Positions 1-64,000 of a stretch of 64,000 nucleotides of DNA are shown piece after piece; position 1 is the stretch's first letter; each line of letters opens with the position of its first letter. Where the stretch lies: NCBI RefSeq assembly GCF_001767395.1, contig NZ_CP017014.1, forward strand, positions 3,356,501 through 3,420,500, read 5' to 3'. The DNA is from Rhodococcus sp. WMMA185. GTDB taxonomy: Bacteria > Actinomycetota > Actinomycetes > Mycobacteriales > Mycobacteriaceae. The position numbers and the translations under genes are program-made. Under the pieces are notes generated by a model. The model did not search any database. It had not been told where the DNA came from and worked only from the letters and a program-made list of their open reading frames with translations.

Positions 1-51
1 GGCTCGTCGTATCCGCGCGCGGCCAAATGAAGTATCGATAACCTGGATCAC

Positions 52-930
52 ATGCGCCATCTCGTACCCGGCATTGTGCTCAATTCCGGAACCGTCATCC
101 CCCAACTTGGGCTGGGCGTCTGGCAGGCCACCAATGCCGAAACCGAACACGCCGTGCGGTTCGCCCTGGACGAGGCAGGCTACCGCCACATCGACACCGC
201 AGCCGCGTACGGCAACGAGGAGGGCGTCGGCCGAGGCATATCCACCTCATCGGTACCGCGCGAAGACATCTTCATCACCACGAAGCTGTGGAACAGCGAC
301 CACGGATACGAGCCGGCCTTGAAGGCGTTCGACGCCAGCCTGGCCCGCCTCGGTCTCGACTACATCGACCTCTACATGATCCATTGGCCGCTACAGGGCG
401 ACGACCGCCTCCTCCACACCTGGGACGCGCTGGGGGCCATTGCCGAGTCGGGACGAGCCAGGGCGATCGGCGTGTGCAACTTCGAACCCCACCACCTGCA
501 GCTACTCATCGACCACGGACGCGCTCTGCCCGCGATCGACCAGGTGGAACTGCATCCGCATCTCGCCCAGCGCGACATCCGGAACTTCTGCGCCGAGCAC
601 GGCGTCGCCGTCGAATCGTGGAGTCCGCTGGGCGGCACCAGCAACTCGGGCTGGGGCAAGAGATCGAAGCCCAACACCCTACTGACGGAGCCGATCATCA
701 CGCGCATCGGCGACCGGCACGGCAAGTCCGCGGCTCAGGTAATGATCCGCTGGCATCTTCAGAACGGCCTGATCGTCATCCCCAAGTCGGTTCACGATTC
801 GAGAATCCGTGAGAACATAGACGTTTTCGACTTCGAACTCGATGAGCAGGACCTCAGCGAGATCGACACGCTGGACAGCGGTATCCGTGTCGGCGCCCAT
901 CCGGACCAGTACCAGGCAGGCGCGCGCTAA
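52..930 (+). CDS. Aldo/keto reductase
   Basis: A 292-residue single-domain aldo/keto reductase, the usual length for the family, expected to be a soluble NADPH-dependent carbonyl reductase. The N-terminal strand GTVIPQLGLGVWQ is typical. The family tetrad is visible: Asp and Tyr in HIDTAAAYGNEEG, Lys in TTKLW and His in MIHWP. The C-terminal IPKSVHDSRIRENIDVFDF is the NADPH-phosphate binding segment. The ATG at 52 gives the full N-terminal hairpin, but no strong ribosome binding site is visible, so the start is less sure than the identity. It converges on cyp142 with a gap of 16 bases. The substrate cannot be read from sequence; a sterol role is possible only by neighbourhood. Confidence 0.9.
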   Translation: MRHLVPGIVLNSGTVIPQLGLGVWQATNAETEHAVRFALDEAGYRHIDTAAAYGNEEGVGRGISTSSVPREDIFITTKLWNSDHGYEPALKAFDASLARLGLDYIDLYMIHWPLQGDDRLLHTWDALGAIAESGRARAIGVCNFEPHHLQLLIDHGRALPAIDQVELHPHLAQRDIRNFCAEHGVAVESWSPLGGTSNSGWGKRSKPNTLLTEPIITRIGDRHGKSAAQVMIRWHLQNGLIVIPKSVHDSRIRENIDVFDFELDEQDLSEIDTLDSGIRVGAHPDQYQAGAR

Positions 931-946
931 GTAGGCGAGCGAACCG

Positions 947-2134
947 CTACCGCACGACACCCAACCTCACCGGCATCTGCTCGAGTCCCGACACGAAATT
1001 CGCCGGACGGCGCCGCAGCGGGCCGTCGTCAGCGAGCGTCATTTCGGGCAGGCGCGACAGCAGTTGCTCGAACATGATCTTCGCTTCGAGCCGGGCCAGT
1101 TGGTTGCCGAGGCAGAAGTGAGTGCCGAACCCGAATGCGACATGCGGGTTCGGAGACCGGTTGATGTCGAAGACCTCGGGATCTGCGAATACCTTCTCGT
1201 CGAAGTTCGCGGATTCGAACAGCAGCATCATCTTCTCCCCCTGGCGCAGTTCTGCTCCGAAGAATTCGACGTCGCGGGTGACCGTGCGGCACATGTTCTT
1301 GATCGGCGACGACCAGCGCAGCATCTCTTCGACAGCCGTGGGGATTGCGCCGGCGTCGTCCACCAGGCGCTCCTGCTGATCGGGGTGGCGCATGAGTTGT
1401 TCCATACCGCCGCTCAGGACGTGCCGGGTGGTCTCGTCTCCACCGACGAGAATCAGCAGGGTTTCGCCGACGATTTCCTCATCGCTGAGCCGAACCCCCT
1501 CGATCTCGCTGTGCACGAGGACGCTGGTCAGGTCGTCGGTCGGATTCTGCCGTCGTTCTTCGATCGTGCGGAGCGTGAACTCGCTGAATGCTGCGTAGGC
1601 GTCCATCTGCGCCTGCAATTCCTCGTCTGTGGCGTTGCTTCCGAGGGCGTTCATCAAATCGTCGGACCACCGCAGAAAAGTCTCGCGTTCCTCCGGACGT
1701 ACACCGAGCATGTCGCCGATCACCGCCATGGGCAGCGGCGCAGCCAGGTCGCGGACGAAGTCCGCCTCACCCTTCTCACACACTGAATCGATGAGATGGT
1801 CGCAGATCTCCCTGATCCGATCGGCCCTGGCCTCCACGCGCTTGCGAGTGAAACCAACGTTGACCAGCCGACGATGCTGCAGGTGCTGCGGATCGTCCAT
1901 GTCGATCATCTGTGGCAGCGGGCCCACCCCGGGGCGTATTCCCCCCGCGCTCGAGAACAATTGCGGGTCACGTTCGGCGGCGAGCACGGCCTCGTACGAC
2001 GCGGCCCCGACGATGCCCTCCGCGCGATACACCGGTTCGCGGGCCCGCATCCAGGCGTAGGCCTGGTGGGTGTCGCCCAACTCCCCCGAGTAGAAACGTC
2101 CGTCGAGCAGATCGAAATTCGGCCTGTCCGCCAT
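947..2134 (-). CDS. cyp142: Cytochrome P450 CYP142, steroid C26/C27 monooxygenase
   Basis: A 395-residue soluble bacterial P450. It matches remembered CYP142A1 of M. tuberculosis across long stretches, for example RDLAAPLPMAVIGDMLGVRP, GGDETTRH of the I helix, MLRWSSPIKNMCR and the heme loop FGFGTHFCLGNQLARLE with ligand Cys341. CYP142 oxidises the terminal side-chain carbon of cholesterol or cholestenone to the acid, the first step of side-chain degradation. The ATG at 2134 is preceded by GAGGAGC at good spacing. It is divergent from an SDR gene, with a KstR-type operator between. No cyp125 is present in this window, so CYP142 is the only C26/27 hydroxylase visible here. Confidence 0.95.
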   Translation of the reverse strand: MADRPNFDLLDGRFYSGELGDTHQAYAWMRAREPVYRAEGIVGAASYEAVLAAERDPQLFSSAGGIRPGVGPLPQMIDMDDPQHLQHRRLVNVGFTRKRVEARADRIREICDHLIDSVCEKGEADFVRDLAAPLPMAVIGDMLGVRPEERETFLRWSDDLMNALGSNATDEELQAQMDAYAAFSEFTLRTIEERRQNPTDDLTSVLVHSEIEGVRLSDEEIVGETLLILVGGDETTRHVLSGGMEQLMRHPDQQERLVDDAGAIPTAVEEMLRWSSPIKNMCRTVTRDVEFFGAELRQGEKMMLLFESANFDEKVFADPEVFDINRSPNPHVAFGFGTHFCLGNQLARLEAKIMFEQLLSRLPEMTLADDGPLRRRPANFVSGLEQMPVRLGVVR

Positions 2135-2196
2135 CGCGATGCTCCTCGGCCGAGATGTTCCCCGGCATTGAAATCCGACGAAACGTGTCCCGATAA

Positions 2197-2210
2197 TAGA
2201 ACGTGTTCCT
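2197..2210. promoter_or_regulatory. KstR-type operator between cyp142 and the SDR gene
   Basis: TAGAACGTGTTCCT matches 13 of 14 positions of the KstR pattern TnnAACnnGTTnnA; only the last base differs. It lies 62 bases upstream of the cyp142 start and 55 bases upstream of the SDR start, so it could control both. The KstR gene itself is in this window. Confidence 0.75.
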
Positions 2211-2265
2211 ATCCTGACGGAGCGGTACGAACAGACCCGCGTTCAACCACCCGAAGGAGATGTGC

Positions 2266-3108
2266 ATGGCTACCGACGACGCCAACGGACTCGCGAAGAG
2301 TTCTGTACTCGTCACCGGCGGTGGGAGTGGCATCGGTTTGGGCGTCGCCAAGACCCTCGCAGCCGAAGGCGTCCACGTCACGATATGCGGTCGCAACGAG
2401 CAGAAACTGGAAAACGCGGCACGTGAAATCGGCAACGCCGACAACAGCGTTGACACGGTGGTCGCCGACGTCACCGTCGAAGCGGATGTGATCCGCGCGG
2501 TGTCTCAGGCGTGCGAACACACGGGACGACTCGACGGCGTCGTCGCCTGCGCGGGCGGCAACGAGACCATCGCCCCCGTCACCCAACTGGACGTCGAGGC
2601 GTGGCGTCGTACGGTCGACCTCAACATCACCGGCACCATGCTGACGATCAAGCATTCGGCCCGTGCGCTGGTGGATGCGGGCGGAGGGTCGATCGTCGCA
2701 ATTTCGTCGATCGCGAGCAGCAATACGCACCGCTGGTTCGGGGCTTACGGACCATCGAAAGCGGGAGTGGATCACCTGGTGCAACTCGCCGCCGACGAAC
2801 TCGGCGCAAGCAACGTACGCGTCAACTGCATCCGCCCAGGACTCACCCGCACCGATCTCGTCGCGCTCATCACCGACGGTGGGCCGATCTTGGAGGACTA
2901 CCTGGCGAACACTCCCATCGCGAGAGTCGGCGAGGTCACCGACGTCGCGGCGCTCGCGAAGTTCCTCCTCGGCCCGGACTCCACCTGGATCACGGGTCAG
3001 ATCATCAATGTCGACGGCGGACAGATGCTGCGCCGCGGCCCCGACTTCAGGTCGATGCTCGAACCGGTCTACGGCGCCGACGGTTTGCGAGGGGTGGTGG
3101 CGCCATGA
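2266..3108 (+). CDS. SDR-family NAD(P)-dependent oxidoreductase
   Basis: A classical short-chain dehydrogenase/reductase of 280 residues. The cofactor motif TGGGSGIGLG is near the N-terminus; the NAG-type motif appears as CAGG; the catalytic Ser is in AISSIASS and Tyr-Lys in YGPSK. The C-terminus WITGQIINVDGGQ is canonical. The ATG at 2266 is chosen over one at 2260 because GAAGGAG then sits six bases upstream. The last base pairs overlap the next gene (ATGA), so the two are translationally coupled. A KstR-type site upstream suggests a steroid or steroid-derived acyl-CoA alcohol as substrate; that is inference. Confidence 0.88.
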   Translation: MATDDANGLAKSSVLVTGGGSGIGLGVAKTLAAEGVHVTICGRNEQKLENAAREIGNADNSVDTVVADVTVEADVIRAVSQACEHTGRLDGVVACAGGNETIAPVTQLDVEAWRRTVDLNITGTMLTIKHSARALVDAGGGSIVAISSIASSNTHRWFGAYGPSKAGVDHLVQLAADELGASNVRVNCIRPGLTRTDLVALITDGGPILEDYLANTPIARVGEVTDVAALAKFLLGPDSTWITGQIINVDGGQMLRRGPDFRSMLEPVYGADGLRGVVAP

Positions 3109-3833
3109 CGTCGCACCAGGTGCTGGGCAAACAGATCGACACACCGGTCGAGGTTCGGCGGGCATCCGCGATCACCGCCATGTACTCGGTGCCGGCCACC
3201 GCTGCCCAGGATTTGATTGCCCACACGGGTCTCGAAGTCCTCCAATTCCGTCCGGGTCGCGGCGTGTGCGTGCTTGTGTTCGTCGATTACGTGGACGGAG
3301 ACCTGGGCCCCTACAACGAGTTCGGGGTCGTGTTCCTCGTCCGGGATCACCGCGCCGCCGCCGCTTCGGTCACACAAGATCTCAAGTCACTCGTGCAGGG
3401 CAGGGCCGGCGCACTGATCCACCGGTTGCCGGTCGACGGCGAGTTCACCATGGCTGCCGGCAGAAGTATCTGGGGCTTCCCCAAGACCTTGGCCGACTTC
3501 GACGTGGAACACAGCGGTTCGGTGGAGCGTGCATCGGTGAGCCAGGACGACCGCCTGATCGCTCAGCTCAGCGTGAAACGTGGTATCCGGGTACCGGCTC
3601 CGGACACCGCCACAGCACTCGCCGCCTACTCGAATCTCGACGGCGTCACAAGGGTCACCACATGGCAGATGCGTCCCAACGGCGTCCGCTCGCGACCCGG
3701 TGGGGCGGAGTTGAAGCTGGGCTCCCACCCGATCGCCGACGAACTGAGGTCCCTGGGGTTGCCGAGGCGGGCGCTCGTCACTTCCTCGATTCCCGACCTA
3801 CCGATGACATTCGGGGACGCCCAGCCCATATGA
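3105..3833 (+). CDS. Acetoacetate decarboxylase-like protein
   Basis: A 242-residue protein with the acetoacetate decarboxylase fold pattern. The segment SIWGFPKTLADFDVE resembles the family motif that carries the Schiff-base lysine, and ELKLGSHPIADELRSLG is typical of the C-terminal barrel. The ATG at 3105 overlaps the stop of the SDR gene by four bases. In M. tuberculosis a protein of unknown function of similar size is encoded beside cyp142 (Rv3519); I believe this is its counterpart, from memory. Decarboxylation of a beta-keto acid, or a lyase-type variant of the fold, are both possible. Coupling to the SDR suggests the SDR product is its substrate. Confidence 0.75.
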   Translation: MTSHQVLGKQIDTPVEVRRASAITAMYSVPATAAQDLIAHTGLEVLQFRPGRGVCVLVFVDYVDGDLGPYNEFGVVFLVRDHRAAAASVTQDLKSLVQGRAGALIHRLPVDGEFTMAAGRSIWGFPKTLADFDVEHSGSVERASVSQDDRLIAQLSVKRGIRVPAPDTATALAAYSNLDGVTRVTTWQMRPNGVRSRPGGAELKLGSHPIADELRSLGLPRRALVTSSIPDLPMTFGDAQPI

Positions 3834-3957
3834 GCAAGCGCGTGGCTGCTCTCGTGACCGCAACCGGGGCGGTCACTCGCGGGGTGTGGACAGCCACACC
3901 CCCGACTCACCTGTCCACCCCCTCGAATGACGACGTCGGAGGTGAAAGGCTGCTGAC

Positions 3958-5253
3958 ATGAACGAATCTCCCGCGCCGCCACTGGTCGAGTTCCTCCGAG
4001 CCCCCATCGCCGCGAAGACTTGGCGTGAGGCCGGATACCTCGCCGTCACCGTCCCGCTGGCTCTCGCCGGCCTCACCTACCTCGCTGCCGGGTTCGGGAG
4101 TGGACTCTTGCTCGCCGTCACCCTCGTGGGGTTTCCCTTGCTCGCCGCAGTCGTCCTTGGCGCCAGAGGCTTCGGTTACGTTCACCGGAGCCTGGCAACG
4201 ACAATGATGGGTGCGGCGGTGGCCGAACCACCCCGGCCGACACGAGAACCGGGCGTCATCGGATTCGTCCGCTCCGGGCTGACAGACCGCACAGGCTGGC
4301 GAGCGATCCTGTTCATGCTGATCAAGACCGTCATGTTCGTTCCGGCCTTGGTCGCGCTGGCGTTTGCTGCAGGTGCGCTGTATCTGACGATCTTGCCGAT
4401 CCCGTGGTGGTTGTTCGATGTCAAGAGTGTCGACTCCACCGGGACCGAGCGACATTCGATCATCGAAATCGGGAACGTCTACTTCGATACCTGGCCGCAG
4501 ATGATGCTGGTGTCCGCGGTAGGGGTCGCCTGCCTGCTTCTCGCGCCGTGGCCGATACGAGGACTCGCCGCACTTGACCGCTCCCTGATCCGCTCGCTAC
4601 TCGGCCCGTCGCGCCGCGACTCGCGCGTCGAGCAACTCGAGCGCAGTCGTACTGCAGCCGTGGAAGACTCGGCGACTCGGCTGAGACGTGTCGAGCGTGA
4701 CCTGCACGACGGCACCCAAGCCCGCATCGTGTCGATGGCCATGACGTTGGGTCGCGCAGAAGAGCAGCTAGCCGCCGGACAGGACCCGTCCGATCTCGTG
4801 CACAGCGCGCACGCGGCGGCGAAGGACACCCTCGTCGAGCTGCGAGAGTTGGTGCGGGGTATACATCCCCCCGCCCTCGATCTCGGCCTCGCCCCCGCCC
4901 TCGAGACCCTGGCGGCGCGCAGTGTGATTCCGGTGGATCTCGCGGTATCCGATTACTTGCGGCCCTCTCCGGGTACCGAGGCAATTGCCTACTTCGCAGT
5001 GGCCGAACTGCTAGCCAACGTCGCCCGTCACTCGAACGCAACCCGCGCGTGGGTGTCGGTGACCTCTGACGATCACACCCTGACGGTAATGGTCCGCGAC
5101 AACGGCTCGGGTGGCGCTCGTGTCGGGGCGGGAAGCGGACTGTCCGGGTTGCAGACACGCGCCGCCACCGTGGACGGAACACTGGTCGTGGACAGTCCCG
5201 TCGGCGGCCCGACCGTCGCAACCCTCTCCCTCCCCGTCGACGGAGCCCTCTGA
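3958..5253 (+). CDS. Two-component sensor histidine kinase, NarL/DesK type
   Basis: A 431-residue membrane sensor kinase. Residues 25-70 and 115-200 hold hydrophobic segments, about four membrane spans, in the arrangement of the actinobacterial putative-sensor domain. The HisKA_3 dimerisation helix has the phosphoacceptor His250 in VERDLHDGTQ. The C-terminal ATPase domain shows the N box ELLANVARHS and G box DNGSGG. The stop overlaps the response regulator start by one base (TGATG), so the two are coupled. The signal is unknown, and the neighbours do not indicate a target. Confidence 0.92.
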   Translation: MNESPAPPLVEFLRAPIAAKTWREAGYLAVTVPLALAGLTYLAAGFGSGLLLAVTLVGFPLLAAVVLGARGFGYVHRSLATTMMGAAVAEPPRPTREPGVIGFVRSGLTDRTGWRAILFMLIKTVMFVPALVALAFAAGALYLTILPIPWWLFDVKSVDSTGTERHSIIEIGNVYFDTWPQMMLVSAVGVACLLLAPWPIRGLAALDRSLIRSLLGPSRRDSRVEQLERSRTAAVEDSATRLRRVERDLHDGTQARIVSMAMTLGRAEEQLAAGQDPSDLVHSAHAAAKDTLVELRELVRGIHPPALDLGLAPALETLAARSVIPVDLAVSDYLRPSPGTEAIAYFAVAELLANVARHSNATRAWVSVTSDDHTLTVMVRDNGSGGARVGAGSGLSGLQTRAATVDGTLVVDSPVGGPTVATLSLPVDGAL

Positions 5254-5897
5254 TGCGGATCGTGATCGCCGAGGACAACGCAATCCTGCGGGACGGGCTG
5301 GCACAGCTGCTGATCGAACGTGGTCACGAGATCGCGGCAATCGCCATGGACGCCCCCACCCTGGGCGCCGCCGTCGCCGAGCACCGACCGGATGTCGCCG
5401 TGGTCGATATTCGGATGCCTCCCACATTCACCGACGAGGGACTCGTGGAGGCCGTGGCACTGCGCAGAAGGTTCCCCGACATCGGCGTTCTCGTGTTCTC
5501 ACAATGGGTGGAAACCCGTTATGCCTCTGAACTTCTCGCCGGAAGGGCGGCCGGGGTCGGGTACCTCCTCAAGGACCGCGTGGCGGACGTCGGCGAGTTC
5601 GTCGACGCCCTAGAGCGGGTCGCGTCGGGAGGAACAGCACTCGACCCGGAGGTGGTGACCCAATTGATGGGTTCGAGCCGCAAGGCCGAGACTCTGGACC
5701 GGCTCACCCCGCGCGAGCGCGAGGTGCTCGGGCTGATGGCCCAGGGCCTGTCGAACGCCGCACTCGCCCAGGCGCTGCATATCACCGAGCGAGCAGTGGA
5801 GAAGCACATCGGCAACATCTTCACCAAGCTCGACCTGCCGACATCGGATGGACACCACCGGCGTGTCCTCGCAGTACTCCGATACCTGGAGCAATGA
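5253..5897 (+). CDS. Response regulator, NarL/LuxR type
   Basis: A 214-residue DNA-binding response regulator. The receiver domain covers residues 1-120, with acidic residues in AEDNA, phosphoacceptor Asp52 in VVDIRMPP and the conserved Lys in LLKDRV. A LuxR-type helix-turn-helix covers about 150-214 (LTPREREVLGLMAQGLSN, then ERAVEKHIGNIFTKL). It is the cognate partner of the upstream kinase, whose reading frame overlaps its start. It converges on the PucR-family gene with 33 bases between stops. Confidence 0.94.
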   Translation: MRIVIAEDNAILRDGLAQLLIERGHEIAAIAMDAPTLGAAVAEHRPDVAVVDIRMPPTFTDEGLVEAVALRRRFPDIGVLVFSQWVETRYASELLAGRAAGVGYLLKDRVADVGEFVDALERVASGGTALDPEVVTQLMGSSRKAETLDRLTPREREVLGLMAQGLSNAALAQALHITERAVEKHIGNIFTKLDLPTSDGHHRRVLAVLRYLEQ

Positions 5898-5930
5898 CGA
5901 CTCACCTGTTTTCGTCCCGTGCCGCACGCC

Positions 5931-7091
5931 TCATGCCAGCGCAAGCAAGGCCAACGCGGCCTGCCGGGGAACCGTTACGTCCAGGCTCGTCAGCTTCTCG
6001 AATCTGCCGAGCCGGTTCAACACGGTGTTCCGATGGCAGAACAATTGCGCGGCGGTGTCGGTGACACTTCCAGTCGCGAGATAGACCCGCACCGTCTCGA
6101 CGATCCGGTCACGTTCCTCGTCCGTGATCGTGTCGAGGCCGGACAGGAGGTATGCCGAGAATTCCGTTTGATCATCCAAACGGCTCTTGGTCACTCGCGT
6201 CCACGCGTCGGTGAGCGTCCGTAGTCCGTGTTCACCCGGACGGATGGTTCGAAGTATCTCGTACGCTGTGTTCGCCGCCGAAGCCACTGAAACGAGACCG
6301 CGCGCCGCCGGGACCATGCCGCCGGAAATCTCCTGTAGTTGCCGGTACTGGCTCTCGGGCCCCCGGGTCTGTGTTCGCGGCGCCGGCCACAGAACTACCA
6401 CGCGGCCGGACTGGTTGAGAACGAAGAGATCTTCGCCCCTGGCGGCGAGCGTGTTCGCGATCCGGTGCACCATCTGGGACGATTCGCGGCCTGCAACGAC
6501 GACGCGGAACGTGTCGTCGGCGTCGACCTTCAGAGCACGGGCAACCTGGTCGACCTTGCTCGAGACCAGGGGTGCGGGCCCGAACAGCTCTGCCAGGTAT
6601 GTCTGCTGTTCGTCTCGGGTGGAAGCGGCCATCGCCGCCTTCTCTTCGAGATAACTCTGTTGCACCGCGCGGGCATGATCGTCGACCGCACTCCAGAGGC
6701 TGTCGACATGGAGTGCGAGAACCGTCATGTCCGTCGAATTTGCGCGCTCGAGCAGTGACGACCACAGGATGCCGAAGTCGAGACGGATCGCCGCCACCAG
6801 ATCTTCTACCGGGATTCCCTGTCGGGCACGTTGCCGTCCCAGCTCCTGGGAAAGCGAACCGAGTCGAGTCGTCGCCGGGCCGGTGATGACTGCCTCGAGT
6901 ATCAACCGAATCGACTCGCGGGCAGAATTCGCGAGATCATCCCTGGTCACAAGACCCGATTGATAAGATTCGACGGTCTCGAGCTTGTCGAGGAAGACCG
7001 TGGCCAGGTCATCGACCTCGTGCGTTGCGCCCAAGATCAGCTCACGCCAGCGCGGCAGACTCTCCCGTTTCCGCTTGGCGAGGTTTCTCAC
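5931..7091 (-). CDS. PucR/CdaR-family transcriptional regulator
   Basis: A 386-residue regulator. The C-terminal 60 residues carry the PucR-type helix-turn-helix (YLATGSVTDTAAQLFCHRNTVLNRLGRFEKL). The N-terminal half is helical and resembles the RsbR-like ligand domain common in actinobacterial PucR proteins, followed by a GGDEF-like middle domain. The start is GTG at 7091 with AAGGA six bases upstream. It is divergent from the MHS transporter, with 246 bases between them. PucR proteins usually activate catabolic genes for purines, amines or amino acids, so it is a likely regulator of the transporter and hydrolase. Confidence 0.88.
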   Translation of the reverse strand: MRNLAKRKRESLPRWRELILGATHEVDDLATVFLDKLETVESYQSGLVTRDDLANSARESIRLILEAVITGPATTRLGSLSQELGRQRARQGIPVEDLVAAIRLDFGILWSSLLERANSTDMTVLALHVDSLWSAVDDHARAVQQSYLEEKAAMAASTRDEQQTYLAELFGPAPLVSSKVDQVARALKVDADDTFRVVVAGRESSQMVHRIANTLAARGEDLFVLNQSGRVVVLWPAPRTQTRGPESQYRQLQEISGGMVPAARGLVSVASAANTAYEILRTIRPGEHGLRTLTDAWTRVTKSRLDDQTEFSAYLLSGLDTITDEERDRIVETVRVYLATGSVTDTAAQLFCHRNTVLNRLGRFEKLTSLDVTVPRQAALALLALA

Positions 7092-7337
7092 AGGAGTTCC
7101 TTCCGCGCGGCTCCTCAGTCAGGTCCTACCCACATCTTCAACTCTAGAATCGCGGCAACGCGGCGGCACGACATATCGCCGACACGGACCCTCCATCGGC
7201 AGCGCGTTATGCATATTCACAACATGTGGGCTCTTCTTCGAGGCAGATTGCGATTTCCTCCCGTATTCGGGTGGGGTTTCATGAACGGAACGCCTTTGAA
7301 CGATCTGCCCTATACGCGCAACATTCGGAGCACCACA

Positions 7338-8660
7338 ATGAGCACCCCGCCCGCTGTACAGCTTGGCGAAAAGAAGCCAATTCCACCCGATACATCGCGG
7401 CGAGTGGCTTTCGCGGCGTTCGTGGGAACGGCGATGGAGTGGTACGACTTCTTTCTGTTCACCACTGCGGCTGCCCTGGTGTTCAATGTGCAGTACTTCA
7501 GTTCCGAAAATGCACTGACGGCGACGATGGCGTCGTTCAGCACCCTGGCGGTCGGGTTCGTTGCGCGCCCGGTGGGTGGACTGCTCTTCGGCTGGCTCGG
7601 GGACCGGGTCGGACGCAAGAAAATTTTGATGACGACCATCGTCGGCATCGGTATTTCCACCGTCCTGATCGGATTGCTGCCCAACTACTACTCGATCGGT
7701 GTCATCGCCCCGATCGCACTCGTCGTGTTGCGCATATTGCAGGGCTTGGCCGTCGGAGGCGAGTGGAGTGGCGCAGTCACGATCGCGGCCGAGTGCGCTT
7801 CGCCTTCGCAGCGAGCGAGGTACGCGTCGATCCCGCAACTCGGATCGCCGGTGGGGACGATCATGTCCTCGGGAGCATTCTTCATCACAGCAGCCGTGTT
7901 ATCCGAAGATGTATTCAATTCCTGGGGCTGGCGTATTCCCTTCCTGTTGGCTCTGCCGCTGCTGGGAGTCTCTGTCGTGATTCGAAAGCAACTCGAGGAA
8001 TCCCCCGAATTCGAAGCCTTGCAGAAACAAGACTCGGTTTCGGAAGCACCACTACGCCAAGTGTTCTCCGGGGCATGGCGGCAACTTCTCGTCGGCGCTT
8101 CGGTCATGTTCATCGGAACCGGCGGGTTCTACCTGATGACGACGTTCGTCATCAGCTACGGCAAACGCGCTCTCGATCTCAGTGCGACAATGCTCCTTCT
8201 TGCCACCGTTATCGCAGCAGTAGTCCAGCTGCCCGTCATCATCAGCGGTGGAAGACTGGGCACACGATTCGGTTCGAGCCGCGTCGTGCTCGGCGGAGCG
8301 ATCGCAACGATAGTCTTGGCCTTCCCACTGTTCTGGGCGATCAGCACCGCGCAACCTGTGCTCGTCGTGATCGCCATGACCGTCGGGGTCGCGGCCATCT
8401 CGTATCCGTACGCAGTCAGCGGCGCGGTATTGACCAGCCTGTTCCCCGCGAAGGTCCGATACAGCGGTGTGTCCGTCTCGTCGAACATCGCGGGAATGGC
8501 AGCCGGGTTCGTACCGCTGATCGCGACAGCCGTTCTCACCGTGACCGGCGATACCCTCTGGCCCGCAGCGGTCATCCTCGTCCTCATCGGCGTGATCGCC
8601 TTGGTCGGCGCCATCATCACGCCCCGATGGAGCGTGGCCGAAGCGGGGCTCAAGCACTGA
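7338..8660 (+). CDS. MFS transporter, metabolite:H+ symporter (MHS) type
   Basis: A 440-residue, twelve-span inner-membrane transporter. The opening FVGTAMEWYDFFLF is the signature of the MHS branch (ShiA, ProP, KgtP, PcaT relatives), and the loop 2-3 motif is seen as GWLGDRVGRKKIL. MHS proteins import organic acids, betaines and related solutes with protons. The start is set at the ATG 7338, preceded by GGAG; the longer upstream reading frame lacks membrane character and is not used. The following hydrolase starts 76 bases after the stop, so the transporter probably brings in the compound that the hydrolase attacks. Confidence 0.92.
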   Translation: MSTPPAVQLGEKKPIPPDTSRRVAFAAFVGTAMEWYDFFLFTTAAALVFNVQYFSSENALTATMASFSTLAVGFVARPVGGLLFGWLGDRVGRKKILMTTIVGIGISTVLIGLLPNYYSIGVIAPIALVVLRILQGLAVGGEWSGAVTIAAECASPSQRARYASIPQLGSPVGTIMSSGAFFITAAVLSEDVFNSWGWRIPFLLALPLLGVSVVIRKQLEESPEFEALQKQDSVSEAPLRQVFSGAWRQLLVGASVMFIGTGGFYLMTTFVISYGKRALDLSATMLLLATVIAAVVQLPVIISGGRLGTRFGSSRVVLGGAIATIVLAFPLFWAISTAQPVLVVIAMTVGVAAISYPYAVSGAVLTSLFPAKVRYSGVSVSSNIAGMAAGFVPLIATAVLTVTGDTLWPAAVILVLIGVIALVGAIITPRWSVAEAGLKH

Positions 8661-8736
8661 CCACCCAGGCGCCCCGAACATCGCAATCCAGAACACCGCA
8701 ACCCAGAGAATCGAAATCCAGAGAGGCACCACCGCG

Positions 8737-10002
8737 ATGACCACTGTCAGCAAGAACGATCTGGACCGGACCGTACTCGCGGACTTCGAGAAGCTGTCAC
8801 AGTTCGGTGCGACCACCGGCGGGGGCGTCGATCGGCAGGCTGCCACCGCCGATGACGGGGCGCAGCGCGCATGGCTTGCCCAGTGGCTCGCCGACCGCGG
8901 ATTTCGTGTCGAATACGACCGCGTAGGAAACCAGTTCGGGCTACTCGAGATCAACCCCGGTGCCCCGTACGTTCTCACCGGCTCCCATCTGGACAGTCAG
9001 CCGCTCGGCGGACGCTACGACGGGGCGTACGGCGTACTCGCCTCGGCGCACGCCGCTCACCGGATCGCCCAGCAATGGCGCGACGGAGACATCGCGCCGA
9101 AATACAACCTCGCAGTGGTCAACTGGTTCAACGAAGAAGGCTGTCGGTTCAAGCCGAGCATGATGGGAAGCGCTGTCTTCACCGGCAAACTCGATGTCGA
9201 ACAAGCCTTGTCGACCACCGACCACGACGGTGTCTCGGTCGCAGACGCGCTGTCGGGTATCGGCTGTCTGGGATCGGGTACCGGGCCGGAAGCTGCAGCA
9301 TTCGCCGAGATCCACATCGAGCAGGGCAGAAATCTCGAGAACGACGGAATCACCATCGGTGTAGTCGATTCCACCTGGGCGGCCCAGAAATACGAGCTGG
9401 TGATCCACGGGGAGCAGTCACACACCGGATCGACGACCATGCCCGATCGGCGCGATGCGCTTCTCGGAGCTTCCCTGCTGGTGGTCGCGGCGCGCGAGTT
9501 GGCGGAGGAGTTCGCGGACGCGCCGCTGCACACCTCGGTGAGCCAGATGACCATCGAGCCCAACTCCCCAGTCGTCATTGCCCGGGAAGTACGGATGAAT
9601 CTCGACCTACGTTCGCCGAACGAGTCGGTCGTCGACCTCGCCGACGAGCGATTGACGGCCCGCTTCGCCGACATCGAATCCCGGGCGCGGGTGCGCATCG
9701 AAAAGGCCGCCGCCCATTCCTGGGGTGTGGCCGGCTATCAGCCGGAAGGGGTGAAACTCTCGATGAGCGCCGCGGACGATCTGGGACTGACATATCGCCA
9801 GATCATGACCGTCGCCGGGCACGACTCGGTGAACACTAAGGACGTCGCCCCGACGGTGATGCTCTTCGTGCCGAGTGTCGATGGAATCTCGCACAACGAG
9901 CACGAGTTGACGGCCGACGAAGACGTGTGCGCCGGTGTGGATCTGCTGACCGAAATCGTCGGCCGTCTCGCGGTCGGGGAGCTGGACAAGCCCCAACGAT
10001 GA
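8737..10002 (+). CDS. M20-family amidohydrolase, N-carbamoyl-amino-acid/ureidopropionase/allantoate type
   Basis: A 421-residue binuclear metal hydrolase of the hydantoinase/carbamoylase subgroup of M20. The metal-site motifs are in order: GSHLDSQPLGGRYDGAYG, the NWFNEEGCRF segment, IEQG, the lid motif SHTGSTTMPDRRDAL and the final SHNEHE. Family members hydrolyse N-carbamoyl-L-amino acids, beta-ureidopropionate or allantoate, releasing ammonia and carbon dioxide. Substrate type cannot be fixed from sequence. It follows the MHS transporter, suggesting import and hydrolysis of a ureido or amide compound. It converges on the GntR gene across a short hairpin. Confidence 0.9.
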   Translation: MTTVSKNDLDRTVLADFEKLSQFGATTGGGVDRQAATADDGAQRAWLAQWLADRGFRVEYDRVGNQFGLLEINPGAPYVLTGSHLDSQPLGGRYDGAYGVLASAHAAHRIAQQWRDGDIAPKYNLAVVNWFNEEGCRFKPSMMGSAVFTGKLDVEQALSTTDHDGVSVADALSGIGCLGSGTGPEAAAFAEIHIEQGRNLENDGITIGVVDSTWAAQKYELVIHGEQSHTGSTTMPDRRDALLGASLLVVAARELAEEFADAPLHTSVSQMTIEPNSPVVIAREVRMNLDLRSPNESVVDLADERLTARFADIESRARVRIEKAAAHSWGVAGYQPEGVKLSMSAADDLGLTYRQIMTVAGHDSVNTKDVAPTVMLFVPSVDGISHNEHELTADEDVCAGVDLLTEIVGRLAVGELDKPQR

Positions 10003-10008
10003 CCAGCC

Positions 10009-10035
10009 GGCACTGCGCTATCACGCGGCAGTGCC
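10009..10035. terminator. Hairpin between convergent genes, possible bidirectional terminator
   Basis: GGCACTGC at 10009-10016 pairs with GCAGTGCC at 10028-10035 around an 11-base loop. It lies in the 56-base gap between the convergent hydrolase and GntR genes. There is no T-tract, as is usual in high-GC actinobacteria. Confidence 0.5.
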
Positions 10036-10058
10036 CCTAGTTCACGAGTGCCTCCAGT

Positions 10059-10745
10059 TCACGGTTGCTGTGGCGACAGGTTCTCCTGCTGAGCCTGCAG
10101 ACGTTGGACGGCATCGTCTAGATGTTCGACAAGCATCCGCCGCACCTTCGGCGGCGCGCCGGTCCGGATCTCCTCGCGTAGGGCCGCATGTTCGGCCGCT
10201 TGTTCGCGGAGATCGGGGTAGGTGGTCTGTAGCGCACCCATGCACATCCGGGTCTCGATCAGCAAGGTCTTGGCTGCACGAACCAGGCGTGGGCTCGACG
10301 AACACTCCACCAGAATCTGATGGAACTTCTGATCGGCATCCGATACAGCCGCGGCGTTGCCACGTTCGGCCGCATCCCGCATCTCGAGCACAGCGGATTC
10401 GAGAGCCGCATAGGTAGCTTCCCGCCGCCCGTCGGCGAGGATCATGTCCAGTGCCCCGCGCTCGATCACCGATCTGCTGCGGTACACGTCCACGACGTCG
10501 TCCAGGGACAACTCCGTCACGAAGATCCCGCGATGGCGGATGCTGCGCAGTATGCCCTCCGACACGAGTCGTTGCATCGCTTCGCGCAGCGGTCCACGCG
10601 AGACCTGGAAGTGTGCGGCCAGCTCCGCCTCGCCCAACTGAGCACCCGGCTCGAGCGCGCCCTTCATGATGGCGGCTCTCAGTCGGTCCGCGATGAATTC
10701 GGCGGTTGATTGACGGCTGGCGGGTTCCAGGTCAGTCAGAGCCAT
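10059..10745 (-). CDS. GntR-family transcriptional regulator, FCD subfamily
   Basis: A 228-residue regulator. An N-terminal winged helix-turn-helix (ADRLRAAIMKGALEPGAQLG, then ELAAHFQVSRGPLREAMQRL) is followed by an all-helical FCD ligand domain with the metal-binding Asp/His pattern (KFHQIL, EHAALREEI). The ATG at 10745 is used; it has AAAGG upstream and overlaps the racemase stop by 14 bases, so it is coupled to the racemase operon. It is the likely ligand of the inverted repeats at 12321 and 17456, since it sits at the end of one of the two operons they flank. Confidence 0.92.
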   Translation of the reverse strand: MALTDLEPASRQSTAEFIADRLRAAIMKGALEPGAQLGEAELAAHFQVSRGPLREAMQRLVSEGILRSIRHRGIFVTELSLDDVVDVYRSRSVIERGALDMILADGRREATYAALESAVLEMRDAAERGNAAAVSDADQKFHQILVECSSSPRLVRAAKTLLIETRMCMGALQTTYPDLREQAAEHAALREEIRTGAPPKVRRMLVEHLDDAVQRLQAQQENLSPQQP

Positions 10746-11466
10746 GACTGTTGCCTTTCTCGAACAAGGTTCCGAACGACGGTTGCACCGCCGCGTGGCC
10801 CGCAAGACGCAGACCCTCCCAGATGGTCACCTGGTTTGCCGTGAGTACAGGCTTGCCGAGGCGCTGCTCGAGAGTACCGAGCACGCCCATCGTCCTCATG
10901 GCCGTATCGGGGATGAGCAGGGCTTGCGCTTGTGGGTGGTCGTTGCGCACTGCCAGCTCCTCGACTCGTTCCCGGCCGAGTAGACCGACCTCCGCCGCGG
11001 TTTCGATACCGGCGCTGGAAACGGAAAGCACGTCGACCCCCGCGGCGGCGAGGAACTCCACGAACAGCGTCGCTACGTCCTCCGGGTAACTCGCGACCAC
11101 TGCTATCCGAGTGAGACCGAGCACGTGCAGAGCGTTCACGAACGCGAAACTGGTGCTCGACGTGGGCACACCGGTTACCTGGGCGAGGCTGTCCACTTGT
11201 TGCTTCGCGCCCTCGGGGCCGTATACGAAGCTGCCCGACGTACACGCCCACATCACGGCGTCCGGTTTCTCGCCGGCGAGAAGCGTCGCCCCACCCGCGA
11301 GCTTCTCGGGACTGCCGAGGTCGAGCAATTCGGGTACGGCATGCAAGTCGGTGCCGTAGATGTGCGCGACCGGCAGATCCACTCCGAGGATCCGCGCGGC
11401 GAGGGGATAGTCGTCCTCGGCCGCATGATCGGGGTAGATGAATCCGACTGTGGGTGCGGTCGCCAT
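10732..11466 (-). CDS. Asp/Glu racemase-maleate isomerase family protein lacking the second cysteine
   Basis: A 244-residue member of the Asp/Glu/hydantoin racemase, maleate isomerase and arylmalonate decarboxylase superfamily. The first catalytic cysteine is present (Cys75 in MWACTSGSF), but the position of the second is Asp187 in LLIPDTAMRT, where its neighbour has SCTNLPTY. Arylmalonate decarboxylase also has a single cysteine, but on the other lobe. Decarboxylation, one-sided racemisation or a non-catalytic role are all open. The ATG at 11466 has AAAGGAG upstream. It is the middle gene of a leftward operon: racemase B, this gene, GntR. Confidence 0.82.
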   Translation of the reverse strand: MATAPTVGFIYPDHAAEDDYPLAARILGVDLPVAHIYGTDLHAVPELLDLGSPEKLAGGATLLAGEKPDAVMWACTSGSFVYGPEGAKQQVDSLAQVTGVPTSSTSFAFVNALHVLGLTRIAVVASYPEDVATLFVEFLAAAGVDVLSVSSAGIETAAEVGLLGRERVEELAVRNDHPQAQALLIPDTAMRTMGVLGTLEQRLGKPVLTANQVTIWEGLRLAGHAAVQPSFGTLFEKGNSHGSD

Positions 11467-11484
11467 TGTGTTCTCCTTTCCGGT

Positions 11485-11523
11485 CACAGGGTCCGATCAC
11501 AGGGTCCGATCACAGGGTCCGAT
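11485..11523. repeat. Three tandem 13-bp repeats between the racemase paralogues
   Basis: The unit CACAGGGTCCGAT occurs three times head to tail at 11485-11497, 11498-11510 and 11511-11523. The array fills most of the gap between the stop of racemase B and the ribosome binding site of racemase A; the last unit touches the stop codon of racemase B. Confidence 0.9.
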
Positions 11524-12278
11524 CACGAGGGCTGATCTCCGAAGACGTCCCGGAGCCACTGGCCCGGGCCGGACATCGGAAGTTTCATCCGGCCGAGACA
11601 AGCCCAGATCGTGAGTTGGTTGGCGGTGAGAACCGGTTTTCCGAGTTCGCGCTCGAGGGGGGCGATCACATCGTAGGTCGGCAGATTCGTGCAGCTGACG
11701 AAGATCGCCTCCGCATTCGGATCGTCCGCCTCGATGATGTGCTCGGCGATCGTGCGGTAATTGACCTTCCAGATGCCGCCACCGAGCCCGAGGTGGTCCG
11801 AGCGGACTACCTCGGTGCCTGCCTCGTCGAGAAAGGCGTGCAAGCGTTCGGTCAATGGCGCGTCGTAGGGAGTGATCACCGATAGTCTGCTCAGCCCGAG
11901 ATGCTCGATTGCCTCGACGAGCGCACCCGACGTCGTCACGGCTTGCTGGGCGCCGGCCTCGCACATCGCCTCGCACAGTGTTCGCTCGAAATCGAGGCCC
12001 TTGATGAAGCTCCCCGAGGTGCACAGGTAGGCCACGACCTCGGGTTCGACATGCAGGACGTCACGTGTTGCCGCCATGATGTGTCGCCGTTCGGAGACCA
12101 GTTCGGCCATCTCGAGACTGACGGGCACGGGCTCGTACGGGGTGCGTGCCAGATGCAGGCTCACCTCCAGCGGGGCCCACCGCCACAATTCTCGTTCGAG
12201 CGCGAGATCGAACGGGGCGATGATTCCTATTCCCCGTTGCGCGAGAGGCCCTTCGAATTCGGGAATGTTCAGTTCCAC
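11523..12278 (-). CDS. Maleate cis-trans isomerase-like protein of the Asp/Glu racemase family
   Basis: A 251-residue protein with both superfamily cysteines: Cys86 in AYLCTSGSF and Cys196 in FVSCTNLPTY. The N-terminal GIGIIAPFDLALERELWRW is characteristic of maleate isomerase-type members, and KPVLTANQLTIW near the end is shared with the next gene. Maleate isomerases act on maleate in nicotinate-type pathways, but relatives act on other dicarboxylates. GTG at 12278 is chosen because GGTGAGG lies six bases upstream. A TTG at 12332 would give 18 more residues but lies inside the operator palindrome. First gene of the leftward operon. Confidence 0.83.
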   Translation of the reverse strand: MELNIPEFEGPLAQRGIGIIAPFDLALERELWRWAPLEVSLHLARTPYEPVPVSLEMAELVSERRHIMAATRDVLHVEPEVVAYLCTSGSFIKGLDFERTLCEAMCEAGAQQAVTTSGALVEAIEHLGLSRLSVITPYDAPLTERLHAFLDEAGTEVVRSDHLGLGGGIWKVNYRTIAEHIIEADDPNAEAIFVSCTNLPTYDVIAPLERELGKPVLTANQLTIWACLGRMKLPMSGPGQWLRDVFGDQPS

Positions 12279-12320
12279 GCCAGGCCTCACCTTCGTTTCG
12301 GCCACACCCGTGCATTCTAA

Positions 12321-12334
12321 GATTGTTGACAATC
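12321..12334. promoter_or_regulatory. GntR-type operator, copy 1
   Basis: GATTGTTGACAATC is a perfect inverted repeat, six bases each side of a two-base centre. It lies between the divergent racemase operon and the dehydrogenase-amidase operon, 26 bases upstream of the dehydrogenase start. The same 14 bases recur inside the 17456-17473 repeat. Confidence 0.8.
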
Positions 12335-12360
12335 ATACGTTTTACTCATACGGTGTCAAC

Positions 12361-13335
12361 GTGACTCGGAACCCGATCGTTGCCGTGCTTCACGCCCATG
12401 TCCTGCCGAACCACGAACTCATGGCACCTGTTGAGGACCGTGCCGAGGTTCGTTACACGGATGAGGCGGGACTCATCGACGCCCTCGACGGCGCAGACGT
12501 CCTCTTCCTCTACGACTTCCTGACCGATGCCGTTCCGGGTGCATGGCACGCTGCGGGTTCCCTGCAGTGGCTACACATCGCGGCCGCCGGAGTCGATCCC
12601 GTCATGTTCCCCGAGATTCGCGACAGTGACGTCACCGTCACCAACTCACGGGGTGTGTTCGACGGAGCCATCGCCGAATACGTGCTCGCTCAGATCTTCT
12701 CCTTCGCGAAGGATCTTCCCGGCTCTCTCCGTCTGCAACAGGCCCACACCTGGCGGCATCGGGAATCCGAGCGCGTGGCCGGGAAGACCGCGCTGATCGT
12801 CGGCACCGGCCCGATCGGTCGTGCGACCGCCCGGCTGCTCCGCGCGGTCGGCATGGAGGTCAACGGATCGGGACGTCGCGCACGAGACACCGACCCGGAT
12901 TTCCGAACGGTCGCGGCCACGGAAGATCTCCCCGAGCAACTCGCCGCCGCCGACTACGTAATCGCGGCGGCACCACTCACCGATCAGACCCGGCACATGT
13001 TCCGCGACAAGGAATTCGCCGCAATGAAGCCGGGCGCACGATTCATCAACGTGGGCCGCGGCGAACTCGTCTGCACTGACGACCTCGTCGCCGCACTCGA
13101 GTCCGGAACCATCGCCGGCGCGGCGCTCGACGTATTCGACACCGAACCGCTCCCACCGGACCACCCGTTGTGGAGCATGCCGAACGTCTCTATCACACCT
13201 CACAATTCGGGTGATTTCACCGGATGGCGTGATGAGATCGTTACCGTGTTCACCGACAACTTCGAACGCTGGACGGCAGGCCGACCTCTCGAGAACATCG
13301 TAGACAAGGAGCTCGGATACGTACCGAGCCGATAG
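12361..13335 (+). CDS. D-isomer-specific 2-hydroxyacid dehydrogenase
   Basis: A 324-residue NAD(P)-dependent dehydrogenase. The nucleotide motif is GTGPIGRATARLLRAVGM, with the canonical NVGRGELVCTDDLVAALESG carrying the catalytic Arg region, DVFDTEPLPPDHPLW with the catalytic Glu, and His in SITPHNSGD. It interconverts a 2-keto acid and a D-2-hydroxy acid, or acts on a related compound. The start is GTG at 12361; no clear ribosome binding site precedes it and the operator is only 26 bases away, so a leaderless transcript is possible. The amidase follows after 29 bases. Confidence 0.88.
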   Translation: MTRNPIVAVLHAHVLPNHELMAPVEDRAEVRYTDEAGLIDALDGADVLFLYDFLTDAVPGAWHAAGSLQWLHIAAAGVDPVMFPEIRDSDVTVTNSRGVFDGAIAEYVLAQIFSFAKDLPGSLRLQQAHTWRHRESERVAGKTALIVGTGPIGRATARLLRAVGMEVNGSGRRARDTDPDFRTVAATEDLPEQLAAADYVIAAAPLTDQTRHMFRDKEFAAMKPGARFINVGRGELVCTDDLVAALESGTIAGAALDVFDTEPLPPDHPLWSMPNVSITPHNSGDFTGWRDEIVTVFTDNFERWTAGRPLENIVDKELGYVPSR

Positions 13336-13364
13336 CAGGACCGATTCAGGCTGAAGGAGTTTTC

Positions 13365-14735
13365 ATGAACCCCACCGACATGACCGCGGTCGAACTGGTC
13401 ACGGCCTATTCGTCCGGAGAATTGTCGCCTGTGGAGGCAACGCGAGCGGTCCTCGACGCCATCGACGCCCGTGACCGCGACATCAACTCGTTCTGCCTCG
13501 TCGACGAGGAGAGAGCGCTCGCGCAGGCCCGCGCATCGGAGGAACGCTGGGCAACCGGCTATTCGAAGGGACTTCTCGACGGAGTCCCGATCTCCATCAA
13601 AGACATCTTCCTCACCGACGGCTGGCCCACCCTCCGTGGCTCTCAGGCGATCGACGAATCCCAACCCTGGAATGTCGACAGCCCGGTCACCGCGCGCCTG
13701 CGCGAAGACGGAATGGTGTTCCTCGGGAAGACCACCACGCCCGAGATCGCATGGAAAGCAGTCACGGACAGCGCTTTGTGCGGTATCACCCGCAATCCGG
13801 CCGACCTCTCGAAGACGGCCGGCGGATCGTCGGGCGGCAGCGCCGCCGCGGTCGCAGCCGGCCTCGGTCCGTGCTCGGTCGGCACCGACGGAGGGGGCAG
13901 CATACGCATTCCGGCGTCGTTCTGCGGCACCGTCGGGTTCAAGCCGACGCATGGGCGCGTCCCCCTGTACCCGGCCAGCCCCTTCGGCCCCCTCGCACAC
14001 GCCGGCCCGATCACCCGGACGGTGGAGGACGCCGCGCTGCTGATGGACATCATGTCGCTACCGGACCCTCGTGACCCCACCTCGCTCGCCCCGCCGCGCG
14101 CGACCTTCCGCGGTGAGATCGGCCGGGACGTGGTCGGGCTCGGCGTCGCGTATTCCCCGACGCTCGGCTATGCCACGGTCGACCCGGAGGTCCGGGCCAT
14201 CATCGACCAGGCAGTGCAGGCACTCGACGCGGCAGGGCTTCCGGTCACCGCCGCCGATCCCGGCTTCACCGACCCGATCGACGCCTTCGAAGTGTTGTGG
14301 TCGTCCGGAGCCGCCGCCATGTTGAGAAGCTTCCCCGATGGCACGCGCGACAAGGTCGACCCCGGACTGGGGAAAGCCTGGGAACGCGGCGAAAAGCTCA
14401 GTGCCGTCGACTACCTCGAAGCCCGCGCCGTCGCAGCAGACGTCGGTATCACGATGGGCAAGTTCCACCAAACGCACGACATCCTGCTCACACCCACCGT
14501 CCCGATACCCGCCTTCGACGCCGGTCACGACGTCCCACCCGGCAGCGCCTTCACCAGTTGGGCACAGTGGACCCCGTTCACCTACCCCTTCAACCTCACA
14601 CAGCAACCGGCGATGAGCCTCCCGGTCGGGAAGACAGCGGCCGGACTGCCCGTCGGTCTGCAGATCATCGGCCCCCGGCACTCGGACGACCTCGTCCTCG
14701 CCGTCTCGCGATATGCCGAACACGTACTCGGCTAG
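13365..14735 (+). CDS. Amidase, amidase-signature family
   Basis: A 456-residue amidase-signature hydrolase. The Ser-cisSer-Lys triad is readable: Lys79 in ISIKDIF, cis-Ser155 in GGSSGGS and the nucleophile Ser179 in GTDGGGSIRIPA. Full family length. These enzymes hydrolyse carboxamides or open small imides, releasing ammonia. The ATG at 13365 has AAGGAG eight bases upstream. It is the second gene of the rightward operon from the 12321 operator and converges on the PhzF gene with eight bases between stops. Substrate is unknown; an amide acid derived from the imported compound is likely. Confidence 0.92.
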   Translation: MNPTDMTAVELVTAYSSGELSPVEATRAVLDAIDARDRDINSFCLVDEERALAQARASEERWATGYSKGLLDGVPISIKDIFLTDGWPTLRGSQAIDESQPWNVDSPVTARLREDGMVFLGKTTTPEIAWKAVTDSALCGITRNPADLSKTAGGSSGGSAAAVAAGLGPCSVGTDGGGSIRIPASFCGTVGFKPTHGRVPLYPASPFGPLAHAGPITRTVEDAALLMDIMSLPDPRDPTSLAPPRATFRGEIGRDVVGLGVAYSPTLGYATVDPEVRAIIDQAVQALDAAGLPVTAADPGFTDPIDAFEVLWSSGAAAMLRSFPDGTRDKVDPGLGKAWERGEKLSAVDYLEARAVAADVGITMGKFHQTHDILLTPTVPIPAFDAGHDVPPGSAFTSWAQWTPFTYPFNLTQQPAMSLPVGKTAAGLPVGLQIIGPRHSDDLVLAVSRYAEHVLG

Positions 14736-14743
14736 GAGAAACC

Positions 14744-15565
14744 CTAGAACTCGACGATGCCCCTGAGGTACCGCCGGTACGACCCGGACAGGTGGACGCG
14801 GTCGCCGCGCACGTCGCAGTGAACGGTTCCGCCACGCGCCGACAGTTGCCGGCCGACAAGGCTCGCACGCCCCAGCACGGAAGCCCAGTACGGCGCGATC
14901 TGCGAGTGCGCGGAGCCCGTCACCGGGTCTTCCTGAATCCCTGCCTCGGCGCCGAACACTCGCGACACGAAGTCGACTCCGTCCGCGTCCGACGCGGCGG
15001 TCACCACGATGCAGCGCACCTTCAGCTGACTGATCACGCCGAAGTCGGGCGTCATCGAGGCAATGTCGTGTTCGGACTCCGCGACGAACACGAGGTCGGT
15101 GGCCTGCAGGCACTCCCGCACCCCAATGCCGAGCGCCGCGACGATCCGCGGGTCGGCGGTGATCGACTTCAGCGGCTCGGCCGGAAAATCCATCACCAGT
15201 GTCGTGTCCGGCCCCCGATCGACATTCAGCCAGCCACTGCGCGTCCAGAATTGGATCCGGTCGGCGTCTGGGTGCAGGTCCTCGAAAATCTGCGCGGCGG
15301 TAGCGAGGGTGGCGTGACCGCACAGGTCCACCTCGACGGCAGGTGTGAACCATCGCAGGTGATAGGCCGGCGTGTCCCGGTCGTGGGACGTAGCGTCAGC
15401 GGGAAGACGAGCCGTGTAGAACGCCGTCTCGGACAGATTGTTCTCTTCCGCCAGTTGCTGGAGAACAGAATCTCCTGGCCACTCGGTCAGCGGCATGACG
15501 GCAGCCGGGTTGCCCTCGAAGGGTCCGGCGGCGAATGCGTCGATCTGATGGATATCCAACTTCAT
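14744..15565 (-). CDS. PhzF-family isomerase
   Basis: A 273-residue PhzF-type protein with diaminopimelate-epimerase fold. Recognisable segments are the N-terminal QIDAFAAGPFEGNPAAVMPL, ENNLSETAFY with the family Glu, LRWFTPAVEVDLCGHATLA and, near the end, EDPVTGSAHSQIAPYW. Family members isomerise by proton shuttling. The cysteine in DLCGHAT corresponds to an epimerase-type position, so racemase or epimerase activity is possible. The ATG at 15565 is chosen; the upstream extension is not family-like. It is the last gene of the leftward operon with the aminotransferase and DUF3830 genes. Confidence 0.85.
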   Translation of the reverse strand: MKLDIHQIDAFAAGPFEGNPAAVMPLTEWPGDSVLQQLAEENNLSETAFYTARLPADATSHDRDTPAYHLRWFTPAVEVDLCGHATLATAAQIFEDLHPDADRIQFWTRSGWLNVDRGPDTTLVMDFPAEPLKSITADPRIVAALGIGVRECLQATDLVFVAESEHDIASMTPDFGVISQLKVRCIVVTAASDADGVDFVSRVFGAEAGIQEDPVTGSAHSQIAPYWASVLGRASLVGRQLSARGGTVHCDVRGDRVHLSGSYRRYLRGIVEF

Positions 15566-15637
15566 GGCGTCCGATGATGGTGGCCGACCTGAACGAAGTC
15601 GAGGGCCATCCCGCACTCTCTGGACCGGTCCCGCCCC

Positions 15638-16132
15638 TCAGTCCCGAGCGAAACTCAGTGTCTCACCTTCGACCCCACGCATCCACAGATCGTTGCAGGC
15701 GGCGGCCAGTTCCGGTAACCCCTCCTCGATGGCGGCGAAGACGTTGCCCGGTACCCAGCCGACGTCGCCGTTGATCAGAAGGTTGTTGCGGCCGTAAAAG
15801 ATTGCAAGATCCGTGGCACCCTGCGCGGCGTGCGCCTCGGAACCGGGCTCGTAGCCGTAGGCGGAGTTGCCGATCTCCCACGGCTCGAAGTCGAACAGGC
15901 ACACGTCTCCGGGAATCGGTGTGACGGTGGGGTTCTCGCGATGTGGCGCCTGCGTGATACGCGGGATCAGCGTGTATACCTCGTTGCGCGCATACTTGGC
16001 GTGGTATGCGTCTCCGCTCTGCGGGAGTGCATTCCAGACGGCGTCGCAGGTGAGCGGCGCCTCGTCGTCGAGGAGTCGGGCGCGACACGTCACGCCGCGC
16101 TTGTCGAGGGTGATGGTGATGTAGCGGGCCAC
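15638..16132 (-). CDS. DUF3830 family protein, cyclophilin-like fold
   Basis: A 164-residue soluble protein that I recognise as DUF3830, a family predicted to have a cyclophilin-like barrel and no assigned function. Typical features are the opening ITLDKRGVTCRARLLDDEAPLTC and LFDFEPWEIGNSAYGYEPG. The GTG at 16132 has GAGGAGG at good spacing. It lies between the aminotransferase and PhzF genes in a leftward operon. The family tends to sit among nitrogen-compound catabolic genes, which fits here; that statement is from general memory, not a search. A catalytic role would be new. Confidence 0.75.
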   Translation of the reverse strand: MARYITITLDKRGVTCRARLLDDEAPLTCDAVWNALPQSGDAYHAKYARNEVYTLIPRITQAPHRENPTVTPIPGDVCLFDFEPWEIGNSAYGYEPGSEAHAAQGATDLAIFYGRNNLLINGDVGWVPGNVFAAIEEGLPELAAACNDLWMRGVEGETLSFARD

Positions 16133-16163
16133 GATTCCTCCTCGTAGAACGGTCGGATCCGGA

Positions 16164-17405
16164 TCAGATCTCCTCGAGGACTTCCGACCAGAGTGTCAGC
16201 GCATCCTCCACCTGTTCTGCCGTCACGACGAGCGCCGGAATCATTCGCACCACGTTCATGTGAGCGCCGCAGGTCAGCAGCAGTAGCCCCTTCTTCGCGG
16301 CCAATTGCTGCGCGGCAGCCGCTTTCGCTCGATCCGGGGAACCGTCGGCAGCGGTGAACTCACTGCCCACCATCAGTCCGAGACCGCGCACATCCCCCAC
16401 CGCCGAGGTAGCCGTGCGGCGAGCACCCTCGATAAGTTGCGTGCCGCGAGTGGCCGCGTTGGCCACGAGGCCTTCCTTCTCGATCACTTCGAGCGTCGCG
16501 ATCGCGGCCGCGCAGGACACCGCGTTTCCCCCGTACGTTCCGCCCTGCGAACCCGGCCAGGCCTTGGCCATCAACTCCTCGGACGCCGCAATGCCCGACA
16601 GCGGGAACCCACTGGCCAGCCCCTTGGCGATCGTGATGATGTCGGGCCGGACATCGAAGTGTTGGTGTCCGAAGAACTTGCCGGTGCGTCCGAAACCGGT
16701 CTGGATCTCGTCGATGACGAGCAGGATGCCGTACCGGTCGGCTCGCTCGCGGAGTCCCTGGAAGAACGCGGTGTTGCCCGGCACATAGCCTCCCTCACCC
16801 AGGACGGGTTCGACGACGAACGCGGCCGTCTCCTCCGGCGCGGTGAGAGTGGAGAAGATGTAGTCGAGTTCTTTGAGCGCAAAGGCGGTGGCCTCTTCCT
16901 CCGTCCATCCATAGCGGTAGGCATCCGGGAACGGCGCAACATGGACACCACCCATCAACGGGCTGAAGCCTGCCGAGAACCGGGTTCCCGATGTGGTCAT
17001 GGTCGCCGCCGCGACCGTGCGTCCGTGGAAGCCGCCGTGGAAGACGATCACGTTGGGACGCCCCGTCGCCTGTCGTGACAGACGAAGCGACGCCTCCACT
17101 GCCTCGCTACCGGAGTTCGCGAAGAACACGGAATCGAGGTCGGCGGGCAGAACCGAGCCGAGACGCTCGGTCAGCTCGAGCATCGGCTGGTGCATGACCG
17201 TCGTGTACTGGCCGTGGATCAGCGAGCCGACCTGCCGGCGGGCGGCCTCCACGACGTGCGGATGGCAGTGCCCCGTACTGGTGACGCCGATACCCGCGGT
17301 GAAATCGAGATAGCGCCGACCATCGGTACCGTAGAGGTAGCAGCCGAGTCCATGATCAACCGTCACGGGTGTGGCCTGCGCGAGCAGTGGAGACAGCCGA
17401 GTCAC
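16164..17405 (-). CDS. Class III aminotransferase, 4-aminobutyrate transaminase-like
   Basis: A 413-residue pyridoxal-phosphate enzyme of fold type I, class III. Cofactor elements are visible: NSGSEAVEASLRLSR, FHGGFHGRT, IDEIQTGFGRTGKFF with the Asp that contacts the pyridine nitrogen, and the Schiff-base lysine in ITIAKGLASGFPLSG. Class III enzymes transfer terminal amino groups (4-aminobutyrate, beta-alanine, ornithine, taurine). The GTG at 17405 has GGGAGG upstream. It is divergent from a semialdehyde dehydrogenase, the classical partner that oxidises the aldehyde product, across the operator at 17456. Confidence 0.9.
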   Translation of the reverse strand: MTRLSPLLAQATPVTVDHGLGCYLYGTDGRRYLDFTAGIGVTSTGHCHPHVVEAARRQVGSLIHGQYTTVMHQPMLELTERLGSVLPADLDSVFFANSGSEAVEASLRLSRQATGRPNVIVFHGGFHGRTVAAATMTTSGTRFSAGFSPLMGGVHVAPFPDAYRYGWTEEEATAFALKELDYIFSTLTAPEETAAFVVEPVLGEGGYVPGNTAFFQGLRERADRYGILLVIDEIQTGFGRTGKFFGHQHFDVRPDIITIAKGLASGFPLSGIAASEELMAKAWPGSQGGTYGGNAVSCAAAIATLEVIEKEGLVANAATRGTQLIEGARRTATSAVGDVRGLGLMVGSEFTAADGSPDRAKAAAAQQLAAKKGLLLLTCGAHMNVVRMIPALVVTAEQVEDALTLWSEVLEEI

Positions 17406-17455
17406 GAGAAACCTCCCACGGGTAGATACCGGCGAGCGTCGGCAGTGCGTATTGT

Positions 17456-17473
17456 CAGATTGTTGACAATCTG
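17456..17473. promoter_or_regulatory. GntR-type operator, copy 2
   Basis: CAGATTGTTGACAATCTG is a perfect inverted repeat, eight bases each side of a TG centre, and contains the whole 14-base repeat found at 12321. It is in the 115-base gap between the divergent aminotransferase and semialdehyde dehydrogenase genes. Confidence 0.85.
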
Positions 17474-17520
17474 TATAGCATGATCAGAGTCACTTCGGCA
17501 ACGGCGATTGGGGATGAAGC

Positions 17521-18969
17521 ATGCTCGAGGAAGAAGCGATCGGATCCGTTCCAACCGGCCTCTTCATCGGTGGCAAATGGCGCCAGAGCGCTCGCACCAT
17601 GCCGGTTCACGATCCCTCGACGGGGCAGATCCTCTGTGAAGTCGCGGACGCGGATGCCGCGGAGGCCGGTGAAGCGCTCGATGCCGCCGCGGAGGCGCAA
17701 CCGGCATGGGCGGCCACGCCACCTCGCGAGCGCAGCATCATCCTCACCGAAGCACACCGGTTGCTCCTCGAACACATCGACCGTCTCTCCCTCATCATGA
17801 CGCTCGAAATGGGTAAGACGCTTGCCGAGGCGCGCAGCGAAATCGCCTATGCCGCCGAATTCTTTCGCTGGTTCGCCGAGGAGGCCGTCCGGATCGACGG
17901 CGGGTACATGACTGCACCGGGTGGCGGATCTCGATTACTCTTGACACGCCAGCCAGTTGGTCCGAGCCTTCTCATCACACCGTGGAACTTCCCGATGGCA
18001 ATGGGTACCCGCAAGCTCGGACCCGCGATTGCCGCCGGGTGCACGTCCGTCATCAAGCCTGCCGCCCAGACTCCGCTGTCGATCCTCGCTCTCGCGGACA
18101 TCCTCGTGCAAGCAGGACTGCCCGACGGTGTCGTCAACGTTGTCACCACCTCCACCCCTGATGAGGTGATGACTCCGCTGATCCTCGACGGCCGCGCCCG
18201 CAAACTCTCGTTCACCGGATCCACGAAGATCGGGAAACATCTTCTGGAACTCTGCGCCCGTACTGTCATGCGCACGTCCATGGAACTCGGCGGCAATGCG
18301 CCATTTCTCGTCTTCGACGATGCAAACCTCGACGATGCCGTCACCGGTGCAATGGCTGCGAAGATGCGCAACATCGGGCAATCCTGTACGGCCGCCAACC
18401 GGATTCTCGTGCACAGCTCGGTCGTGGACGAGTTCACCCGCAGGATGACCGAACAGATGGCTGCTCTTCCCCTCGGGCGAGGCACCGAGGACGGCGTGGT
18501 GGTCGGACCGTTGATCGACGATGCAGCCGTCGAGAAGATCGATCGACTCGTCACGGATGCGGTCGAACGCGGAGCCACCGTGACGACGGGCGGTACACGC
18601 CTCGACCGCCCGGGCAGCTTCTACCCCGCAACTGTCCTGACCGGCGTACCCGAGGACGCCGAGATGTGCCACGACGAGATCTTCGGACCGGTAGCCGCGA
18701 TCAGCACGTTCGACACCGAAGCGGAAGCGGTCAAGCGAGCCAACGACACGCCGTACGGCCTGGTGGCCTTCGTCTACACCGAGAGCCTCACTCGGGGAAT
18801 TCGGGTGTGCGAAGCACTGGAGTCCGGAATGGTCGGGCTCAACCAGGGCGTCGTGTCGAACCCGGCGGCACCCTTCGGTGGCGTGAAGGAATCCGGACTC
18901 GGGCGTGAGGGCGGGCCCACCGGCATCGACGAGTTCCTCGAGACCAAATACATAGGCATCACCGTGTGA
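17521..18969 (+). CDS. NAD(P)-dependent aldehyde dehydrogenase, succinate-semialdehyde dehydrogenase-like
   Basis: A 482-residue aldehyde dehydrogenase of the length and pattern of GabD-type enzymes. Cofactor-site PWNFPMAMGTRKLGPAIAAG, FTGSTKIGK, general base Glu255 in MELGGNAPF and nucleophile Cys289 in GQSCTAANR are all present. It would oxidise a short omega-semialdehyde to the dicarboxylate. Divergent from the class III aminotransferase, it completes an amine-to-acid module. Malonate semialdehyde is a less likely substrate, as the sequence is not of the CoA-acylating type. Regulated, by inference, from the 17456 operator. Confidence 0.9.
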   Translation: MLEEEAIGSVPTGLFIGGKWRQSARTMPVHDPSTGQILCEVADADAAEAGEALDAAAEAQPAWAATPPRERSIILTEAHRLLLEHIDRLSLIMTLEMGKTLAEARSEIAYAAEFFRWFAEEAVRIDGGYMTAPGGGSRLLLTRQPVGPSLLITPWNFPMAMGTRKLGPAIAAGCTSVIKPAAQTPLSILALADILVQAGLPDGVVNVVTTSTPDEVMTPLILDGRARKLSFTGSTKIGKHLLELCARTVMRTSMELGGNAPFLVFDDANLDDAVTGAMAAKMRNIGQSCTAANRILVHSSVVDEFTRRMTEQMAALPLGRGTEDGVVVGPLIDDAAVEKIDRLVTDAVERGATVTTGGTRLDRPGSFYPATVLTGVPEDAEMCHDEIFGPVAAISTFDTEAEAVKRANDTPYGLVAFVYTESLTRGIRVCEALESGMVGLNQGVVSNPAAPFGGVKESGLGREGGPTGIDEFLETKYIGITV

Positions 18970-19024
18970 TGCCCTGCCACAGCCATCACCATGTGAGGAA
19001 CCACCAGAGCCAGGTGCCTCGAGG

Positions 19025-22582
<3,558 letters not shown>

Positions 22583-22625
22583 AAGACGCTCCTGTCTCGC
22601 TAGATTGTTCAGTTACCTCTGAGAC

Positions 22626-22639
22626 TAGAACACGTTCCC
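22626..22639. promoter_or_regulatory. KstR-type operator for hsaADCB
   Basis: TAGAACACGTTCCC matches 13 of 14 positions of TnnAACnnGTTnnA counted from 22626 (last base C). It is 43 bases upstream of the hsaA start. A second, better site serves kshA in the same divergent region. Confidence 0.75.
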
Positions 22640-22728
22640 ATTTATGTCGAGGTGCTCTCAAAAGTGCTGCTTGTAGGCCTGCGTCTGGACTAAAGGCGCG
22701 AAAGATCTAGCAGATTTGAGTCAAATTC

Positions 22729-22742
22729 TATAACGTGTTCTA
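22729..22742. promoter_or_regulatory. KstR-type operator for kshA
   Basis: TATAACGTGTTCTA matches the KstR pattern at every fixed position. It ends 29 bases upstream of the kshA start. The same 14 bases recur in front of kstD at 29394. Confidence 0.88.
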
Positions 22743-22771
22743 GTAACACCAAGAAGGGATGTGACGGCACA

Positions 22772-23944
22772 ATGGCGCAGATTCGCGAGATCGATGTGGG
22801 CACGGTCCAGACCCGCTTCGCGCGCGGTTGGCACTGCCTCGGGCTGACCAAGTCGTTCACCGACGGCAAGCCGCATTCGATCGAGGCATTCGGCACCAAA
22901 CTCGTCGTTTTTGCAGACAGCAAGGGTGAACTGCAAGTCCTGGACGCCTATTGCCGGCACATGGGCGGTGATCTGTCGCAGGGCACGATCAAGGGCGACT
23001 CCGTGGCGTGCCCGTTCCACGATTGGCGCTGGGGCGGCAACGGGAAGTGCACAAGCATTCCCTACGCACGTCGTGTCCCCCCGATCGCTCGGACCCGGGC
23101 GTGGATCACACTCGAGCGAAACGGCCAACTGTTCGTATGGAACGACCCGGAGGGCAACCCCCCACCCGACGATGTGACCATTCCCCGAATCGAGGCCGCG
23201 TACAGCGACGACTGGACCGACTGGACCTGGAACTCGATGCTCATCGAGGGCTCCAACTGTCGCGAGATCATCGACAACGTCGTGGACATGGCACACTTCT
23301 ACTACATTCACTACGCGTTCCCTACGTACTTCAAGAACGTCTTCGAAGGCCACATCGCTGCCCAGTACCTCAACACCAAGGGCAGGCCGGACATCGGAAT
23401 GGCGACCCAGTACGGCATGGACACCATGCTGCGCTCCGAGGCCGCGTACTACGGGCCCTCCTACATGATCAATCCCCTCTTGAACAGCTATGGCGGCTAC
23501 GAGGTCGAGAGTGTTCTCATCAATTGCCACTACCCGGTGACGAACAATTCGTTCGTCCTCCAATACGGAGTGACCGTCAAGAAGCCGAGTGGCATCGACG
23601 ACCAAGCAGCGGACAGACTCGCCGCGAAGTTCACGGAAGGCATTGCCGAGGGTTTCCTGCAGGACGTCGAGATCTGGAAGAACAAGACCAAGATCGAGAA
23701 CCCGCTGCTCTGTGACGAAGACGGCCCGGTGTATCAGCTACGCCGCTGGTACGAGCAGTTCTACGTCGACGTCGCCGACGTCACTGACAAGATGACTCAG
23801 CGTTTCGAGTTCGAGGTGGATACCACCAAGGCCAACGAGGCCTGGCAGCAAGAGGTCGAGGAGAACCTGGCCCGTCAAAAGGCAGAGCGCGAGGCCAAGC
23901 AGTCCGAGAAGCCGGCGTCCGAGAATACGGAAGCACAGGTCTGA
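22772..23944 (+). CDS. kshA: 3-ketosteroid 9-alpha-hydroxylase oxygenase (KshA)
   Basis: A 390-residue Rieske non-heme iron oxygenase. The Rieske cluster ligands are Cys61 and His63 in YCRHMGGDL and Cys80 and His83 in ACPFHDW. The mononuclear iron site is in IIDNVVDMAHFYYIHY with Asp and two His. KshA hydroxylates the C9 position of 3-ketosteroids, which, with KstD, opens ring B. Its reductase KshB is not in this window. The C-terminal 35 residues are charged and low in complexity. It is divergent from hsaA and two bases before a small Cys-rich gene. Confidence 0.97.
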   Translation: MAQIREIDVGTVQTRFARGWHCLGLTKSFTDGKPHSIEAFGTKLVVFADSKGELQVLDAYCRHMGGDLSQGTIKGDSVACPFHDWRWGGNGKCTSIPYARRVPPIARTRAWITLERNGQLFVWNDPEGNPPPDDVTIPRIEAAYSDDWTDWTWNSMLIEGSNCREIIDNVVDMAHFYYIHYAFPTYFKNVFEGHIAAQYLNTKGRPDIGMATQYGMDTMLRSEAAYYGPSYMINPLLNSYGGYEVESVLINCHYPVTNNSFVLQYGVTVKKPSGIDDQAADRLAAKFTEGIAEGFLQDVEIWKNKTKIENPLLCDEDGPVYQLRRWYEQFYVDVADVTDKMTQRFEFEVDTTKANEAWQQEVEENLARQKAEREAKQSEKPASENTEAQV

Positions 23945-23946
23945 TC

Positions 23947-24294
23947 GTGCACGCCTCGGGCGATTGGGCCAAAGCTCCCGACTTCGCCGGACAGCCGGCC
24001 CGACTCGAGGCCATTCATGCGCAGACGGTCGCAGACAAGGCGAACTATCTCGACGACGGATTGAGTGACGTCGAATGCCAAACGTGCGGCACCTGTGTGC
24101 TGGTGCGCAAGAACAGCCTCGCGCACACGAGCATCCAGTGGATCACCGATCCGGCAACAAATTGTCCGACATTCCGGGGAGATGTCGCCGAAGAACACTC
24201 GATCGGACTACGGGACGGATGTCCGCGGCTGCAGGAGAGCATCAAACACGCGGTGATGGAAGGGCTGATCGAAGTCAGGAACGGCGCCGAATAG
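23947..24294 (+). CDS. Small cysteine-rich protein linked to kshA, Rv3527-like
   Basis: A 115-residue protein of unknown function. It has five cysteines: Cys44, Cys47 and Cys50 in ECQTCGTC, plus Cys73 and Cys92. This looks like a metal or iron-sulfur binding set but not a standard ferredoxin. In M. tuberculosis a hypothetical gene, Rv3527, also follows kshA; I take this to be its counterpart from position and memory. The GTG at 23947 lies two bases after the kshA stop, so it is almost certainly co-translated. A role in electron transfer to, or maturation of, KshA is inference. Confidence 0.72.
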   Translation: MHASGDWAKAPDFAGQPARLEAIHAQTVADKANYLDDGLSDVECQTCGTCVLVRKNSLAHTSIQWITDPATNCPTFRGDVAEEHSIGLRDGCPRLQESIKHAVMEGLIEVRNGAE

Positions 24295-24319
24295 TCCGAC
24301 ACGTCCGCGCTTGCGGATA

Positions 24320-24376
24320 CCGCACCCAATGTGACATTCGTTCGATTGGACTGCACGAATGTCACATTGGGTGCGG
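24320..24376. repeat. Palindromic repeat element, copy 1; possible terminator
   Basis: Perfect 22-base arms at 24320-24341 and 24355-24376 surround a 13-base loop; the arm core is AATGTGACATTCGT. It fills the gap between the convergent Cys-rich gene and the membrane hydrolase gene, ending three bases before the latter's stop codon, so its transcript hairpin could end both. Related copies are at 25960-25998 and 55724-55770. Confidence 0.88.
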
Positions 24377-24379
24377 AAC

Positions 24380-25903
24380 TCATCGGGTTGGCACACCGAA
24401 CGCGCGCGTCAGCACAGCTCCCATCTCTCGCCACGGTGGGCAGGGCGGCGGGTCTCGGTGGTTCAGGAAGCGGATCACTGCATCGTAGAAGCCGGGAGAT
24501 CGGGGCAACTGCGAGTGCGGTGCTCGGACGGGACATTCTGCCCCCGGCAGTCGCTCCCCGTTCGGCATCAACGGAAGATCAGCGGTCGAGGAGACGTCGA
24601 GAACTCGAACCTGTGGCGGTAGTGGTCTGTCGAGAATGGCTCGCACAATGCCCACTGTCCCGAGTAGCTGCCGCGAGACCGGGGCATCGGGATCGAATTC
24701 GAACGAGACCAGATTCGCAACCGGTACCGCTGCGTACAGCAGATCGCTGAACACTACGCCCTGCCCACCTTCGCCCTTGGCAAGGTATCCGATCAGAGCG
24801 TCGGGGAAGGCACCCGCGAGTACCAGAACGTCCACGCGAGCTCGTCCTGTCGCGACGGCCTCCCAGGCAATCCAGGCGGCTTGCGAATGAGCGATCACGA
24901 CCAGCGGTCGGGGCAGCGCCTGGGTCTGCTCGGCGAAGAGCGCAACCTGCTCTTCGACGGGACGCTGTGTGTCGGCGGGCCCGTACGGGGCACCGGTGCG
25001 GAGGGGGCAGGTGGCGTCGCGTTGCGGTTGCCCGTCTCCGGACCCGGCATAGGAGAAGTAGTAGACCTGGTTGCAGTCGTAGCCGAGCAGGTGCACATCG
25101 GTGCGATGCACCCCACTGGTCCCGGACTCCGAATCGATTCCGGCCACGAGGAACAGTGAACCCTGTTGGTGCGGAGAAGGATTTGGCTCTCCGTAGGTTC
25201 GCGTCTGCACGAATACGACGGAACCGGCGACGAGGACCGCAACGGTAACCGCGAGAGCGGCAACCGGTCGGGTGAGCGGGGCGCGGCTCATCCCCCAGAT
25301 CGCGAACCCCGTCGCCGCGGCGGACACGGGCACGAGGGGCAGGGTCAGTGAAGGCGCGGTGTCCGCCAGAGCACCCAGCATGAGGAGCGCCAGGCAGTAC
25401 GGCACGATCACCTCCACCCGAAGGCCGCGACGCCAGGCCGCCGCGATCGCGATACGCAGTCTCGTGCTCCCCTGCCACGGAACCGCACCGAGGGTGAGGA
25501 CCAGCACCCCGATGAGCGCTACCGCAGGCCAGAACACCCGTGAGTACAGCATCGCGAAGGCGGTTGCGTCGAGGAAGGTTGCGATGAACACCGGACCCAA
25601 CGTCGTTGCGTAGAACAGTGCGGCGAACCTCAATCGATGCCGATCGAGTCCACCCATCAAGCAGGCCAGTACCACGATCCGTACGACCGAGACGATTGCC
25701 GTCAGAACGATGAATTGCAGCCAGGAGTCTGTGTGCAACAGCAGAATCCGCAGATCCGCGAACTGGTCCACCGGCGGTAGTGCCACAAGGTGCACCAGCC
25801 CCGGCCAGGTCGGTATGACCCCCGTCGCGGCCAGAATGACGACGGCCAGGGCGACGGCCGCGAAGGGCGACCATCGAGTCCATTGCCACTGGCGTCCGTT
25901 CAC
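24380..25903 (-). CDS. Integral membrane protein with C-terminal lipase-like hydrolase domain
   Basis: A 507-residue protein. The N-terminal half, to about residue 230, is strongly hydrophobic with six or more membrane spans. The C-terminal half reads like an alpha/beta hydrolase with nucleophile elbow VVIAHSQAAW, a possible His in RAPHSQLPR and extra cysteines (GYDCNQ, DATCP, GAECP, PPPCPPW) suggesting disulfides outside the membrane. Function is unknown; an exported esterase or lipase tethered to the membrane is plausible. The start is GTG at 25903. It lies inside the steroid cluster between kshA and hsaF, but no KstR site precedes it. Confidence 0.75.
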   Translation of the reverse strand: MNGRQWQWTRWSPFAAVALAVVILAATGVIPTWPGLVHLVALPPVDQFADLRILLLHTDSWLQFIVLTAIVSVVRIVVLACLMGGLDRHRLRFAALFYATTLGPVFIATFLDATAFAMLYSRVFWPAVALIGVLVLTLGAVPWQGSTRLRIAIAAAWRRGLRVEVIVPYCLALLMLGALADTAPSLTLPLVPVSAAATGFAIWGMSRAPLTRPVAALAVTVAVLVAGSVVFVQTRTYGEPNPSPHQQGSLFLVAGIDSESGTSGVHRTDVHLLGYDCNQVYYFSYAGSGDGQPQRDATCPLRTGAPYGPADTQRPVEEQVALFAEQTQALPRPLVVIAHSQAAWIAWEAVATGRARVDVLVLAGAFPDALIGYLAKGEGGQGVVFSDLLYAAVPVANLVSFEFDPDAPVSRQLLGTVGIVRAILDRPLPPQVRVLDVSSTADLPLMPNGERLPGAECPVRAPHSQLPRSPGFYDAVIRFLNHRDPPPCPPWREMGAVLTRAFGVPTR

Positions 25904-25959
25904 CGGGTCATGTCCTTCGAGCCGCGGAATGTCGAATCAGCTTCCATGATCCTCGCCTG

Positions 25960-25998
25960 ATGTGACATTCGTTCAGTCTGACCGCACGAATGTCACAT
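25960..25998. repeat. Palindromic repeat element, copy 2
   Basis: Arms ATGTGACATTCGT (25960-25972) and ACGAATGTCACAT (25986-25998) surround a 13-base loop, the same loop length as copy 1. It lies upstream of both the membrane hydrolase gene and the divergent VOC gene, so here it cannot be a simple terminator. Confidence 0.88.
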
Positions 25999-26094
25999 TG
26001 GGTGTGCGTGTCGTGGGTTCCGTGTGCGGAAACGGGCACATAGTCTGGAATATGCCGTCGGATACGGCGGCATCAGCCGAACGGGAGGCGCGCT

Positions 26095-26472
26095 ATGGCA
26101 GGCCGAATCGTACATTTCGAAATCCCTTTCGACGATGGTGATCGCGCCCGAGGGTTCTATCGGGATGCGTTCGGGTGGAACATGGCCGAAATCCCCCAAA
26201 TGGACTACACCATGGTCAGCACCGGACCCGTCAGCGAGAGCGGGATGCCCGATCAGCCGGGGTTCATCAATGGCGGGATGATGCAGCGCGGCGAGGTGAC
26301 CTCCCCCGTCGTCACCGTGGACGTCGACAGCATCGACGACGCATTGGCGAAGATCGAGTCCCTCGGCGGAAAGACCGTTTCACCACGAACACCCGTCGGG
26401 AACATGGGTTTTGCAGCCTATTTCACCGATTCCGAAGGCAACGTCGTCGGATTGTGGGAGTCCGCCGGCTGA
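26095..26472 (+). CDS. VOC-superfamily (glyoxalase/bleomycin-resistance-like) protein
   Basis: A 125-residue single-domain vicinal-oxygen-chelate protein with two beta-alpha-beta-beta-beta modules: IVHFEIPFDDGDRARGFYRDAFGW, then VVTVDVDSIDDALAKIESLGG and AYFTDSEGNVVGLWE. The His and Glu that bind metal in this fold are present (VHFEIP and GLWE). Small members of this type are usually of unknown function in actinobacteria. Start ATG at 26095, after the GAGGCGC stretch. It is convergent with hsaF. No evidence ties it to steroid degradation beyond position. Confidence 0.82.
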   Translation: MAGRIVHFEIPFDDGDRARGFYRDAFGWNMAEIPQMDYTMVSTGPVSESGMPDQPGFINGGMMQRGEVTSPVVTVDVDSIDDALAKIESLGGKTVSPRTPVGNMGFAAYFTDSEGNVVGLWESAG

Positions 26473-26530
26473 CCACTCGAGTGCAATGTGAATGCCAGGC
26501 GACTCCCTCCGATCAGGAAGCACTCACCTC

Positions 26531-27577
26531 TTACCCAGCCGTGTTCGCTTCCTTTTGGAGTTCGAGGGCGATGTCGATGAGCTGATCCTCCTGGCCGCCG
26601 ACCAGTTTGCGCTTGCCTGCGCGGACCAGGAGTTCGGCCGACGACACTCCGTACCGCTGCGCCTGGCGTTCGGCGTGCTTGAGGAAGCTCGAATAGACGC
26701 CGGCGTAGCCCATCATCAGAGCTTGGCGGTCGAGCAGACATTCGGCAGGCATCGCCGGTCGCACCACATCTTCTGCTGCGTCGGCGATCGCGAAGAAGTC
26801 GATACCGGTCTTGACGCCGATCTTGTCGCACACCCCCACCAGCGCCTCTACCGGCGCGTTACCGGCTCCGGCACCGAACCGCCTTGTGCTGCCGTCGATC
26901 TGCTTGGCACCTGCCCGGACCGCGGCGATCGAGTTGGCCACACCGAGACCGAGATTCTCGTGCCCGTGAAAACCCACCTGCGCATCCGAGCCGAGTTCCT
27001 GCACGAGCGCCTCGATCCGCTCGGACACCTGCTCGAGCACCAATGCGCCGGCAGAGTCGACGACGTAGACGCACTGACAACCCGCGTCGGCCATGATCCG
27101 CGCCTGTTTGGCGAGCTTCTCGGGTGCGATGGAGTGCGCCATCATCAGGAATCCGACGGTCTCGAGACCACGGTCGCGCGCCAGCCCGAAGTGCTGGATG
27201 GACACGTCCGCCTCTGTGCAGTGCGTTGCGATCCGGCAGATCGAGGCTCCATTACCCTGGGCCGCGATGATGTCGTCCTTGACTCCGAGCCCGGGCAGCA
27301 TCAAGAATGCGATCTTCGCGTTCTCGGCCGTGTCGACGGCGATCGAGATCAATTCCTGCTCAGGCACCTTCGAGAAGCCGTAGTTGAACGACGACCCACC
27401 CAGGCCGTCACCGTGTGTCACCTCGATGACCGGTACCCCGGCGCTATCGAGAGCGCCGACGATTCCGCGGACCTCGTCGCGGGTGAACTGATGGCGTTTG
27501 TGGTGTGAACCGTCGCGCAGAGAGGTGTCGGTGATTCTGATGTCCCAGCCCGCATCGAAGTGGACCATAGTGCTCAT
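26531..27577 (-). CDS. hsaF: 4-hydroxy-2-oxoacid aldolase (HsaF)
   Basis: A 348-residue DRE-TIM aldolase. The metal and substrate motif is [17 protein letters not shown], with [18 protein letters not shown] and the metal His pair in [11 protein letters not shown]. It splits the 4-hydroxy-2-oxoacid made by HsaE into pyruvate and an aldehyde (propionaldehyde in the steroid pathway), passed to HsaG by channelling. ATG at 27577 overlaps the hsaG stop by four bases. Last gene of the leftward operon hsaE-hsaG-hsaF. The sequence alone cannot exclude a generic 4-hydroxy-2-oxovalerate aldolase, but neighbours settle it. Confidence 0.95.
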
Positions 27578-28476
27578 GCCTCCACACTCAGGAGTTTCTG
27601 GGCGATCTCCTCGCCCACTTTGGTTGCCGCTGCGGTCATGATGTCGAGGTTGCCCGCATAGGGGGGCAGGAAGTCACCGGCGCCCTCGACCTCTACGAAG
27701 GTCGTGACCGTGGCGTGCCCGCCCGACACGACACTCGGGTCATCGAACTGGGGCTCGTTCAGCAGCCGATAGCCGGGAACGTACTGCTGGATATCGGCGA
27801 CCACACGGTGTATCGAGTCGGCGATGGCGGCGCGGTCAGCATCCTCCGGGATTGCACAGAAGATGGTGTCGCGCATAATCATCGGCGGATCCGCGGGGTT
27901 CAGGATGATGATGGCCTTGCCGCGCCGAGCCCCACCGATGGTCTCGATGCCGCGACTGGTGGTTTTGGTGAACTCGTCGATGTTCGCGCGGGTACCGGGC
28001 CCGGCCGACACCGAGGCAACCGATGCGACGATCTCGGCGTAGGCCACATCGACGACACGCGAGACCGCATAGACGATGGGAATGGTGGCCTGACCCCCGC
28101 ACGTAATCATGTTCACGTTGGGGGCGTCGAGATGTTCGTGCAGGTTCGCGGGCGGAACCACCGCGGGTCCGACGGCAGCGGGTGTCAGGTCGACAGCGCG
28201 GATTCCTGCCGCCTCGTACTGCGGTGCGGCCGCACGGTGCACGTACGCCGACGTGGCCTCGAACACCAGATCGGGCCTCTCCGACTGATTCAGCAGCCAC
28301 TCGATGCCCTCGGCGGACGTCTCCAGGCCCATCCCACGAGCGCGGGCGAGGCCCTCACTCGCGGGGTCGATCCCGATCATCCAACGAGGCTCGAGCCACT
28401 GTGACCGTTGAAGCTTGTAGAGCAGGTCCGTGCTGATGTTGCCCGAACCGACGATCGCCACACTTGCCTTGGTCAT
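27574..28476 (-). CDS. hsaG: Acylating propionaldehyde/acetaldehyde dehydrogenase (HsaG)
   Basis: A 300-residue CoA-acylating aldehyde dehydrogenase. The Rossmann motif is [17 protein letters not shown] and the nucleophilic Cys is in [12 protein letters not shown]. It converts the HsaF aldehyde to acyl-CoA in a complex with HsaF. The ATG at 28476 is preferred over a TTG six bases earlier because AGGAG then has seven-base spacing. It begins ten bases after the hsaE stop and overlaps hsaF by four bases. Confidence 0.95.
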
Positions 28477-28486
28477 GAACAAACTC

Positions 28487-29272
28487 CTACTTGAACTTCA
28501 GGGATACGGATCCGAGCCCACTGAAGTCGGCGCGAAAGTGATCGCCCGGGTGAGCGTCGATGGCACGGGTGCATGAACCGGGCAGCACTATGTCGCCGGC
28601 CTTAAGCCTGACACCGAAGCTCTCGACCTTCTGCGCAAGCCAGGCAACGGCTGTCACAGGATTACCGAGCACCGCGTCGCTGCGCCCCTCGGCGATGGCC
28701 TCGTCGTTGCACGTCAGAACGGCGTCGATGGCCTTGATGTCGATATCTGCCGGCGCAACCCTGTTCTTGCCGAGCACGAACCCGGCGGACGAAGCGTTGT
28801 CCGCAATCGTGTCCGGCAGCGTGATCTTCCAGTCTTTGATGCGACTGTCGATCAACTCGATGGACGGGGCGAACGCCTCGGTCGCGGACAGGACGTCTTG
28901 CTCGGTGCAGCCGGCTCCGGGTAGATCGGCGCCGAGTATGAAAGCGACTTCGACCTCCACACGCGGATAGCAGAACCGTGAGGTGTCCACGGGTTGATCC
29001 TCGAACACTTCCATGTCGGCGAGCAGGTGCCCGTAATCGGGTTCGTCGACGCCCATCATCTGCTGCATCGCGTGCGAGGACAGGCCTACCTTGTGGCCGA
29101 CGACCCTCGCCCCGTCCTGCAGCCTTCGACGGATGTTGATCAATTGGATCTCGTAAGCATCGACGACGTCGATGTCCGGATGGGCTGTCGTCAGCGGATC
29201 GATTGGAGCACGACCGCGCTCCGCGGCGTCGAGCCGATTCGCCAACTCGGTGCGTAGTTGCGACGAGAGCAT
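28487..29272 (-). CDS. hsaE: 2-hydroxyhexa-2,4-dienoate hydratase (HsaE)
   Basis: A 261-residue hydratase of the fumarylacetoacetase-like superfamily (2-keto-4-pentenoate hydratase type). Metal-binding acids are in [12 protein letters not shown], and the family segments [23 protein letters not shown] and [13 protein letters not shown] are clear. It adds water to the dienoate released by HsaD. Start ATG at 29272. First gene of the hsaEGF operon, divergent from kstD with KstR-type sites between them. Confidence 0.95.
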
Positions 29273-29315
29273 GGATACTGACCTTCCTCGAGTTGCACAC
29301 GCCCGCCGAATTCAC

Positions 29316-29329
29316 TGCAACGTGTTTCG
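29316..29329. promoter_or_regulatory. Weaker KstR-type site upstream of hsaE
   Basis: TGCAACGTGTTTCG matches 13 of 14 positions of TnnAACnnGTTnnA, failing at the last base. It is 43 bases upstream of hsaE, the same distance as the 22626 site from hsaA, which supports a real role in the leftward promoter. Confidence 0.6.
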
Positions 29330-29393
29330 TTCTTGTTTGTCGGTATCGGTAATACTTACTGGCAGAAACGATGGACTGACAACCACATCATTC

Positions 29394-29407
29394 TATAACG
29401 TGTTCTA
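29394..29407. promoter_or_regulatory. KstR-type operator abutting the kstD start codon
   Basis: TATAACGTGTTCTA, identical to the kshA site, ends one base before the kstD ATG at 29409. Such a position implies transcription starting at or very near the start codon. Confidence 0.88.
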
Positions 29408-29408
29408 C

Positions 29409-31127
29409 ATGAGCAAGCACGAATACGACATCGTGGTCGTCGGTAGCGGCGCCGGGGGAATGACCGCGGCACTGACCGCAGCCCGCAAGGGACTCAGCGT
29501 GGTCATCCTCGAAAAGGCAGCGCACTTCGGCGGTTCCACCGCCCGCTCGGGTGGTGGCGTATGGATCCCGAACAACGAGATCCTCAAAGCGGCTGGAGTC
29601 GACGACACGGCCGAAGCCGCACGGACCTACCTGCACAGCATCATCGGCGATGTCGTACCCAAGGATCGCATCGATACGTACCTCGATCGCGGACCCGAGA
29701 TGCTGTCCTTTGTGCTGAAGAACAGCCCGCTGAAGCTGCAGTGGGTACCCGAGTACTCCGACTACTATCCCGAGGCTCCCGGCGGACGGCTCAGGGGACG
29801 ATCCGTCGAGCCGGTGCCGTTCGACGGCCGCAAACTCGGTGAAGACCTCGCGAAACTCGAACCGGCCTATGTGAAGGCCCCGCCGAACTTCGTCGTCACT
29901 CAGGCCGACTACCGCTGGCTCAACCTGCTCATGCGCCACCCTCGCGGGCCACTGCGGGCGGCCCGAGTCGGACTCCGATTCCTCGGAGCCAAGATCACGG
30001 GCAAGCGATTGCTCGTCCTGGGCCAGGCACTGGTCGCGGGACTGTATGGGGGACTGAAAGCCGCCGGTGTCCCGGTTCTGCTCGAAACCCCACTCACCGA
30101 CCTCTATGTCGAGGACGGGGTTGTGAAGGGTGTAACGGCCGAGGTCGACGGGCGATCGCAAGTCTTTCGCGCACGCCGCGCAGTGGTGATCGCCTCGGGC
30201 GGATTCGAACACAACGACGAGGCCCGCAAGAAATACCAGCGCGCCCCGATCGGCACCGAATGGACCGTCGGCGCCAAGGCCAACACCGGCGACGGCATCT
30301 GGGCTGGCGAGAAACTCGGCGCCGCACTCGATCTGATGGAAGACGCCTGGTGGGGTCCGTCCATCCCGCTCACCGGAGGACCCTGGTTCGCACTCTCCGA
30401 GCGCAGTCTTCCGGGTTGCATCATGATCAACCGGTCCGGCAAACGCTTCGTCAACGAATCCGCGCCGTACGTGGAGGCGACGCACGCCATGTACGGAGGC
30501 AAGCACGGCCAGGGCGACGGGCCTGGTGAGAACATTCCGTGCTGGCTCATCCTCGACCAGCGATACCGCGACCGGTACACGTTCGCCGGAACCACCCCTC
30601 GCTCCCCGTTCCCCCGTCGCTGGCGGAAGGCCGGCATCATCGTCGAGGCGAAGAGCGTCGCCGAGTTGGCCGAGAAGATCGATGTGCCTGTGGACTCTCT
30701 CACCGAGACGGTCTCGCGCTTCAACACCTTCGCGCGCAAAGGCAAGGACGAGGACTTCGGGCGAGGCGAAAGCGGCTACGACCACTACTACGGTGATCCC
30801 CGCAACAAACCGAATCCAAGCCTCGGCGCGCTCGAGAAGGCACCCTTCTACGCGGTCAAGATGGTCCCGGGCGACCTCGGCACGAAGGGCGGACTCCGCA
30901 CCGACCAGAACGCGCGTGTGCTCCGACAGGACGGCAGCATCATCGAGAACCTCTATGCCGTAGGCAACGCGAGTGGTCCGGTCATGGGACATACCTACGC
31001 CGGGCCCGGAGCGACGATTGGCCCGGCGATGACTTTTGGCTACCTTGCGGTCTTGGACATCCTCGCGAAGTCGAACGACTCCGATTCGCCCACCTCACTC
31101 ACCGGAGACACCACGAATGCCCATTGA
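29409..31127 (+). CDS. kstD: 3-ketosteroid delta-1-dehydrogenase (KstD)
   Basis: A 572-residue flavoprotein. The FAD-binding N-terminus is VVVGSGAGGMTAALTAARKG, followed by LEKAAHFGGSTARSGGGVWIP; the C-terminal FAD segment is NASGPVMGHTYAGPGATIG. It introduces the 1,2 double bond in ring A of 3-ketosteroids, which with KshA causes ring B opening. ATG at 29409 is used since it gives the usual short N-terminus; no ribosome binding site is visible because the operator sits there. Its 3' end overlaps hsd4B by eleven bases. Confidence 0.95.
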   Translation: MSKHEYDIVVVGSGAGGMTAALTAARKGLSVVILEKAAHFGGSTARSGGGVWIPNNEILKAAGVDDTAEAARTYLHSIIGDVVPKDRIDTYLDRGPEMLSFVLKNSPLKLQWVPEYSDYYPEAPGGRLRGRSVEPVPFDGRKLGEDLAKLEPAYVKAPPNFVVTQADYRWLNLLMRHPRGPLRAARVGLRFLGAKITGKRLLVLGQALVAGLYGGLKAAGVPVLLETPLTDLYVEDGVVKGVTAEVDGRSQVFRARRAVVIASGGFEHNDEARKKYQRAPIGTEWTVGAKANTGDGIWAGEKLGAALDLMEDAWWGPSIPLTGGPWFALSERSLPGCIMINRSGKRFVNESAPYVEATHAMYGGKHGQGDGPGENIPCWLILDQRYRDRYTFAGTTPRSPFPRRWRKAGIIVEAKSVAELAEKIDVPVDSLTETVSRFNTFARKGKDEDFGRGESGYDHYYGDPRNKPNPSLGALEKAPFYAVKMVPGDLGTKGGLRTDQNARVLRQDGSIIENLYAVGNASGPVMGHTYAGPGATIGPAMTFGYLAVLDILAKSNDSDSPTSLTGDTTNAH

Positions 31128-31977
31128 TCCACACGTTGCAATCGGTGCCGAACTACCAACCCAGGAGTTTTCCTGGACCAGTTCTGACGTGCAGCACTAT
31201 CACCTGGCACTCGGCGCCGGTTCTCGCCCCCTCGATGAGAACGAGTTGCGATATCTCACCGACCAGACGCCCCAGGTTCTCCCAACCTTCGCGACCGTGG
31301 CCTCCAACTTTCACGCCACCGAAGCACCGCGTGTGTCATTTCCCGGCATCGAGATCGACCTGGCCAAGGTCGTGCACGGCACCCAGGAAGTGACCGTGCA
31401 CAAACCCATCCCGTCTGCGGGCAAAGCGCGCACCACCACCCGAATTGCGGAGGTGTGGGACAAGGGCAAGGCCGCCGTGATCGTCCAGGAGTCCACTACC
31501 ACCGACCTCGACGGCACTCCCCTGTGGACGGGTCGGTCATCAATCTTTGCGCGCGGCGAAGGCGGTTTCGGCGGCGAACGTGGACCGTCCCAGTCGGTCG
31601 AACTACCCGACCGGCCCGCCGATGCTGTGGTCGACACCCCTGTACTGCCCCAGCAGGCGCTGATGTACCGGATGTGCGGCGACCGTAACCCACTCCATTC
31701 CGACCCGAAGTTTGCCGCAGCCGCAGGGTTTCCCGCGCCGATTCTGCACGGCCTGTGCACCTACGGAATGGTGTGCAAGGCAGCGGTGGACGCGGTGCTG
31801 GACGCAGACGCGAGCGCCGTCCAAGGATTCCGTGCAAGGTTCGCAGGGGTGGTGTTTCCTGGCGAAACGCTGCACACCCGAATCTGGAAGGACGACGGCA
31901 GACTGTTGATCTCGGCCACGGTTCTCGAGCGCGATAATGCCCCTGCCTTGGAGGATGTGATTCTCTCCCTAGCCTAG
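31117..31977 (+). CDS. hsd4B: MaoC-like 2-enoyl-CoA hydratase (Hsd4B)
   Basis: A 286-residue double hot-dog hydratase, the same length as M. tuberculosis Hsd4B (Rv3538). The hydratase 2 motif is in MCGDRNPLHSDPKFAAAAGFP with catalytic Asp and His, followed by ILHGLCTYGM. The N-terminal half is the degenerate hot-dog. Predicted to hydrate a side-chain enoyl-CoA in cholesterol degradation. The ATG at 31117 is 27 codons into a longer frame and overlaps the end of kstD, the same gene pair and order as Rv3537-Rv3538. Confidence 0.92.
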   Translation: MPIDPHVAIGAELPTQEFSWTSSDVQHYHLALGAGSRPLDENELRYLTDQTPQVLPTFATVASNFHATEAPRVSFPGIEIDLAKVVHGTQEVTVHKPIPSAGKARTTTRIAEVWDKGKAAVIVQESTTTDLDGTPLWTGRSSIFARGEGGFGGERGPSQSVELPDRPADAVVDTPVLPQQALMYRMCGDRNPLHSDPKFAAAAGFPAPILHGLCTYGMVCKAAVDAVLDADASAVQGFRARFAGVVFPGETLHTRIWKDDGRLLISATVLERDNAPALEDVILSLA

Positions 31978-32011
31978 TTACCGAAACGCAACCCTCTTTC
32001 TCGCAGCTAAA

Positions 32012-32030
32012 GCGGATTTACCCAATCCGC
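32012..32030. terminator. Small hairpin downstream of hsd4B
   Basis: GCGGATT (32012-32018) and AATCCGC (32024-32030) pair around a five-base loop, 35 bases after the hsd4B stop. It may end the kstD-hsd4B transcript. The rest of the 31978-32146 gap shows only a ribosome binding site for the next gene. Confidence 0.45.
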
Positions 32031-32146
32031 AGACACGATGCTGCAACCCTTTGTACGATTTCTGTGACCTCATCGAGACGTGTTACCGATGGTCGGGGCC
32101 GGTTCCACTTCTCTCCACGAGCAGTAGCGAACAAAGGGGGGACCCC

Positions 32147-32677
32147 GTGTCCCAGCGCAACTATCTCCGCCCCGTTCGACGTGCCGTTGTCACCGGGGGT
32201 CTCGCACTCTGCGCGACAGCCCTGGTAGCACTTCCCGCCACCGCGGCACCGGCCGGAAGTACCGGTAGTGGTGGTGGCATTACCGGATCCCTCTCCATGG
32301 GGTCCTCCGTCATCCCGACACCCGTTCCCAGCCCGTCCGGATTGGCCGCACTCGCTGTCGCGGCAACACAAACCGGTAAGCCCTACCTGTGGGGTGGTAC
32401 CGGCCCACACGCATGGGACTGCTCGGGTCTGGTGCAGTGGGCGTTCCGTCAGGTAGGGGTGGACCTCCCCCGCGTCACCTGGGATCAGGCCAACGTCGGT
32501 GCAAACATTCCTCGGTGGGCGCTGGCTCCCGGCGACGTCATCCTGCTCAACGACGCGTCACATGTCGGGATCTACGCGGGCTTCGGTCAGGTATTCAACG
32601 CATACGCCAGCGGGGTACCGATAGGCCTGACCCCACTGTCGCATTTCCGCAACATCCACAGCATCAAGAGGTTCTGA
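32147..32677 (+). CDS. Secreted NlpC/P60-family peptidoglycan hydrolase
   Basis: A 176-residue protein with a signal peptide (VRRAVVTGGLALCATALVAL, likely cleavage after ATAAPA) and one C-terminal NlpC/P60 domain. The nucleophile is Cys92 in WDCSGLVQW and the His is His139 in DASHVGIYAG. It is expected to cut peptidoglycan stem peptides in the cell wall. The short Gly/Ser-rich linker at 38-60 has no other domain. GTG at 32147 is chosen for the signal peptide and the purine-rich ribosome binding site AAAGGGGGG before it. Monocistronic. Confidence 0.9.
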   Translation: MSQRNYLRPVRRAVVTGGLALCATALVALPATAAPAGSTGSGGGITGSLSMGSSVIPTPVPSPSGLAALAVAATQTGKPYLWGGTGPHAWDCSGLVQWAFRQVGVDLPRVTWDQANVGANIPRWALAPGDVILLNDASHVGIYAGFGQVFNAYASGVPIGLTPLSHFRNIHSIKRF

Positions 32678-32803
32678 GGCGCGCAAGGGTCGTGGGCGTG
32701 ATGCTCCAAGCCGTGGGTACGCCTTCATCGCGTTCGGTCGGGGCACCAACATTGCGCGGCCAGGAGGTTGCCGCACCAGCCTCGGCCCGGCATGGTTGGT
32801 TTC

Positions 32804-32944
32804 ATGACCCGCAACTCGGGCCCAGGTTTCCCACCTGATCAAGTGGAATACCGGCCGCATCCGCCTGACCCTCTGTGGCCGGGCCGCGCGCGACGGATGG
32901 ACATCGCCCACCAGTGGCGCGACGAGTACCCGGCTCGAGGGTGA
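32804..32944 (+). CDS. Possible small protein upstream of the molybdenum hydroxylase genes
   Basis: An open frame of 46 codons from ATG 32804 to TGA 32942-32944, four bases before the FAD-subunit start. The product is proline- and arginine-rich (FPPDQVEYRPHPPDPLWPG, then MDIAHQWRDEYPARG) with no cysteine and no membrane segment. It has no recognised family. The tight spacing to the next gene suggests translational coupling, so it may be a real small protein or a leader peptide. Initiation signals before it are weak. Confidence 0.45.
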   Translation: MTRNSGPGFPPDQVEYRPHPPDPLWPGRARRMDIAHQWRDEYPARG

Positions 32945-32948
32945 CGCG

Positions 32949-33758
32949 ATGGATCTGTCGTTTGTCGCGGAGATCTCGACACCCCGAACCAGAGACGAAC
33001 TGCCTGCTCCGGAAGCGGGTGACGCCTACCTCGCCGGCGGTACCTGGCTGTACTCCGAGCCGCAACCCTCGATCACCCGTCTGATAGACCTGGCCACGCT
33101 CGAGTGGCCCTCGCTCACCGCGCGGAACGACGGGCTGGAAGTCGCCGCAAGCTGTACCATCGAAACACTTTGCACCACAACATTTCCAGCGCAGTGGCGG
33201 GCGACCAGCCTGTTCCGTCCGTGCGCAGAGTCGCTGGTCGCGTCGTGGAAGATCTGGCACACGGCGACAATCGGCGGCAATCTTGCACTGGCCCTCCCCG
33301 CCGGCGCCATGATCACCCTGTGCTGCACACTCGACGCCAGTGTTCTGGTCTGGAGTGCCGACGGCGGCCAGCGCCGGATTCCCGTTGCCGAGTTGGTCAC
33401 CGGAAACGGCCGCACCTGCCTCGATGCCGGAGACCTCATACGAAGCGTCCACTTCTCCGACACCGCCCTGCGCGGGCGCACGGCGCTGCGAAAAATCGCG
33501 TACTCGCCCCTCGGTCGTTCCGGCGCGCTGCTGGCCGGGCACCTCGGCGATACCGGATTCACGCTGACCGTCACCGCATCCACTGTCCGTCCGTTCATCT
33601 TGCGCTTCCCCGAAACACCTGACCCTCAGCCACTGAGTGCGGCGCTGTCGGAGCAGATCCCTCCCGGCGACTACCTGACGGACGCACACGGCACCGCGGA
33701 CTGGCGTCGTCACGTCACCGGAGTTCTGGCCGAGGAGATCAGGAGGGAACTGGCATGA
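32949..33758 (+). CDS. Molybdenum hydroxylase FAD-binding subunit
   Basis: A 269-residue FAD-binding protein of the CoxM/xanthine dehydrogenase medium-subunit type. FAD segments are AGGTWLY, close to the family AGGTDL, and ATIGGNLALALPAGAM, close to the family TIGGNL. The C-terminal CO-dehydrogenase flavoprotein domain follows (RGRTALRKIAYSPLGRSG). It passes electrons from the 2Fe-2S centres to an acceptor. The stop overlaps the start of the next gene by four bases. Start ATG at 32949 after GAGGGTGA. Confidence 0.87.
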   Translation: MDLSFVAEISTPRTRDELPAPEAGDAYLAGGTWLYSEPQPSITRLIDLATLEWPSLTARNDGLEVAASCTIETLCTTTFPAQWRATSLFRPCAESLVASWKIWHTATIGGNLALALPAGAMITLCCTLDASVLVWSADGGQRRIPVAELVTGNGRTCLDAGDLIRSVHFSDTALRGRTALRKIAYSPLGRSGALLAGHLGDTGFTLTVTASTVRPFILRFPETPDPQPLSAALSEQIPPGDYLTDAHGTADWRRHVTGVLAEEIRRELA

Positions 33759-36469
33759 AATTCACAGTCGACGGACAGCCTGTCGACGCCGAGCCACGGC
33801 CCGGTCAGTGCCTGCAGAGCCTGCTGCATGAGCAGCACCGATTCGCCGTCAAGAAGGGTTGCGGAACCGGCGACTGCGGTGCCTGCACCGTGCTCCTCGA
33901 CGGCAGTGCCGTGCATTCGTGCGTCGTGCCCGCTCACCGCGCCCAGGATCGTGAGGTGACCACCGCCGCCGGTCTCGGTGGGCCCGGCCGGCTACACCCG
34001 GTGCAGCAGCAGTTCATCGACGCGGCCGGGTTTCAATGCGGATTCTGCACACCCGGCATGGTGGTGACCGCATCCGTGCTCGACAACGATCAGCGAGCCG
34101 ATCTACCCCACTCCCTGAAAGGAAACCTCTGCCGCTGCACCGGCTATCGCGCAATTCGCGACGCCGTCGGCGGAGTGTGCAATACCGAGTCGGACAGTGC
34201 CGGTGAATCGTTCGGGCGGTCGGTTCCTTCGCCTGCAGCCACCCGAGTGGTGTGCGGCGCCGAACCGTACACACTCGACCTGGAAGTCGAAGATCTGCTA
34301 CACATCCAGATACTCGGCAGCCCGCACGCACATGCGAAGATCGTCGGTCTCGACACGTCCTCCGCCGAGCGACTACCCGGCGTCCACGCCGTGCTCACTC
34401 ACCGAGACAGTCCCGACGTCGTGTTCTCCACGGGGCGTACCGAATTCCGCATCAGTAACCCGGACGACACCTACATCTTCGACCCCGTCCTTCGCTTCCG
34501 AGGACAGCGCGTCGCGGCCGTTGTGGCGGATTCCGTCGACATCGCCAGGCGTGCAATACAGTTGATCGACGTCGAGTATGAACTTCTCGAGCCCGTCTTC
34601 GACCCCGAACAGGCCCGCGGCGCCGGCGCATCCCTGTTACACGGCGACAAGGGCGAAGGCTCTCGGATCGCGAACCCCGCGCGCAACCTCGCCGCGGAAC
34701 TGCACGGCGAGGTCGGAGATATCGGTGCAGGACTCGCACTGGCGCGGAAGTCGGGCGCCGTGGTCGAGGGCACGTGGCAAACCCAACGTGTACAGCACGT
34801 GCATCTCGAGACCCACGCAGCCGTGGGCTGGCTGGATTCCGAGGGTCGGCTGACTCTCCGCAGCAGCACCCAGGTGCCGTTCCTCGTCCGAAGCGAGCTC
34901 GCGCACCTGTTCGATCTCGATCACTCGCAGGTCCGAGTCTTCGCAACCCGTGTGGGCGGCGGGTTCGGTGCCAAGCAGGAGATGCAGGTCGAGGATCTCG
35001 TGGCACTGGCCGTCTTGCGCACCGGCAAACCTGTGCAGTACGAGTTCACCCGCTCCGACCAGTTCACGATCGCCCCATGCCGACACCCCATGCGTGTCTC
35101 GGTGAAGGTCGGCGCCGACGGGGAAGGGACACTGACTGCCCTCGCCGTCGACGTACTCTCGGATACCGGTGCGTACGGTAATCATTCGGCGACTGTGATG
35201 CTCCACAGCTGCAACGAATCCGTGGCACTGTACCGAAGTCCCAACAAGCGGGTGGACGCTCAGGCCGTCTACACCAACAACGTGCCGTCCGGCGCTTTCC
35301 GCGGCTACGGACTGGGCCAAGTCATCTTCGCCGTGGAGTCTGCGCTCGATCAACTGGCAGCACGGCTGGACATTGATCCGTTCGAGCTGCGCAGGCGCAA
35401 CGTCATCGTTCCGGGCGACGACTTCGTCGCAGCCAAGGTTGAGAACGGAGACCTCACCTTCGGCAGTTACGGACTCGACCAGTGCCTCGACCTGGCCGAG
35501 ACGGCGCTGCGCCGTGGCAACGGCATACGCCCGCCCGACGGCCCGCAGTGGCGGGTCGGCGAGGGGATGGCGGCGGCCATGATCGCCACGATTCCTCCAG
35601 GAGGACACTTCGCCGACGTCTCCTGCACCCTTGTCGAGGGCGGCCGCTACGAACTGCGAGTGGGCACCGCCGAGTTCGGGAACGGTAGCACCACGGTCCA
35701 CGCCCAGCTCGCCGCTTCGGCGCTGAACACCACCGTAGATCGGATCACAGTGATTCCGTCCGACACGGACGCCGTCGGCCACGACACCGGGGCGTTCGGG
35801 TCAACAGGAATCACGGTAGCCGGTGCGGCTGTAGAACTCGCCGGAACCAGGTTGCGGGAGCAGTTGTTCGAAGTCGCACGCCGCGTGTCGGGTGTCGCCG
35901 CCGACAGCCACTGCGAACTGGCGTCGGACGGTGTGCGGGTCTGCGGCAGAGTTGTCGAACTCGACAAGCTTCTAGCCGACGGCCCCGTCAGAGCCGAGGG
36001 CCGGCACGAGGGAACACCCCGTTCGGTTGCGTTCAACGTCCACGCGTTCCGGGTAGCAGTCGACATCGTCACGGGCGAAGTCCGCATCCTGCAGTCGATC
36101 CAGGCAGCCGATGCAGGCAGGGTGCTGCACCCGCAGCAATGCCGCGGGCAGGTCGAGGGGGGTGTCGCCCAGGCGATCGGAACCGCACTGTTCGAGGAAA
36201 TCCTGATCGACAGTGACGGAATCGTGCTCAACCCACAACTGCGGAACTACCATGTCCCGCAACTTGTCGACGTACCGGACACCGAGGTGTACTTCGCGGA
36301 CACATACGATGAGCTAGGCCCTCGAGGCGCCAAATCGATGAGCGAATCCCCCTATAACCCGGTGGCCCCTGCCCTGGCCAACGCCATCGCCGACGCAACC
36401 GGAGCCCGGCTTCGCCGCCTGCCGATGACCACGGCTGCCGTCTGGCAGGCACTGCCGCGCAACGAGTAG
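33755..36469 (+). CDS. Fused 2Fe-2S and molybdopterin-binding subunit of a xanthine dehydrogenase-family hydroxylase
   Basis: A 904-residue fusion. Residues 1-150 form the iron-sulfur part: a plant-type cluster in KKGCGTGDCGACTVLLDG and the second cluster in FQCGFCTPGM and NLCRCTGYR. From about 165 onward is the molybdopterin part, with GGGFGAKQEMQ, SGAFRGYGLGQ and, near the end, AKSMSESPYNPVAPALANAI, where the Glu fits the catalytic position normally found in a GEPP-like motif. The family hydroxylates purines, aldehydes or N-heterocycles. The substrate is not evident. Together with the preceding FAD gene it forms a complete enzyme. Confidence 0.88.
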   Translation: MKFTVDGQPVDAEPRPGQCLQSLLHEQHRFAVKKGCGTGDCGACTVLLDGSAVHSCVVPAHRAQDREVTTAAGLGGPGRLHPVQQQFIDAAGFQCGFCTPGMVVTASVLDNDQRADLPHSLKGNLCRCTGYRAIRDAVGGVCNTESDSAGESFGRSVPSPAATRVVCGAEPYTLDLEVEDLLHIQILGSPHAHAKIVGLDTSSAERLPGVHAVLTHRDSPDVVFSTGRTEFRISNPDDTYIFDPVLRFRGQRVAAVVADSVDIARRAIQLIDVEYELLEPVFDPEQARGAGASLLHGDKGEGSRIANPARNLAAELHGEVGDIGAGLALARKSGAVVEGTWQTQRVQHVHLETHAAVGWLDSEGRLTLRSSTQVPFLVRSELAHLFDLDHSQVRVFATRVGGGFGAKQEMQVEDLVALAVLRTGKPVQYEFTRSDQFTIAPCRHPMRVSVKVGADGEGTLTALAVDVLSDTGAYGNHSATVMLHSCNESVALYRSPNKRVDAQAVYTNNVPSGAFRGYGLGQVIFAVESALDQLAARLDIDPFELRRRNVIVPGDDFVAAKVENGDLTFGSYGLDQCLDLAETALRRGNGIRPPDGPQWRVGEGMAAAMIATIPPGGHFADVSCTLVEGGRYELRVGTAEFGNGSTTVHAQLAASALNTTVDRITVIPSDTDAVGHDTGAFGSTGITVAGAAVELAGTRLREQLFEVARRVSGVAADSHCELASDGVRVCGRVVELDKLLADGPVRAEGRHEGTPRSVAFNVHAFRVAVDIVTGEVRILQSIQAADAGRVLHPQQCRGQVEGGVAQAIGTALFEEILIDSDGIVLNPQLRNYHVPQLVDVPDTEVYFADTYDELGPRGAKSMSESPYNPVAPALANAIADATGARLRRLPMTTAAVWQALPRNE

Positions 36470-36476
36470 CCCCGGC

Positions 36477-36992
36477 TCACGTCGAAGGCGGACCGGGAGG
36501 CGGACCGGTCAGGAACGACCGCCCGCGACCGTCGAGACGGTCACACAGTTCCCGCACGATCGGACGCTGCCCCTTGACCAGTTTCGCCTCCGCGACACTT
36601 GCCGGGACCCAACGGGCGTCGTCGACCTCGGGGAACAGCTGCCGCTTGCCCGACCGGGGCGGCCATTCCAATTCGAACAGGTTGCTCTCGACGAAGCTGA
36701 CGCCTTCGTTCACTTCCGCCGCATAGACAGTGATCACCTTGCGTGAAGGTTGTCGAAAGTCTCCGAGTAGCTCGTACTCCGCAGCCGGTGCCGCTGCACC
36801 GATTTCTTCCTCGAACTCACGTAGCGCGGTGTCGTGGGGATCCTCACCAGCGGCATACTCCCCCTTCGGGATCGACCATGCCGCCTCGTCCTTTCCCGCC
36901 CAGAAAGGACCTCCCATGTGCGCGATCCACACCTGAAGTACACCTGCGATGTCGATCCGATACAGCAGGACCCCGGCGCTGGTGACCGTCAT
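36477..36992 (-). CDS. NUDIX hydrolase
   Basis: A 171-residue NUDIX protein. The NUDIX box GEYAAGEDPHDTALREFEEE is intact, with G, E and REFEEEIG in place. Opening SAGVLLYRID and the WSIPKGEY context are typical of small NTP or ADP-ribose pyrophosphatases without further specificity. The ATG at 36992 is chosen because upstream codons are not family-like and overlap ndh. It starts eight bases after the ndh stop and is probably co-transcribed with it. Confidence 0.88.
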   Translation of the reverse strand: MTVTSAGVLLYRIDIAGVLQVWIAHMGGPFWAGKDEAAWSIPKGEYAAGEDPHDTALREFEEEIGAAAPAAEYELLGDFRQPSRKVITVYAAEVNEGVSFVESNLFELEWPPRSGKRQLFPEVDDARWVPASVAEAKLVKGQRPIVRELCDRLDGRGRSFLTGPPPGPPST

Positions 36993-37000
36993 GGCCCGCT

Positions 37001-38305
37001 CTAAGCCGCAGCGATCTCTGTTCGCTCGCTCTCTTCGACCGGTTCGATCTCCTGGGCATAGTGGAAATGCGGGCGCCGACGGCCCAGGAACGATCCGCAC
37101 CACGACAGCACCGCGACGTAGCGGTTGCGGAAGCCGACGAGGTAGACAAGATGCACGGCGAGCCACAGGAACCAGGCGAGCACACCGGTCAACTCGATCT
37201 TGCCGACACGGGTAATAGCCCGGAAGCGATTGATGATCGCCATACTCCCCTTGTCGCGATAACTGAAGGGCGTTCCGGCAGGACGCTTTCCGGTGATCAC
37301 CGCCGCGACGTGGCGGCCGCCCTGCATCGCAAACGGCGACTGGGCCGGTAGGTCGTTCAGCGATGCCATATCGCCGATCGCGTAGATATCGTCGTACTTG
37401 CCCACTGTGAGGTCTTCGTCGACCAGCAGGCGCCCTCCGCGACCGGTCTCGCAGCCCGTCCGCTCCGCGAGCACTGCAGCGAAATCGTTGGCTTGGATTC
37501 CCGCCGACCAGATGATCGTTTCACCGGTGAGGCGCTTTTCGAAGCCGTTGCCCGGTGAGGACAGCGTCGCGCCGGTCTCGTCGATATCGGTCACCATGGT
37601 GCCCAGCACCACCTCGACACCTGCACGTTCCAACGAGTCCTGGGTGTAGCGACTGAGCTTGCCGCCGAACGCAGGCAGCGTTTCCTCCGCACCCTCCACG
37701 AGGGTGACGGTAACCTCTTCGGAGCTGATGTGGCCAAGGGACTTCTCGAAGTAGCGCCCCGCCAGTTCCTTGATCTGCCCGGCCAATTCGACGCCCGTCG
37801 GTCCCGCACCGATCACGATGAAGTGCAACAGGTCGCGGCGACGTTCCGGGTCGGCGGCAGTGTGCGCCTCCTCGAAGCAGCGAACAATTTGCCTGCGCAA
37901 TCGGTCGGCGTCGGCGACCGTCTTGAGGGCATACGTCACCTCAGCGAACTGGTCCTGGCCGAAGTACGCCTGCCGCGCACCGGTCGCGGCGATCAACGTG
38001 TCGTAGCCGAGCGTGTGACGCACCCCACCCGCCTCGTAGACGACGTTCTTCTCGTCGGGGTCGACGTCGACGACCCGACCCAGGCGGACGTCCCCGCTGG
38101 GATACTTGGCAAGAATCTCACGGATCGACGGGGCGATCTCCCCGGGTGAGATCACACCGGTCGCGACCTGGTAGAGCAACGGCTGAAACAGGTGCTCGGT
38201 GGTCTCGGAGATCAGCACGAACGGTGTGCCGGCCTTGCCGAGCTTCTTCGCCGCCGCGAGGGCGCCGAATCCCGATCCGACAATGACGACCTGAGTGCGA
38301 TCCAT
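37001..38305 (-). CDS. ndh: Type II NADH:quinone oxidoreductase
   Basis: A 434-residue non-proton-pumping NADH dehydrogenase. FAD motif VVIVGSGFGALAAAKKLGKAG, the quinone-site segment HLFQPLLYQVATG, NADH motif VIGAGPTGVELAGQI and IYAIGDMA are all typical. A C-terminal amphipathic and hydrophobic stretch (VLAWFLWLAVHLVYLVGFRN) anchors it to the membrane. It feeds electrons from NADH to menaquinone. Divergent from the LysR gene; followed by the NUDIX gene. Confidence 0.94.
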   Translation of the reverse strand: MDRTQVVIVGSGFGALAAAKKLGKAGTPFVLISETTEHLFQPLLYQVATGVISPGEIAPSIREILAKYPSGDVRLGRVVDVDPDEKNVVYEAGGVRHTLGYDTLIAATGARQAYFGQDQFAEVTYALKTVADADRLRRQIVRCFEEAHTAADPERRRDLLHFIVIGAGPTGVELAGQIKELAGRYFEKSLGHISSEEVTVTLVEGAEETLPAFGGKLSRYTQDSLERAGVEVVLGTMVTDIDETGATLSSPGNGFEKRLTGETIIWSAGIQANDFAAVLAERTGCETGRGGRLLVDEDLTVGKYDDIYAIGDMASLNDLPAQSPFAMQGGRHVAAVITGKRPAGTPFSYRDKGSMAIINRFRAITRVGKIELTGVLAWFLWLAVHLVYLVGFRNRYVAVLSWCGSFLGRRRPHFHYAQEIEPVEESERTEIAAA

Positions 38306-38472
38306 CGAGAATCCCTCCCTCTCCCATTACGTCTGAGCAGCCACTTCTGCTTAGCGTTGCGTATGACCCATCGTAGGTTCCGGACGTAGTCAGGCGCGAA
38401 TAAGCTGGGTAAATCGAAATTGTGTTATCTCGAATTGTCATAAATCCTAGGGAAGGGTCGTAACCTCGAGTC

Positions 38473-39417
38473 ATGGAACTCCGACAGCTTCGCTACTTCC
38501 TCGCGGTCGGCGAGGAGGAAAGCTTCTCACGAGCGGCCCAACGCTGTTTCATCTCGCAGTCCGCGATCAGCCACCAGATCGCGAAACTCGAACGCGAGTT
38601 GGGCACCGACTTGCTCGAACGGTCGACCCGCGCCACACGACTGACCGCAGCAGGCGAGCGATTGATGCCTATCGCCGCCGAGATGATCGGGCTCGAGACG
38701 AAGGCACTGTCGGTGGGTCTCGACCCGCGCAACCGGATGCGCATCAGCGCGAGCATGAGCTTCGCCACGCAGATTCTGGAGGCGATATCACTTGTCCGCG
38801 AAGAATTTCCGCAATTGGACATAGAGTTCATCATCAAGGACTTCACCGAGCGGATGGCCGCGGTCGCGTCCGGCGATGTCGATCTGGCGCTGATCCGGGG
38901 TGGCGTCGATCGGTCCGGACTCGAGACCGTGGAACTCGGGCTCGAGGATCTGGTGATCGTGACCTCGAACAAACATCCACTCTCGGGAAACCCGACCGTG
39001 GAATTGAGCGACCTGGCACCGTATCCCCTGCTCCTACCGCCGCGCAGCAGTCAGATCTTGCTCCACACGGTGATGGAGGATGCGTTTGGGCAGGTCGGGC
39101 AGAAGGTGAAGCTCGGTCCGTCCATTCCGAGCGACCACACGGCTACCCTCGATGTGCTCACCACACCACGATCATGGACCGTCGTCTACGCCGATACCGC
39201 TGACGCAACTCCTCGGAGGGGACTGAGCGTCATGCGAGAGGCGCACGACCGGTTGCGAATTCCCGTCTGCGCAGTCATCCGAAGCGGGGCGGTGACCAGG
39301 CACGAACTCACCCACCTGTTTCGTGCCCTCTCGCAGTCGATCGCGGGACGGGGAGCAGCTACCGAGACCACGTACCGTCCGCTCGACTCAACTGAACAAT
39401 TCGGCCCTGCCCAGTGA
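38473..39417 (+). CDS. LysR-family transcriptional regulator
   Basis: A 314-residue LysR regulator. The N-terminal winged helix is MELRQLRYFLAVGEEESFSR with SQSAISHQIAKLERELGTDL; residues 90-300 form the substrate-binding domain. Start ATG at 38473. It is divergent from ndh. The AT-rich stretch upstream holds two copies of a TCGAAnTTGT-like word (38414 and 38430, 16 bases apart) that could be its binding site. The target is not evident; ndh is the obvious candidate by position. Confidence 0.92.
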   Translation: MELRQLRYFLAVGEEESFSRAAQRCFISQSAISHQIAKLERELGTDLLERSTRATRLTAAGERLMPIAAEMIGLETKALSVGLDPRNRMRISASMSFATQILEAISLVREEFPQLDIEFIIKDFTERMAAVASGDVDLALIRGGVDRSGLETVELGLEDLVIVTSNKHPLSGNPTVELSDLAPYPLLLPPRSSQILLHTVMEDAFGQVGQKVKLGPSIPSDHTATLDVLTTPRSWTVVYADTADATPRRGLSVMREAHDRLRIPVCAVIRSGAVTRHELTHLFRALSQSIAGRGAATETTYRPLDSTEQFGPAQ

Positions 39418-39460
39418 TGTCGCGCCCGTCAGCAGTTGGCGCCACATGCTTCCGCCCGCG

Positions 39461-40402
39461 TCAGGCGCCCATCAGACCGTGCTTTCCGACCCACGTCATC
39501 ACGTGGTCGAGCATCGTGTCGGGGACCTCGAGTTGCGGCGTGTGCCCGACGTCGCTGAGGATCACGCTGTCCCACCGCTCGTTGGCCGCCGCGACCTTCC
39601 TGGCCGCCGCGACCGGCACCAACCTGTCCTTGTCGCCGTGGATGAGAAGGACCGGCTTCTCGATGGACCGCATAGCATCCTGATAGCGTCCCGGACGGGC
39701 CAGGGCGAGCATCAGCGATCGACTGGCCTGGAGGAACGCCGCATCCTGAGACGGCAGTCCTCGCCGGTAGTGGGAGAAGTCGGTAGCCACCTCGAGTACC
39801 TCCTCCGAGGCCCTACTTGGATCGGCGAAGCACAAATCGACCATTCGCTCGACCAACTGCCGGTCCGTCAAATTCCTACTCGCGAATCGCAGGTATCCCT
39901 CTCCCACGAAGGGTATGAACTGCAACGCGAACTGCAACGCGACCTGAGGGTCTGGCAACCGCTGCCCAACCGGCAGTGCAGGATTGACGAGAACCAGGCC
40001 GGAGATCACCCCCGGGTTCGCTGCCGCTTCGAAGGCCGAGATCATTCCGCCCATCGAATTCCCCATCAGGATCACCGGGGCGCCGACCACATCATGCAGG
40101 AAGCGGTGCAGCACTTTTGCGTTCGCATCGATCCCCGCCTGGCGCCCACCAGCGGCGCTGAGACCGAAACCCGGGAGATCTACCGTCAGTACCCGTGCAT
40201 GTCGCGCCAGAATCGGTGCGACACGGACCCAATTGAGGTGTGAACCACCGAGCCCGTGAACCATGACCACGGGAGGAGACTCGTTGTCGCTATCGCCGTA
40301 CTCCACCCAGTGAATAGGTCCGTCGATATCGATTACGCTGCCGGAGCCACCCCACCGCTCGGTGAACGTCGGAAGTTCTCCAACCCTCTCGGGATCACGC
40401 AT
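39461..40402 (-). CDS. Alpha/beta hydrolase
   Basis: A 313-residue alpha/beta hydrolase. Oxyanion segment VMVHGLGGSHLNW, nucleophile Ser in LMGNSMGGMIS, acid in HGDKDRLVP and His in SDVGHTPQLE. Resembles meta-cleavage and esterase-type hydrolases without clear substrate. The ATG at 40402 is used; the longer frame upstream translates a tandem repeat and is not credible. A short duplication inside the gene gives QFALQF. It converges on the LysR gene. Confidence 0.86.
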   Translation of the reverse strand: MRDPERVGELPTFTERWGGSGSVIDIDGPIHWVEYGDSDNESPPVVMVHGLGGSHLNWVRVAPILARHARVLTVDLPGFGLSAAGGRQAGIDANAKVLHRFLHDVVGAPVILMGNSMGGMISAFEAAANPGVISGLVLVNPALPVGQRLPDPQVALQFALQFIPFVGEGYLRFASRNLTDRQLVERMVDLCFADPSRASEEVLEVATDFSHYRRGLPSQDAAFLQASRSLMLALARPGRYQDAMRSIEKPVLLIHGDKDRLVPVAAARKVAAANERWDSVILSDVGHTPQLEVPDTMLDHVMTWVGKHGLMGA

Positions 40403-40430
40403 GTGTCCGTCCCATCCCGGCTTGCGCCGT

Positions 40431-40480
40431 GTCGAAACCATTCGGTCGAAACCATTCGGTCGAAACCTTTGGGTCGAAAA
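40431..40480. repeat. Tandem 14-bp repeats upstream of the alpha/beta hydrolase
   Basis: The unit GTCGAAACCATTCG occurs at 40431-40444 and 40445-40458, followed by a diverged copy (40459-40472) and a partial copy ending about 40480. The array starts 28 bases upstream of the hydrolase start, where operator or promoter elements would be expected. Confidence 0.85.
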
Positions 40481-40523
40481 CACTGGCCAGTGTACGACGC
40501 ATCAGGACCAGTAGTGTGGACAT

Positions 40524-41219
40524 ATGCCATGTGACCCAGGGTCACCCCCGATAAGGGTGCAGGTTGGTGGTGTCCTGCTTGCGGCCGGCGCCGGTAAGCG
40601 CATGGGCATGCCCAAGGCCCTCGTCATCGGCGAAGACCGACAGCCGTGGCTTGCACGCGGCGTCCGGGTGCTGGCGGAAGCGGGATGCGACCCCGTCGTC
40701 GTGGTGCTCGGCGCCCGCGCAGAGGAGGCGCAGAGCCTACTTCCCGACGACATCCCGGTCACAGTCGGGATCGCGGAAGACTGGCAGTCAGGTTTGTCCG
40801 CATCCCTAGGCCGGGGCCTGGTGGTCGCCACGACCTTCGAGCACCTCGACGCTGTCATCGTCACACTCGTAGACCTCCCCGACCTCGAGGCCGACGCCGT
40901 CGAACGGCTGGCGACCGTGCCACCACTCGACGCCCGGTCAGCACTGCGCCAGGCCCGCTACGGCGGCGCACCGGGCCATCCCGTTCTGATCGGCCGGGAT
41001 CACTGGGCACCGTTGCAGCGCAGCCTCACCGGCGACTCCGGGGCACGGAAGTATCTGATCGCACACGACGTCGAGATGGTCGATTGCTCCGATCTAGGAT
41101 CTGGGCGCGACGTCGACTCACCGACTGACCGCCTTGTTGTAGCGCCGAACCGCGAAGGGAACGAAGATCACCAGCAGGGCCGCCGACCACGCCAGCGAGG
41201 CGATGACGGGGTTCTGTAG
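40524..41219 (+). CDS. MobA-like NTP transferase, molybdenum cofactor cytidylyl/guanylyltransferase type
   Basis: A 231-residue nucleotidyltransferase. The NTP motif is GGVLLAAGAGKRMGMPKAL, the metal motif is VTLVDLPDLEADAV, and GRDVDSPTD matches the usual terminal motif. Such enzymes attach CMP or GMP to molybdopterin, needed by the xanthine dehydrogenase-type enzyme 4 kb away. The true start may be GTG at 40557, which fits the family N-terminus better; the ATG at 40524 adds eleven unusual residues. GTGACC/GGTCAC at 40531-40545 is a perfect inverted repeat and would then be upstream of the gene. The 3' end overlaps the convergent permease gene by 102 bases. Confidence 0.78.
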   Translation: MPCDPGSPPIRVQVGGVLLAAGAGKRMGMPKALVIGEDRQPWLARGVRVLAEAGCDPVVVVLGARAEEAQSLLPDDIPVTVGIAEDWQSGLSASLGRGLVVATTFEHLDAVIVTLVDLPDLEADAVERLATVPPLDARSALRQARYGGAPGHPVLIGRDHWAPLQRSLTGDSGARKYLIAHDVEMVDCSDLGSGRDVDSPTDRLVVAPNREGNEDHQQGRRPRQRGDDGVL

Positions 41220-41936
41220 CGGCCACGCGTCGGGAACCACCATGGCGGGGTTGGTGTTTCCGAATAGCTCCCGCACGGCCTGTGTCACGGCGGACACCGG
41301 ATTCCATTCCGCGATCACCTTCAACGGACCGGGCAGGTCCGTCGTCTGGACGAACGTGTTCGCGATGAACGAGAGCGGGAAGATCACGATGAAACTCGCG
41401 TTATTGAAAACCTCCGGAGTTCGAATCCACATTCCTACCACCGCCATTACCCAGGACAACGCGTATGCGAACAGCAGCAGGAGCAGATAGCCGAGAGCAA
41501 CCTCGCCGATACTCGAATGGGTACGCCAACCGATGATCAGCCCTGTCAATGACATCACCACGAGACTGACGACGTTGATGAGCACGTCGGTTGACGTGCG
41601 GCCGATCAGAACCGCGGACGGAGCCATCGGCAACGACCGGAACCTGTCGATGATCCCCTTCTGCAGATCCTCGACCATGCCGAGGCCCGTCCAAGTGGAA
41701 CCGAAAATAACTGTCTGAGTAAAGATTCCGGCGATCAAGAACTCTCGATACGACATGCCCGGTACCTGGATGGCACTACCGAACACGTACGCGAACAGCA
41801 GTACGAACATGATCGGCGACAGCGTCGTGAAGACGATGAGATCGGGCACGCGCTTGATCTTGATCATGTTGCGCTTGGCGATGGTGAGCCCATCGGCGAT
41901 CGCGGTGTGCGCGGAAGCAGTCTGCTGCGCAGTCAT
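41118..41936 (-). CDS. ABC-2 type transporter permease, DrrB-like
   Basis: A 272-residue membrane protein with six spans of the ABC-2 family used in daunorubicin-type drug exporters. Typical segments are PDLIVFTTLSPIMFVLLFAY, GMVEDLQKGIIDRFRSLPMA and PEVFNNASFIVIFPLSFIANT. It pairs with the ATPase whose stop overlaps its start by four bases. Expected role is export of a hydrophobic drug or lipid. Its last 102 bases overlap the convergent nucleotidyltransferase gene. Confidence 0.93.
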   Translation of the reverse strand: MTAQQTASAHTAIADGLTIAKRNMIKIKRVPDLIVFTTLSPIMFVLLFAYVFGSAIQVPGMSYREFLIAGIFTQTVIFGSTWTGLGMVEDLQKGIIDRFRSLPMAPSAVLIGRTSTDVLINVVSLVVMSLTGLIIGWRTHSSIGEVALGYLLLLLFAYALSWVMAVVGMWIRTPEVFNNASFIVIFPLSFIANTFVQTTDLPGPLKVIAEWNPVSAVTQAVRELFGNTNPAMVVPDAWPLQNPVIASLAWSAALLVIFVPFAVRRYNKAVSR

Positions 41937-42889
41937 CGAACGTGCTCCTCTTCTGCCTCGTGCCCGGTCAGGGTGAGAAAGACATCGTCTAGCGTTGGGC
42001 GGCGCAGGCCCACGTCGAACACTTTCACTCCTCGATTCGTCAGTCGGCCAAGTGCCTCGACGAGGGTGTCCGATCCCCCGGACACCGGCACCGTCACCCG
42101 CCGGATGTTGTCGTCGATGTGGATGTCACCGACCGCCAGCGATACCAATTCCTCACGCACAACCGAAAGGTCGATCCCCTCGCGGACACTCAGTTCGATA
42201 CGCTCGCCGCCCACTCGGTTCTTCAGTTCGTCGGCGGTCCCGCGGGCGATCACAGAACCGTGGTCGATGACCGCGATCTGGTCGGCGAGACGTTCCGCTT
42301 CCTCCATGTACTGCGTCGTGAGCAGCAAGGTGGCGCCTTTCGCGACAAGGTCGTCGATGACGTCCCACAGCGCCAGCCGAGCTCGGGGATCGAGTCCGGT
42401 GGTCGGTTCGTCCAGGAACAGCACCTCGGGCTCCGCCACGAGCGCCCCCGCAAGGTCGAGGCGTCGACGCATCCCACCCGAGTAGCCCTTGACCGGGCGG
42501 TCACCCGCCTCGACCAGATCGAATTGTTCGAGCAGCTCACGTGCGCGGGCCTTACTTCGTTTGGCCCCGAGGTGGTAGAGCCGACCAACCATTTCCAGGT
42601 TCTCGAAACCGGTGAGATACTCGTCGACTGCTGCGTACTGCCCCGATGCGCCGATCCGCGATCGCAGCACTCGGGCGTCGCGGACCACGTCCAGACCTGC
42701 GACCTCAGCATGACCCCCGTCTGGGACCAGAAGCGTGGTGAAGACCCGCACCGCCGTCGTCTTACCCGCCCCGTTCGGCCCGAGCAACGCCGTCACGGTT
42801 CCCGCCGCAACCGTAAGATCAATCCCTCCGAGTGCTGTAACGTCGCCGTACCGCTTGACCAAGCCCTCTGCGGTAATTGCATCGACCAT
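41933..42889 (-). CDS. ABC transporter ATP-binding protein, DrrA-like
   Basis: A 318-residue ATPase. Walker A is GPNGAGKTTAVR, the signature is YSGGMRRRLDLAGALV, Walker B is VLFLDEPTTGLDPRARLALW, and the switch His is in LLLTTQYMEEAERLAD. The C-terminal 80 residues are the DrrA-type extension. Start ATG at 42889. First gene of the two-gene exporter operon; an inverted repeat at 42942-42972 may be its operator. Confidence 0.94.
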   Translation of the reverse strand: MVDAITAEGLVKRYGDVTALGGIDLTVAAGTVTALLGPNGAGKTTAVRVFTTLLVPDGGHAEVAGLDVVRDARVLRSRIGASGQYAAVDEYLTGFENLEMVGRLYHLGAKRSKARARELLEQFDLVEAGDRPVKGYSGGMRRRLDLAGALVAEPEVLFLDEPTTGLDPRARLALWDVIDDLVAKGATLLLTTQYMEEAERLADQIAVIDHGSVIARGTADELKNRVGGERIELSVREGIDLSVVREELVSLAVGDIHIDDNIRRVTVPVSGGSDTLVEALGRLTNRGVKVFDVGLRRPTLDDVFLTLTGHEAEEEHVR

Positions 42890-42941
42890 CAGCAGTTCTC
42901 CTCCGTCGGCATATGGACACAGTGTGACTCGAGGCCCCGAC

Positions 42942-42972
42942 AGGTTGCATACGGTTCGAGACAGTGCAACCT
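42942..42972. promoter_or_regulatory. Inverted repeat upstream of the ABC exporter operon
   Basis: AGGTTGCA (42942-42949) and TGCAACCT (42965-42972) are perfect inverted arms separated by 15 bases, about 50 bases upstream of the ATPase start. This is a likely operator; no regulator gene is adjacent. The rest of the 42890-43092 gap holds TCTGATATCAGA (43078-43089), a palindrome just before the beta-lactamase-like gene. Confidence 0.45.
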
Positions 42973-43092
42973 TGCCCTTCTATCCGGGCCGACCTGACGA
43001 GCATGCCATCTCATGTAGCCTGCAACGAGTGATCCCCTGCTGCTAGGAAATTCCATTGATCCGCTATTTCCAAGACGTCTGATATCAGAGCA

Positions 43093-44094
43093 ATGTCTCG
43101 ATCAACTTTGACGATAGGCCTGACCTGTTTGGCGGCCGCTGCTACAACTCTCGTGCCCGCGACACCAGCCATAGCGGCGGAATCGACTAGCTCTGCTGGA
43201 ATTGGATCTTCGGTTCTTCCAATCGGGATCGAGACCAGCTTCGAAGTTTTCGATCGGACTACTGGCGAAACGACAGTGGCGTTCGATTCTCACAAACAGT
43301 ACAGATCTGCGTCGGTAGTGAAACTGCTGATTGCGTTGGACTACCTTGAAGGGCTCGGGGAGGATTTCCGTGTTCCGCCCGAGGACTTGGCGCAGTTGCA
43401 ACCGATGCTGAGGTCAAGTGATGACACTGCCGCATCGTACTTTTGGGTGAAGAACGGGTGGGAGGAAATAGTCGAGAGGATGGTCGCCAAGCTTGACCTC
43501 ACCGACACTGCACCACCCGCTGACCGAGGACAGTGGGGCTACACCGCCATCAGCGCTTCCGATGTAGTGAAGATTTACCGATACATCCTGGACGACGCCT
43601 CACCACAGGTTCGTTCCATAATCATGGACAATCTTCGTCAATCGACCAAATGCGGAAACGACGGCTTCGATCAGTACTTCGGTATCGCTCGAGCGGCACC
43701 GCCACCCTGGGCAATCAAACAAGGTTGGTCGGGATTCGGTGACGCACCATCTATACCGTGCACCCCCGCCAATCCCCTTCCACCCGATCCGTTCGATGAA
43801 GCCCCGGTCCAAGCAGACAACGCCGCGACTCCGGATGTTCTTGCCGATGTTTCACAGGATGGAATTCCGTCCGTCTCGGCTCGAGACTCGACAGAGTCGG
43901 CCGGACCAGATATCGACGTGAACAAAGCGGCAATGCACACGACCGGCACCTTGGGTGAGGACAACGACACGATCGTCGTAGTCCTCACCCTGGAACCTAG
44001 CAATACGTCTTGGGACGAATCAGCTCAACGGATCTCGCTGATCACCAAAGGAGTCCTCGGCGCAAGTTCCCTGGACATTCTCGCCAGCAGTTGA
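43093..44094 (+). CDS. Secreted beta-lactamase-like serine hydrolase
   Basis: A 333-residue protein with a signal peptide (MSRSTLTIGLTCLAAAATTL, likely cleavage after AIAA). The penicillin-binding SxxK motif is in YRSASVVKLLIALDYL; SSDDTAAS stands where class A beta-lactamases have SDN; IKQGWSGFG stands where KTG is expected. An acidic, proline-rich insertion of about 60 residues follows that strand, before TTGTLGEDNDTIVVVLTLEP. The motifs are degenerate, so beta-lactam hydrolysis is uncertain. Codons are visibly less GC-rich than in neighbours, suggesting a different origin. Confidence 0.75.
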   Translation: MSRSTLTIGLTCLAAAATTLVPATPAIAAESTSSAGIGSSVLPIGIETSFEVFDRTTGETTVAFDSHKQYRSASVVKLLIALDYLEGLGEDFRVPPEDLAQLQPMLRSSDDTAASYFWVKNGWEEIVERMVAKLDLTDTAPPADRGQWGYTAISASDVVKIYRYILDDASPQVRSIIMDNLRQSTKCGNDGFDQYFGIARAAPPPWAIKQGWSGFGDAPSIPCTPANPLPPDPFDEAPVQADNAATPDVLADVSQDGIPSVSARDSTESAGPDIDVNKAAMHTTGTLGEDNDTIVVVLTLEPSNTSWDESAQRISLITKGVLGASSLDILASS

Positions 44095-44163
44095 GATCAA
44101 TTCTCTCGAAGCCTCCATTTCCGAATATCTGACGATCACGTCTGCCGTTGACGCCGTGCGATA

Positions 44164-44177
44164 TGTAATATGTCACA
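44164..44177. promoter_or_regulatory. Operator candidate upstream of the AGCS symporter
   Basis: TGTAATATGTCACA is a near-palindrome of TGTRAYAT half-sites, 89 bases upstream of the symporter start. Its reverse complement, TGTGACATATTACA, differs from the site at 46564 at two bases. Confidence 0.6.
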
Positions 44178-44266
44178 CGGCACGAACGGCGTCCTGAACC
44201 CACTCGAAGCTCGCGAACGGTGACAACGGTCCCGTCGACGGACACCGCCGAAGAAAGAAGTTCTTC

Positions 44267-45754
44267 ATGGAAATTCTCACGGCGATCAATGACCTCATCT
44301 GGAACCCCATGGCCTACTTGGCTCTGGGCGTAGGACTGTTCTTCACCGCTCTGACTGCGGGCGTCCAGTTTCGACGAATCCCGGACATGTTCCGTGTCAT
44401 GCGCGAGAAAAAAACCGATGCAGCCGGTATCGCGCCGGCGCAGGCCCTGCTCTTGACACTGTCGAGTCGCGTCGGCGTCGGCAACCTGGCCGGCGTCGGA
44501 ACCGCCCTCGCCGCGGGCGGGCCAGGTGCGCTCTTTTGGATGGTCGTCGTGGGCTTTGTCGGGTCCGCAGCCGCCTTCGCCGAATCTCTTCTGGCGCAGG
44601 TATACAAGCGCAAGATCGACGGCGAACAGCGCGGCGGAATCCCGTTCTACATAGAGCACGGCCTTCGGCTCAAGTGGCTGGCGGTGATCGTCGCGACGAT
44701 AACTCTGGTGGGCTATGGCTTCGTCTTTCCCGGTGTGCAGTCGAACAACATCGCGTCAGCCTTCGAAGGTGCGTTCAACGTTCCCGTCTGGCTGACCGCA
44801 ATTGTGGTGACCGCACTGTTCGCGTTCGTGATCATCGGTGGAACCCGCCGCATCGTGCGCACCGCGGAGGTCGCGATTCCCTTCATGGCGCTCGGCTACG
44901 TGCTCGCGTCAGCGATCATCATCGCGCTGAACGCGGATCTTGTACTGCCGACCATGCAACTTATTCTGAGCAGCGCCTTCGGCACTCATCAGATCTTCGG
45001 CGGTATCGCCGGTGCCGCACTGGCCTGGGGAGTTAGGCGCGCGGTCTTCTCCAGCGTGGCGGGCGTCGGTGAAGGCACGTTCGGGGCTGCGGCCGCTTCG
45101 GTGACCCACCCGGCCAAACAGGGCTTCGTTCAATCGTTCTCGGTATTCATCGACACAGTGGTCGTCTGCAACGCAACCGGCATCATGATCCTGATCACCG
45201 GTTCATACAATGTCGTTGCACCAGGCGGGGAGATCCTGTTGTCGAACAACGACCTCGAGGCAGGTCCGGCCTACGTACAGGCGGCAGTCGACTCCATCAC
45301 CGCCGGATTCGGTCCTGGGTTCATCGCCATCGCTCTCTTCTTCTTCGCCTTCACCACCCTGGTGGCGTTCTACTACATCGCGAACACCAACCTGACCTAT
45401 CTGTTCAAAAAGGACCACGGCGCGCAGAAGATGTTCCTGAAGATCGGGATGCTGGCGATCACGTTCTACGGATGTGTGGAATCCGCCGATGTCATCTGGG
45501 CGGTCGGGGACATCGGCTACGGATCCCTCGGCTGGCTCAACATGATCGCCATCGTGCTGCTGGCTCCGGTGGTGTGGAAGGTCCTGCGCGACTACGACGC
45601 GCAACGCAAGCAAGGCCTCGATCCGAGTTTCGACCCCACACGACTAGGCATCTCCGGTGCCGACTTCTGGGTCAGCGGGAGACGCACGAAAGACGCAGAC
45701 AACGGCGCGTTGTCGGGCTCGGACTCTACCGTTCCCGAGTCCCCGGACCGATAG
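44267..45754 (+). CDS. Alanine/glycine:cation symporter family (AGCS) transporter
   Basis: A 495-residue sodium:amino-acid symporter with about eleven membrane spans. Family marks include LALGVGLFFTALTAGVQFRR, LSSRVGVGNLAGVGTAL and AAFAESLLAQVYKRK. AGCS proteins carry alanine, glycine and D-amino acids with sodium or protons. Placed before the regulator and enzymes of hydroxyproline breakdown, and sharing an operator with them, it is a candidate hydroxyproline importer. Start ATG at 44267 after AAGAAAG. A small hairpin follows the stop. Confidence 0.93.
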   Translation: MEILTAINDLIWNPMAYLALGVGLFFTALTAGVQFRRIPDMFRVMREKKTDAAGIAPAQALLLTLSSRVGVGNLAGVGTALAAGGPGALFWMVVVGFVGSAAAFAESLLAQVYKRKIDGEQRGGIPFYIEHGLRLKWLAVIVATITLVGYGFVFPGVQSNNIASAFEGAFNVPVWLTAIVVTALFAFVIIGGTRRIVRTAEVAIPFMALGYVLASAIIIALNADLVLPTMQLILSSAFGTHQIFGGIAGAALAWGVRRAVFSSVAGVGEGTFGAAAASVTHPAKQGFVQSFSVFIDTVVVCNATGIMILITGSYNVVAPGGEILLSNNDLEAGPAYVQAAVDSITAGFGPGFIAIALFFFAFTTLVAFYYIANTNLTYLFKKDHGAQKMFLKIGMLAITFYGCVESADVIWAVGDIGYGSLGWLNMIAIVLLAPVVWKVLRDYDAQRKQGLDPSFDPTRLGISGADFWVSGRRTKDADNGALSGSDSTVPESPDR

Positions 45755-45770
45755 CGCGCACCGCTGCGCG
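45755..45770. terminator. Short hairpin after the AGCS gene
   Basis: CGCGCA (45755-45760) and TGCGCG (45765-45770) pair around a four-base loop immediately after the stop codon. Possible weak terminator separating the transporter from the regulator gene. Confidence 0.35.
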
Positions 45771-45817
45771 GCCTCAGGGCCGAGTAAGGTGTCACACATC
45801 GATCTGAGGGAGGCAGA

Positions 45818-46510
45818 GTGACGAGTTGGATGACGACCCGGATCGAGCCGGGGCAGAGTCTGCGGGAGCAAATCGAGGACTCACTTTCTGCCGCGATCAT
45901 CGCCGGGCAGATCATGCCGCAGTCGCTGCTCACCGTTCCGGTCCTGGCACAACAGTATGAGGTGTCGGCGACGCCGGTGCGTGAGGCGATGCTCGAGCTC
46001 GCGCGTCGCGGCTTCGTGGTTCCGGTCCGGAACAAGGGCTTTCGGGTGCGTGAAGTCGGGCGCGACGAGCTCCGTCACCTCGTGCAGGCTCGTTCGCTGC
46101 TCGAGTGCCCGACCATGATCGAGGTCGCGTCCGTATTCGGCGCGAGTCATCGGCCTCGATTCGATGCACTGGTCGAGACGATTCGGGAATCGGCCCGCAA
46201 ACGAGACTTCGCGACCTATGTCCGGACGGACCGCGAATTTCACCTCGGGCTACTCGGCCTCCTCGGAAATCCTGTACTGCTCGACGTTGTGGGCATGTTG
46301 CGGGACCGGACCCGTACGGTCGGTATCGCCTCCAAAATCACCCCCGAGCAACTGTCCGCATCGATCGAGGAACATGCGGAACTGCTCGACTTGCTCGAGG
46401 ACGGCAACGGACCAGCAGCCGCAGCCCTGATGGAACGGCATGTAGGGCACGTCCTCGGGTGGTGGAGCGGTACGGAAGAGAAACTGGGCAGCCCGGCACA
46501 GTCGAGCTGA
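45818..46510 (+). CDS. GntR-family regulator, FCD subfamily, of the hydroxyproline island
   Basis: A 230-residue GntR regulator. The winged helix holds QYEVSATPVREAMLELARRG; the FCD domain has the metal-site pattern DREFHLGL and EEHAELLDLL. The GTG at 45818 has GAGGGAGG upstream. It lies between the symporter and the catabolic operon and is the likely ligand of the TGTRAYAT sites at 44164 and 46564, with hydroxyproline or a pathway intermediate as inducer. Confidence 0.92.
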   Translation: MTSWMTTRIEPGQSLREQIEDSLSAAIIAGQIMPQSLLTVPVLAQQYEVSATPVREAMLELARRGFVVPVRNKGFRVREVGRDELRHLVQARSLLECPTMIEVASVFGASHRPRFDALVETIRESARKRDFATYVRTDREFHLGLLGLLGNPVLLDVVGMLRDRTRTVGIASKITPEQLSASIEEHAELLDLLEDGNGPAAAALMERHVGHVLGWWSGTEEKLGSPAQSS

Positions 46511-46563
46511 CCAGCCGAAACCAAACGCACTCTGGCGATCTCAACCTATCCGCATCGGTAATG

Positions 46564-46577
46564 TGTGATATATTACC
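46564..46577. promoter_or_regulatory. Operator candidate upstream of the hydroxyproline catabolic operon
   Basis: TGTGATATATTACC, 14 bases upstream of the first catabolic gene start, matches the reverse complement of the 44164 site at 12 of 14 positions. It would block the promoter or early leader. Confidence 0.65.
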
Positions 46578-46591
46578 TGCGAGGAGGTCGC

Positions 46592-47773
46592 GTGCGCGCT
46601 GTCATCATCGGGGCTGGCATCACCGGCGCCGCATGTGCACGTGCACTTGCGCGAGCAGGTTTCGCAGTTGCGGTCCTCGAGCGAGGTGCGGCCGTCGGTG
46701 GCACCTCGGCGATGTGCGAAGGAAACCTTCTCGTCTCTGACAAGGCGCCCGGCCCCGAACTCGCGCTCGCCCTGCACGCCGCCGATCGGTGGTACGCCCT
46801 GCGTGATGAATTGCGGGACGAGCTGGGACCGGACTTCCCATCCATCGAATACGAGAGAAAAAGCGGCCTCGTAGTAGCGACCACCCACACCGGCGCCAGG
46901 GCGCTGAAAACCTTCTCGGGAACCCAGCGCGCGGCCGGAGTCGAAGCGCGAGAATTGTCCGTCGATGACGCCGGCAAGCTCGAGCCGTTCCTAACCCGGG
47001 ACATCACGGCCGCCGTGCACTACCCGCAAGATGCGCAGGTCCAGCCTGCCGCCACGGCCGAGGCGCTACTCGCATCCGCGCGACGCGCCGGAACCGAAGT
47101 CCTGACCGGGGTGGAGGTGACAGGTGCGATGCGCGGCATCGACGGCCGGATCAACGGCGTATCTACCATGAACGGGCGCCACGGTGCGGACATCGTCATC
47201 AACGCCGCAGGGCCCTGGGCCGGTGCTGTCGCCTCCAGTTTGGGAGTTTCTCTTCCGGTCTTGCCCCGTCGTGGAATGGTGCTCGTCACCACCCGGATGC
47301 CACACAGGATCTTCCGCAAGGTCTACGACGCCGACTACGTCGGAGCCACGCAGTCGGGCGACGCCGACCTGCAGACGTCGACCGTCGTCGAATCCACCGC
47401 CGCTGGAAACGTTCTGATCGGTTCGTCCAGGCAGCGGATAGGGTTCGACGACCGTCTCGACCTCGGCGTAGTGCGTGAGATCGCCGCGAAATCCATGCGC
47501 CTGTTCCCCTTTCTCGCCGAGATGCAGATCCTGCGCACCTACGGCGGCTTTCGGCCCTACATGCCTGATCACCTCCCGGTCATCGGAGAGGACCCCCGTG
47601 TACCTGGTCTCTATCACGTGACCGGCCACGAGGGCGCCGGCATCGGTCTGTCGGTCGCGTCAGCGGACATTCTTCGCGCAAGGATCCTCGGCGAGGATTC
47701 GCCCGTCGACGCCGCCCCGTTCACCGTCGATCGCCCGACCCTCGTACCGCATCTACGGGAGATGGCTCGATGA
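46592..47773 (+). CDS. FAD-dependent D-hydroxyproline dehydrogenase subunit, LhpB/DAO type
   Basis: A 393-residue FAD protein of the D-amino-acid oxidase fold. FAD motif is AVIIGAGITGAACARALARA; MCEGNLLVSDKAPGPEL is characteristic of hydroxyproline dehydrogenase beta subunits. C-terminal GHEGAGIGLSVASADIL closes the FAD site. Expected to oxidise cis-4-hydroxy-D-proline to pyrroline-4-hydroxy-2-carboxylate with the next two proteins. GTG at 46592 is preferred to an ATG at 46565 because GAGGAGG precedes it and the extra residues do not fit. The stop overlaps the next start (ATGA). Sarcosine or octopine oxidase subunits are the main alternatives, made unlikely by the neighbours. Confidence 0.87.
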   Translation: MRAVIIGAGITGAACARALARAGFAVAVLERGAAVGGTSAMCEGNLLVSDKAPGPELALALHAADRWYALRDELRDELGPDFPSIEYERKSGLVVATTHTGARALKTFSGTQRAAGVEARELSVDDAGKLEPFLTRDITAAVHYPQDAQVQPAATAEALLASARRAGTEVLTGVEVTGAMRGIDGRINGVSTMNGRHGADIVINAAGPWAGAVASSLGVSLPVLPRRGMVLVTTRMPHRIFRKVYDADYVGATQSGDADLQTSTVVESTAAGNVLIGSSRQRIGFDDRLDLGVVREIAAKSMRLFPFLAEMQILRTYGGFRPYMPDHLPVIGEDPRVPGLYHVTGHEGAGIGLSVASADILRARILGEDSPVDAAPFTVDRPTLVPHLREMAR

Positions 47774-48108
47774 CCCCGCGTGCGGTGGACCAGAATCGGG
47801 ATCCGATTCGGCCCGCCCAAGCGGATGGCGTGACGATCTCATTCGAGGGCACCGACTACGACGGCATCCGCGGCCAATCGATCGCAGGGGTGCTGCTGGC
47901 CAACAACGTGCTCGACTGGCGCACGACGTCAAGTCGCGGCGAGGACAGGGGGCTGTTCTGTGGGATCGGTGTGTGCTTCGACTGCGTCGTGACCGTAGAC
48001 GGTTATCGCAACGTTCGCGCGTGCCAGCGAAAGGTTCATGGCGGCGAGCGCGTCGAACGCCAGCACGACCTGCTCCCGCGCCCGATCGAGGAGGTGGATG
48101 CACGGTGA
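47770..48108 (+). CDS. 2Fe-2S protein, small subunit of D-hydroxyproline dehydrogenase
   Basis: A 112-residue (2Fe-2S)-binding protein of the HcnA/SoxA-N type. Cluster ligands are in GLFCGIGVCFDCVVTVDG and the fourth Cys in VRACQRKV. It transfers electrons between the two flavin subunits in the heteromeric dehydrogenase. It overlaps the genes on both sides by four bases, so the three proteins are made as a coupled set. Confidence 0.88.
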   Translation: MTPRAVDQNRDPIRPAQADGVTISFEGTDYDGIRGQSIAGVLLANNVLDWRTTSSRGEDRGLFCGIGVCFDCVVTVDGYRNVRACQRKVHGGERVERQHDLLPRPIEEVDAR

Positions 48109-49553
48109 CGGACGTCCTGGTGGTCGGCGCCGGTCCAGCGGGCCTGGCCGCGGCAGTGGCTGCGAGGCGGCGCGGAGCTGCCGTGCGGATCATCGACGCC
48201 GCAGAGGGGCTCGGCGGTCAGTACTGGCGGCACCTACCCTCCTCACGACCGTCCGAGCGGGAGGAACTCCTCCACCACGGCTGGGACACCTTCGGGTCGC
48301 TCCGCGACGAGGTCTGTCAGGATCCCGACATCGTCGTCAGCATGCAGACCGAGGTCTGGGCGATCGAGCAGACGGCTGACAATCGGCTGCGCGTCAACCT
48401 CGCGCGCGGTGAGGCCGATGGCACCGGACGGTTGACCGAGGCCCTTGCCCCCGAGCAGTTGATCCTCGCCACCGGAGCACACGACCGTGCTCTTCCGGTG
48501 CCTGGGTGGACGCTTCCCGGCGTCTTCACCGCGGGCGCTGCCCAAGCGATGGCCAAAGGCGAGCGCATCGCAATCGGTGAGCGTGTCGTGGTCGCCGGAT
48601 CCGGGCCGTTCCTGCTTTCCGTGACCGCTTCCCTCGGCCAGGCGGGTGCGCGCGTCGTCGGGGTCTACGAAGCGTCCCGCTCGCGTGCCCTCGCTCGGCA
48701 CTGGCTGGCCCGGCCGTGGGAACTGGCCGGCGCCGCACACAAGATCGGTGAACTGGCCGAGTACGCCGTTCATCACATTCGAGGTCGTGTTCCGTACCGT
48801 ACTGGTCACGGAGTGGTCGCTGTCCACGGCACGGACCGGGTAGAGGCGGTGACTGTGGCGGTCCTCGACGAGCACTGGCGGGTCGTCACCGGAACTGAGC
48901 GCAGGATCGATTGCGATGCAGTCTGTTTCGGACACGGATTCGTTCCACGACTCGAACTGCCGATTGCTGCCGGATGCCACATCACCGAGCGGCGCTTCGT
49001 GCACGTAGATGCCTGCCAGCGCACGAGTGCCGACCGCGTCTTCGCGGTGGGTGAACTCACCGCGATCGGTGGTGCCGATCTGGCGCTCGCCCAAGGCGAG
49101 ATCGCCGGATGGGTGGCCGCGGGCGGCTCGCTCGATGACCGCGACATCAGGCGCGCTATCAGATCTCGAACCCGCGCAGAACAATTCGCCGATCGTATGG
49201 ACAGAGCGCATGCGATCGGCGATTGCTGGTCCGACTGGCTGGGCGACGACACCATCGTCTGCCGATGCGAGGACGTCGACGCCGGCACCCTGAAGCGGGT
49301 CGCCGCGGCGACCAACTCGACTGGCCTGCGCCCACTCAAGCTCAACACGCGAGCGGGTCTCGGCTTGTGCCAGGGACGGGTCTGCGGGCGCAATGTGGAG
49401 CAGATCCTTCTGGCCACACACGGGTGTGAGGAGTTCGCCGACGCCACCACCACCGATCGGCGACCTATCGCGACGCCGATACGAATCGCCGATCTCGCAC
49501 GAGCGCCCGAGCACCCCACCGATTCCGTCCTGAACCGACCCCGTTCTCAATAA
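48105..49553 (+). CDS. FAD/NAD(P)-binding alpha subunit of D-hydroxyproline dehydrogenase with BFD-like domain
   Basis: A 482-residue flavoprotein. FAD motif VLVVGAGPAGLAAAVAARRRG; second nucleotide motif VVVAGSGPFLLSVTASL; the C-terminal 80 residues carry a BFD-like 2Fe-2S domain, with TIVCRCEDVDAGTL and GLGLCQGRVCGRN supplying four cysteines. This is the LhpE-type partner of the preceding DAO-type and 2Fe-2S subunits. GTG at 48105 overlaps the previous stop (GTGA). Confidence 0.87.
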   Translation: MTDVLVVGAGPAGLAAAVAARRRGAAVRIIDAAEGLGGQYWRHLPSSRPSEREELLHHGWDTFGSLRDEVCQDPDIVVSMQTEVWAIEQTADNRLRVNLARGEADGTGRLTEALAPEQLILATGAHDRALPVPGWTLPGVFTAGAAQAMAKGERIAIGERVVVAGSGPFLLSVTASLGQAGARVVGVYEASRSRALARHWLARPWELAGAAHKIGELAEYAVHHIRGRVPYRTGHGVVAVHGTDRVEAVTVAVLDEHWRVVTGTERRIDCDAVCFGHGFVPRLELPIAAGCHITERRFVHVDACQRTSADRVFAVGELTAIGGADLALAQGEIAGWVAAGGSLDDRDIRRAIRSRTRAEQFADRMDRAHAIGDCWSDWLGDDTIVCRCEDVDAGTLKRVAAATNSTGLRPLKLNTRAGLGLCQGRVCGRNVEQILLATHGCEEFADATTTDRRPIATPIRIADLARAPEHPTDSVLNRPRSQ

Positions 49554-49586
49554 TCCGATATACGAAACCAATCCGAAGGAGTACCC

Positions 49587-50504
49587 ATGCCCGAACCCAC
49601 CATCGACCTCGGGGGCGTCATCGTCGCCACCGCGCTGGCCTTCAAAGAGGACGCTTCCGCTCCCGCAGGCCTCGCGGTCGACTACGACAAGTTCGGCGAA
49701 CACGTCGATTTCCTCATGAGCAATGGGTGTCGCGGCGTCGGCCCCAACGGCTCACTGGGAGAATATTCCTCGCTCACCGACGAAGAACGCCGCAAGGTTG
49801 TGCAGGTCGCGGTCGATGCGGTCGACGGACGCGGCGTCGTCGTCGCCGGAGCTCACGGGGTCGGTTGGCACCAGTCACAGACGTGGGCACGTCACGCGGC
49901 CGACGACGGTGCAGACGGCGTCCTGGTTCTGCCGCCCACCATTTACCGAGCCAACGACAACGAGGTGGTCGAGCACTTCCGCAAAGTTGCCGAGGTCGGA
50001 ATACCGATCATGGCCTATAACAATCCTTTCGACACCAAAGTCGACATCACGCCTGCACTCGTAGCGCAGATTGCCGAAATCCCCGAAGTGGTGGCCCTGA
50101 AGGAATTTTCCGGCGACGTACGTCGCGTCTACGAGATCTCCGAACTCTGCGATATCGACATCATCGCCGGCGCCGACGATGTTCTCTTCGAACTCATGGT
50201 CAACGGCGCGGTCGGGTGGTTCGCCGGATACCCGAATGCCTTCCCCAAGGAAGCAGTCGAATTGTACGAGCTGTGCTCCACCGGAAAGTGGCTCGAGGCG
50301 AAGGCGCTGTATCAGGAACTCGTCGCCGTCTTCCGCTGGGACTCACGAACAGAGTTCGTCCAAGCGATCAAGCTGTCGATGGATATCTGCGGCAACTCCT
50401 TCGGCGGTCGTACTCGTCCTCCGCGTGGACCGCTCAGCGATGCCCAGGCTGACCAGGTGAAGGCCGACACCGAACGTGCCCTCGCCGCCATCGCGCGGCG
50501 CTGA
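49587..50504 (+). CDS. DapA-family pyrroline-4-hydroxy-2-carboxylate deaminase (probable)
   Basis: A 305-residue class I aldolase-fold protein of the DHDPS family. Schiff-base Lys172 is in VVALKEFSGD, Tyr144 in IMAYNNPF, and the N-terminal motif is GPNGSLGEYSSLTDEER. In hydroxyproline pathways a DapA-family enzyme deaminates and ring-opens pyrroline-4-hydroxy-2-carboxylate to 2-oxoglutarate semialdehyde; the gene order supports this. A keto-deoxy sugar-acid dehydratase or aldolase would be the alternative. The ATG at 49587 has AAGGAG upstream. Confidence 0.88.
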   Translation: MPEPTIDLGGVIVATALAFKEDASAPAGLAVDYDKFGEHVDFLMSNGCRGVGPNGSLGEYSSLTDEERRKVVQVAVDAVDGRGVVVAGAHGVGWHQSQTWARHAADDGADGVLVLPPTIYRANDNEVVEHFRKVAEVGIPIMAYNNPFDTKVDITPALVAQIAEIPEVVALKEFSGDVRRVYEISELCDIDIIAGADDVLFELMVNGAVGWFAGYPNAFPKEAVELYELCSTGKWLEAKALYQELVAVFRWDSRTEFVQAIKLSMDICGNSFGGRTRPPRGPLSDAQADQVKADTERALAAIARR

Positions 50505-50531
50505 CACCGGAACGCCGGAGGCAGTAGCGAT

Positions 50532-51533
50532 ATGCGGTCGTCACGGATATTCCACGCCGTCGATTCCCATACCGAAGGCATGCCCACCCGTGTCATAACC
50601 GGTGGCGTAGGCGTGATTCCGGGTGAAACGATGAACGAGCGCCGCCTGCACTTCATCAAACACCTCGACCACATCAGACGCCTGCTCATGAACGAACCAC
50701 GCGGTCATGCCTCGATGTCCGGTGCCATCCTGCAACCACCGACCCGGAGCGACTGCGACCACGGCATCGTCTTCATCGAGGCGAGCGGCTGCCTGCCGAT
50801 GTGCGGTCACGGCACGATCGGCGTGGCCACCGTTCTGGTGGAAGCGGGCATGGTCGAGGTCACCGAACCCGTAACGACAATCCGGCTCGACACACCGGCG
50901 GGAGTCGTAGTCGCGAGGGTTCGGGTCGAGGAAGGGCGCGCGGTGCACGTGACGCTCGCGAACGTGGCGAGCTTCACCGAGCGCCTCGACCAGACCGTGG
51001 ACGTTCCCGGTTACGGTCCGATCCCCTACTCCCTCGCATTCGGCGGCAACTACTACGCGATGGTGAATCTGGACTCGGTCGGATTGCCGTTCGATCGAGC
51101 CCGGCAGCAGGACATCCTCGCTGCCGGGCTGTCCATCATGGACACGATCAACACCACCGCGCCACCGACGCACCCGACCATCGACGGCATCGACCACGTA
51201 CACCATGTCGAGTTCATCGCTCCGGGGTCCGATGCCGTCCGCTCTCGTCATGCGATGGTCATTCATCCCGGCTGGTTCGACCGATCTCCCTGCGGTACAG
51301 GGACGTGCGCGCGCATGGCCGAGCTGTACACGCGCGGCGAACTGCCCCTGCACACGGACTTCGTGAACGAGTCCTTCATCGGTTCGGAATTCACCGGACG
51401 TCTCGTCGACACCACCCGGGTCGGCGAGTACAACGCCGTCCTACCTGAGATCACAGGTCGCGCCTGGATCACCGGCACGGCTCAATACCTGCTCGATCCC
51501 CACGACCCGTTCCCTGCCGGGTTCGAATTCTAG
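50532..51533 (+). CDS. Proline racemase-family 4-hydroxyproline 2-epimerase
   Basis: A 333-residue proline racemase-fold protein. Both catalytic cysteines are present, Cys91 in LPMCGHGTIG and Cys254 in RSPCGTGTCARMA, which marks a racemase or epimerase rather than the Thr-containing 3-hydroxyproline dehydratases. It interconverts trans-4-hydroxy-L-proline and cis-4-hydroxy-D-proline, the first step of the pathway encoded around it. Start ATG at 50532, 27 bases after the preceding gene. Confidence 0.92.
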   Translation: MRSSRIFHAVDSHTEGMPTRVITGGVGVIPGETMNERRLHFIKHLDHIRRLLMNEPRGHASMSGAILQPPTRSDCDHGIVFIEASGCLPMCGHGTIGVATVLVEAGMVEVTEPVTTIRLDTPAGVVVARVRVEEGRAVHVTLANVASFTERLDQTVDVPGYGPIPYSLAFGGNYYAMVNLDSVGLPFDRARQQDILAAGLSIMDTINTTAPPTHPTIDGIDHVHHVEFIAPGSDAVRSRHAMVIHPGWFDRSPCGTGTCARMAELYTRGELPLHTDFVNESFIGSEFTGRLVDTTRVGEYNAVLPEITGRAWITGTAQYLLDPHDPFPAGFEF

Positions 51534-51543
51534 GAGTAACGAC

Positions 51544-53025
51544 ATGCCTGACGATGTGCTCCGGGATGCGGCTACCGCGTTCCCGCTCTTCGCCGCCACC
51601 ACACCGCATGAACGCGGCGCGGCCCTCGTCGTGGTAGCCGATGCGCTCGACGCCGCGGACGACGAACTCATCGCTCTCGCACAACAGGAGACCGGTCTGA
51701 CGGAGGCGCGGTTGCGCGGCGAACTGAACCGGACCACCCAGCAGTTGCGGTTGTTCGCTGAGGTCGTGGTCGAGGGTGCGTACCTCGATGCGCGTATCGA
51801 CGAATCCGATACCGAGTACGTCCTCGGTCCCAGGCCCGACCTTCGCAGGGTCAATGTTCCTCTGGGACCGGTACTGAACTACGCCGCATCGAACTTCCCC
51901 TTGGCGTTCTCTGTTGCGGGCGGCGACACCGCGGCCGCCCTCGCCGGGGGCAACCCCGTGGTCGTGAAGGCACACGAGGGCCATCCGCGACTCAGTGAAC
52001 TCACCGGACGGATCGTGCTGCACGCGCTACGGGATGCCGGAATGCCCGATGGCACGTTCGGGGTTCTGTACGGCCGCGAGGAGGGCATCGCCGCATTGAA
52101 GGACGAGCGTATCCGTGCCGCCTGTTTCACCGGCTCGACCTCGGTTGGCCGGATGCTCGCGGACATCGCAGCGGATCGTTCTGTGCCGATTCCCTTCTAC
52201 GGCGAGCTCGGGAGCGTCAACCCCGTGTTCGTTTCGCCGGCTGCGTTGAAGAATGATCCGGAGGGTCTCGCCCAAGGTTTCGTGGCGAGCGTTGCCGGGT
52301 CTTGCGGACAGTTGTGCACGAAGCCGGGATTCCTTCTCGTCCCGAACGTCGGGCCGTTGCGCGAATCGCTCGCCACAGCGAAGGACATCGCGGCGCACCG
52401 CATGCTCACCACAGGTACCACCGCCGGCTACAGCGATCGCCGCGATACGGTGCTCGCCGCACCCGGAGCAGAGGTGCTCGTCGAGGGCGGCGTCGAGGTG
52501 GACGAGGCGGGCCTCGGATGGGCCACACCGACGTTGGTTATCCTTCCCCTGAAGGCCGTCGAGGCCGCAATGAGCGCGGTCTTGGACGAGAGTTTCGGAC
52601 CATTGTCGGTGATCATCGAATATGGCGACGACCCGGACATCCTCCCGTCGGTCGCCGAGCGACTGTTTCCCGGCAATCTGACCGCGACGCTGCATCTCGG
52701 CCCGGACGAAGACACGACAGCGTGGAGCGAACTCGTGGACGCTCTGTCCCGCACCAGCGGACGCGTGCTCTTCGGCGGGTGGCCCACCGGGGTCTCCGTC
52801 ACCGCGGCCATGCAACACGGCGGTCCGTACCCATCAACGACGCGCGACGCGACCGCGGTCGGCACGGCCGCCATCGGGCGATTTCTCCGTGGGGTCTGCT
52901 ACCAGAATGCGCCCCGGTCGATCCTTCCGCCCGCGCTGCGCGACGACAACCCATGGAGGGTGCCACAGCGACGCAGCCCTGCCGGACTGTCGAGCGGTTG
53001 GGGCACGCTGACCGGAAGGTACTGA
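51544..53025 (+). CDS. 2-oxoglutarate semialdehyde dehydrogenase (probable)
   Basis: A 493-residue aldehyde dehydrogenase of the type III KGSADH group. General base Glu221 is in YGELGSVNPVF and nucleophile Cys258 in GSCGQLCTKPGF; VLNYAASNFPLAFSVAGGDTA is the cofactor segment diagnostic of this branch. It oxidises 2-oxoglutarate semialdehyde to 2-oxoglutarate, the last pathway step. The start lies ten bases after the epimerase stop, at ATG 51544. Confidence 0.92.
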   Translation: MPDDVLRDAATAFPLFAATTPHERGAALVVVADALDAADDELIALAQQETGLTEARLRGELNRTTQQLRLFAEVVVEGAYLDARIDESDTEYVLGPRPDLRRVNVPLGPVLNYAASNFPLAFSVAGGDTAAALAGGNPVVVKAHEGHPRLSELTGRIVLHALRDAGMPDGTFGVLYGREEGIAALKDERIRAACFTGSTSVGRMLADIAADRSVPIPFYGELGSVNPVFVSPAALKNDPEGLAQGFVASVAGSCGQLCTKPGFLLVPNVGPLRESLATAKDIAAHRMLTTGTTAGYSDRRDTVLAAPGAEVLVEGGVEVDEAGLGWATPTLVILPLKAVEAAMSAVLDESFGPLSVIIEYGDDPDILPSVAERLFPGNLTATLHLGPDEDTTAWSELVDALSRTSGRVLFGGWPTGVSVTAAMQHGGPYPSTTRDATAVGTAAIGRFLRGVCYQNAPRSILPPALRDDNPWRVPQRRSPAGLSSGWGTLTGRY

Positions 53026-53198
53026 GACCGAAGCTCATCGGGTCAACGTGGCTCGGGGATCTGCTCGCTTGTGGGTGTCGACACGATCACCGGCACTCGT
53101 TGGGACCTATCTGAGAGCTATTGCGGTCTATCAGCCGAATTTTCTCGAGAACCTGGATATTGTGGGACGCCGCGATCCACAAGACCAGGAGAGACCAG

Positions 53199-53639
53199 TT
53201 GAGCACATCGAACCCACATGACTGGAACGCAGACATAATCGCCGAATTTCGCGCCAACGAAGGCCGTGTCGGGGGGCAATTCGAAGGGGCGCCGCTGGTG
53301 CTGTTGCACCACGTCGGCCGAAAGTCGGGGCGCGCCATGGTGTCCCCCACGATGTACCTGCCGGACGAGACCGCTCCGGACAGAATCTATGTAATCGCCT
53401 CGAAGGCGGGCGCCCCCACGAACCCCGCCTGGTACTACAACCTCCTCGCCGCCGGCAATGCAGAAGTCGAGCGCGGCACCGAAACCTATCGCGTATCCGT
53501 CAGTGAGGTCACCGGCGACGAACGAGACACCGTCTTCGACGAACAAGCCCGCCGCTATCCAGGATTCGCTGTGTACGCACAGCGGACAGCGGGTGTCCGC
53601 ACGATTCCCGTTCTGGCACTCACCCGAATACGGGAATGA
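53199..53639 (+). CDS. DDN-family deazaflavin-dependent nitroreductase-like protein
   Basis: A 146-residue split-barrel protein resembling the actinobacterial F420-dependent DDN family (NEGRVGGQFEGAPLVLLHHVG, SPTMYLP, NPAWYYNLLAAGNAEVE). These small proteins bind F420 and often reduce quinones. The start is taken as TTG 53199, with AGGAGAG upstream; a longer frame from 53121 is less likely. It is convergent with ltp2, and the gap 53026-53198 shows nothing else. Whether it has a steroid or redox role is unknown. Confidence 0.82.
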   Translation: MSTSNPHDWNADIIAEFRANEGRVGGQFEGAPLVLLHHVGRKSGRAMVSPTMYLPDETAPDRIYVIASKAGAPTNPAWYYNLLAAGNAEVERGTETYRVSVSEVTGDERDTVFDEQARRYPGFAVYAQRTAGVRTIPVLALTRIRE

Positions 53640-53671
53640 CTCGACTCGCACGCGCCGTCGTCGACCAGCAC

Positions 53672-54841
53672 CTATGCCGTGAGCACCAGCCCCGACGTCG
53701 GAACACCGGTCCCGGCGGTGACGAGGACGTTCTGCACGTTCGAGGCCTGGTTCACGGATGTTCCACGAATTTGGCGCACAGCCTCGGCAATACCGTTCAT
53801 GCCGTGGATGTAGGCCTCACCGAGCTGACCACCGTGGGTGTTGAGCGGTAGCACTCCGTCGAGTTCGAGCGCACCGCCGGCGATGAAGTCCTTGGCCTCA
53901 CCGCGACCACAGAAGCCGAGTTCTTCGAGTTGCATCAATACGTATGGTGTGAAGTGGTCGTACAGCACGGCAACGTCCATGTCCTGCGGTCCGAGGCCGG
54001 CCTGCCGCCACAATTGCGCGCCCACAAGTTCCATCTCGGGCAACCCCGCTAGTTCGGGCCGGTAGTAGCTGGTCATAATGTACTGGTCGTTGCCGCTTCC
54101 CTGCGCCGCAGCCGCGATCACCGCCGGCTTCTGCCTCAGGTCCTTCGCCCGCTCAGGCGAGGTCACCACGATCGCCACACCGCCGTCGGACTCCTGGCAG
54201 CAATCGAGCAGATGCAGTGGTTCCGCGATGAAGCGCGAGTTCTGATGGTCGTCGAGCGAGATCGGTTTTCCGTAGAAGAACGCATCGGGGTTGTTGGCCG
54301 CGTGCTTGCGGTCGGTGACGGCAATGCGTCCGAAGTCCTCACTCGTGGCGCCGTATTCGTGCATGTACCGCTGGGCGACCATGGCGACGAACGCCGCCGG
54401 TGTCGACAGGCCGTGAGGGTAGGAGAACGCGTTATCCGTGCTGGACGAGCTCACCTGCCCCACCAAGCCCGAGTTCACCTGACCGAAACGCATCCCCGAC
54501 CGTTCGTTGAACGCACGATAGGCCACCACCACCTCGGCCACACCGGTCGCAACGGCCATTGCCGCCTGCTGCACCGTCGCGCACGCGGCGCCGCCACCGT
54601 AGTGGATGCGGCTGAAGAACGTGAGGTCCGGGATTCCCACCGATCGAGCAACTGCCGCTTCGGTATTGGTGTCCATCGTGAACGACGTCAGCCCGTCGAC
54701 ATCGGCGGGGGTCAGACCGGCGTCCTCGAGTGCGGCCGTGACAGCCTCCGCGGCAAGCCGTAGTTCACTGCGACCGGAGTTCTTCGAGAAGTCGGTGGCG
54801 CCGATGCCGGCGACAACAGCCTTGCCCGACAGACCGCTCAT
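53672..54841 (-). CDS. ltp2: Thiolase-fold steroid side-chain aldolase (Ltp2)
   Basis: A 389-residue thiolase-like lipid-transfer-type protein that lacks the thiolase cysteine pair and matches Ltp2 of the M. tuberculosis igr operon. Segments include GGGAACATVQQAAMAVATG, LDCCQESDGGVAIVV and NTHGGQLGEAYIHGMNG. It performs retro-aldol cleavage of the C22-CoA side-chain intermediate, using the DUF35 part of ChsH2. It is the last gene of the leftward operon and overlaps chsH1 by four bases. Confidence 0.94.
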   Translation of the reverse strand: MSGLSGKAVVAGIGATDFSKNSGRSELRLAAEAVTAALEDAGLTPADVDGLTSFTMDTNTEAAVARSVGIPDLTFFSRIHYGGGAACATVQQAAMAVATGVAEVVVAYRAFNERSGMRFGQVNSGLVGQVSSSSTDNAFSYPHGLSTPAAFVAMVAQRYMHEYGATSEDFGRIAVTDRKHAANNPDAFFYGKPISLDDHQNSRFIAEPLHLLDCCQESDGGVAIVVTSPERAKDLRQKPAVIAAAAQGSGNDQYIMTSYYRPELAGLPEMELVGAQLWRQAGLGPQDMDVAVLYDHFTPYVLMQLEELGFCGRGEAKDFIAGGALELDGVLPLNTHGGQLGEAYIHGMNGIAEAVRQIRGTSVNQASNVQNVLVTAGTGVPTSGLVLTA

Positions 54842-55263
54842 GCGCTCGCTCCGTTCGTCTGGTCGTTCAGGACCAGGGTCACCGTCGACGTGATGTGGTT
54901 GCCGAGACCGTTGCGGCCGACGATATCGAGTGTGATGATGCCGTCATCGTCCACCGATGCCACCGTTCCACTGATCGTCAGGATGTCGTAGGCGTACCAG
55001 GGCACCCCAAGGCGTAAAGCGATCGACTTGAGTACTGCCCTCGGGCCCGCCCAGTCGGTGACGAACCGCTGAACCAGTCCGGTATCGGTCAAGATGTTGG
55101 CGAAGATGTCTTTCGAACCACCTTCCTGCGCACGGTCGCGGTCGTGGTGGACATCCTGAAAGTCGCGGGTCGCGATCGCAGCGGACACCACGAATGTCGG
55201 GTCGGCTTTGATCGACAGCTCGGGAAGTTTCGTTCCCACTGCGACCTCGAGGGTGGAGGTCAT
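54838..55263 (-). CDS. chsH1: MaoC-like hydratase subunit ChsH1
   Basis: A 141-residue hot-dog protein. The hydratase segment is ATRDFQDVHHDRDRAQEGGSKD, with the catalytic Asp and His region, and SIALRLGVPWYAYDILTISG follows. With ChsH2 it forms the heteromeric enoyl-CoA hydratase that acts on the 3-carbon steroid side chain. ATG at 55263 overlaps the chsH2 stop (ATGA); the upstream extension of the frame is a shadow. Confidence 0.94.
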   Translation of the reverse strand: MTSTLEVAVGTKLPELSIKADPTFVVSAAIATRDFQDVHHDRDRAQEGGSKDIFANILTDTGLVQRFVTDWAGPRAVLKSIALRLGVPWYAYDILTISGTVASVDDDGIITLDIVGRNGLGNHITSTVTLVLNDQTNGASA

Positions 55264-56306
55264 GACTGCTCCTCTTTTCTGCGCTGCCACGCATACAGCG
55301 TCCACGGCTCGCCGCCGGTGTCGTCGTCTCCGGGAAAGTCGAGGTAGATCGCCTCGACCGGCATCCCGACGTGCACACTCTCGGGAGCTACCCCGCGTAG
55401 CTCGCCGAGCATGCGAACGCCTTCCTCCAATTCGACGAGGGCCACCACGAACGGCACAGAACGCCCGGGAACCTTCGGTGCGTGATGGACCACGAAACTG
55501 AATACGGTGCCGCGCCCCGACGACACCACGTAATCGGTCTTCTCGGACTTGTCCTTCCACAGCGCGGGCACCGGCGGGTGCTGCAGAGATCCGTCGTCAC
55601 GCTTCTGGATCCGCAACTCGTGCGCGGCCACACCATCCCAGAAGAACTGCGTGTCCGGCGACGCACCGGGCCGCATCATCTTCGTGGGGTCCAGATCGCC
55701 GATCGACGCGCCCTGGCCGTTCGCCGAATGTGACATCGGTACAGTCTGACCATCCGAATGTGACATTGGTTCAGTGGGTTTGGGTGGCGGAGCGAACTTC
55801 AGGATGCGAAACAGCGATTCGGCCACGACCTCGTCGGTGCCGTCCTCCGCCGCTACGGTCCACACGGCGTGGGTTGTGTAGAACCAGCCCTCACCCAGTG
55901 CTGTCTTCTTGGGTCCGACGACGTCCCCGAGCGTGGTGGAGATGGTGACCTCTTCGCCGACTTTCAGATAGCGGTGGTAGATCTGATCGGAGTTGGTCGC
56001 CACCACCGACGTGAACCCGGCCTCATCGAGGATGTTCGTCATCAGCCCCAGAGGATCATCGGGCTGCCGAACGGCATTCAGGCCCTGCATCGTCCACACC
56101 TGCGCCATCGCGGGCGGTGCGACGATACCGTCGTGTCCGGCGGCCCGCGCGGCAGATTCATCGACGTAGATCGGGTTCTTGTCGCCGATCGCCTCCACCC
56201 AGTTGCGGATCATCGGCAGATTGATCGGGTCGCGCCCAGCGCGCGGGGCGCTCGGACCTGCGGCCCGAATCTCTTCTGCGGCAGCGAGAATCTGTTCGGA
56301 TCTCAT
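55260..56306 (-). CDS. chsH2: MaoC-like hydratase/DUF35 protein ChsH2
   Basis: A 348-residue two-domain protein, about 37 residues longer than the 311 recalled for M. tuberculosis ChsH2. The N-terminal hot-dog domain (to about 185) partners ChsH1; the C-terminal DUF35 domain (from about 225) binds Ltp2. Between them is a linker encoded in part by a repeat element, giving the duplicated words EPMSHSDGQ and VPMSHSANGQ. ATG at 56306 is used, with AGGAG upstream at long spacing. It overlaps chsH1 by four bases. Confidence 0.92.
   Translation of the reverse strand: MRSEQILAAAEEIRAAGPSAPRAGRDPINLPMIRNWVEAIGDKNPIYVDESAARAAGHDGIVAPPAMAQVWTMQGLNAVRQPDDPLGLMTNILDEAGFTSVVATNSDQIYHRYLKVGEEVTISTTLGDVVGPKKTALGEGWFYTTHAVWTVAAEDGTDEVVAESLFRILKFAPPPKPTEPMSHSDGQTVPMSHSANGQGASIGDLDPTKMMRPGASPDTQFFWDGVAAHELRIQKRDDGSLQHPPVPALWKDKSEKTDYVVSSGRGTVFSFVVHHAPKVPGRSVPFVVALVELEEGVRMLGELRGVAPESVHVGMPVEAIYLDFPGDDDTGGEPWTLYAWQRRKEEQS
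55724..55770. repeat. Diverged copy of the palindromic repeat inside chsH2
   Basis: CCGAATGTGACATCGGT (55724-55740) and CCGAATGTGACATTGGT (55754-55770) are direct repeats matching at 16 of 17 bases. Over 42 bases the region matches copy 2 (25961-26002) at 34 positions, including the loop CAGTCTGACC. It lies in frame in the linker between the two domains of chsH2. Confidence 0.8.
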
Positions 56307-56320
56307 GTGAGGAGTTACTC

Positions 56321-57472
56321 CTATCGCGGGACTCGGGGTAGCTTCAGGCCGGCGGTAGCGATCAACTCGCGCATCACCTCGTTGACGCCGCCACCGAAGG
56401 TGATCACCAGGTTTCGCTTGACCTGCATGTCGAGCCACGTCATCAGGTCCGCAGTCTCGGGCTCCGATGGGTCACCGTACCGCCCGACAATCTCCTCGGC
56501 GAGCCTGCCGATCCGCTGAATACGTTCGGTAGCAAATACTTTCGTCGCAGACGCGTCGGCGATGTCGACGGCTCCCGAGTCGCTCGACGCAACCTGCCAG
56601 TTGAGTAGCTCGTTGAGCCGGTACGTCGCGTGTATCTCCCCGAGCGCACGCCGGACGTTCGGCTCGTCGAGCAGATCCTGTGCCGCGGCCCAGTTGCGGA
56701 TTCGGTCGTAGAGACCGCCGACCCGGCCGGCGGGACCCAGCATGACGCGCTCGTGGTTGAGCTGAGTGGTGATCAGCTTCCAACCCTGATTCTCTTCTCC
56801 AACCAGCATGTCTGCGGGAACTCGGACGTCGGAGTAGTAGGTGGCATTGACATGATGGGCACCGTCGCACGTGATGATCGGAGTCCAGCTGTAGCCCGGG
56901 TCCCGGGTATCGACGATGAGTATCGAGATACCGCGATGACGCGAATCCGCAGGACCCGTCCGCACAGCGAGCCACAGGTAGTCGGCATCGTGGCCGCCGG
57001 TAGTGAAGATCTTCTGACCGTTGACTACGTACTCGTCGCCCACCCGTACCGCGGTAGTTCGCAGTGCGGCGAGATCCGTGCCCGCATCGGGCTCGGTGTA
57101 GCCGATCGCGAAGTGCACCTCACCGGCCAGGATCGCCGGGAGGAACTTGCGTTTCTGCTCCGCCGTCCCGTACTCCTGCAGCGTGGGGCCGACCGTCTGC
57201 AGGGTCACTGCGGGCAGCGGTACATCCGCTCGCGTGGCCTCATTGACGAAGATCTGCTGCTCGATCTCTCCGAAACCACGACCCCCGAACTCCACCGGCC
57301 AGCCGACGCCGAGCCAACCGTCTTTGCCCATCCGGCGGATGACCTCGCGGTAGGTGGATCCGTGCCGCTCCGTGCGCATCCGTGTCGCCTCTGCCGGAGT
57401 GATCAATCCGGAGAAGTAGCGTCGCAGTTCCGCCTGCAGTTCGCGCTGTTCGTCTGTCAGATCGATGAACAC
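56321..57472 (-). CDS. chsE2: Acyl-CoA dehydrogenase subunit ChsE2 (FadE29)
   Basis: A 383-residue acyl-CoA dehydrogenase matching FadE29. Typical segments are FAIGYTEPDAGTDLAAL, NGQKIFTTGGHDADYLWLA and QLNHERVMLGPAGRVGGLYD. It forms an alpha2-beta2 heterotetramer with ChsE1 that dehydrogenates the 3-carbon side-chain acyl-CoA. The start is GTG at 57472, overlapping the chsE1 end by 16 bases; the next gene starts 14 bases after its stop. Confidence 0.95.
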   Translation of the reverse strand: MFIDLTDEQRELQAELRRYFSGLITPAEATRMRTERHGSTYREVIRRMGKDGWLGVGWPVEFGGRGFGEIEQQIFVNEATRADVPLPAVTLQTVGPTLQEYGTAEQKRKFLPAILAGEVHFAIGYTEPDAGTDLAALRTTAVRVGDEYVVNGQKIFTTGGHDADYLWLAVRTGPADSRHRGISILIVDTRDPGYSWTPIITCDGAHHVNATYYSDVRVPADMLVGEENQGWKLITTQLNHERVMLGPAGRVGGLYDRIRNWAAAQDLLDEPNVRRALGEIHATYRLNELLNWQVASSDSGAVDIADASATKVFATERIQRIGRLAEEIVGRYGDPSEPETADLMTWLDMQVKRNLVITFGGGVNEVMRELIATAGLKLPRVPR

Positions 57473-58497
57473 CGGGCCCCCACGAGGTCGAGTCGATACG
57501 AGGCGCCACCTACGAGGCGGGCCAGGTCTTTGGCGGTCGAGTAGTACCGATGCAGCGGATAGGTGACGTCCACGCCGATTCCGCCGTGAAGGTGGTGCAG
57601 CACCTGCATCGCGGCAGGCACCTCGGCGGCGATCCAGTACGCCATGACGTCCAGGTCGTCCTGGGCGTCAAGGCCTTCGGACACCCGCCACAACGCCGCG
57701 AGCGCGGACACGTGCAGCGTGCGTGCCGTGACGTAGACGTCCGCGATCTGCTGGGAGACCGCCTGAAATGTAGCGAGCGGTCTACCGAACTGATGCCTCG
57801 AGGCGAGATGTTCGCCGGTGAGAGCCGTTGCCCCTGACAGAAGTCCGTCCGCAACGGCTCCGATCGACGCCAATGCGATGCGATAGAGGGTTTGCACGGC
57901 GTCCTCGCCGGGCGCGAGGAGTTCGGCGCGGGCGGCATCGAATCCGATCGCGAATTCCGGACTGCCGGACGCCGACGGTGTAGGGGTGAGCGTGACACCC
58001 TCAGCACCAGGTTCGACCAGCACCACACCCGCGGTACTCGGAACCAGGATCCGGTAGGCCTCCTCCGCGAACGGAACCGCCAGCACACGTCCGGTCACGC
58101 GGTACCCATCCTCGTCGGGGACCGCGGTCACCGAGGGGCTAGCCGCGAACTGCGCACCGGGCTCGGCAAGAGCGGCGGTGAACGTGCGCCCGTCGGCAAG
58201 ACCGGCAAGCAGTGCATCCTGCTGTGCATCGTCACCTAGGGCCACGATCGGCAGCACCCCGAAGCCGAGGGTCGCGAGCGCGGGGATCTGCGCCGCCTTC
58301 TTCCCTACTTCGGTGAGCAACGCCCCGACATCGCTGACCGAAAGCCCCTCGCCGCCGAGCCGTTCCGGCAAGGCCAGCGTGAGCAGATCGGCTTCGGCGA
58401 ACGCGGCCCACAGGGCGTCGCCATCGACGTCGCGGGCCAGTAATCCAGCCGCGACTTGCCTCACGGCCTCCTGAGTTTCATCTCGAGTGAAGTCCAC
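57457..58497 (-). CDS. chsE1: Acyl-CoA dehydrogenase subunit ChsE1 (FadE28)
   Basis: A 346-residue acyl-CoA dehydrogenase-fold protein matching FadE28, the partner of ChsE2. Segments include ERLGGEGLSVSDVGALLTEVG, HLASRHQFGRPLATFQAVSQQ and HLHGGIGVDVTYPLHRYY. The start is GTG at 58497. First gene of the leftward operon chsE1-chsE2-chsH1H2-ltp2. In M. tuberculosis cyp125 stands at this operon head; here there is none, and the KstR site lies 22 bases upstream of chsE1. Confidence 0.95.
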   Translation of the reverse strand: MDFTRDETQEAVRQVAAGLLARDVDGDALWAAFAEADLLTLALPERLGGEGLSVSDVGALLTEVGKKAAQIPALATLGFGVLPIVALGDDAQQDALLAGLADGRTFTAALAEPGAQFAASPSVTAVPDEDGYRVTGRVLAVPFAEEAYRILVPSTAGVVLVEPGAEGVTLTPTPSASGSPEFAIGFDAARAELLAPGEDAVQTLYRIALASIGAVADGLLSGATALTGEHLASRHQFGRPLATFQAVSQQIADVYVTARTLHVSALAALWRVSEGLDAQDDLDVMAYWIAAEVPAAMQVLHHLHGGIGVDVTYPLHRYYSTAKDLARLVGGASYRLDLVGARCSSI

Positions 58498-58519
58498 GCT
58501 GAGAATCCCACTTTCGATT

Positions 58520-58533
58520 TAGAACGTGTTCTA
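58520..58533. promoter_or_regulatory. KstR operator of the chsE1 operon
   Basis: TAGAACGTGTTCTA is a perfect 14-base palindrome matching the KstR consensus throughout. It lies between fadE34 and chsE1 and gives the side-chain operon its own KstR-controlled promoter. Confidence 0.92.
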
Positions 58534-58580
58534 GTTGTATCACCATCCGCGAACTCGCAAAAGCCCCATCGCGGTCCGGT

Positions 58581-60743
58581 TCAGCCGCGGGGCAGGCCGA
58601 GGATGCGCTCGGCCGCAACCGTCAACAGGATTTGCGTAGTTCCTCCCGCAATCGACAGGCAGCGGGTATTGAGAAATTCGCGCGCCAGCGGGCCTTCCAC
58701 CCAACCCTCGACACCACCGAGTTCCATGGCGAATTCGGCGACCGCCTGACGCTGACGAACACCCACGAGCTTGCGCACACTCGATTCGGGTCCTGGGTCC
58801 TGACCGCCGAGTTGCCGCAGCGTGGTGCGCAGTTCGAGTTGGGACCCGACAAGGGCATTGCTGATCAGTTGGCCCAACCGGTCGTCGGTCACCGGATCAC
58901 CGTCGCCCGCAAGTCGAAGCAGTTCCTCCACCTCGTCGCCGAGCGACGATCCCCCGCCCATTGCGACGCGCTCGTTCGCCAGCGTGGTGCGGGCCAGCTT
59001 CCAGCCGTCACCGAGATTGCCCACCACCAACTCGTCGGGTACGAACACATCCTCGAGGCGCACCTCGTTGAACAGGGCGTCGCCGGTGATCTCGCGGAGC
59101 GGTGAGACCATGATCCCCGGGCTGGACATGTCCACGAGGAAATAGCTGATGCCCTTGTGTTTAGGTGCATCGCGGTCGGTGCGTGCAAGGCAGATCGCCC
59201 AATCCGCCTCTTTCGCCAGCGATGTCCAGACCTTCTGGCCGTTCAGCCTCCACCCGCCGTCGACCTTTTGCGCAGCCGTCCGCAATGACGCGAGGTCGGA
59301 ACCCGCACCCGGTTCGCTGAACAGCTGGCACCAGACGATCTCGCCGCGCAGGGTGGGTGTCGCGAACCGTTCGATCTGTTCGGGGCTACCGTGCTCGAGA
59401 ATGGTGGGCACGGCCCACCAGCCGATCACCAGATCAGGCCTGCCGACGCCGGCATCTGCCAGCTCCTCCTCGATCAGAATCTGCTCGGCTGCACGCGCAC
59501 CCCTGCCGTATGGCTTCGGCCAGTGCGGTGCCAGATAGCCGGAATCCGCGAGTGCGGCCCGGCGCTCCGATTCCGGCCGCGCCATAAGTTCGGCAACATC
59601 CGCACGTATGCGTTCACGCTCATCGTCGAGGGCGCCGAGATCGATCGACAAGTGCCTGCGCGCACCGCCGCGAGTCAGCTCGGCCACCCGCGCCCGCCAG
59701 CGACTGGAGCCGCCGAGCAGCTGCCGCAGCGATACCGCACGGCGAAGGTAGAAGTGGGCGTCGTGTTCCCAGGTGAAGCCGATGCCGCCGAGTACCTGAA
59801 TGCAGTCCTTCGCCGTGTCGACGGCAGCATCGAGCGTGATGGACGCGGCTACCGCTGCAGCGATCGGCAATTCACCGCCGCTGCCGTCCCACGCGTCTTC
59901 CGCCGCCACGGCGGCGTCCCAGGCCGCGGCGCTGGCCTGTTCCACCCGGCACAACATCTCGGCGCAAAGGTGTTTGATCGCCTGGAACGATCCGATCGGC
60001 TTCCCGAACTGTTCTCGAATCTTGGCGTACTCCACCGCCGTTCGCAGGCACCAGCCCGCGATGCCCGATGCCTCCGCTGCGGCCAACGTCGCAGCGAGAT
60101 CGGAGACCAATTCATCCGGAAGAGACGTGATCACACGGTCAGGCGCGACCGTCACCTCCTCGCAACGCACCCGCGCGAGTGGACGACTCCAGTCGATCGG
60201 ATCGGCACTGGTGATCTCCAGACCTGCAGACTCGCCGTCTACCAGGCACCACACCGATTCGTCGCCCACTGTGGCCGGCAGCAGCACCGACACCCCCACA
60301 TCGCCGCCGATCGCGAAACCTGCGTCGCCCGTGAGCAACAGTGCGCCGTCAGCGCCCGGCGTTGCGGTAACCGGAGGGTTGCCAAGAGCCACGGCGCACG
60401 GCACAGCGCCCTCCGCGAGGTCCGCGGACCACCGTTTCGATGCGGCACCCGAGCTGCGCCCGACCACGAGCGCGGCTAGAGCGGTGGAGAGAACAGGTCC
60501 TGGCACGAGTTCGGTCGCGGCCTGCTCGAGCATGGCGGCTAGATCGGCGATGTCGGCTCCCGCACCACCGACCTCGTCGGGTACAGCGACCGAGAAAGTT
60601 CCGAGTGAGGCGAAGGACAACCAGGTGGCTCGCCATGAATCTGCTGGCCCAAGGCGTACCGTGGCCAGTGGATCTTCGGCCCGCGCCCAGGAGCGGACCG
60701 AGTCCGCTGCCGCCCTCTGCTCCTCGGTGGTGGCGACTGTCAC
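58581..60743 (-). CDS. fadE34: Two-domain acyl-CoA dehydrogenase FadE34 (ChsE3)
   Basis: A 720-residue protein with two acyl-CoA dehydrogenase domains in one chain (about 1-370 and 380-720), as in FadE34 of M. tuberculosis, encoded there too beside kstR. The first half ends with QVLGGIGFTWEHDAHFYLRR; the second has WCQLFSEPGAGSDLASLRTA and NGQKVWTSLAKEADWAICLA. It dehydrogenates the 5-carbon side-chain CoA ester. The start is GTG at 60743, divergent from kstR with a KstR site between. The chsE1 operon follows in the same direction. Confidence 0.94.
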   Translation of the reverse strand: MTVATTEEQRAAADSVRSWARAEDPLATVRLGPADSWRATWLSFASLGTFSVAVPDEVGGAGADIADLAAMLEQAATELVPGPVLSTALAALVVGRSSGAASKRWSADLAEGAVPCAVALGNPPVTATPGADGALLLTGDAGFAIGGDVGVSVLLPATVGDESVWCLVDGESAGLEITSADPIDWSRPLARVRCEEVTVAPDRVITSLPDELVSDLAATLAAAEASGIAGWCLRTAVEYAKIREQFGKPIGSFQAIKHLCAEMLCRVEQASAAAWDAAVAAEDAWDGSGGELPIAAAVAASITLDAAVDTAKDCIQVLGGIGFTWEHDAHFYLRRAVSLRQLLGGSSRWRARVAELTRGGARRHLSIDLGALDDERERIRADVAELMARPESERRAALADSGYLAPHWPKPYGRGARAAEQILIEEELADAGVGRPDLVIGWWAVPTILEHGSPEQIERFATPTLRGEIVWCQLFSEPGAGSDLASLRTAAQKVDGGWRLNGQKVWTSLAKEADWAICLARTDRDAPKHKGISYFLVDMSSPGIMVSPLREITGDALFNEVRLEDVFVPDELVVGNLGDGWKLARTTLANERVAMGGGSSLGDEVEELLRLAGDGDPVTDDRLGQLISNALVGSQLELRTTLRQLGGQDPGPESSVRKLVGVRQRQAVAEFAMELGGVEGWVEGPLAREFLNTRCLSIAGGTTQILLTVAAERILGLPRG

Positions 60744-60779
60744 AACGAGTATCCGCCTCTCATAGGTGACACATTCATC

Positions 60780-60793
60780 TAGAACGTGTTCTA
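60780..60793. promoter_or_regulatory. KstR operator between fadE34 and kstR
   Basis: TAGAACGTGTTCTA, identical to the 58520 site, lies 36 bases from the fadE34 start and 43 from the kstR start. It implies autoregulation of kstR. Confidence 0.93.
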
Positions 60794-60836
60794 ATATGAC
60801 ACGGGCTATGAGTCAAGGCACGAAGGAAAACAGGTT

Positions 60837-61475
60837 ATGACGATCAGCTCTCGATCACAGTCCTCGACGGTCGCTGCTGCGACGCTGGGCGAGGACGACC
60901 TCGGTTCCAACGCGCAGAAGGAGCGGCGCAAGCGCATCCTCGACGCCACCCTGGCTCTCGCATCCAAGGGTGGATACGAAGCCGTACAGATGCGGGCGGT
61001 CGCCGAGCGGGCCGATGTCGCGGTGGGCACGCTGTACCGCTATTTCCCCTCCAAGGTGCACCTGCTGGTATCGGCGCTCGCCCGCGAGTTCGAGCGGATC
61101 GATTCGCGAGGCAAGAACCCTCCCGGCCGCAACCCGCTCGAGCGGATGCAGCTGATCCTCAGCCAGATCACGCGGGCCATGCAGCGCGACCCACTGTTGG
61201 CCGAAGCGATGACGAGAGCCTTCATGTTCGCCGACGCCTCCGCGGCCGCCGAGGTGGATCAGGTGGGCAGGCTGATGGATCGTCTCTTCGCGCGTGCCAT
61301 GACGGACACCGAGCCCACCGCCGAAGAGTTGTCGATCGCTCGTGTCATCTCCGACGTATGGCTGTCGAATCTGGTCGCCTGGCTCACACGACGATCTTCG
61401 GCGACCGATGTCGCGAACCGGCTGGAACTCACGGTGGAACTGCTGTTGGGCGACGGCAGCCGCAGACCCGAGTAG
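60837..61475 (+). CDS. kstR: Cholesterol-catabolism repressor KstR (TetR family)
   Basis: A 212-residue TetR-family repressor matching KstR (Rv3574) along its length, for instance GGYEAVQMRAVAERADVAVG, TLYRYFPSKVHLLVSAL and ARVISDVWLSNLVAWLTRR. The N-terminal helix-turn-helix spans roughly residues 45-75. It represses the cholesterol regulon until bound by a 3-oxo-cholestenoyl-CoA-type ligand. ATG at 60837 is used, with AAGGAAAA upstream. Sites resembling its operator are found at 2197, 22626, 22729, 29316, 29394, 58520 and 60780. Confidence 0.96.
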   Translation: MTISSRSQSSTVAAATLGEDDLGSNAQKERRKRILDATLALASKGGYEAVQMRAVAERADVAVGTLYRYFPSKVHLLVSALAREFERIDSRGKNPPGRNPLERMQLILSQITRAMQRDPLLAEAMTRAFMFADASAAAEVDQVGRLMDRLFARAMTDTEPTAEELSIARVISDVWLSNLVAWLTRRSSATDVANRLELTVELLLGDGSRRPE

Positions 61476-61542
61476 GCGTGGTCGGAGCACAACACAATCC
61501 GCCGGCGCACTCGCAGGCGTCGAATCACCTAGATTTGAACAT

Positions 61543-64000
61543 GTGAGTGCCCAAGATCTGCCCATTGAACTTCGCCGCGCCCTCTCCACGGTGGCGAGGA
61601 CCCCTCGCCTGCTCGTCGCTTCCGATTACGACGGCACAATGGCTCCCATCGTCTCCGACCCCGAAAAGGCGTTTCCCCATGCCGAATCGGTGCGTGCGCT
61701 ACGGGCACTGGCCGGGCTCGCAGGTACCACCGCTGCCGTTATCTCCGGACGCGCACTGAAGGATCTGGCCGCCCTGTCACGACTGCCCGCCGAGGTTCAA
61801 CTCGTCGGAAGCCACGGCTCGGAATTCGACATCGGTTTCATCCATGCGATCGATGCCAACGCGAAACGGCTGCTCCGTGAGATCACCGAGGAGATCCAGC
61901 TGATCTCGGCGTTGTATCCCGGCACGTCAGTGGAAACCAAACCGGCGAGCGTCGCCCTCCACGTCCGCAACGCCGACCCGGAGGAAGGCGCCAAGGCTCT
62001 GGCCGCGGTGCACGCCGATGCCGCACAGCGGGTGGGCGTGCAGGTCACCGAGGGCAAGTCCGTCGTCGAACTGGCGGTGGTTGCCACCGACAAGGGACAC
62101 GCTCTCGACCTGATCCGCCACCAGGAAGGCGCCACCGCAGCCGTATTCCTGGGCGACGACGTCACCGACGAAGATGCCTTCCAGCGACTGCAGGGTCCGG
62201 ACATCGGCGTAAAGGTCGGGCCCGGAGACAGCCTCGCGGAGTTCCGTGTCGACTCCACCGAAGACGTTGCGGCGGCCCTCGCATTCCTTCTCGACGAGCG
62301 CCGCACCTGGCTGTCGGGGGCGCACGCCCCGCCGATCGAACGCCTGACAATGCTCGCGAGCCCCCGATCCGTCGCCCTCGTCACCCCGGACGCGACAGTG
62401 ACGTGGCTATGCCATCCCGAACCCGACTCGGCCGCGGTCTTCGCTCATCTCCTCGGCGGCACCGAGGCCGGCCACTTCAGCATCGGCCCGCACCGCAGCG
62501 CCCTGCCGCTCAGCCAGCGTTACATCGACAGCACCATGACCGTGCGGACACGCTGGGCAAGCCTGGCCGTAACGGACTACCTGCCGCACGACGTCGGGCC
62601 CGGCCGCACCGACCTCACCCGCGTCATCAGTGGACAGGCCGCCGCCGTCGTGACATTCGCGCCCAGGCCCGAGTTCGGACAGGTCCAGGTGGTCCTGGAG
62701 GCTCTCGAAGACGGCCTCCGTGTCCATGGCACCAACGAACCCTTCGTGCTCCGCTCGCCCGGTGTCCAGTGGAATGTCATCTCCGATGGAAACCAGGAGA
62801 CCGCACATGCCGTCGTCGATCCGTCACAAGGCGATGTCGTCCTGGAATTGCGTTGCGGTACAGACTACCTCGGCCCCTCTGAAGTGCCAGAAGCTGATCG
62901 GCGCGCGCGAGCAGAGGCGTACTGGTCCGACTGGACCAAGACACTTACCTTGCCAACTCTCAAGCCCGACCTGATGAAGCGCTCGGCGCTGACCCTGCGC
63001 GGTCTGGTGCACGTCGACTCCGGATCGATCCTGGCATCGGCCACCACCTCCCTGCCGGAGGAGATCGGCGGCGTCCGCAACTGGGACTACCGCTACTGCT
63101 GGCTCCGCGACGCCGCTCTCACCGCGTCCGCACTCGTCAGCCTCGGTTCACTCGGGGAGGCCGAGGGCTATCTCGCCTGGGTGCACGACGTGCTCGAGAC
63201 GCTGCCCGGCCCCGAACGCTTGCACCCCCTCTACACGATCTACGGTGCCGGTCTGGCTCCTGAGGCCGTGATCGACTCACTGCCCGGATACGCCGGTTCG
63301 CGACCGGTGCGCATCGGCAACGCGGCCAATCAGCAGGTGCAGCTCGACGTGTTCGGTCCCATCGTCGAGCTGATCTCCGATCTGTCCCACGCCCGCGAAA
63401 AGCAGGGTGTCGAGAACCCGCTGAGCGACCGGGACTGGGAACTGTTGTGCGCGATGGTCGAGGCGGTGGAGCGTCGTTGGTTCGAGCCCGATCACGGAAT
63501 CTGGGAGATCCGCGACAACCCGCGACACCACGTGTATTCCAAGGTGATGGGCTGGGTCACCGTGGACCGCGCAATCACCCTGGCCAAGCACTTCGGCCGA
63601 ACCATCGCACCCGGGTGGGCCCCCTTGCGCGACACGATCGCCGAGGAGGTGCGCGAGAAGGGCTGGAACGAAGAGGTCCGCTCATATACCGCCGCCTACG
63701 ACGGCACCGATCTCGACGCCGCCACCTTGCACATCGGACTGTCGGGGCTGATCGATCCATCGGATGAGCGATTCACCGCGACCGTCACTGCGACCGAGGC
63801 CGAACTGCGCAGTGGTTCGACGGTGTACCGATACCACCACGACGACGGACTACCCGGCACCGAGGGCGGCTTCCACCTCTGCGCGGCCTGGCTGGTCGAG
63901 GCATACCTGCTGATCGGTCAACGAGCCGACGCGGAGGCTCTGTTCGCGCAACTTGTCGCTGCCGCCGGGCCGACCGGACTCCTCAGCGAGGAGTACGACC
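61543..64000 (+). CDS. Trehalose-phosphatase/glycoside hydrolase family 15 fusion, truncated by window end
   Basis: A frame open from GTG 61543 to the window end, over 819 codons, so incomplete. Residues 1 to about 245 are a trehalose-6-phosphate phosphatase with HAD motif LLVASDYDGTMAPI and GDDVTDEDAF. Residues from about 255 on are a GH15 glucoamylase/trehalase-type hydrolase, with IGGVRNWDYRYCWLRDAALT typical of the catalytic barrel. The pair suggests making and splitting trehalose on one polypeptide. It follows kstR by 67 bases; no link to steroids is evident. Confidence 0.88.
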   Translation, partial: MSAQDLPIELRRALSTVARTPRLLVASDYDGTMAPIVSDPEKAFPHAESVRALRALAGLAGTTAAVISGRALKDLAALSRLPAEVQLVGSHGSEFDIGFIHAIDANAKRLLREITEEIQLISALYPGTSVETKPASVALHVRNADPEEGAKALAAVHADAAQRVGVQVTEGKSVVELAVVATDKGHALDLIRHQEGATAAVFLGDDVTDEDAFQRLQGPDIGVKVGPGDSLAEFRVDSTEDVAAALAFLLDERRTWLSGAHAPPIERLTMLASPRSVALVTPDATVTWLCHPEPDSAAVFAHLLGGTEAGHFSIGPHRSALPLSQRYIDSTMTVRTRWASLAVTDYLPHDVGPGRTDLTRVISGQAAAVVTFAPRPEFGQVQVVLEALEDGLRVHGTNEPFVLRSPGVQWNVISDGNQETAHAVVDPSQGDVVLELRCGTDYLGPSEVPEADRRARAEAYWSDWTKTLTLPTLKPDLMKRSALTLRGLVHVDSGSILASATTSLPEEIGGVRNWDYRYCWLRDAALTASALVSLGSLGEAEGYLAWVHDVLETLPGPERLHPLYTIYGAGLAPEAVIDSLPGYAGSRPVRIGNAANQQVQLDVFGPIVELISDLSHAREKQGVENPLSDRDWELLCAMVEAVERRWFEPDHGIWEIRDNPRHHVYSKVMGWVTVDRAITLAKHFGRTIAPGWAPLRDTIAEEVREKGWNEEVRSYTAAYDGTDLDAATLHIGLSGLIDPSDERFTATVTATEAELRSGSTVYRYHHDDGLPGTEGGFHLCAAWLVEAYLLIGQRADAEALFAQLVAAAGPTGLLSEEYD

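Follow-up and report, generated by a model that had tools for sequence, protein, structure and literature searches.

As a stress protectant, hydroxyectoine is widespread among bacteria, and EctD is known as a biosynthetic enzyme. FCD-type GntR catabolic repressors typically go with a short TTGTNNACAA-like palindrome, divergent promoters and an autoregulated operon. The closest described ectoine systems are the EutD/EutE (DoeA/DoeB) clusters with EnuR in Ruegeria, Sinorhizobium and Halomonas. Like the locus described here, they combine an aminotransferase, an SSDH-like dehydrogenase, an EutA-like protein and a repressor of the GntR superfamily. EnuR operators are described as overlapping the promoter (PMC8739950; PMC5924519). 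Hydroxyacid dehydrogenase genes occur in some ectoine clusters with an undefined role (PMC5924519), and the EutABC steps on the hydroxyl group are called uncertain even in Proteobacteria (PMC8739950). The Actinobacteria belong to the major groups with ectoine synthases (PMC5924519). A 2026 survey claims ectoine use in Actinomycetota and terms its Gram-positive ectoine clusters provisional (PMC13188858).

The locus considered here lies in a 64-kb stretch of a Rhodococcus genome, which we call the window. It departs from the EutD/EutE-EnuR clusters in several respects. Its regulator is FCD-type and not MocR/GabR, so the PLP aminotransferase-like domain of EnuR is absent and an FCD domain is found instead. 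The operator spacer is 2 bp, compared to 6 in the EnuR-type ATTGTnnnnnnACAAT as given in PMC8739950. The amidase, the DUF3830 protein and RacB are new partners. The provisional Gram-positive clusters were identified via EutD and EutB, whereas in Rhodococcus the present regulon comes without DoeA, and the main text of that survey has no mention of GntR, Rhodococcus, Nocardia, Gordonia, Mycobacterium or amidase (PMC13188858). PucR, MFS and amidohydrolase genes are common to both; in the window they adjoin the cluster. The Acinetobacter carnitine cluster also pairs a semialdehyde dehydrogenase with a tartrate dehydrogenase, but it has a carnitine oxygenase, a BCCT transporter and a LysR regulator, and its figure legend shows no aminotransferase, amidase or DUF3830 (PMC6562126). 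Compared with FCD-type GntR catabolic repressors in general, the target genes and the probable inducer are different.

Operator sites and putative promoters

The original prediction was that two copies of one repeat define a GntR regulon (Table 1). Both sites contain GATTGTTGACAATC, which has exactly two matches in the 4.44-Mb genome where base composition would give 0.006. The 14-mer O1 had been called a perfect inverted repeat. Its 6-bp arms (GATTGT/ACAATC) are indeed perfect, but they flank an asymmetric TG centre, and 2 positions differ from its own reverse complement. The second copy does sit inside a perfect 18-base repeat, O2, whose arms are 8 bp. A scan of the window at up to 2 mismatches found no third site, which agrees with the earlier claim. 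At the same threshold the 14-mer has 7 further places in the genome, 6 of them inside ORFs according to a crude ORF caller that also assigned O1 itself to an over-long ORF. The remaining one has a LacI-type regulator on one side and a succinate-dehydrogenase-like gene on the other. The 10-mer TTGTTGACAA is found in 6 places in the genome, and an additional perfect 12-mer core ATTGTCGACAAT lies within a small ORF at G000:C1:2931679. Looser ATTGTNNACAAT-type sites occur at 23 places, compared to 3 for the reversed pattern; the gene context was looked at for 15 of the 23. Further regulon members elsewhere in the genome were considered and rejected, since the near-matches are mostly within ORFs or beside unrelated genes. 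A large number of copies at unrelated genes would speak against the prediction; the scan of the genome did not show this.

Table 1. Features of the locus, in window coordinates
Feature	Position	Strand	Remarks
MHS-type MFS transporter, accessory	7338..8660	+	TIGR00883 below cut-off; of the loci examined, shared only with R. marinonascens
M20 amidohydrolase, accessory	8737..10002	+	among loci examined only here and in R. marinonascens
GntR/FCD regulator, proposed repressor	10059..10745	-	PF00392 and PF07729 over cut-off; closes the RacB-RacA-GntR operon and overlaps RacA
RacA, AMDase/EutA-like	10732..11466	-	PF17645; TIGR02990 below cut-off; one catalytic-type Cys (C75), Asp at second position
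RacB, AMDase/maleate-isomerase-like	11523..12278	-	both Cys (C87, C197) conserved
Operator O1, GATTGTTGACAATC	12321..12334		2HDH / RacB intergenic; predicted operator
Putative promoter, 2HDH-amidase operon	12326..12354	+	-35 TTGACA (12326-12331) inside O1, 17-bp spacer, -10 TACGGT (12349-12354); from conservation and spacing
D-2-hydroxyacid dehydrogenase (2HDH)	12361..13335	+	PF02826
Amidase-signature amidohydrolase	13365..14735	+	PF01425, NF004815 over cut-off
PhzF-like isomerase, accessory	14744..15565	-	PF02567; among loci examined, follows AT3-DUF3830 in some Rhodococcus only
DUF3830 protein, cyclophilin-like fold, proposed ring-handling enzyme	15638..16132	-	PF12903; 3kop 222 bits
Class-III aminotransferase (AT3), GABA/DABA-type	16164..17405	-	PF00202
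Putative promoter, SSDH gene	17452..17479	+	predicted -35 TTGTCA (17452-17457) and -10 TATAGC (17474-17479), O2 in between
Operator O2, CAGATTGTTGACAATCTG	17456..17473		AT3 / SSDH intergenic; predicted operator
Semialdehyde dehydrogenase (SSDH)	17521..18969	+	PF00171; TIGR01780 below cut-off

Relatives were compared using 80 named actinobacterial loci retrieved with the racemase RacB. The core TTGTNNACAA is present in 79 of 79 2HDH|RacB gaps and in 53 of 54 SSDH|AT3 gaps, while the reversed pattern, used as a control, gives 3 sites in 1.54 Mb. It is kept in all three units (L109-L111) that were chosen for their distance from the gntR unit (18, 38 and 104 kb). The -35/-10 pattern is conserved among relatives as well. 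O1 overlaps the putative -35 and O2 lies between the putative -35 and -10, as a repressor site would. The 2HDH-amidase transcript is probably leaderless, with a GTG start at 12361. Judged by its sequence conservation, the operator is genuine, a control signal kept in many actinobacteria. Because it is conserved across genera and has this promoter position, the claim of a GntR regulon is strongly supported. We consider it very probable that the two sites and the gene set form one regulon.

The regulator and the core genes

The earlier description of the enzyme families, the divergent gene arrangement and the GntR/FCD gene holds. The regulator has both a winged helix and an FCD domain, and the palindromic operator in the target promoters is conserved alongside it. 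Its recognition helix VSRGPxRE and the FCD positions D138, H142, H186 and H208 are invariant in the 13 GntR members aligned. We infer that the two sites are operators of this local protein, to which it is predicted to bind, and that it would repress four units: RacB-RacA-gntR, 2HDH-amidase, AT3-DUF3830(-PhzF) and SSDH. It would be released from the operators upon binding a carboxylate intermediate.

All ten genes had been taken as one pathway, and this is too wide. The conserved core is seven enzymes and GntR; the transporter, the M20 hydrolase and PhzF fall outside it. RacA and RacB are both over the cut-off for the arylmalonate decarboxylase family. Relatives of RacA annotated on plasmids include EutA (30-33%). 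The DUF3830 query had no match among the plasmids. The predicted structure of DUF3830, a model of moderate confidence (mean pLDDT 68.4), also matches the Pictet-Spenglerases KslB and McbB, a likeness that may serve as a lead. AT3 and SSDH match transaminase and SSDH-like families by profile and are candidates for turning DABA into aspartate. In 42 of 55 named loci the gene immediately following SSDH encodes a tartrate-dehydrogenase relative, consistent with a 3-hydroxylated C4 intermediate. The only one of these relatives tested (L157) is over the TIGR02089 cut-off (488.6 vs 470.4 bits).

Linkage to ectoine genes and a proposed route

In relatives the regulon is connected with ectoine genes through four arrangements, which involve EctD, EctABCD and DoeA. 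EctD is directly behind gntR in 11 of the 14 genus genomes whose gntR is at least 77% identical. R. opacus and R. koreensis carry this EctD form. All 11 copies are over the TIGR02408 cut-off (L047 scores 416.8 vs 336.5 bits), and by alignment to 4mhr and 3emr the gntR-linked EctD shares the catalytic stretch WHSDFETWH with solved EctD. EctABCD and DUF3830 are contiguous in L072-L074 and L190, and L076 has a 2HDH-EctD-like arrangement. DoeA lies within 15 kb of a gntR relative in 29 of the 31 genomes having both; in the other two they are on different contigs. A ProP-like transporter accompanies the DoeA arrangement in L077-L079. Of the 58 genomes in which DoeA matches at E<=1e-60, 27 show no gntR match. 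RacA can be aligned end to end with EutA from an ehu-eutA-doeA-doeB cluster, and a RacB homologue adjoins ehuCDAB in Sinorhizobium. As raw counts uncorrected for shared ancestry, the co-occurrence of DUF3830 with EctD is 78/90 versus 82/211 genomes, and 16/16 versus 4/12 within the genus. The window cluster itself has neither EctD nor a tartrate dehydrogenase. The one EctD its genome encodes is an orphan, some 250 kb from the cluster, and no operator occurs in the 20-kb stretch that holds it. The plasmid neighbours of RacB in Pseudohalocynthiibacter (a UbiD cluster) and Haladaptatus (hydantoinase/oxoprolinase) were set aside as uninformative. The Bradyrhizobium plasmid neighbourhood is ambiguous, having annotated ehuA, ehuB and ehuD yet 5-oxoprolinase-like genes too.

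The known ectoine-degradation enzymes were sought in 28 genomes of the genus. EutD/DoeA is over the TIGR02993 cut-off in none of them; weaker matches are found in all 28 and also in 14 of 14 controls. None has any match to EutE/DoeB (TIGR02994) at E<=0.001. EutB (TIGR02991) is over the cut-off in none, with weaker matches in all 28, the best at 276.6 vs 413.35 bits. The same is true of EutC (TIGR02992), which has weaker matches in 15 of the 28 and none in the window genome. The 56 genomes with a gntR orthologue all lack the actinobacterial DoeA at E<=1e-60. RacA and RacB score 121.8 and 100.4 bits against EutA (TIGR02990, 318 bits), so they are homologous but not equivalogs. Since EutB, EutC, EutD and EutE are not over the cut-off in any of the 28 genomes, the route would be largely new.

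We argue the best explanation is GntR-controlled breakdown of 5-hydroxyectoine, and of ectoine after hydroxylation by EctD, without DoeA/EutD, and we hold this account to be reasonably probable. The substrate by itself is probably 5-hydroxyectoine, catabolised independently of DoeA. The enzyme steps are much more tentative. DUF3830 and the amidase would open the ring and deacetylate it to give 3-hydroxy-2,4-diaminobutyrate. AT3 would turn the 4-amino group into a semialdehyde, and SSDH would oxidise this to 3-hydroxyaspartate, the amino analogue of tartrate. RacA and RacB may set the stereochemistry. The 2-hydroxy acid would be oxidised by 2HDH or, in relatives, by tartrate dehydrogenase, YdiJ or GlcD. 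The pathway had been called unknown. The gene set is indeed in no paper of the literature searched, and the available text of PMC9608346 and PMC10454040 does not describe it. Neither 'DUF3830' nor 'hydroxyectoine' with 'hydroxyaspartate' appears in the literature searched. What has changed is that the pathway is now narrowed to probable (hydroxy)ectoine catabolism.

Competing explanations and significance

One can suppose the regulon is real and the substrate is another 4-amino-3-hydroxy acid, its amide or its lactam, 4-amino-3-hydroxybutyrate for example. AT3 would then yield malate semialdehyde, SSDH malate, and a tartrate/D-malate dehydrogenase pyruvate, with the ectoine genes present by coincidence or through a shared stress context. 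AT3 is of the GABA-aminotransferase type, the tartrate-dehydrogenase relatives behind SSDH fit this scheme too, and in A. baumannii the carnitine cluster includes a potential malate semialdehyde dehydrogenase alongside a predicted tartrate dehydrogenase (PMC6562126). EctD is within the retrieved DNA of only 4 of the 80 named loci, leaving 76 without it. We still regard this scheme as unlikely because it leaves unexplained the four ectoine-gene arrangements, the closeness of DoeA to gntR in 29 of 31 genomes and the EutA-like RacA. Neither a carnitine oxygenase nor a lactamase was noticed among the island genes. It is less likely again that the cluster is for biosynthesis or salvage, modifying or recycling hydroxyectoine made by the cell instead of feeding on it. 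This would suit the contiguous EctABCD-DUF3830 loci, the core without a conserved uptake gene and the ectoine synthase found in 28 of 28 genus genomes whether the regulon is present or absent. Against it, SSDH, tartrate dehydrogenase and the YdiJ-type oxidases suggest oxidation toward central metabolism, and the DoeA operon of L077-L079 appears to be catabolic.

The substrates first suggested, ureido acids, hydantoins, imides and pyrimidines, find no support here. M20 would be a carbamoylase and RacA and RacB hydantoin racemases in such a pathway, and it is true that M20 is over the cut-off of the allantoate amidohydrolase subfamily NF006772 (452.5 vs 424 bits) and that an amidase and racemase-like genes are present. 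However, only one of the 80 named loci has the suggestive M20 gene, and no operator-like site lies upstream of it in the window. The Asp/Glu/hydantoin racemase family PF01177 scores 23.4 vs 31 bits for RacB and does not match RacA, both of which fit the arylmalonate decarboxylase family, and no hydantoinase is among the island proteins scanned. We think a pathway of this kind quite improbable. Least probable, and very much so, is that the repeat is a conserved strong promoter element or the operator of another regulator. The TTGACA within O1 is a -35 hexamer, and the excess of ATTGTNNACAAT-type sites over the reversed pattern implies related regulators may share the shape. But conservation of both O1 arms beyond TTGACA is almost as strong as that of the hexamer itself, and O2 lies between the -35 and -10. 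In addition, 79 of the 80 named loci have a linked gntR, and in L178, the only named locus to lack the SSDH|AT3 site, gntR is likewise absent from the 20 kb.

Hydroxyectoine breakdown under GntR control is the reading we prefer. A wider claim is doubtful but worth stating: many actinobacteria may share a DoeA-free hydroxylative catabolism of ectoine in which EctD was recruited as the first catabolic step, DUF3830 and the amidase open the ring, the exit is via 3-hydroxyaspartate and a tartrate-dehydrogenase-like oxidation, and one FCD-type GntR is in control. The question addressed is how Gram-positives remove or consume hydroxyectoine. For this the regulon offers a concrete regulator, an operator and seven candidate enzymes, including DUF3830, in tractable Rhodococcus strains.

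The operator in the genome and among relatives

The window occupies bases 3356501-3420500 of a single-contig genome of 4,444,448 bases. The original prediction placed two copies of one operator in two divergent promoters of a gene island. Both are where it put them, and the observation is stronger than could be known from the window. A proposed motif scan of the genome finds the exact 14-mer GATTGTTGACAATC at no third place, so the claim that the window holds no other copy extends to the whole genome. Base composition gives an expectation of 0.006 copies versus the 2 observed. The site had been called a perfect inverted repeat. This is true of its arms, which are 6 bp at the first copy and 8 bp at the second, but the centre is an asymmetric TG. 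Looser matches exist. Seven other places come within 2 mismatches of GATTGTTGACAATC, 6 of them inside ORFs, and the core ATTGTNNACAAT with at most 1 mismatch is found at 23 places, the reversed pattern at 3. Sites of this kind are therefore not rare, and they probably belong to other regulators or to chance. The genome has one other perfect core, positioned inside a small ORF.

Coordinates of the operator copies and of other features (window coordinates unless a locus or contig is named)
Feature	Place	Remark
Operator 14-mer GATTGTTGACAATC	12321-12334 and 17458-17471	window scan
CAGATTGTTGACAATCTG	17456-17473	encloses second copy of GATTGTTGACAATC
PucR-type regulator gene	5931-7091	adjoins transporter and M20 genes
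HsaABCD- and HsaFG-like genes	19025-28482	directly beside SSDH
Orphan EctD	L104 9231-10217 (G000:C1:3115368-3116213)	far from ectoine synthase C1:2373742
RacB homologue	L100 9001-9627	in ehuCDAB cluster
Duplicated EctD-DUF3830-amidase-2HDH|RacB-RacA block	L190 6135-20055	tandem, EctABC between copies
Second, diverged AT3 (67%)	L198 ~9001-18536	operator CTGATTGTTGACAATCAG upstream
Short cacagcgtcaaaagtggccgatc-like repeat	L202 1690-1820	several head-to-tail copies between two genes

The GntR protein was searched against 301 genomes of the family. It has a match at E<=1e-40 in 120 of them, and 56 of those 120, its own genome included, have at least 57% identity. A first set of 39 regions, each of at most 20 kb around these matches, together with one adjoining piece, was counted by eye. 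TTGTNNACAA lies between 2HDH and RacB in 30 of the 39 regions and between 2HDH and GntR in 2. Other gene orders are found in 7, and in 6 of these the sites adjoin core genes. A site is upstream of AT3 in most loci of this set that hold AT3.

A second set was chosen without use of the operator. It consists of the best 80 of at least 533 relatives by RacB alignment, as named loci with one genome per species, and shares at least 5 genomes with the first. It spans Rhodococcus, Nocardia, Hoyosella, Amycolatopsis, Prauserella, Georgenia, Janibacter, Mycolicibacter and Actinocatenispora. The scan of related genomes, also proposed originally, finds TTGTNNACAA in 79/79 2HDH|RacB gaps and 53/54 SSDH|AT3 gaps of these best 80 loci, counts that are not independent because the species are related. 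Among RacB-RacA gaps, 9 of the 13 long ones and 15 of the 68 short ones have it too. In these 1,538,163 bases the reversed control pattern occurs 3 times. Another 16 TTGTNNACAA sites lie outside those gaps. Eleven adjoin a core gene with a missing or cut-off partner; the remaining 5 are not beside such a gene, and 3 of them are within or beside 2HDH. A single SSDH|AT3 gap of the 80 loci lacks the site, that of L178 (Citricoccus), and L178 alone has no gntR in its fetched 20 kb. Three Rhodococcus genomes (L109-L111) have their AT3|SSDH and gntR units 18, 38 and 104 kb apart, and the 18-bp operator is kept at all 3 of these distant AT3|SSDH units, which were fetched for that question.

The table also lists a repeat array in locus L202 and a locus on plasmid pRHL1 of Rhodococcus jostii RHA1 (L198, NC_008269.1). 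The SSDH of the latter (57%) adjoins a YdiJ-like gene. The plasmid may carry a paralogous unit of the regulon.

Promoters and probable GntR control

The 2HDH promoters have the consensus GATTGTTGACAATCATACG-N9-TACNGTGTCAA-N-GTG (95 distinct promoters with a site). Read from sequence, TTGACA in the operator is the -35 hexamer and TACNGT 17 bp on is the -10. The GTG start is so close behind this -10 that the transcript probably has no leader. In the SSDH promoters (63 distinct ones with a site), the site falls between a -35 of the TTG type and a -10 of the CATA/TATA type. Either place would be suitable for a repressor. In 13 members, with identities as low as 42%, the GntR recognition helix VSRGPxRE is invariant, as are FCD positions D138, H142, H186 and H208. 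Since gntR overlaps racA, on the same strand behind racB, it should control itself. We infer that GntR binds these operator sites. With an operator conserved across genera and placed in the promoters as a repressor's would be, the operator and its genes very likely form the GntR regulon first proposed.

Core genes and their proposed chemistry

Ten genes had been taken as one pathway. Among the best 80 of at least 533 loci, RacA and RacB are in all 80, GntR in 79, 2HDH and amidase in 78 each, DUF3830 in 67, AT3 in 64 and SSDH in 55, and some stretches end early. The window's transporter, M20 hydrolase and PucR gene each occur in 1 of the 80, in R. marinonascens. PhzF, found behind AT3-DUF3830 in some Rhodococcus loci (L046, L109-L111), is likewise in 1 of the 80. 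Because of these counts the island is better described as seven core enzymes plus GntR, which recur, with local additions, which do not. The Hsa-like genes beside SSDH resemble those of steroid ring degradation, and several relatives also have the HsaBCD-like part next to the cluster. PucR is also reported beside provisional Bacillota ectoine clusters in a 2026 survey (PMC13188858).

RacB keeps both cysteines, C87 and C197, in the alignment. Paired cysteines mark the two-base racemase/isomerase type. In RacA the first cysteine is kept and Asp takes the place of the second. Among solved structures it matches arylmalonate decarboxylase variants best (66.7 and 65.8 bits), and the higher-scoring of these likewise has just the first Cys. 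Since the two proteins differ in this way they are unlikely to do the same reaction, and "racemase" is a family label for both.

A tartrate dehydrogenase relative lies directly behind SSDH in 42 of the 55 SSDH-holding loci of the best 80; in 2 of the other 13 (L121, L124) SSDH ends the fetched stretch. The one member scored reaches 488.6 bits against a cut-off of 470.4. A D-2-hydroxyglutarate-dehydrogenase-like gene is beside SSDH or AT3 in six loci (L076-L079, L081, L082), and 11 Amycolatopsis-group loci of the best 80 have a GlcD-like gene behind DUF3830. With 2HDH counted, there are up to four alternative ways of oxidising a 2-hydroxy acid. The gene between AT3 and SSDH in L076, L081 and L082 is a long FAD and iron-sulphur form (about 720-1000 aa matched) in the place of other genera's tartrate dehydrogenase.

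AT3 and SSDH steps on the ectoine-derived diamino acid are described as leading to aspartate (PMC5924519). On the acid derived from hydroxyectoine, their product would be 3-hydroxyaspartate, tartrate's amino analogue. In a carnitine cluster, a predicted tartrate dehydrogenase accompanies a potential malate semialdehyde dehydrogenase (PMC6562126). The tartrate dehydrogenase pairing supports a 3-hydroxylated C4 semialdehyde, not hydroxyectoine alone. DUF3830 and the amidase are left as candidates to open the ring and remove the acetyl group. A structure model of DUF3830 (mean pLDDT 68.4) matches 3kop and, more weakly, KslB and McbB, Pictet-Spenglerases that handle C=N chemistry. We offer this order of reactions tentatively.

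The link to ectoine genes

Relatives show four arrangements in which the core lies with ectoine genes. The hydroxylase gene EctD is behind gntR on the same strand in 11 of 14 genus genomes with gntR of at least 77% identity, at 797-949 bases between listed starts. The exceptions are the window genome, R. marinonascens (G122) and G278. At 416.8 bits the EctD copy in L047 exceeds the cut-off of 336.5, and its alignment with solved EctD structures covers the WHSDFETWH stretch. The genes for EctA, EctB, EctC and EctD in L072-L074 and L190 (Mycolicibacter sp. MYC340) lead directly into DUF3830 and the remaining core genes, and EctA, EctB and EctC of L072 are over their cut-offs. L076 has an EctD relative (47%) after 2HDH, behind the operator. 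L077-L079 combine a gntR relative (43-44% identity), the same operator and a ProP-like transporter with a same-strand row of YdiJ-like oxidase, SSDH, DoeA (ectoine hydrolase), aminotransferase and M20 deacetylase. At 417.9 bits, under the TIGR02993 cut-off of 613, this DoeA is a diverged member.

DoeA matches at E<=1e-60 in 58 genomes, 31 of which also have a gntR match; the two are at most 15 kb apart in 29 of the 31 and on different contigs in the other 2. All 25 genomes whose DoeA is more distant (58-63%) are among the 27 that lack a gntR match. EctD is in 78/90 genomes with DUF3830 versus 82/211 without, and within the genus in 16/16 versus 4/12, ancestry being uncorrected in both. This count uses 160 of 170 EctD matches and leaves out ten weaker than about 1e-40; EctD is over its curated cut-off in 145 of the 301 genomes. 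Among the best 30 plasmid matches listed for RacA, the annotation is EutA in 14 (30-33% identity, 95-99% of the length covered), hypothetical in 2 and Asp/Glu racemase in 1, and 13 fall in unannotated DNA. The one plasmid EutA locus examined reads ehuABCD-eutA-doeA-doeB. A RacB homologue (40%) in Sinorhizobium sp. CCBAU 05631 adjoins ehuCDAB, an aldehyde dehydrogenase and a DABA-type transaminase. This plasmid locus (L100) also has a GATTGTCTACAATC palindrome further on, at its end.

Other results argue against the link. EctD is inside the fetched DNA in only 4 of the best 80 of at least 533 loci. The only EctD of the window genome is about 250 kb from the cluster, and the stretch fetched around it has no operator. 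Ectoine synthase does not discriminate, because it is in 28 of 28 genus genomes. Profile searches of these 28 found nothing over cut-off for EutD/DoeA, EutB or EutC and no match whatever for the deacetylase EutE, and DoeA at E<=1e-60 is in 0 of 56 gntR-orthologue genomes. Hence the cluster either is a route that does without EutD/DoeA, EutB, EutC and EutE, or is something else.

Known ectoine catabolism is described with EutD, EutE and EnuR, a MocR/GabR regulator with operator ATTGTnnnnnnACAAT (PMC8739950), and EutR appears in PMC5320631. EutABC are required for hydroxyectoine, and PMC8739950 gives their precise activities as unknown. Ectoine consumers were once believed confined to Proteobacteria (PMC5924519); the 2026 survey (PMC13188858) has provisional Gram-positive clusters found via EutD and EutB. 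A literature search, with subscription papers mostly outside its reach, turned up no publication about the regulon or its gene set, and to that extent the original prediction of an undescribed pathway stands. It can now be narrowed. From the linkage to ectoine genes we favour, with some reserve, 5-hydroxyectoine catabolism, or ectoine catabolism through 5-hydroxyectoine, as the most likely pathway.
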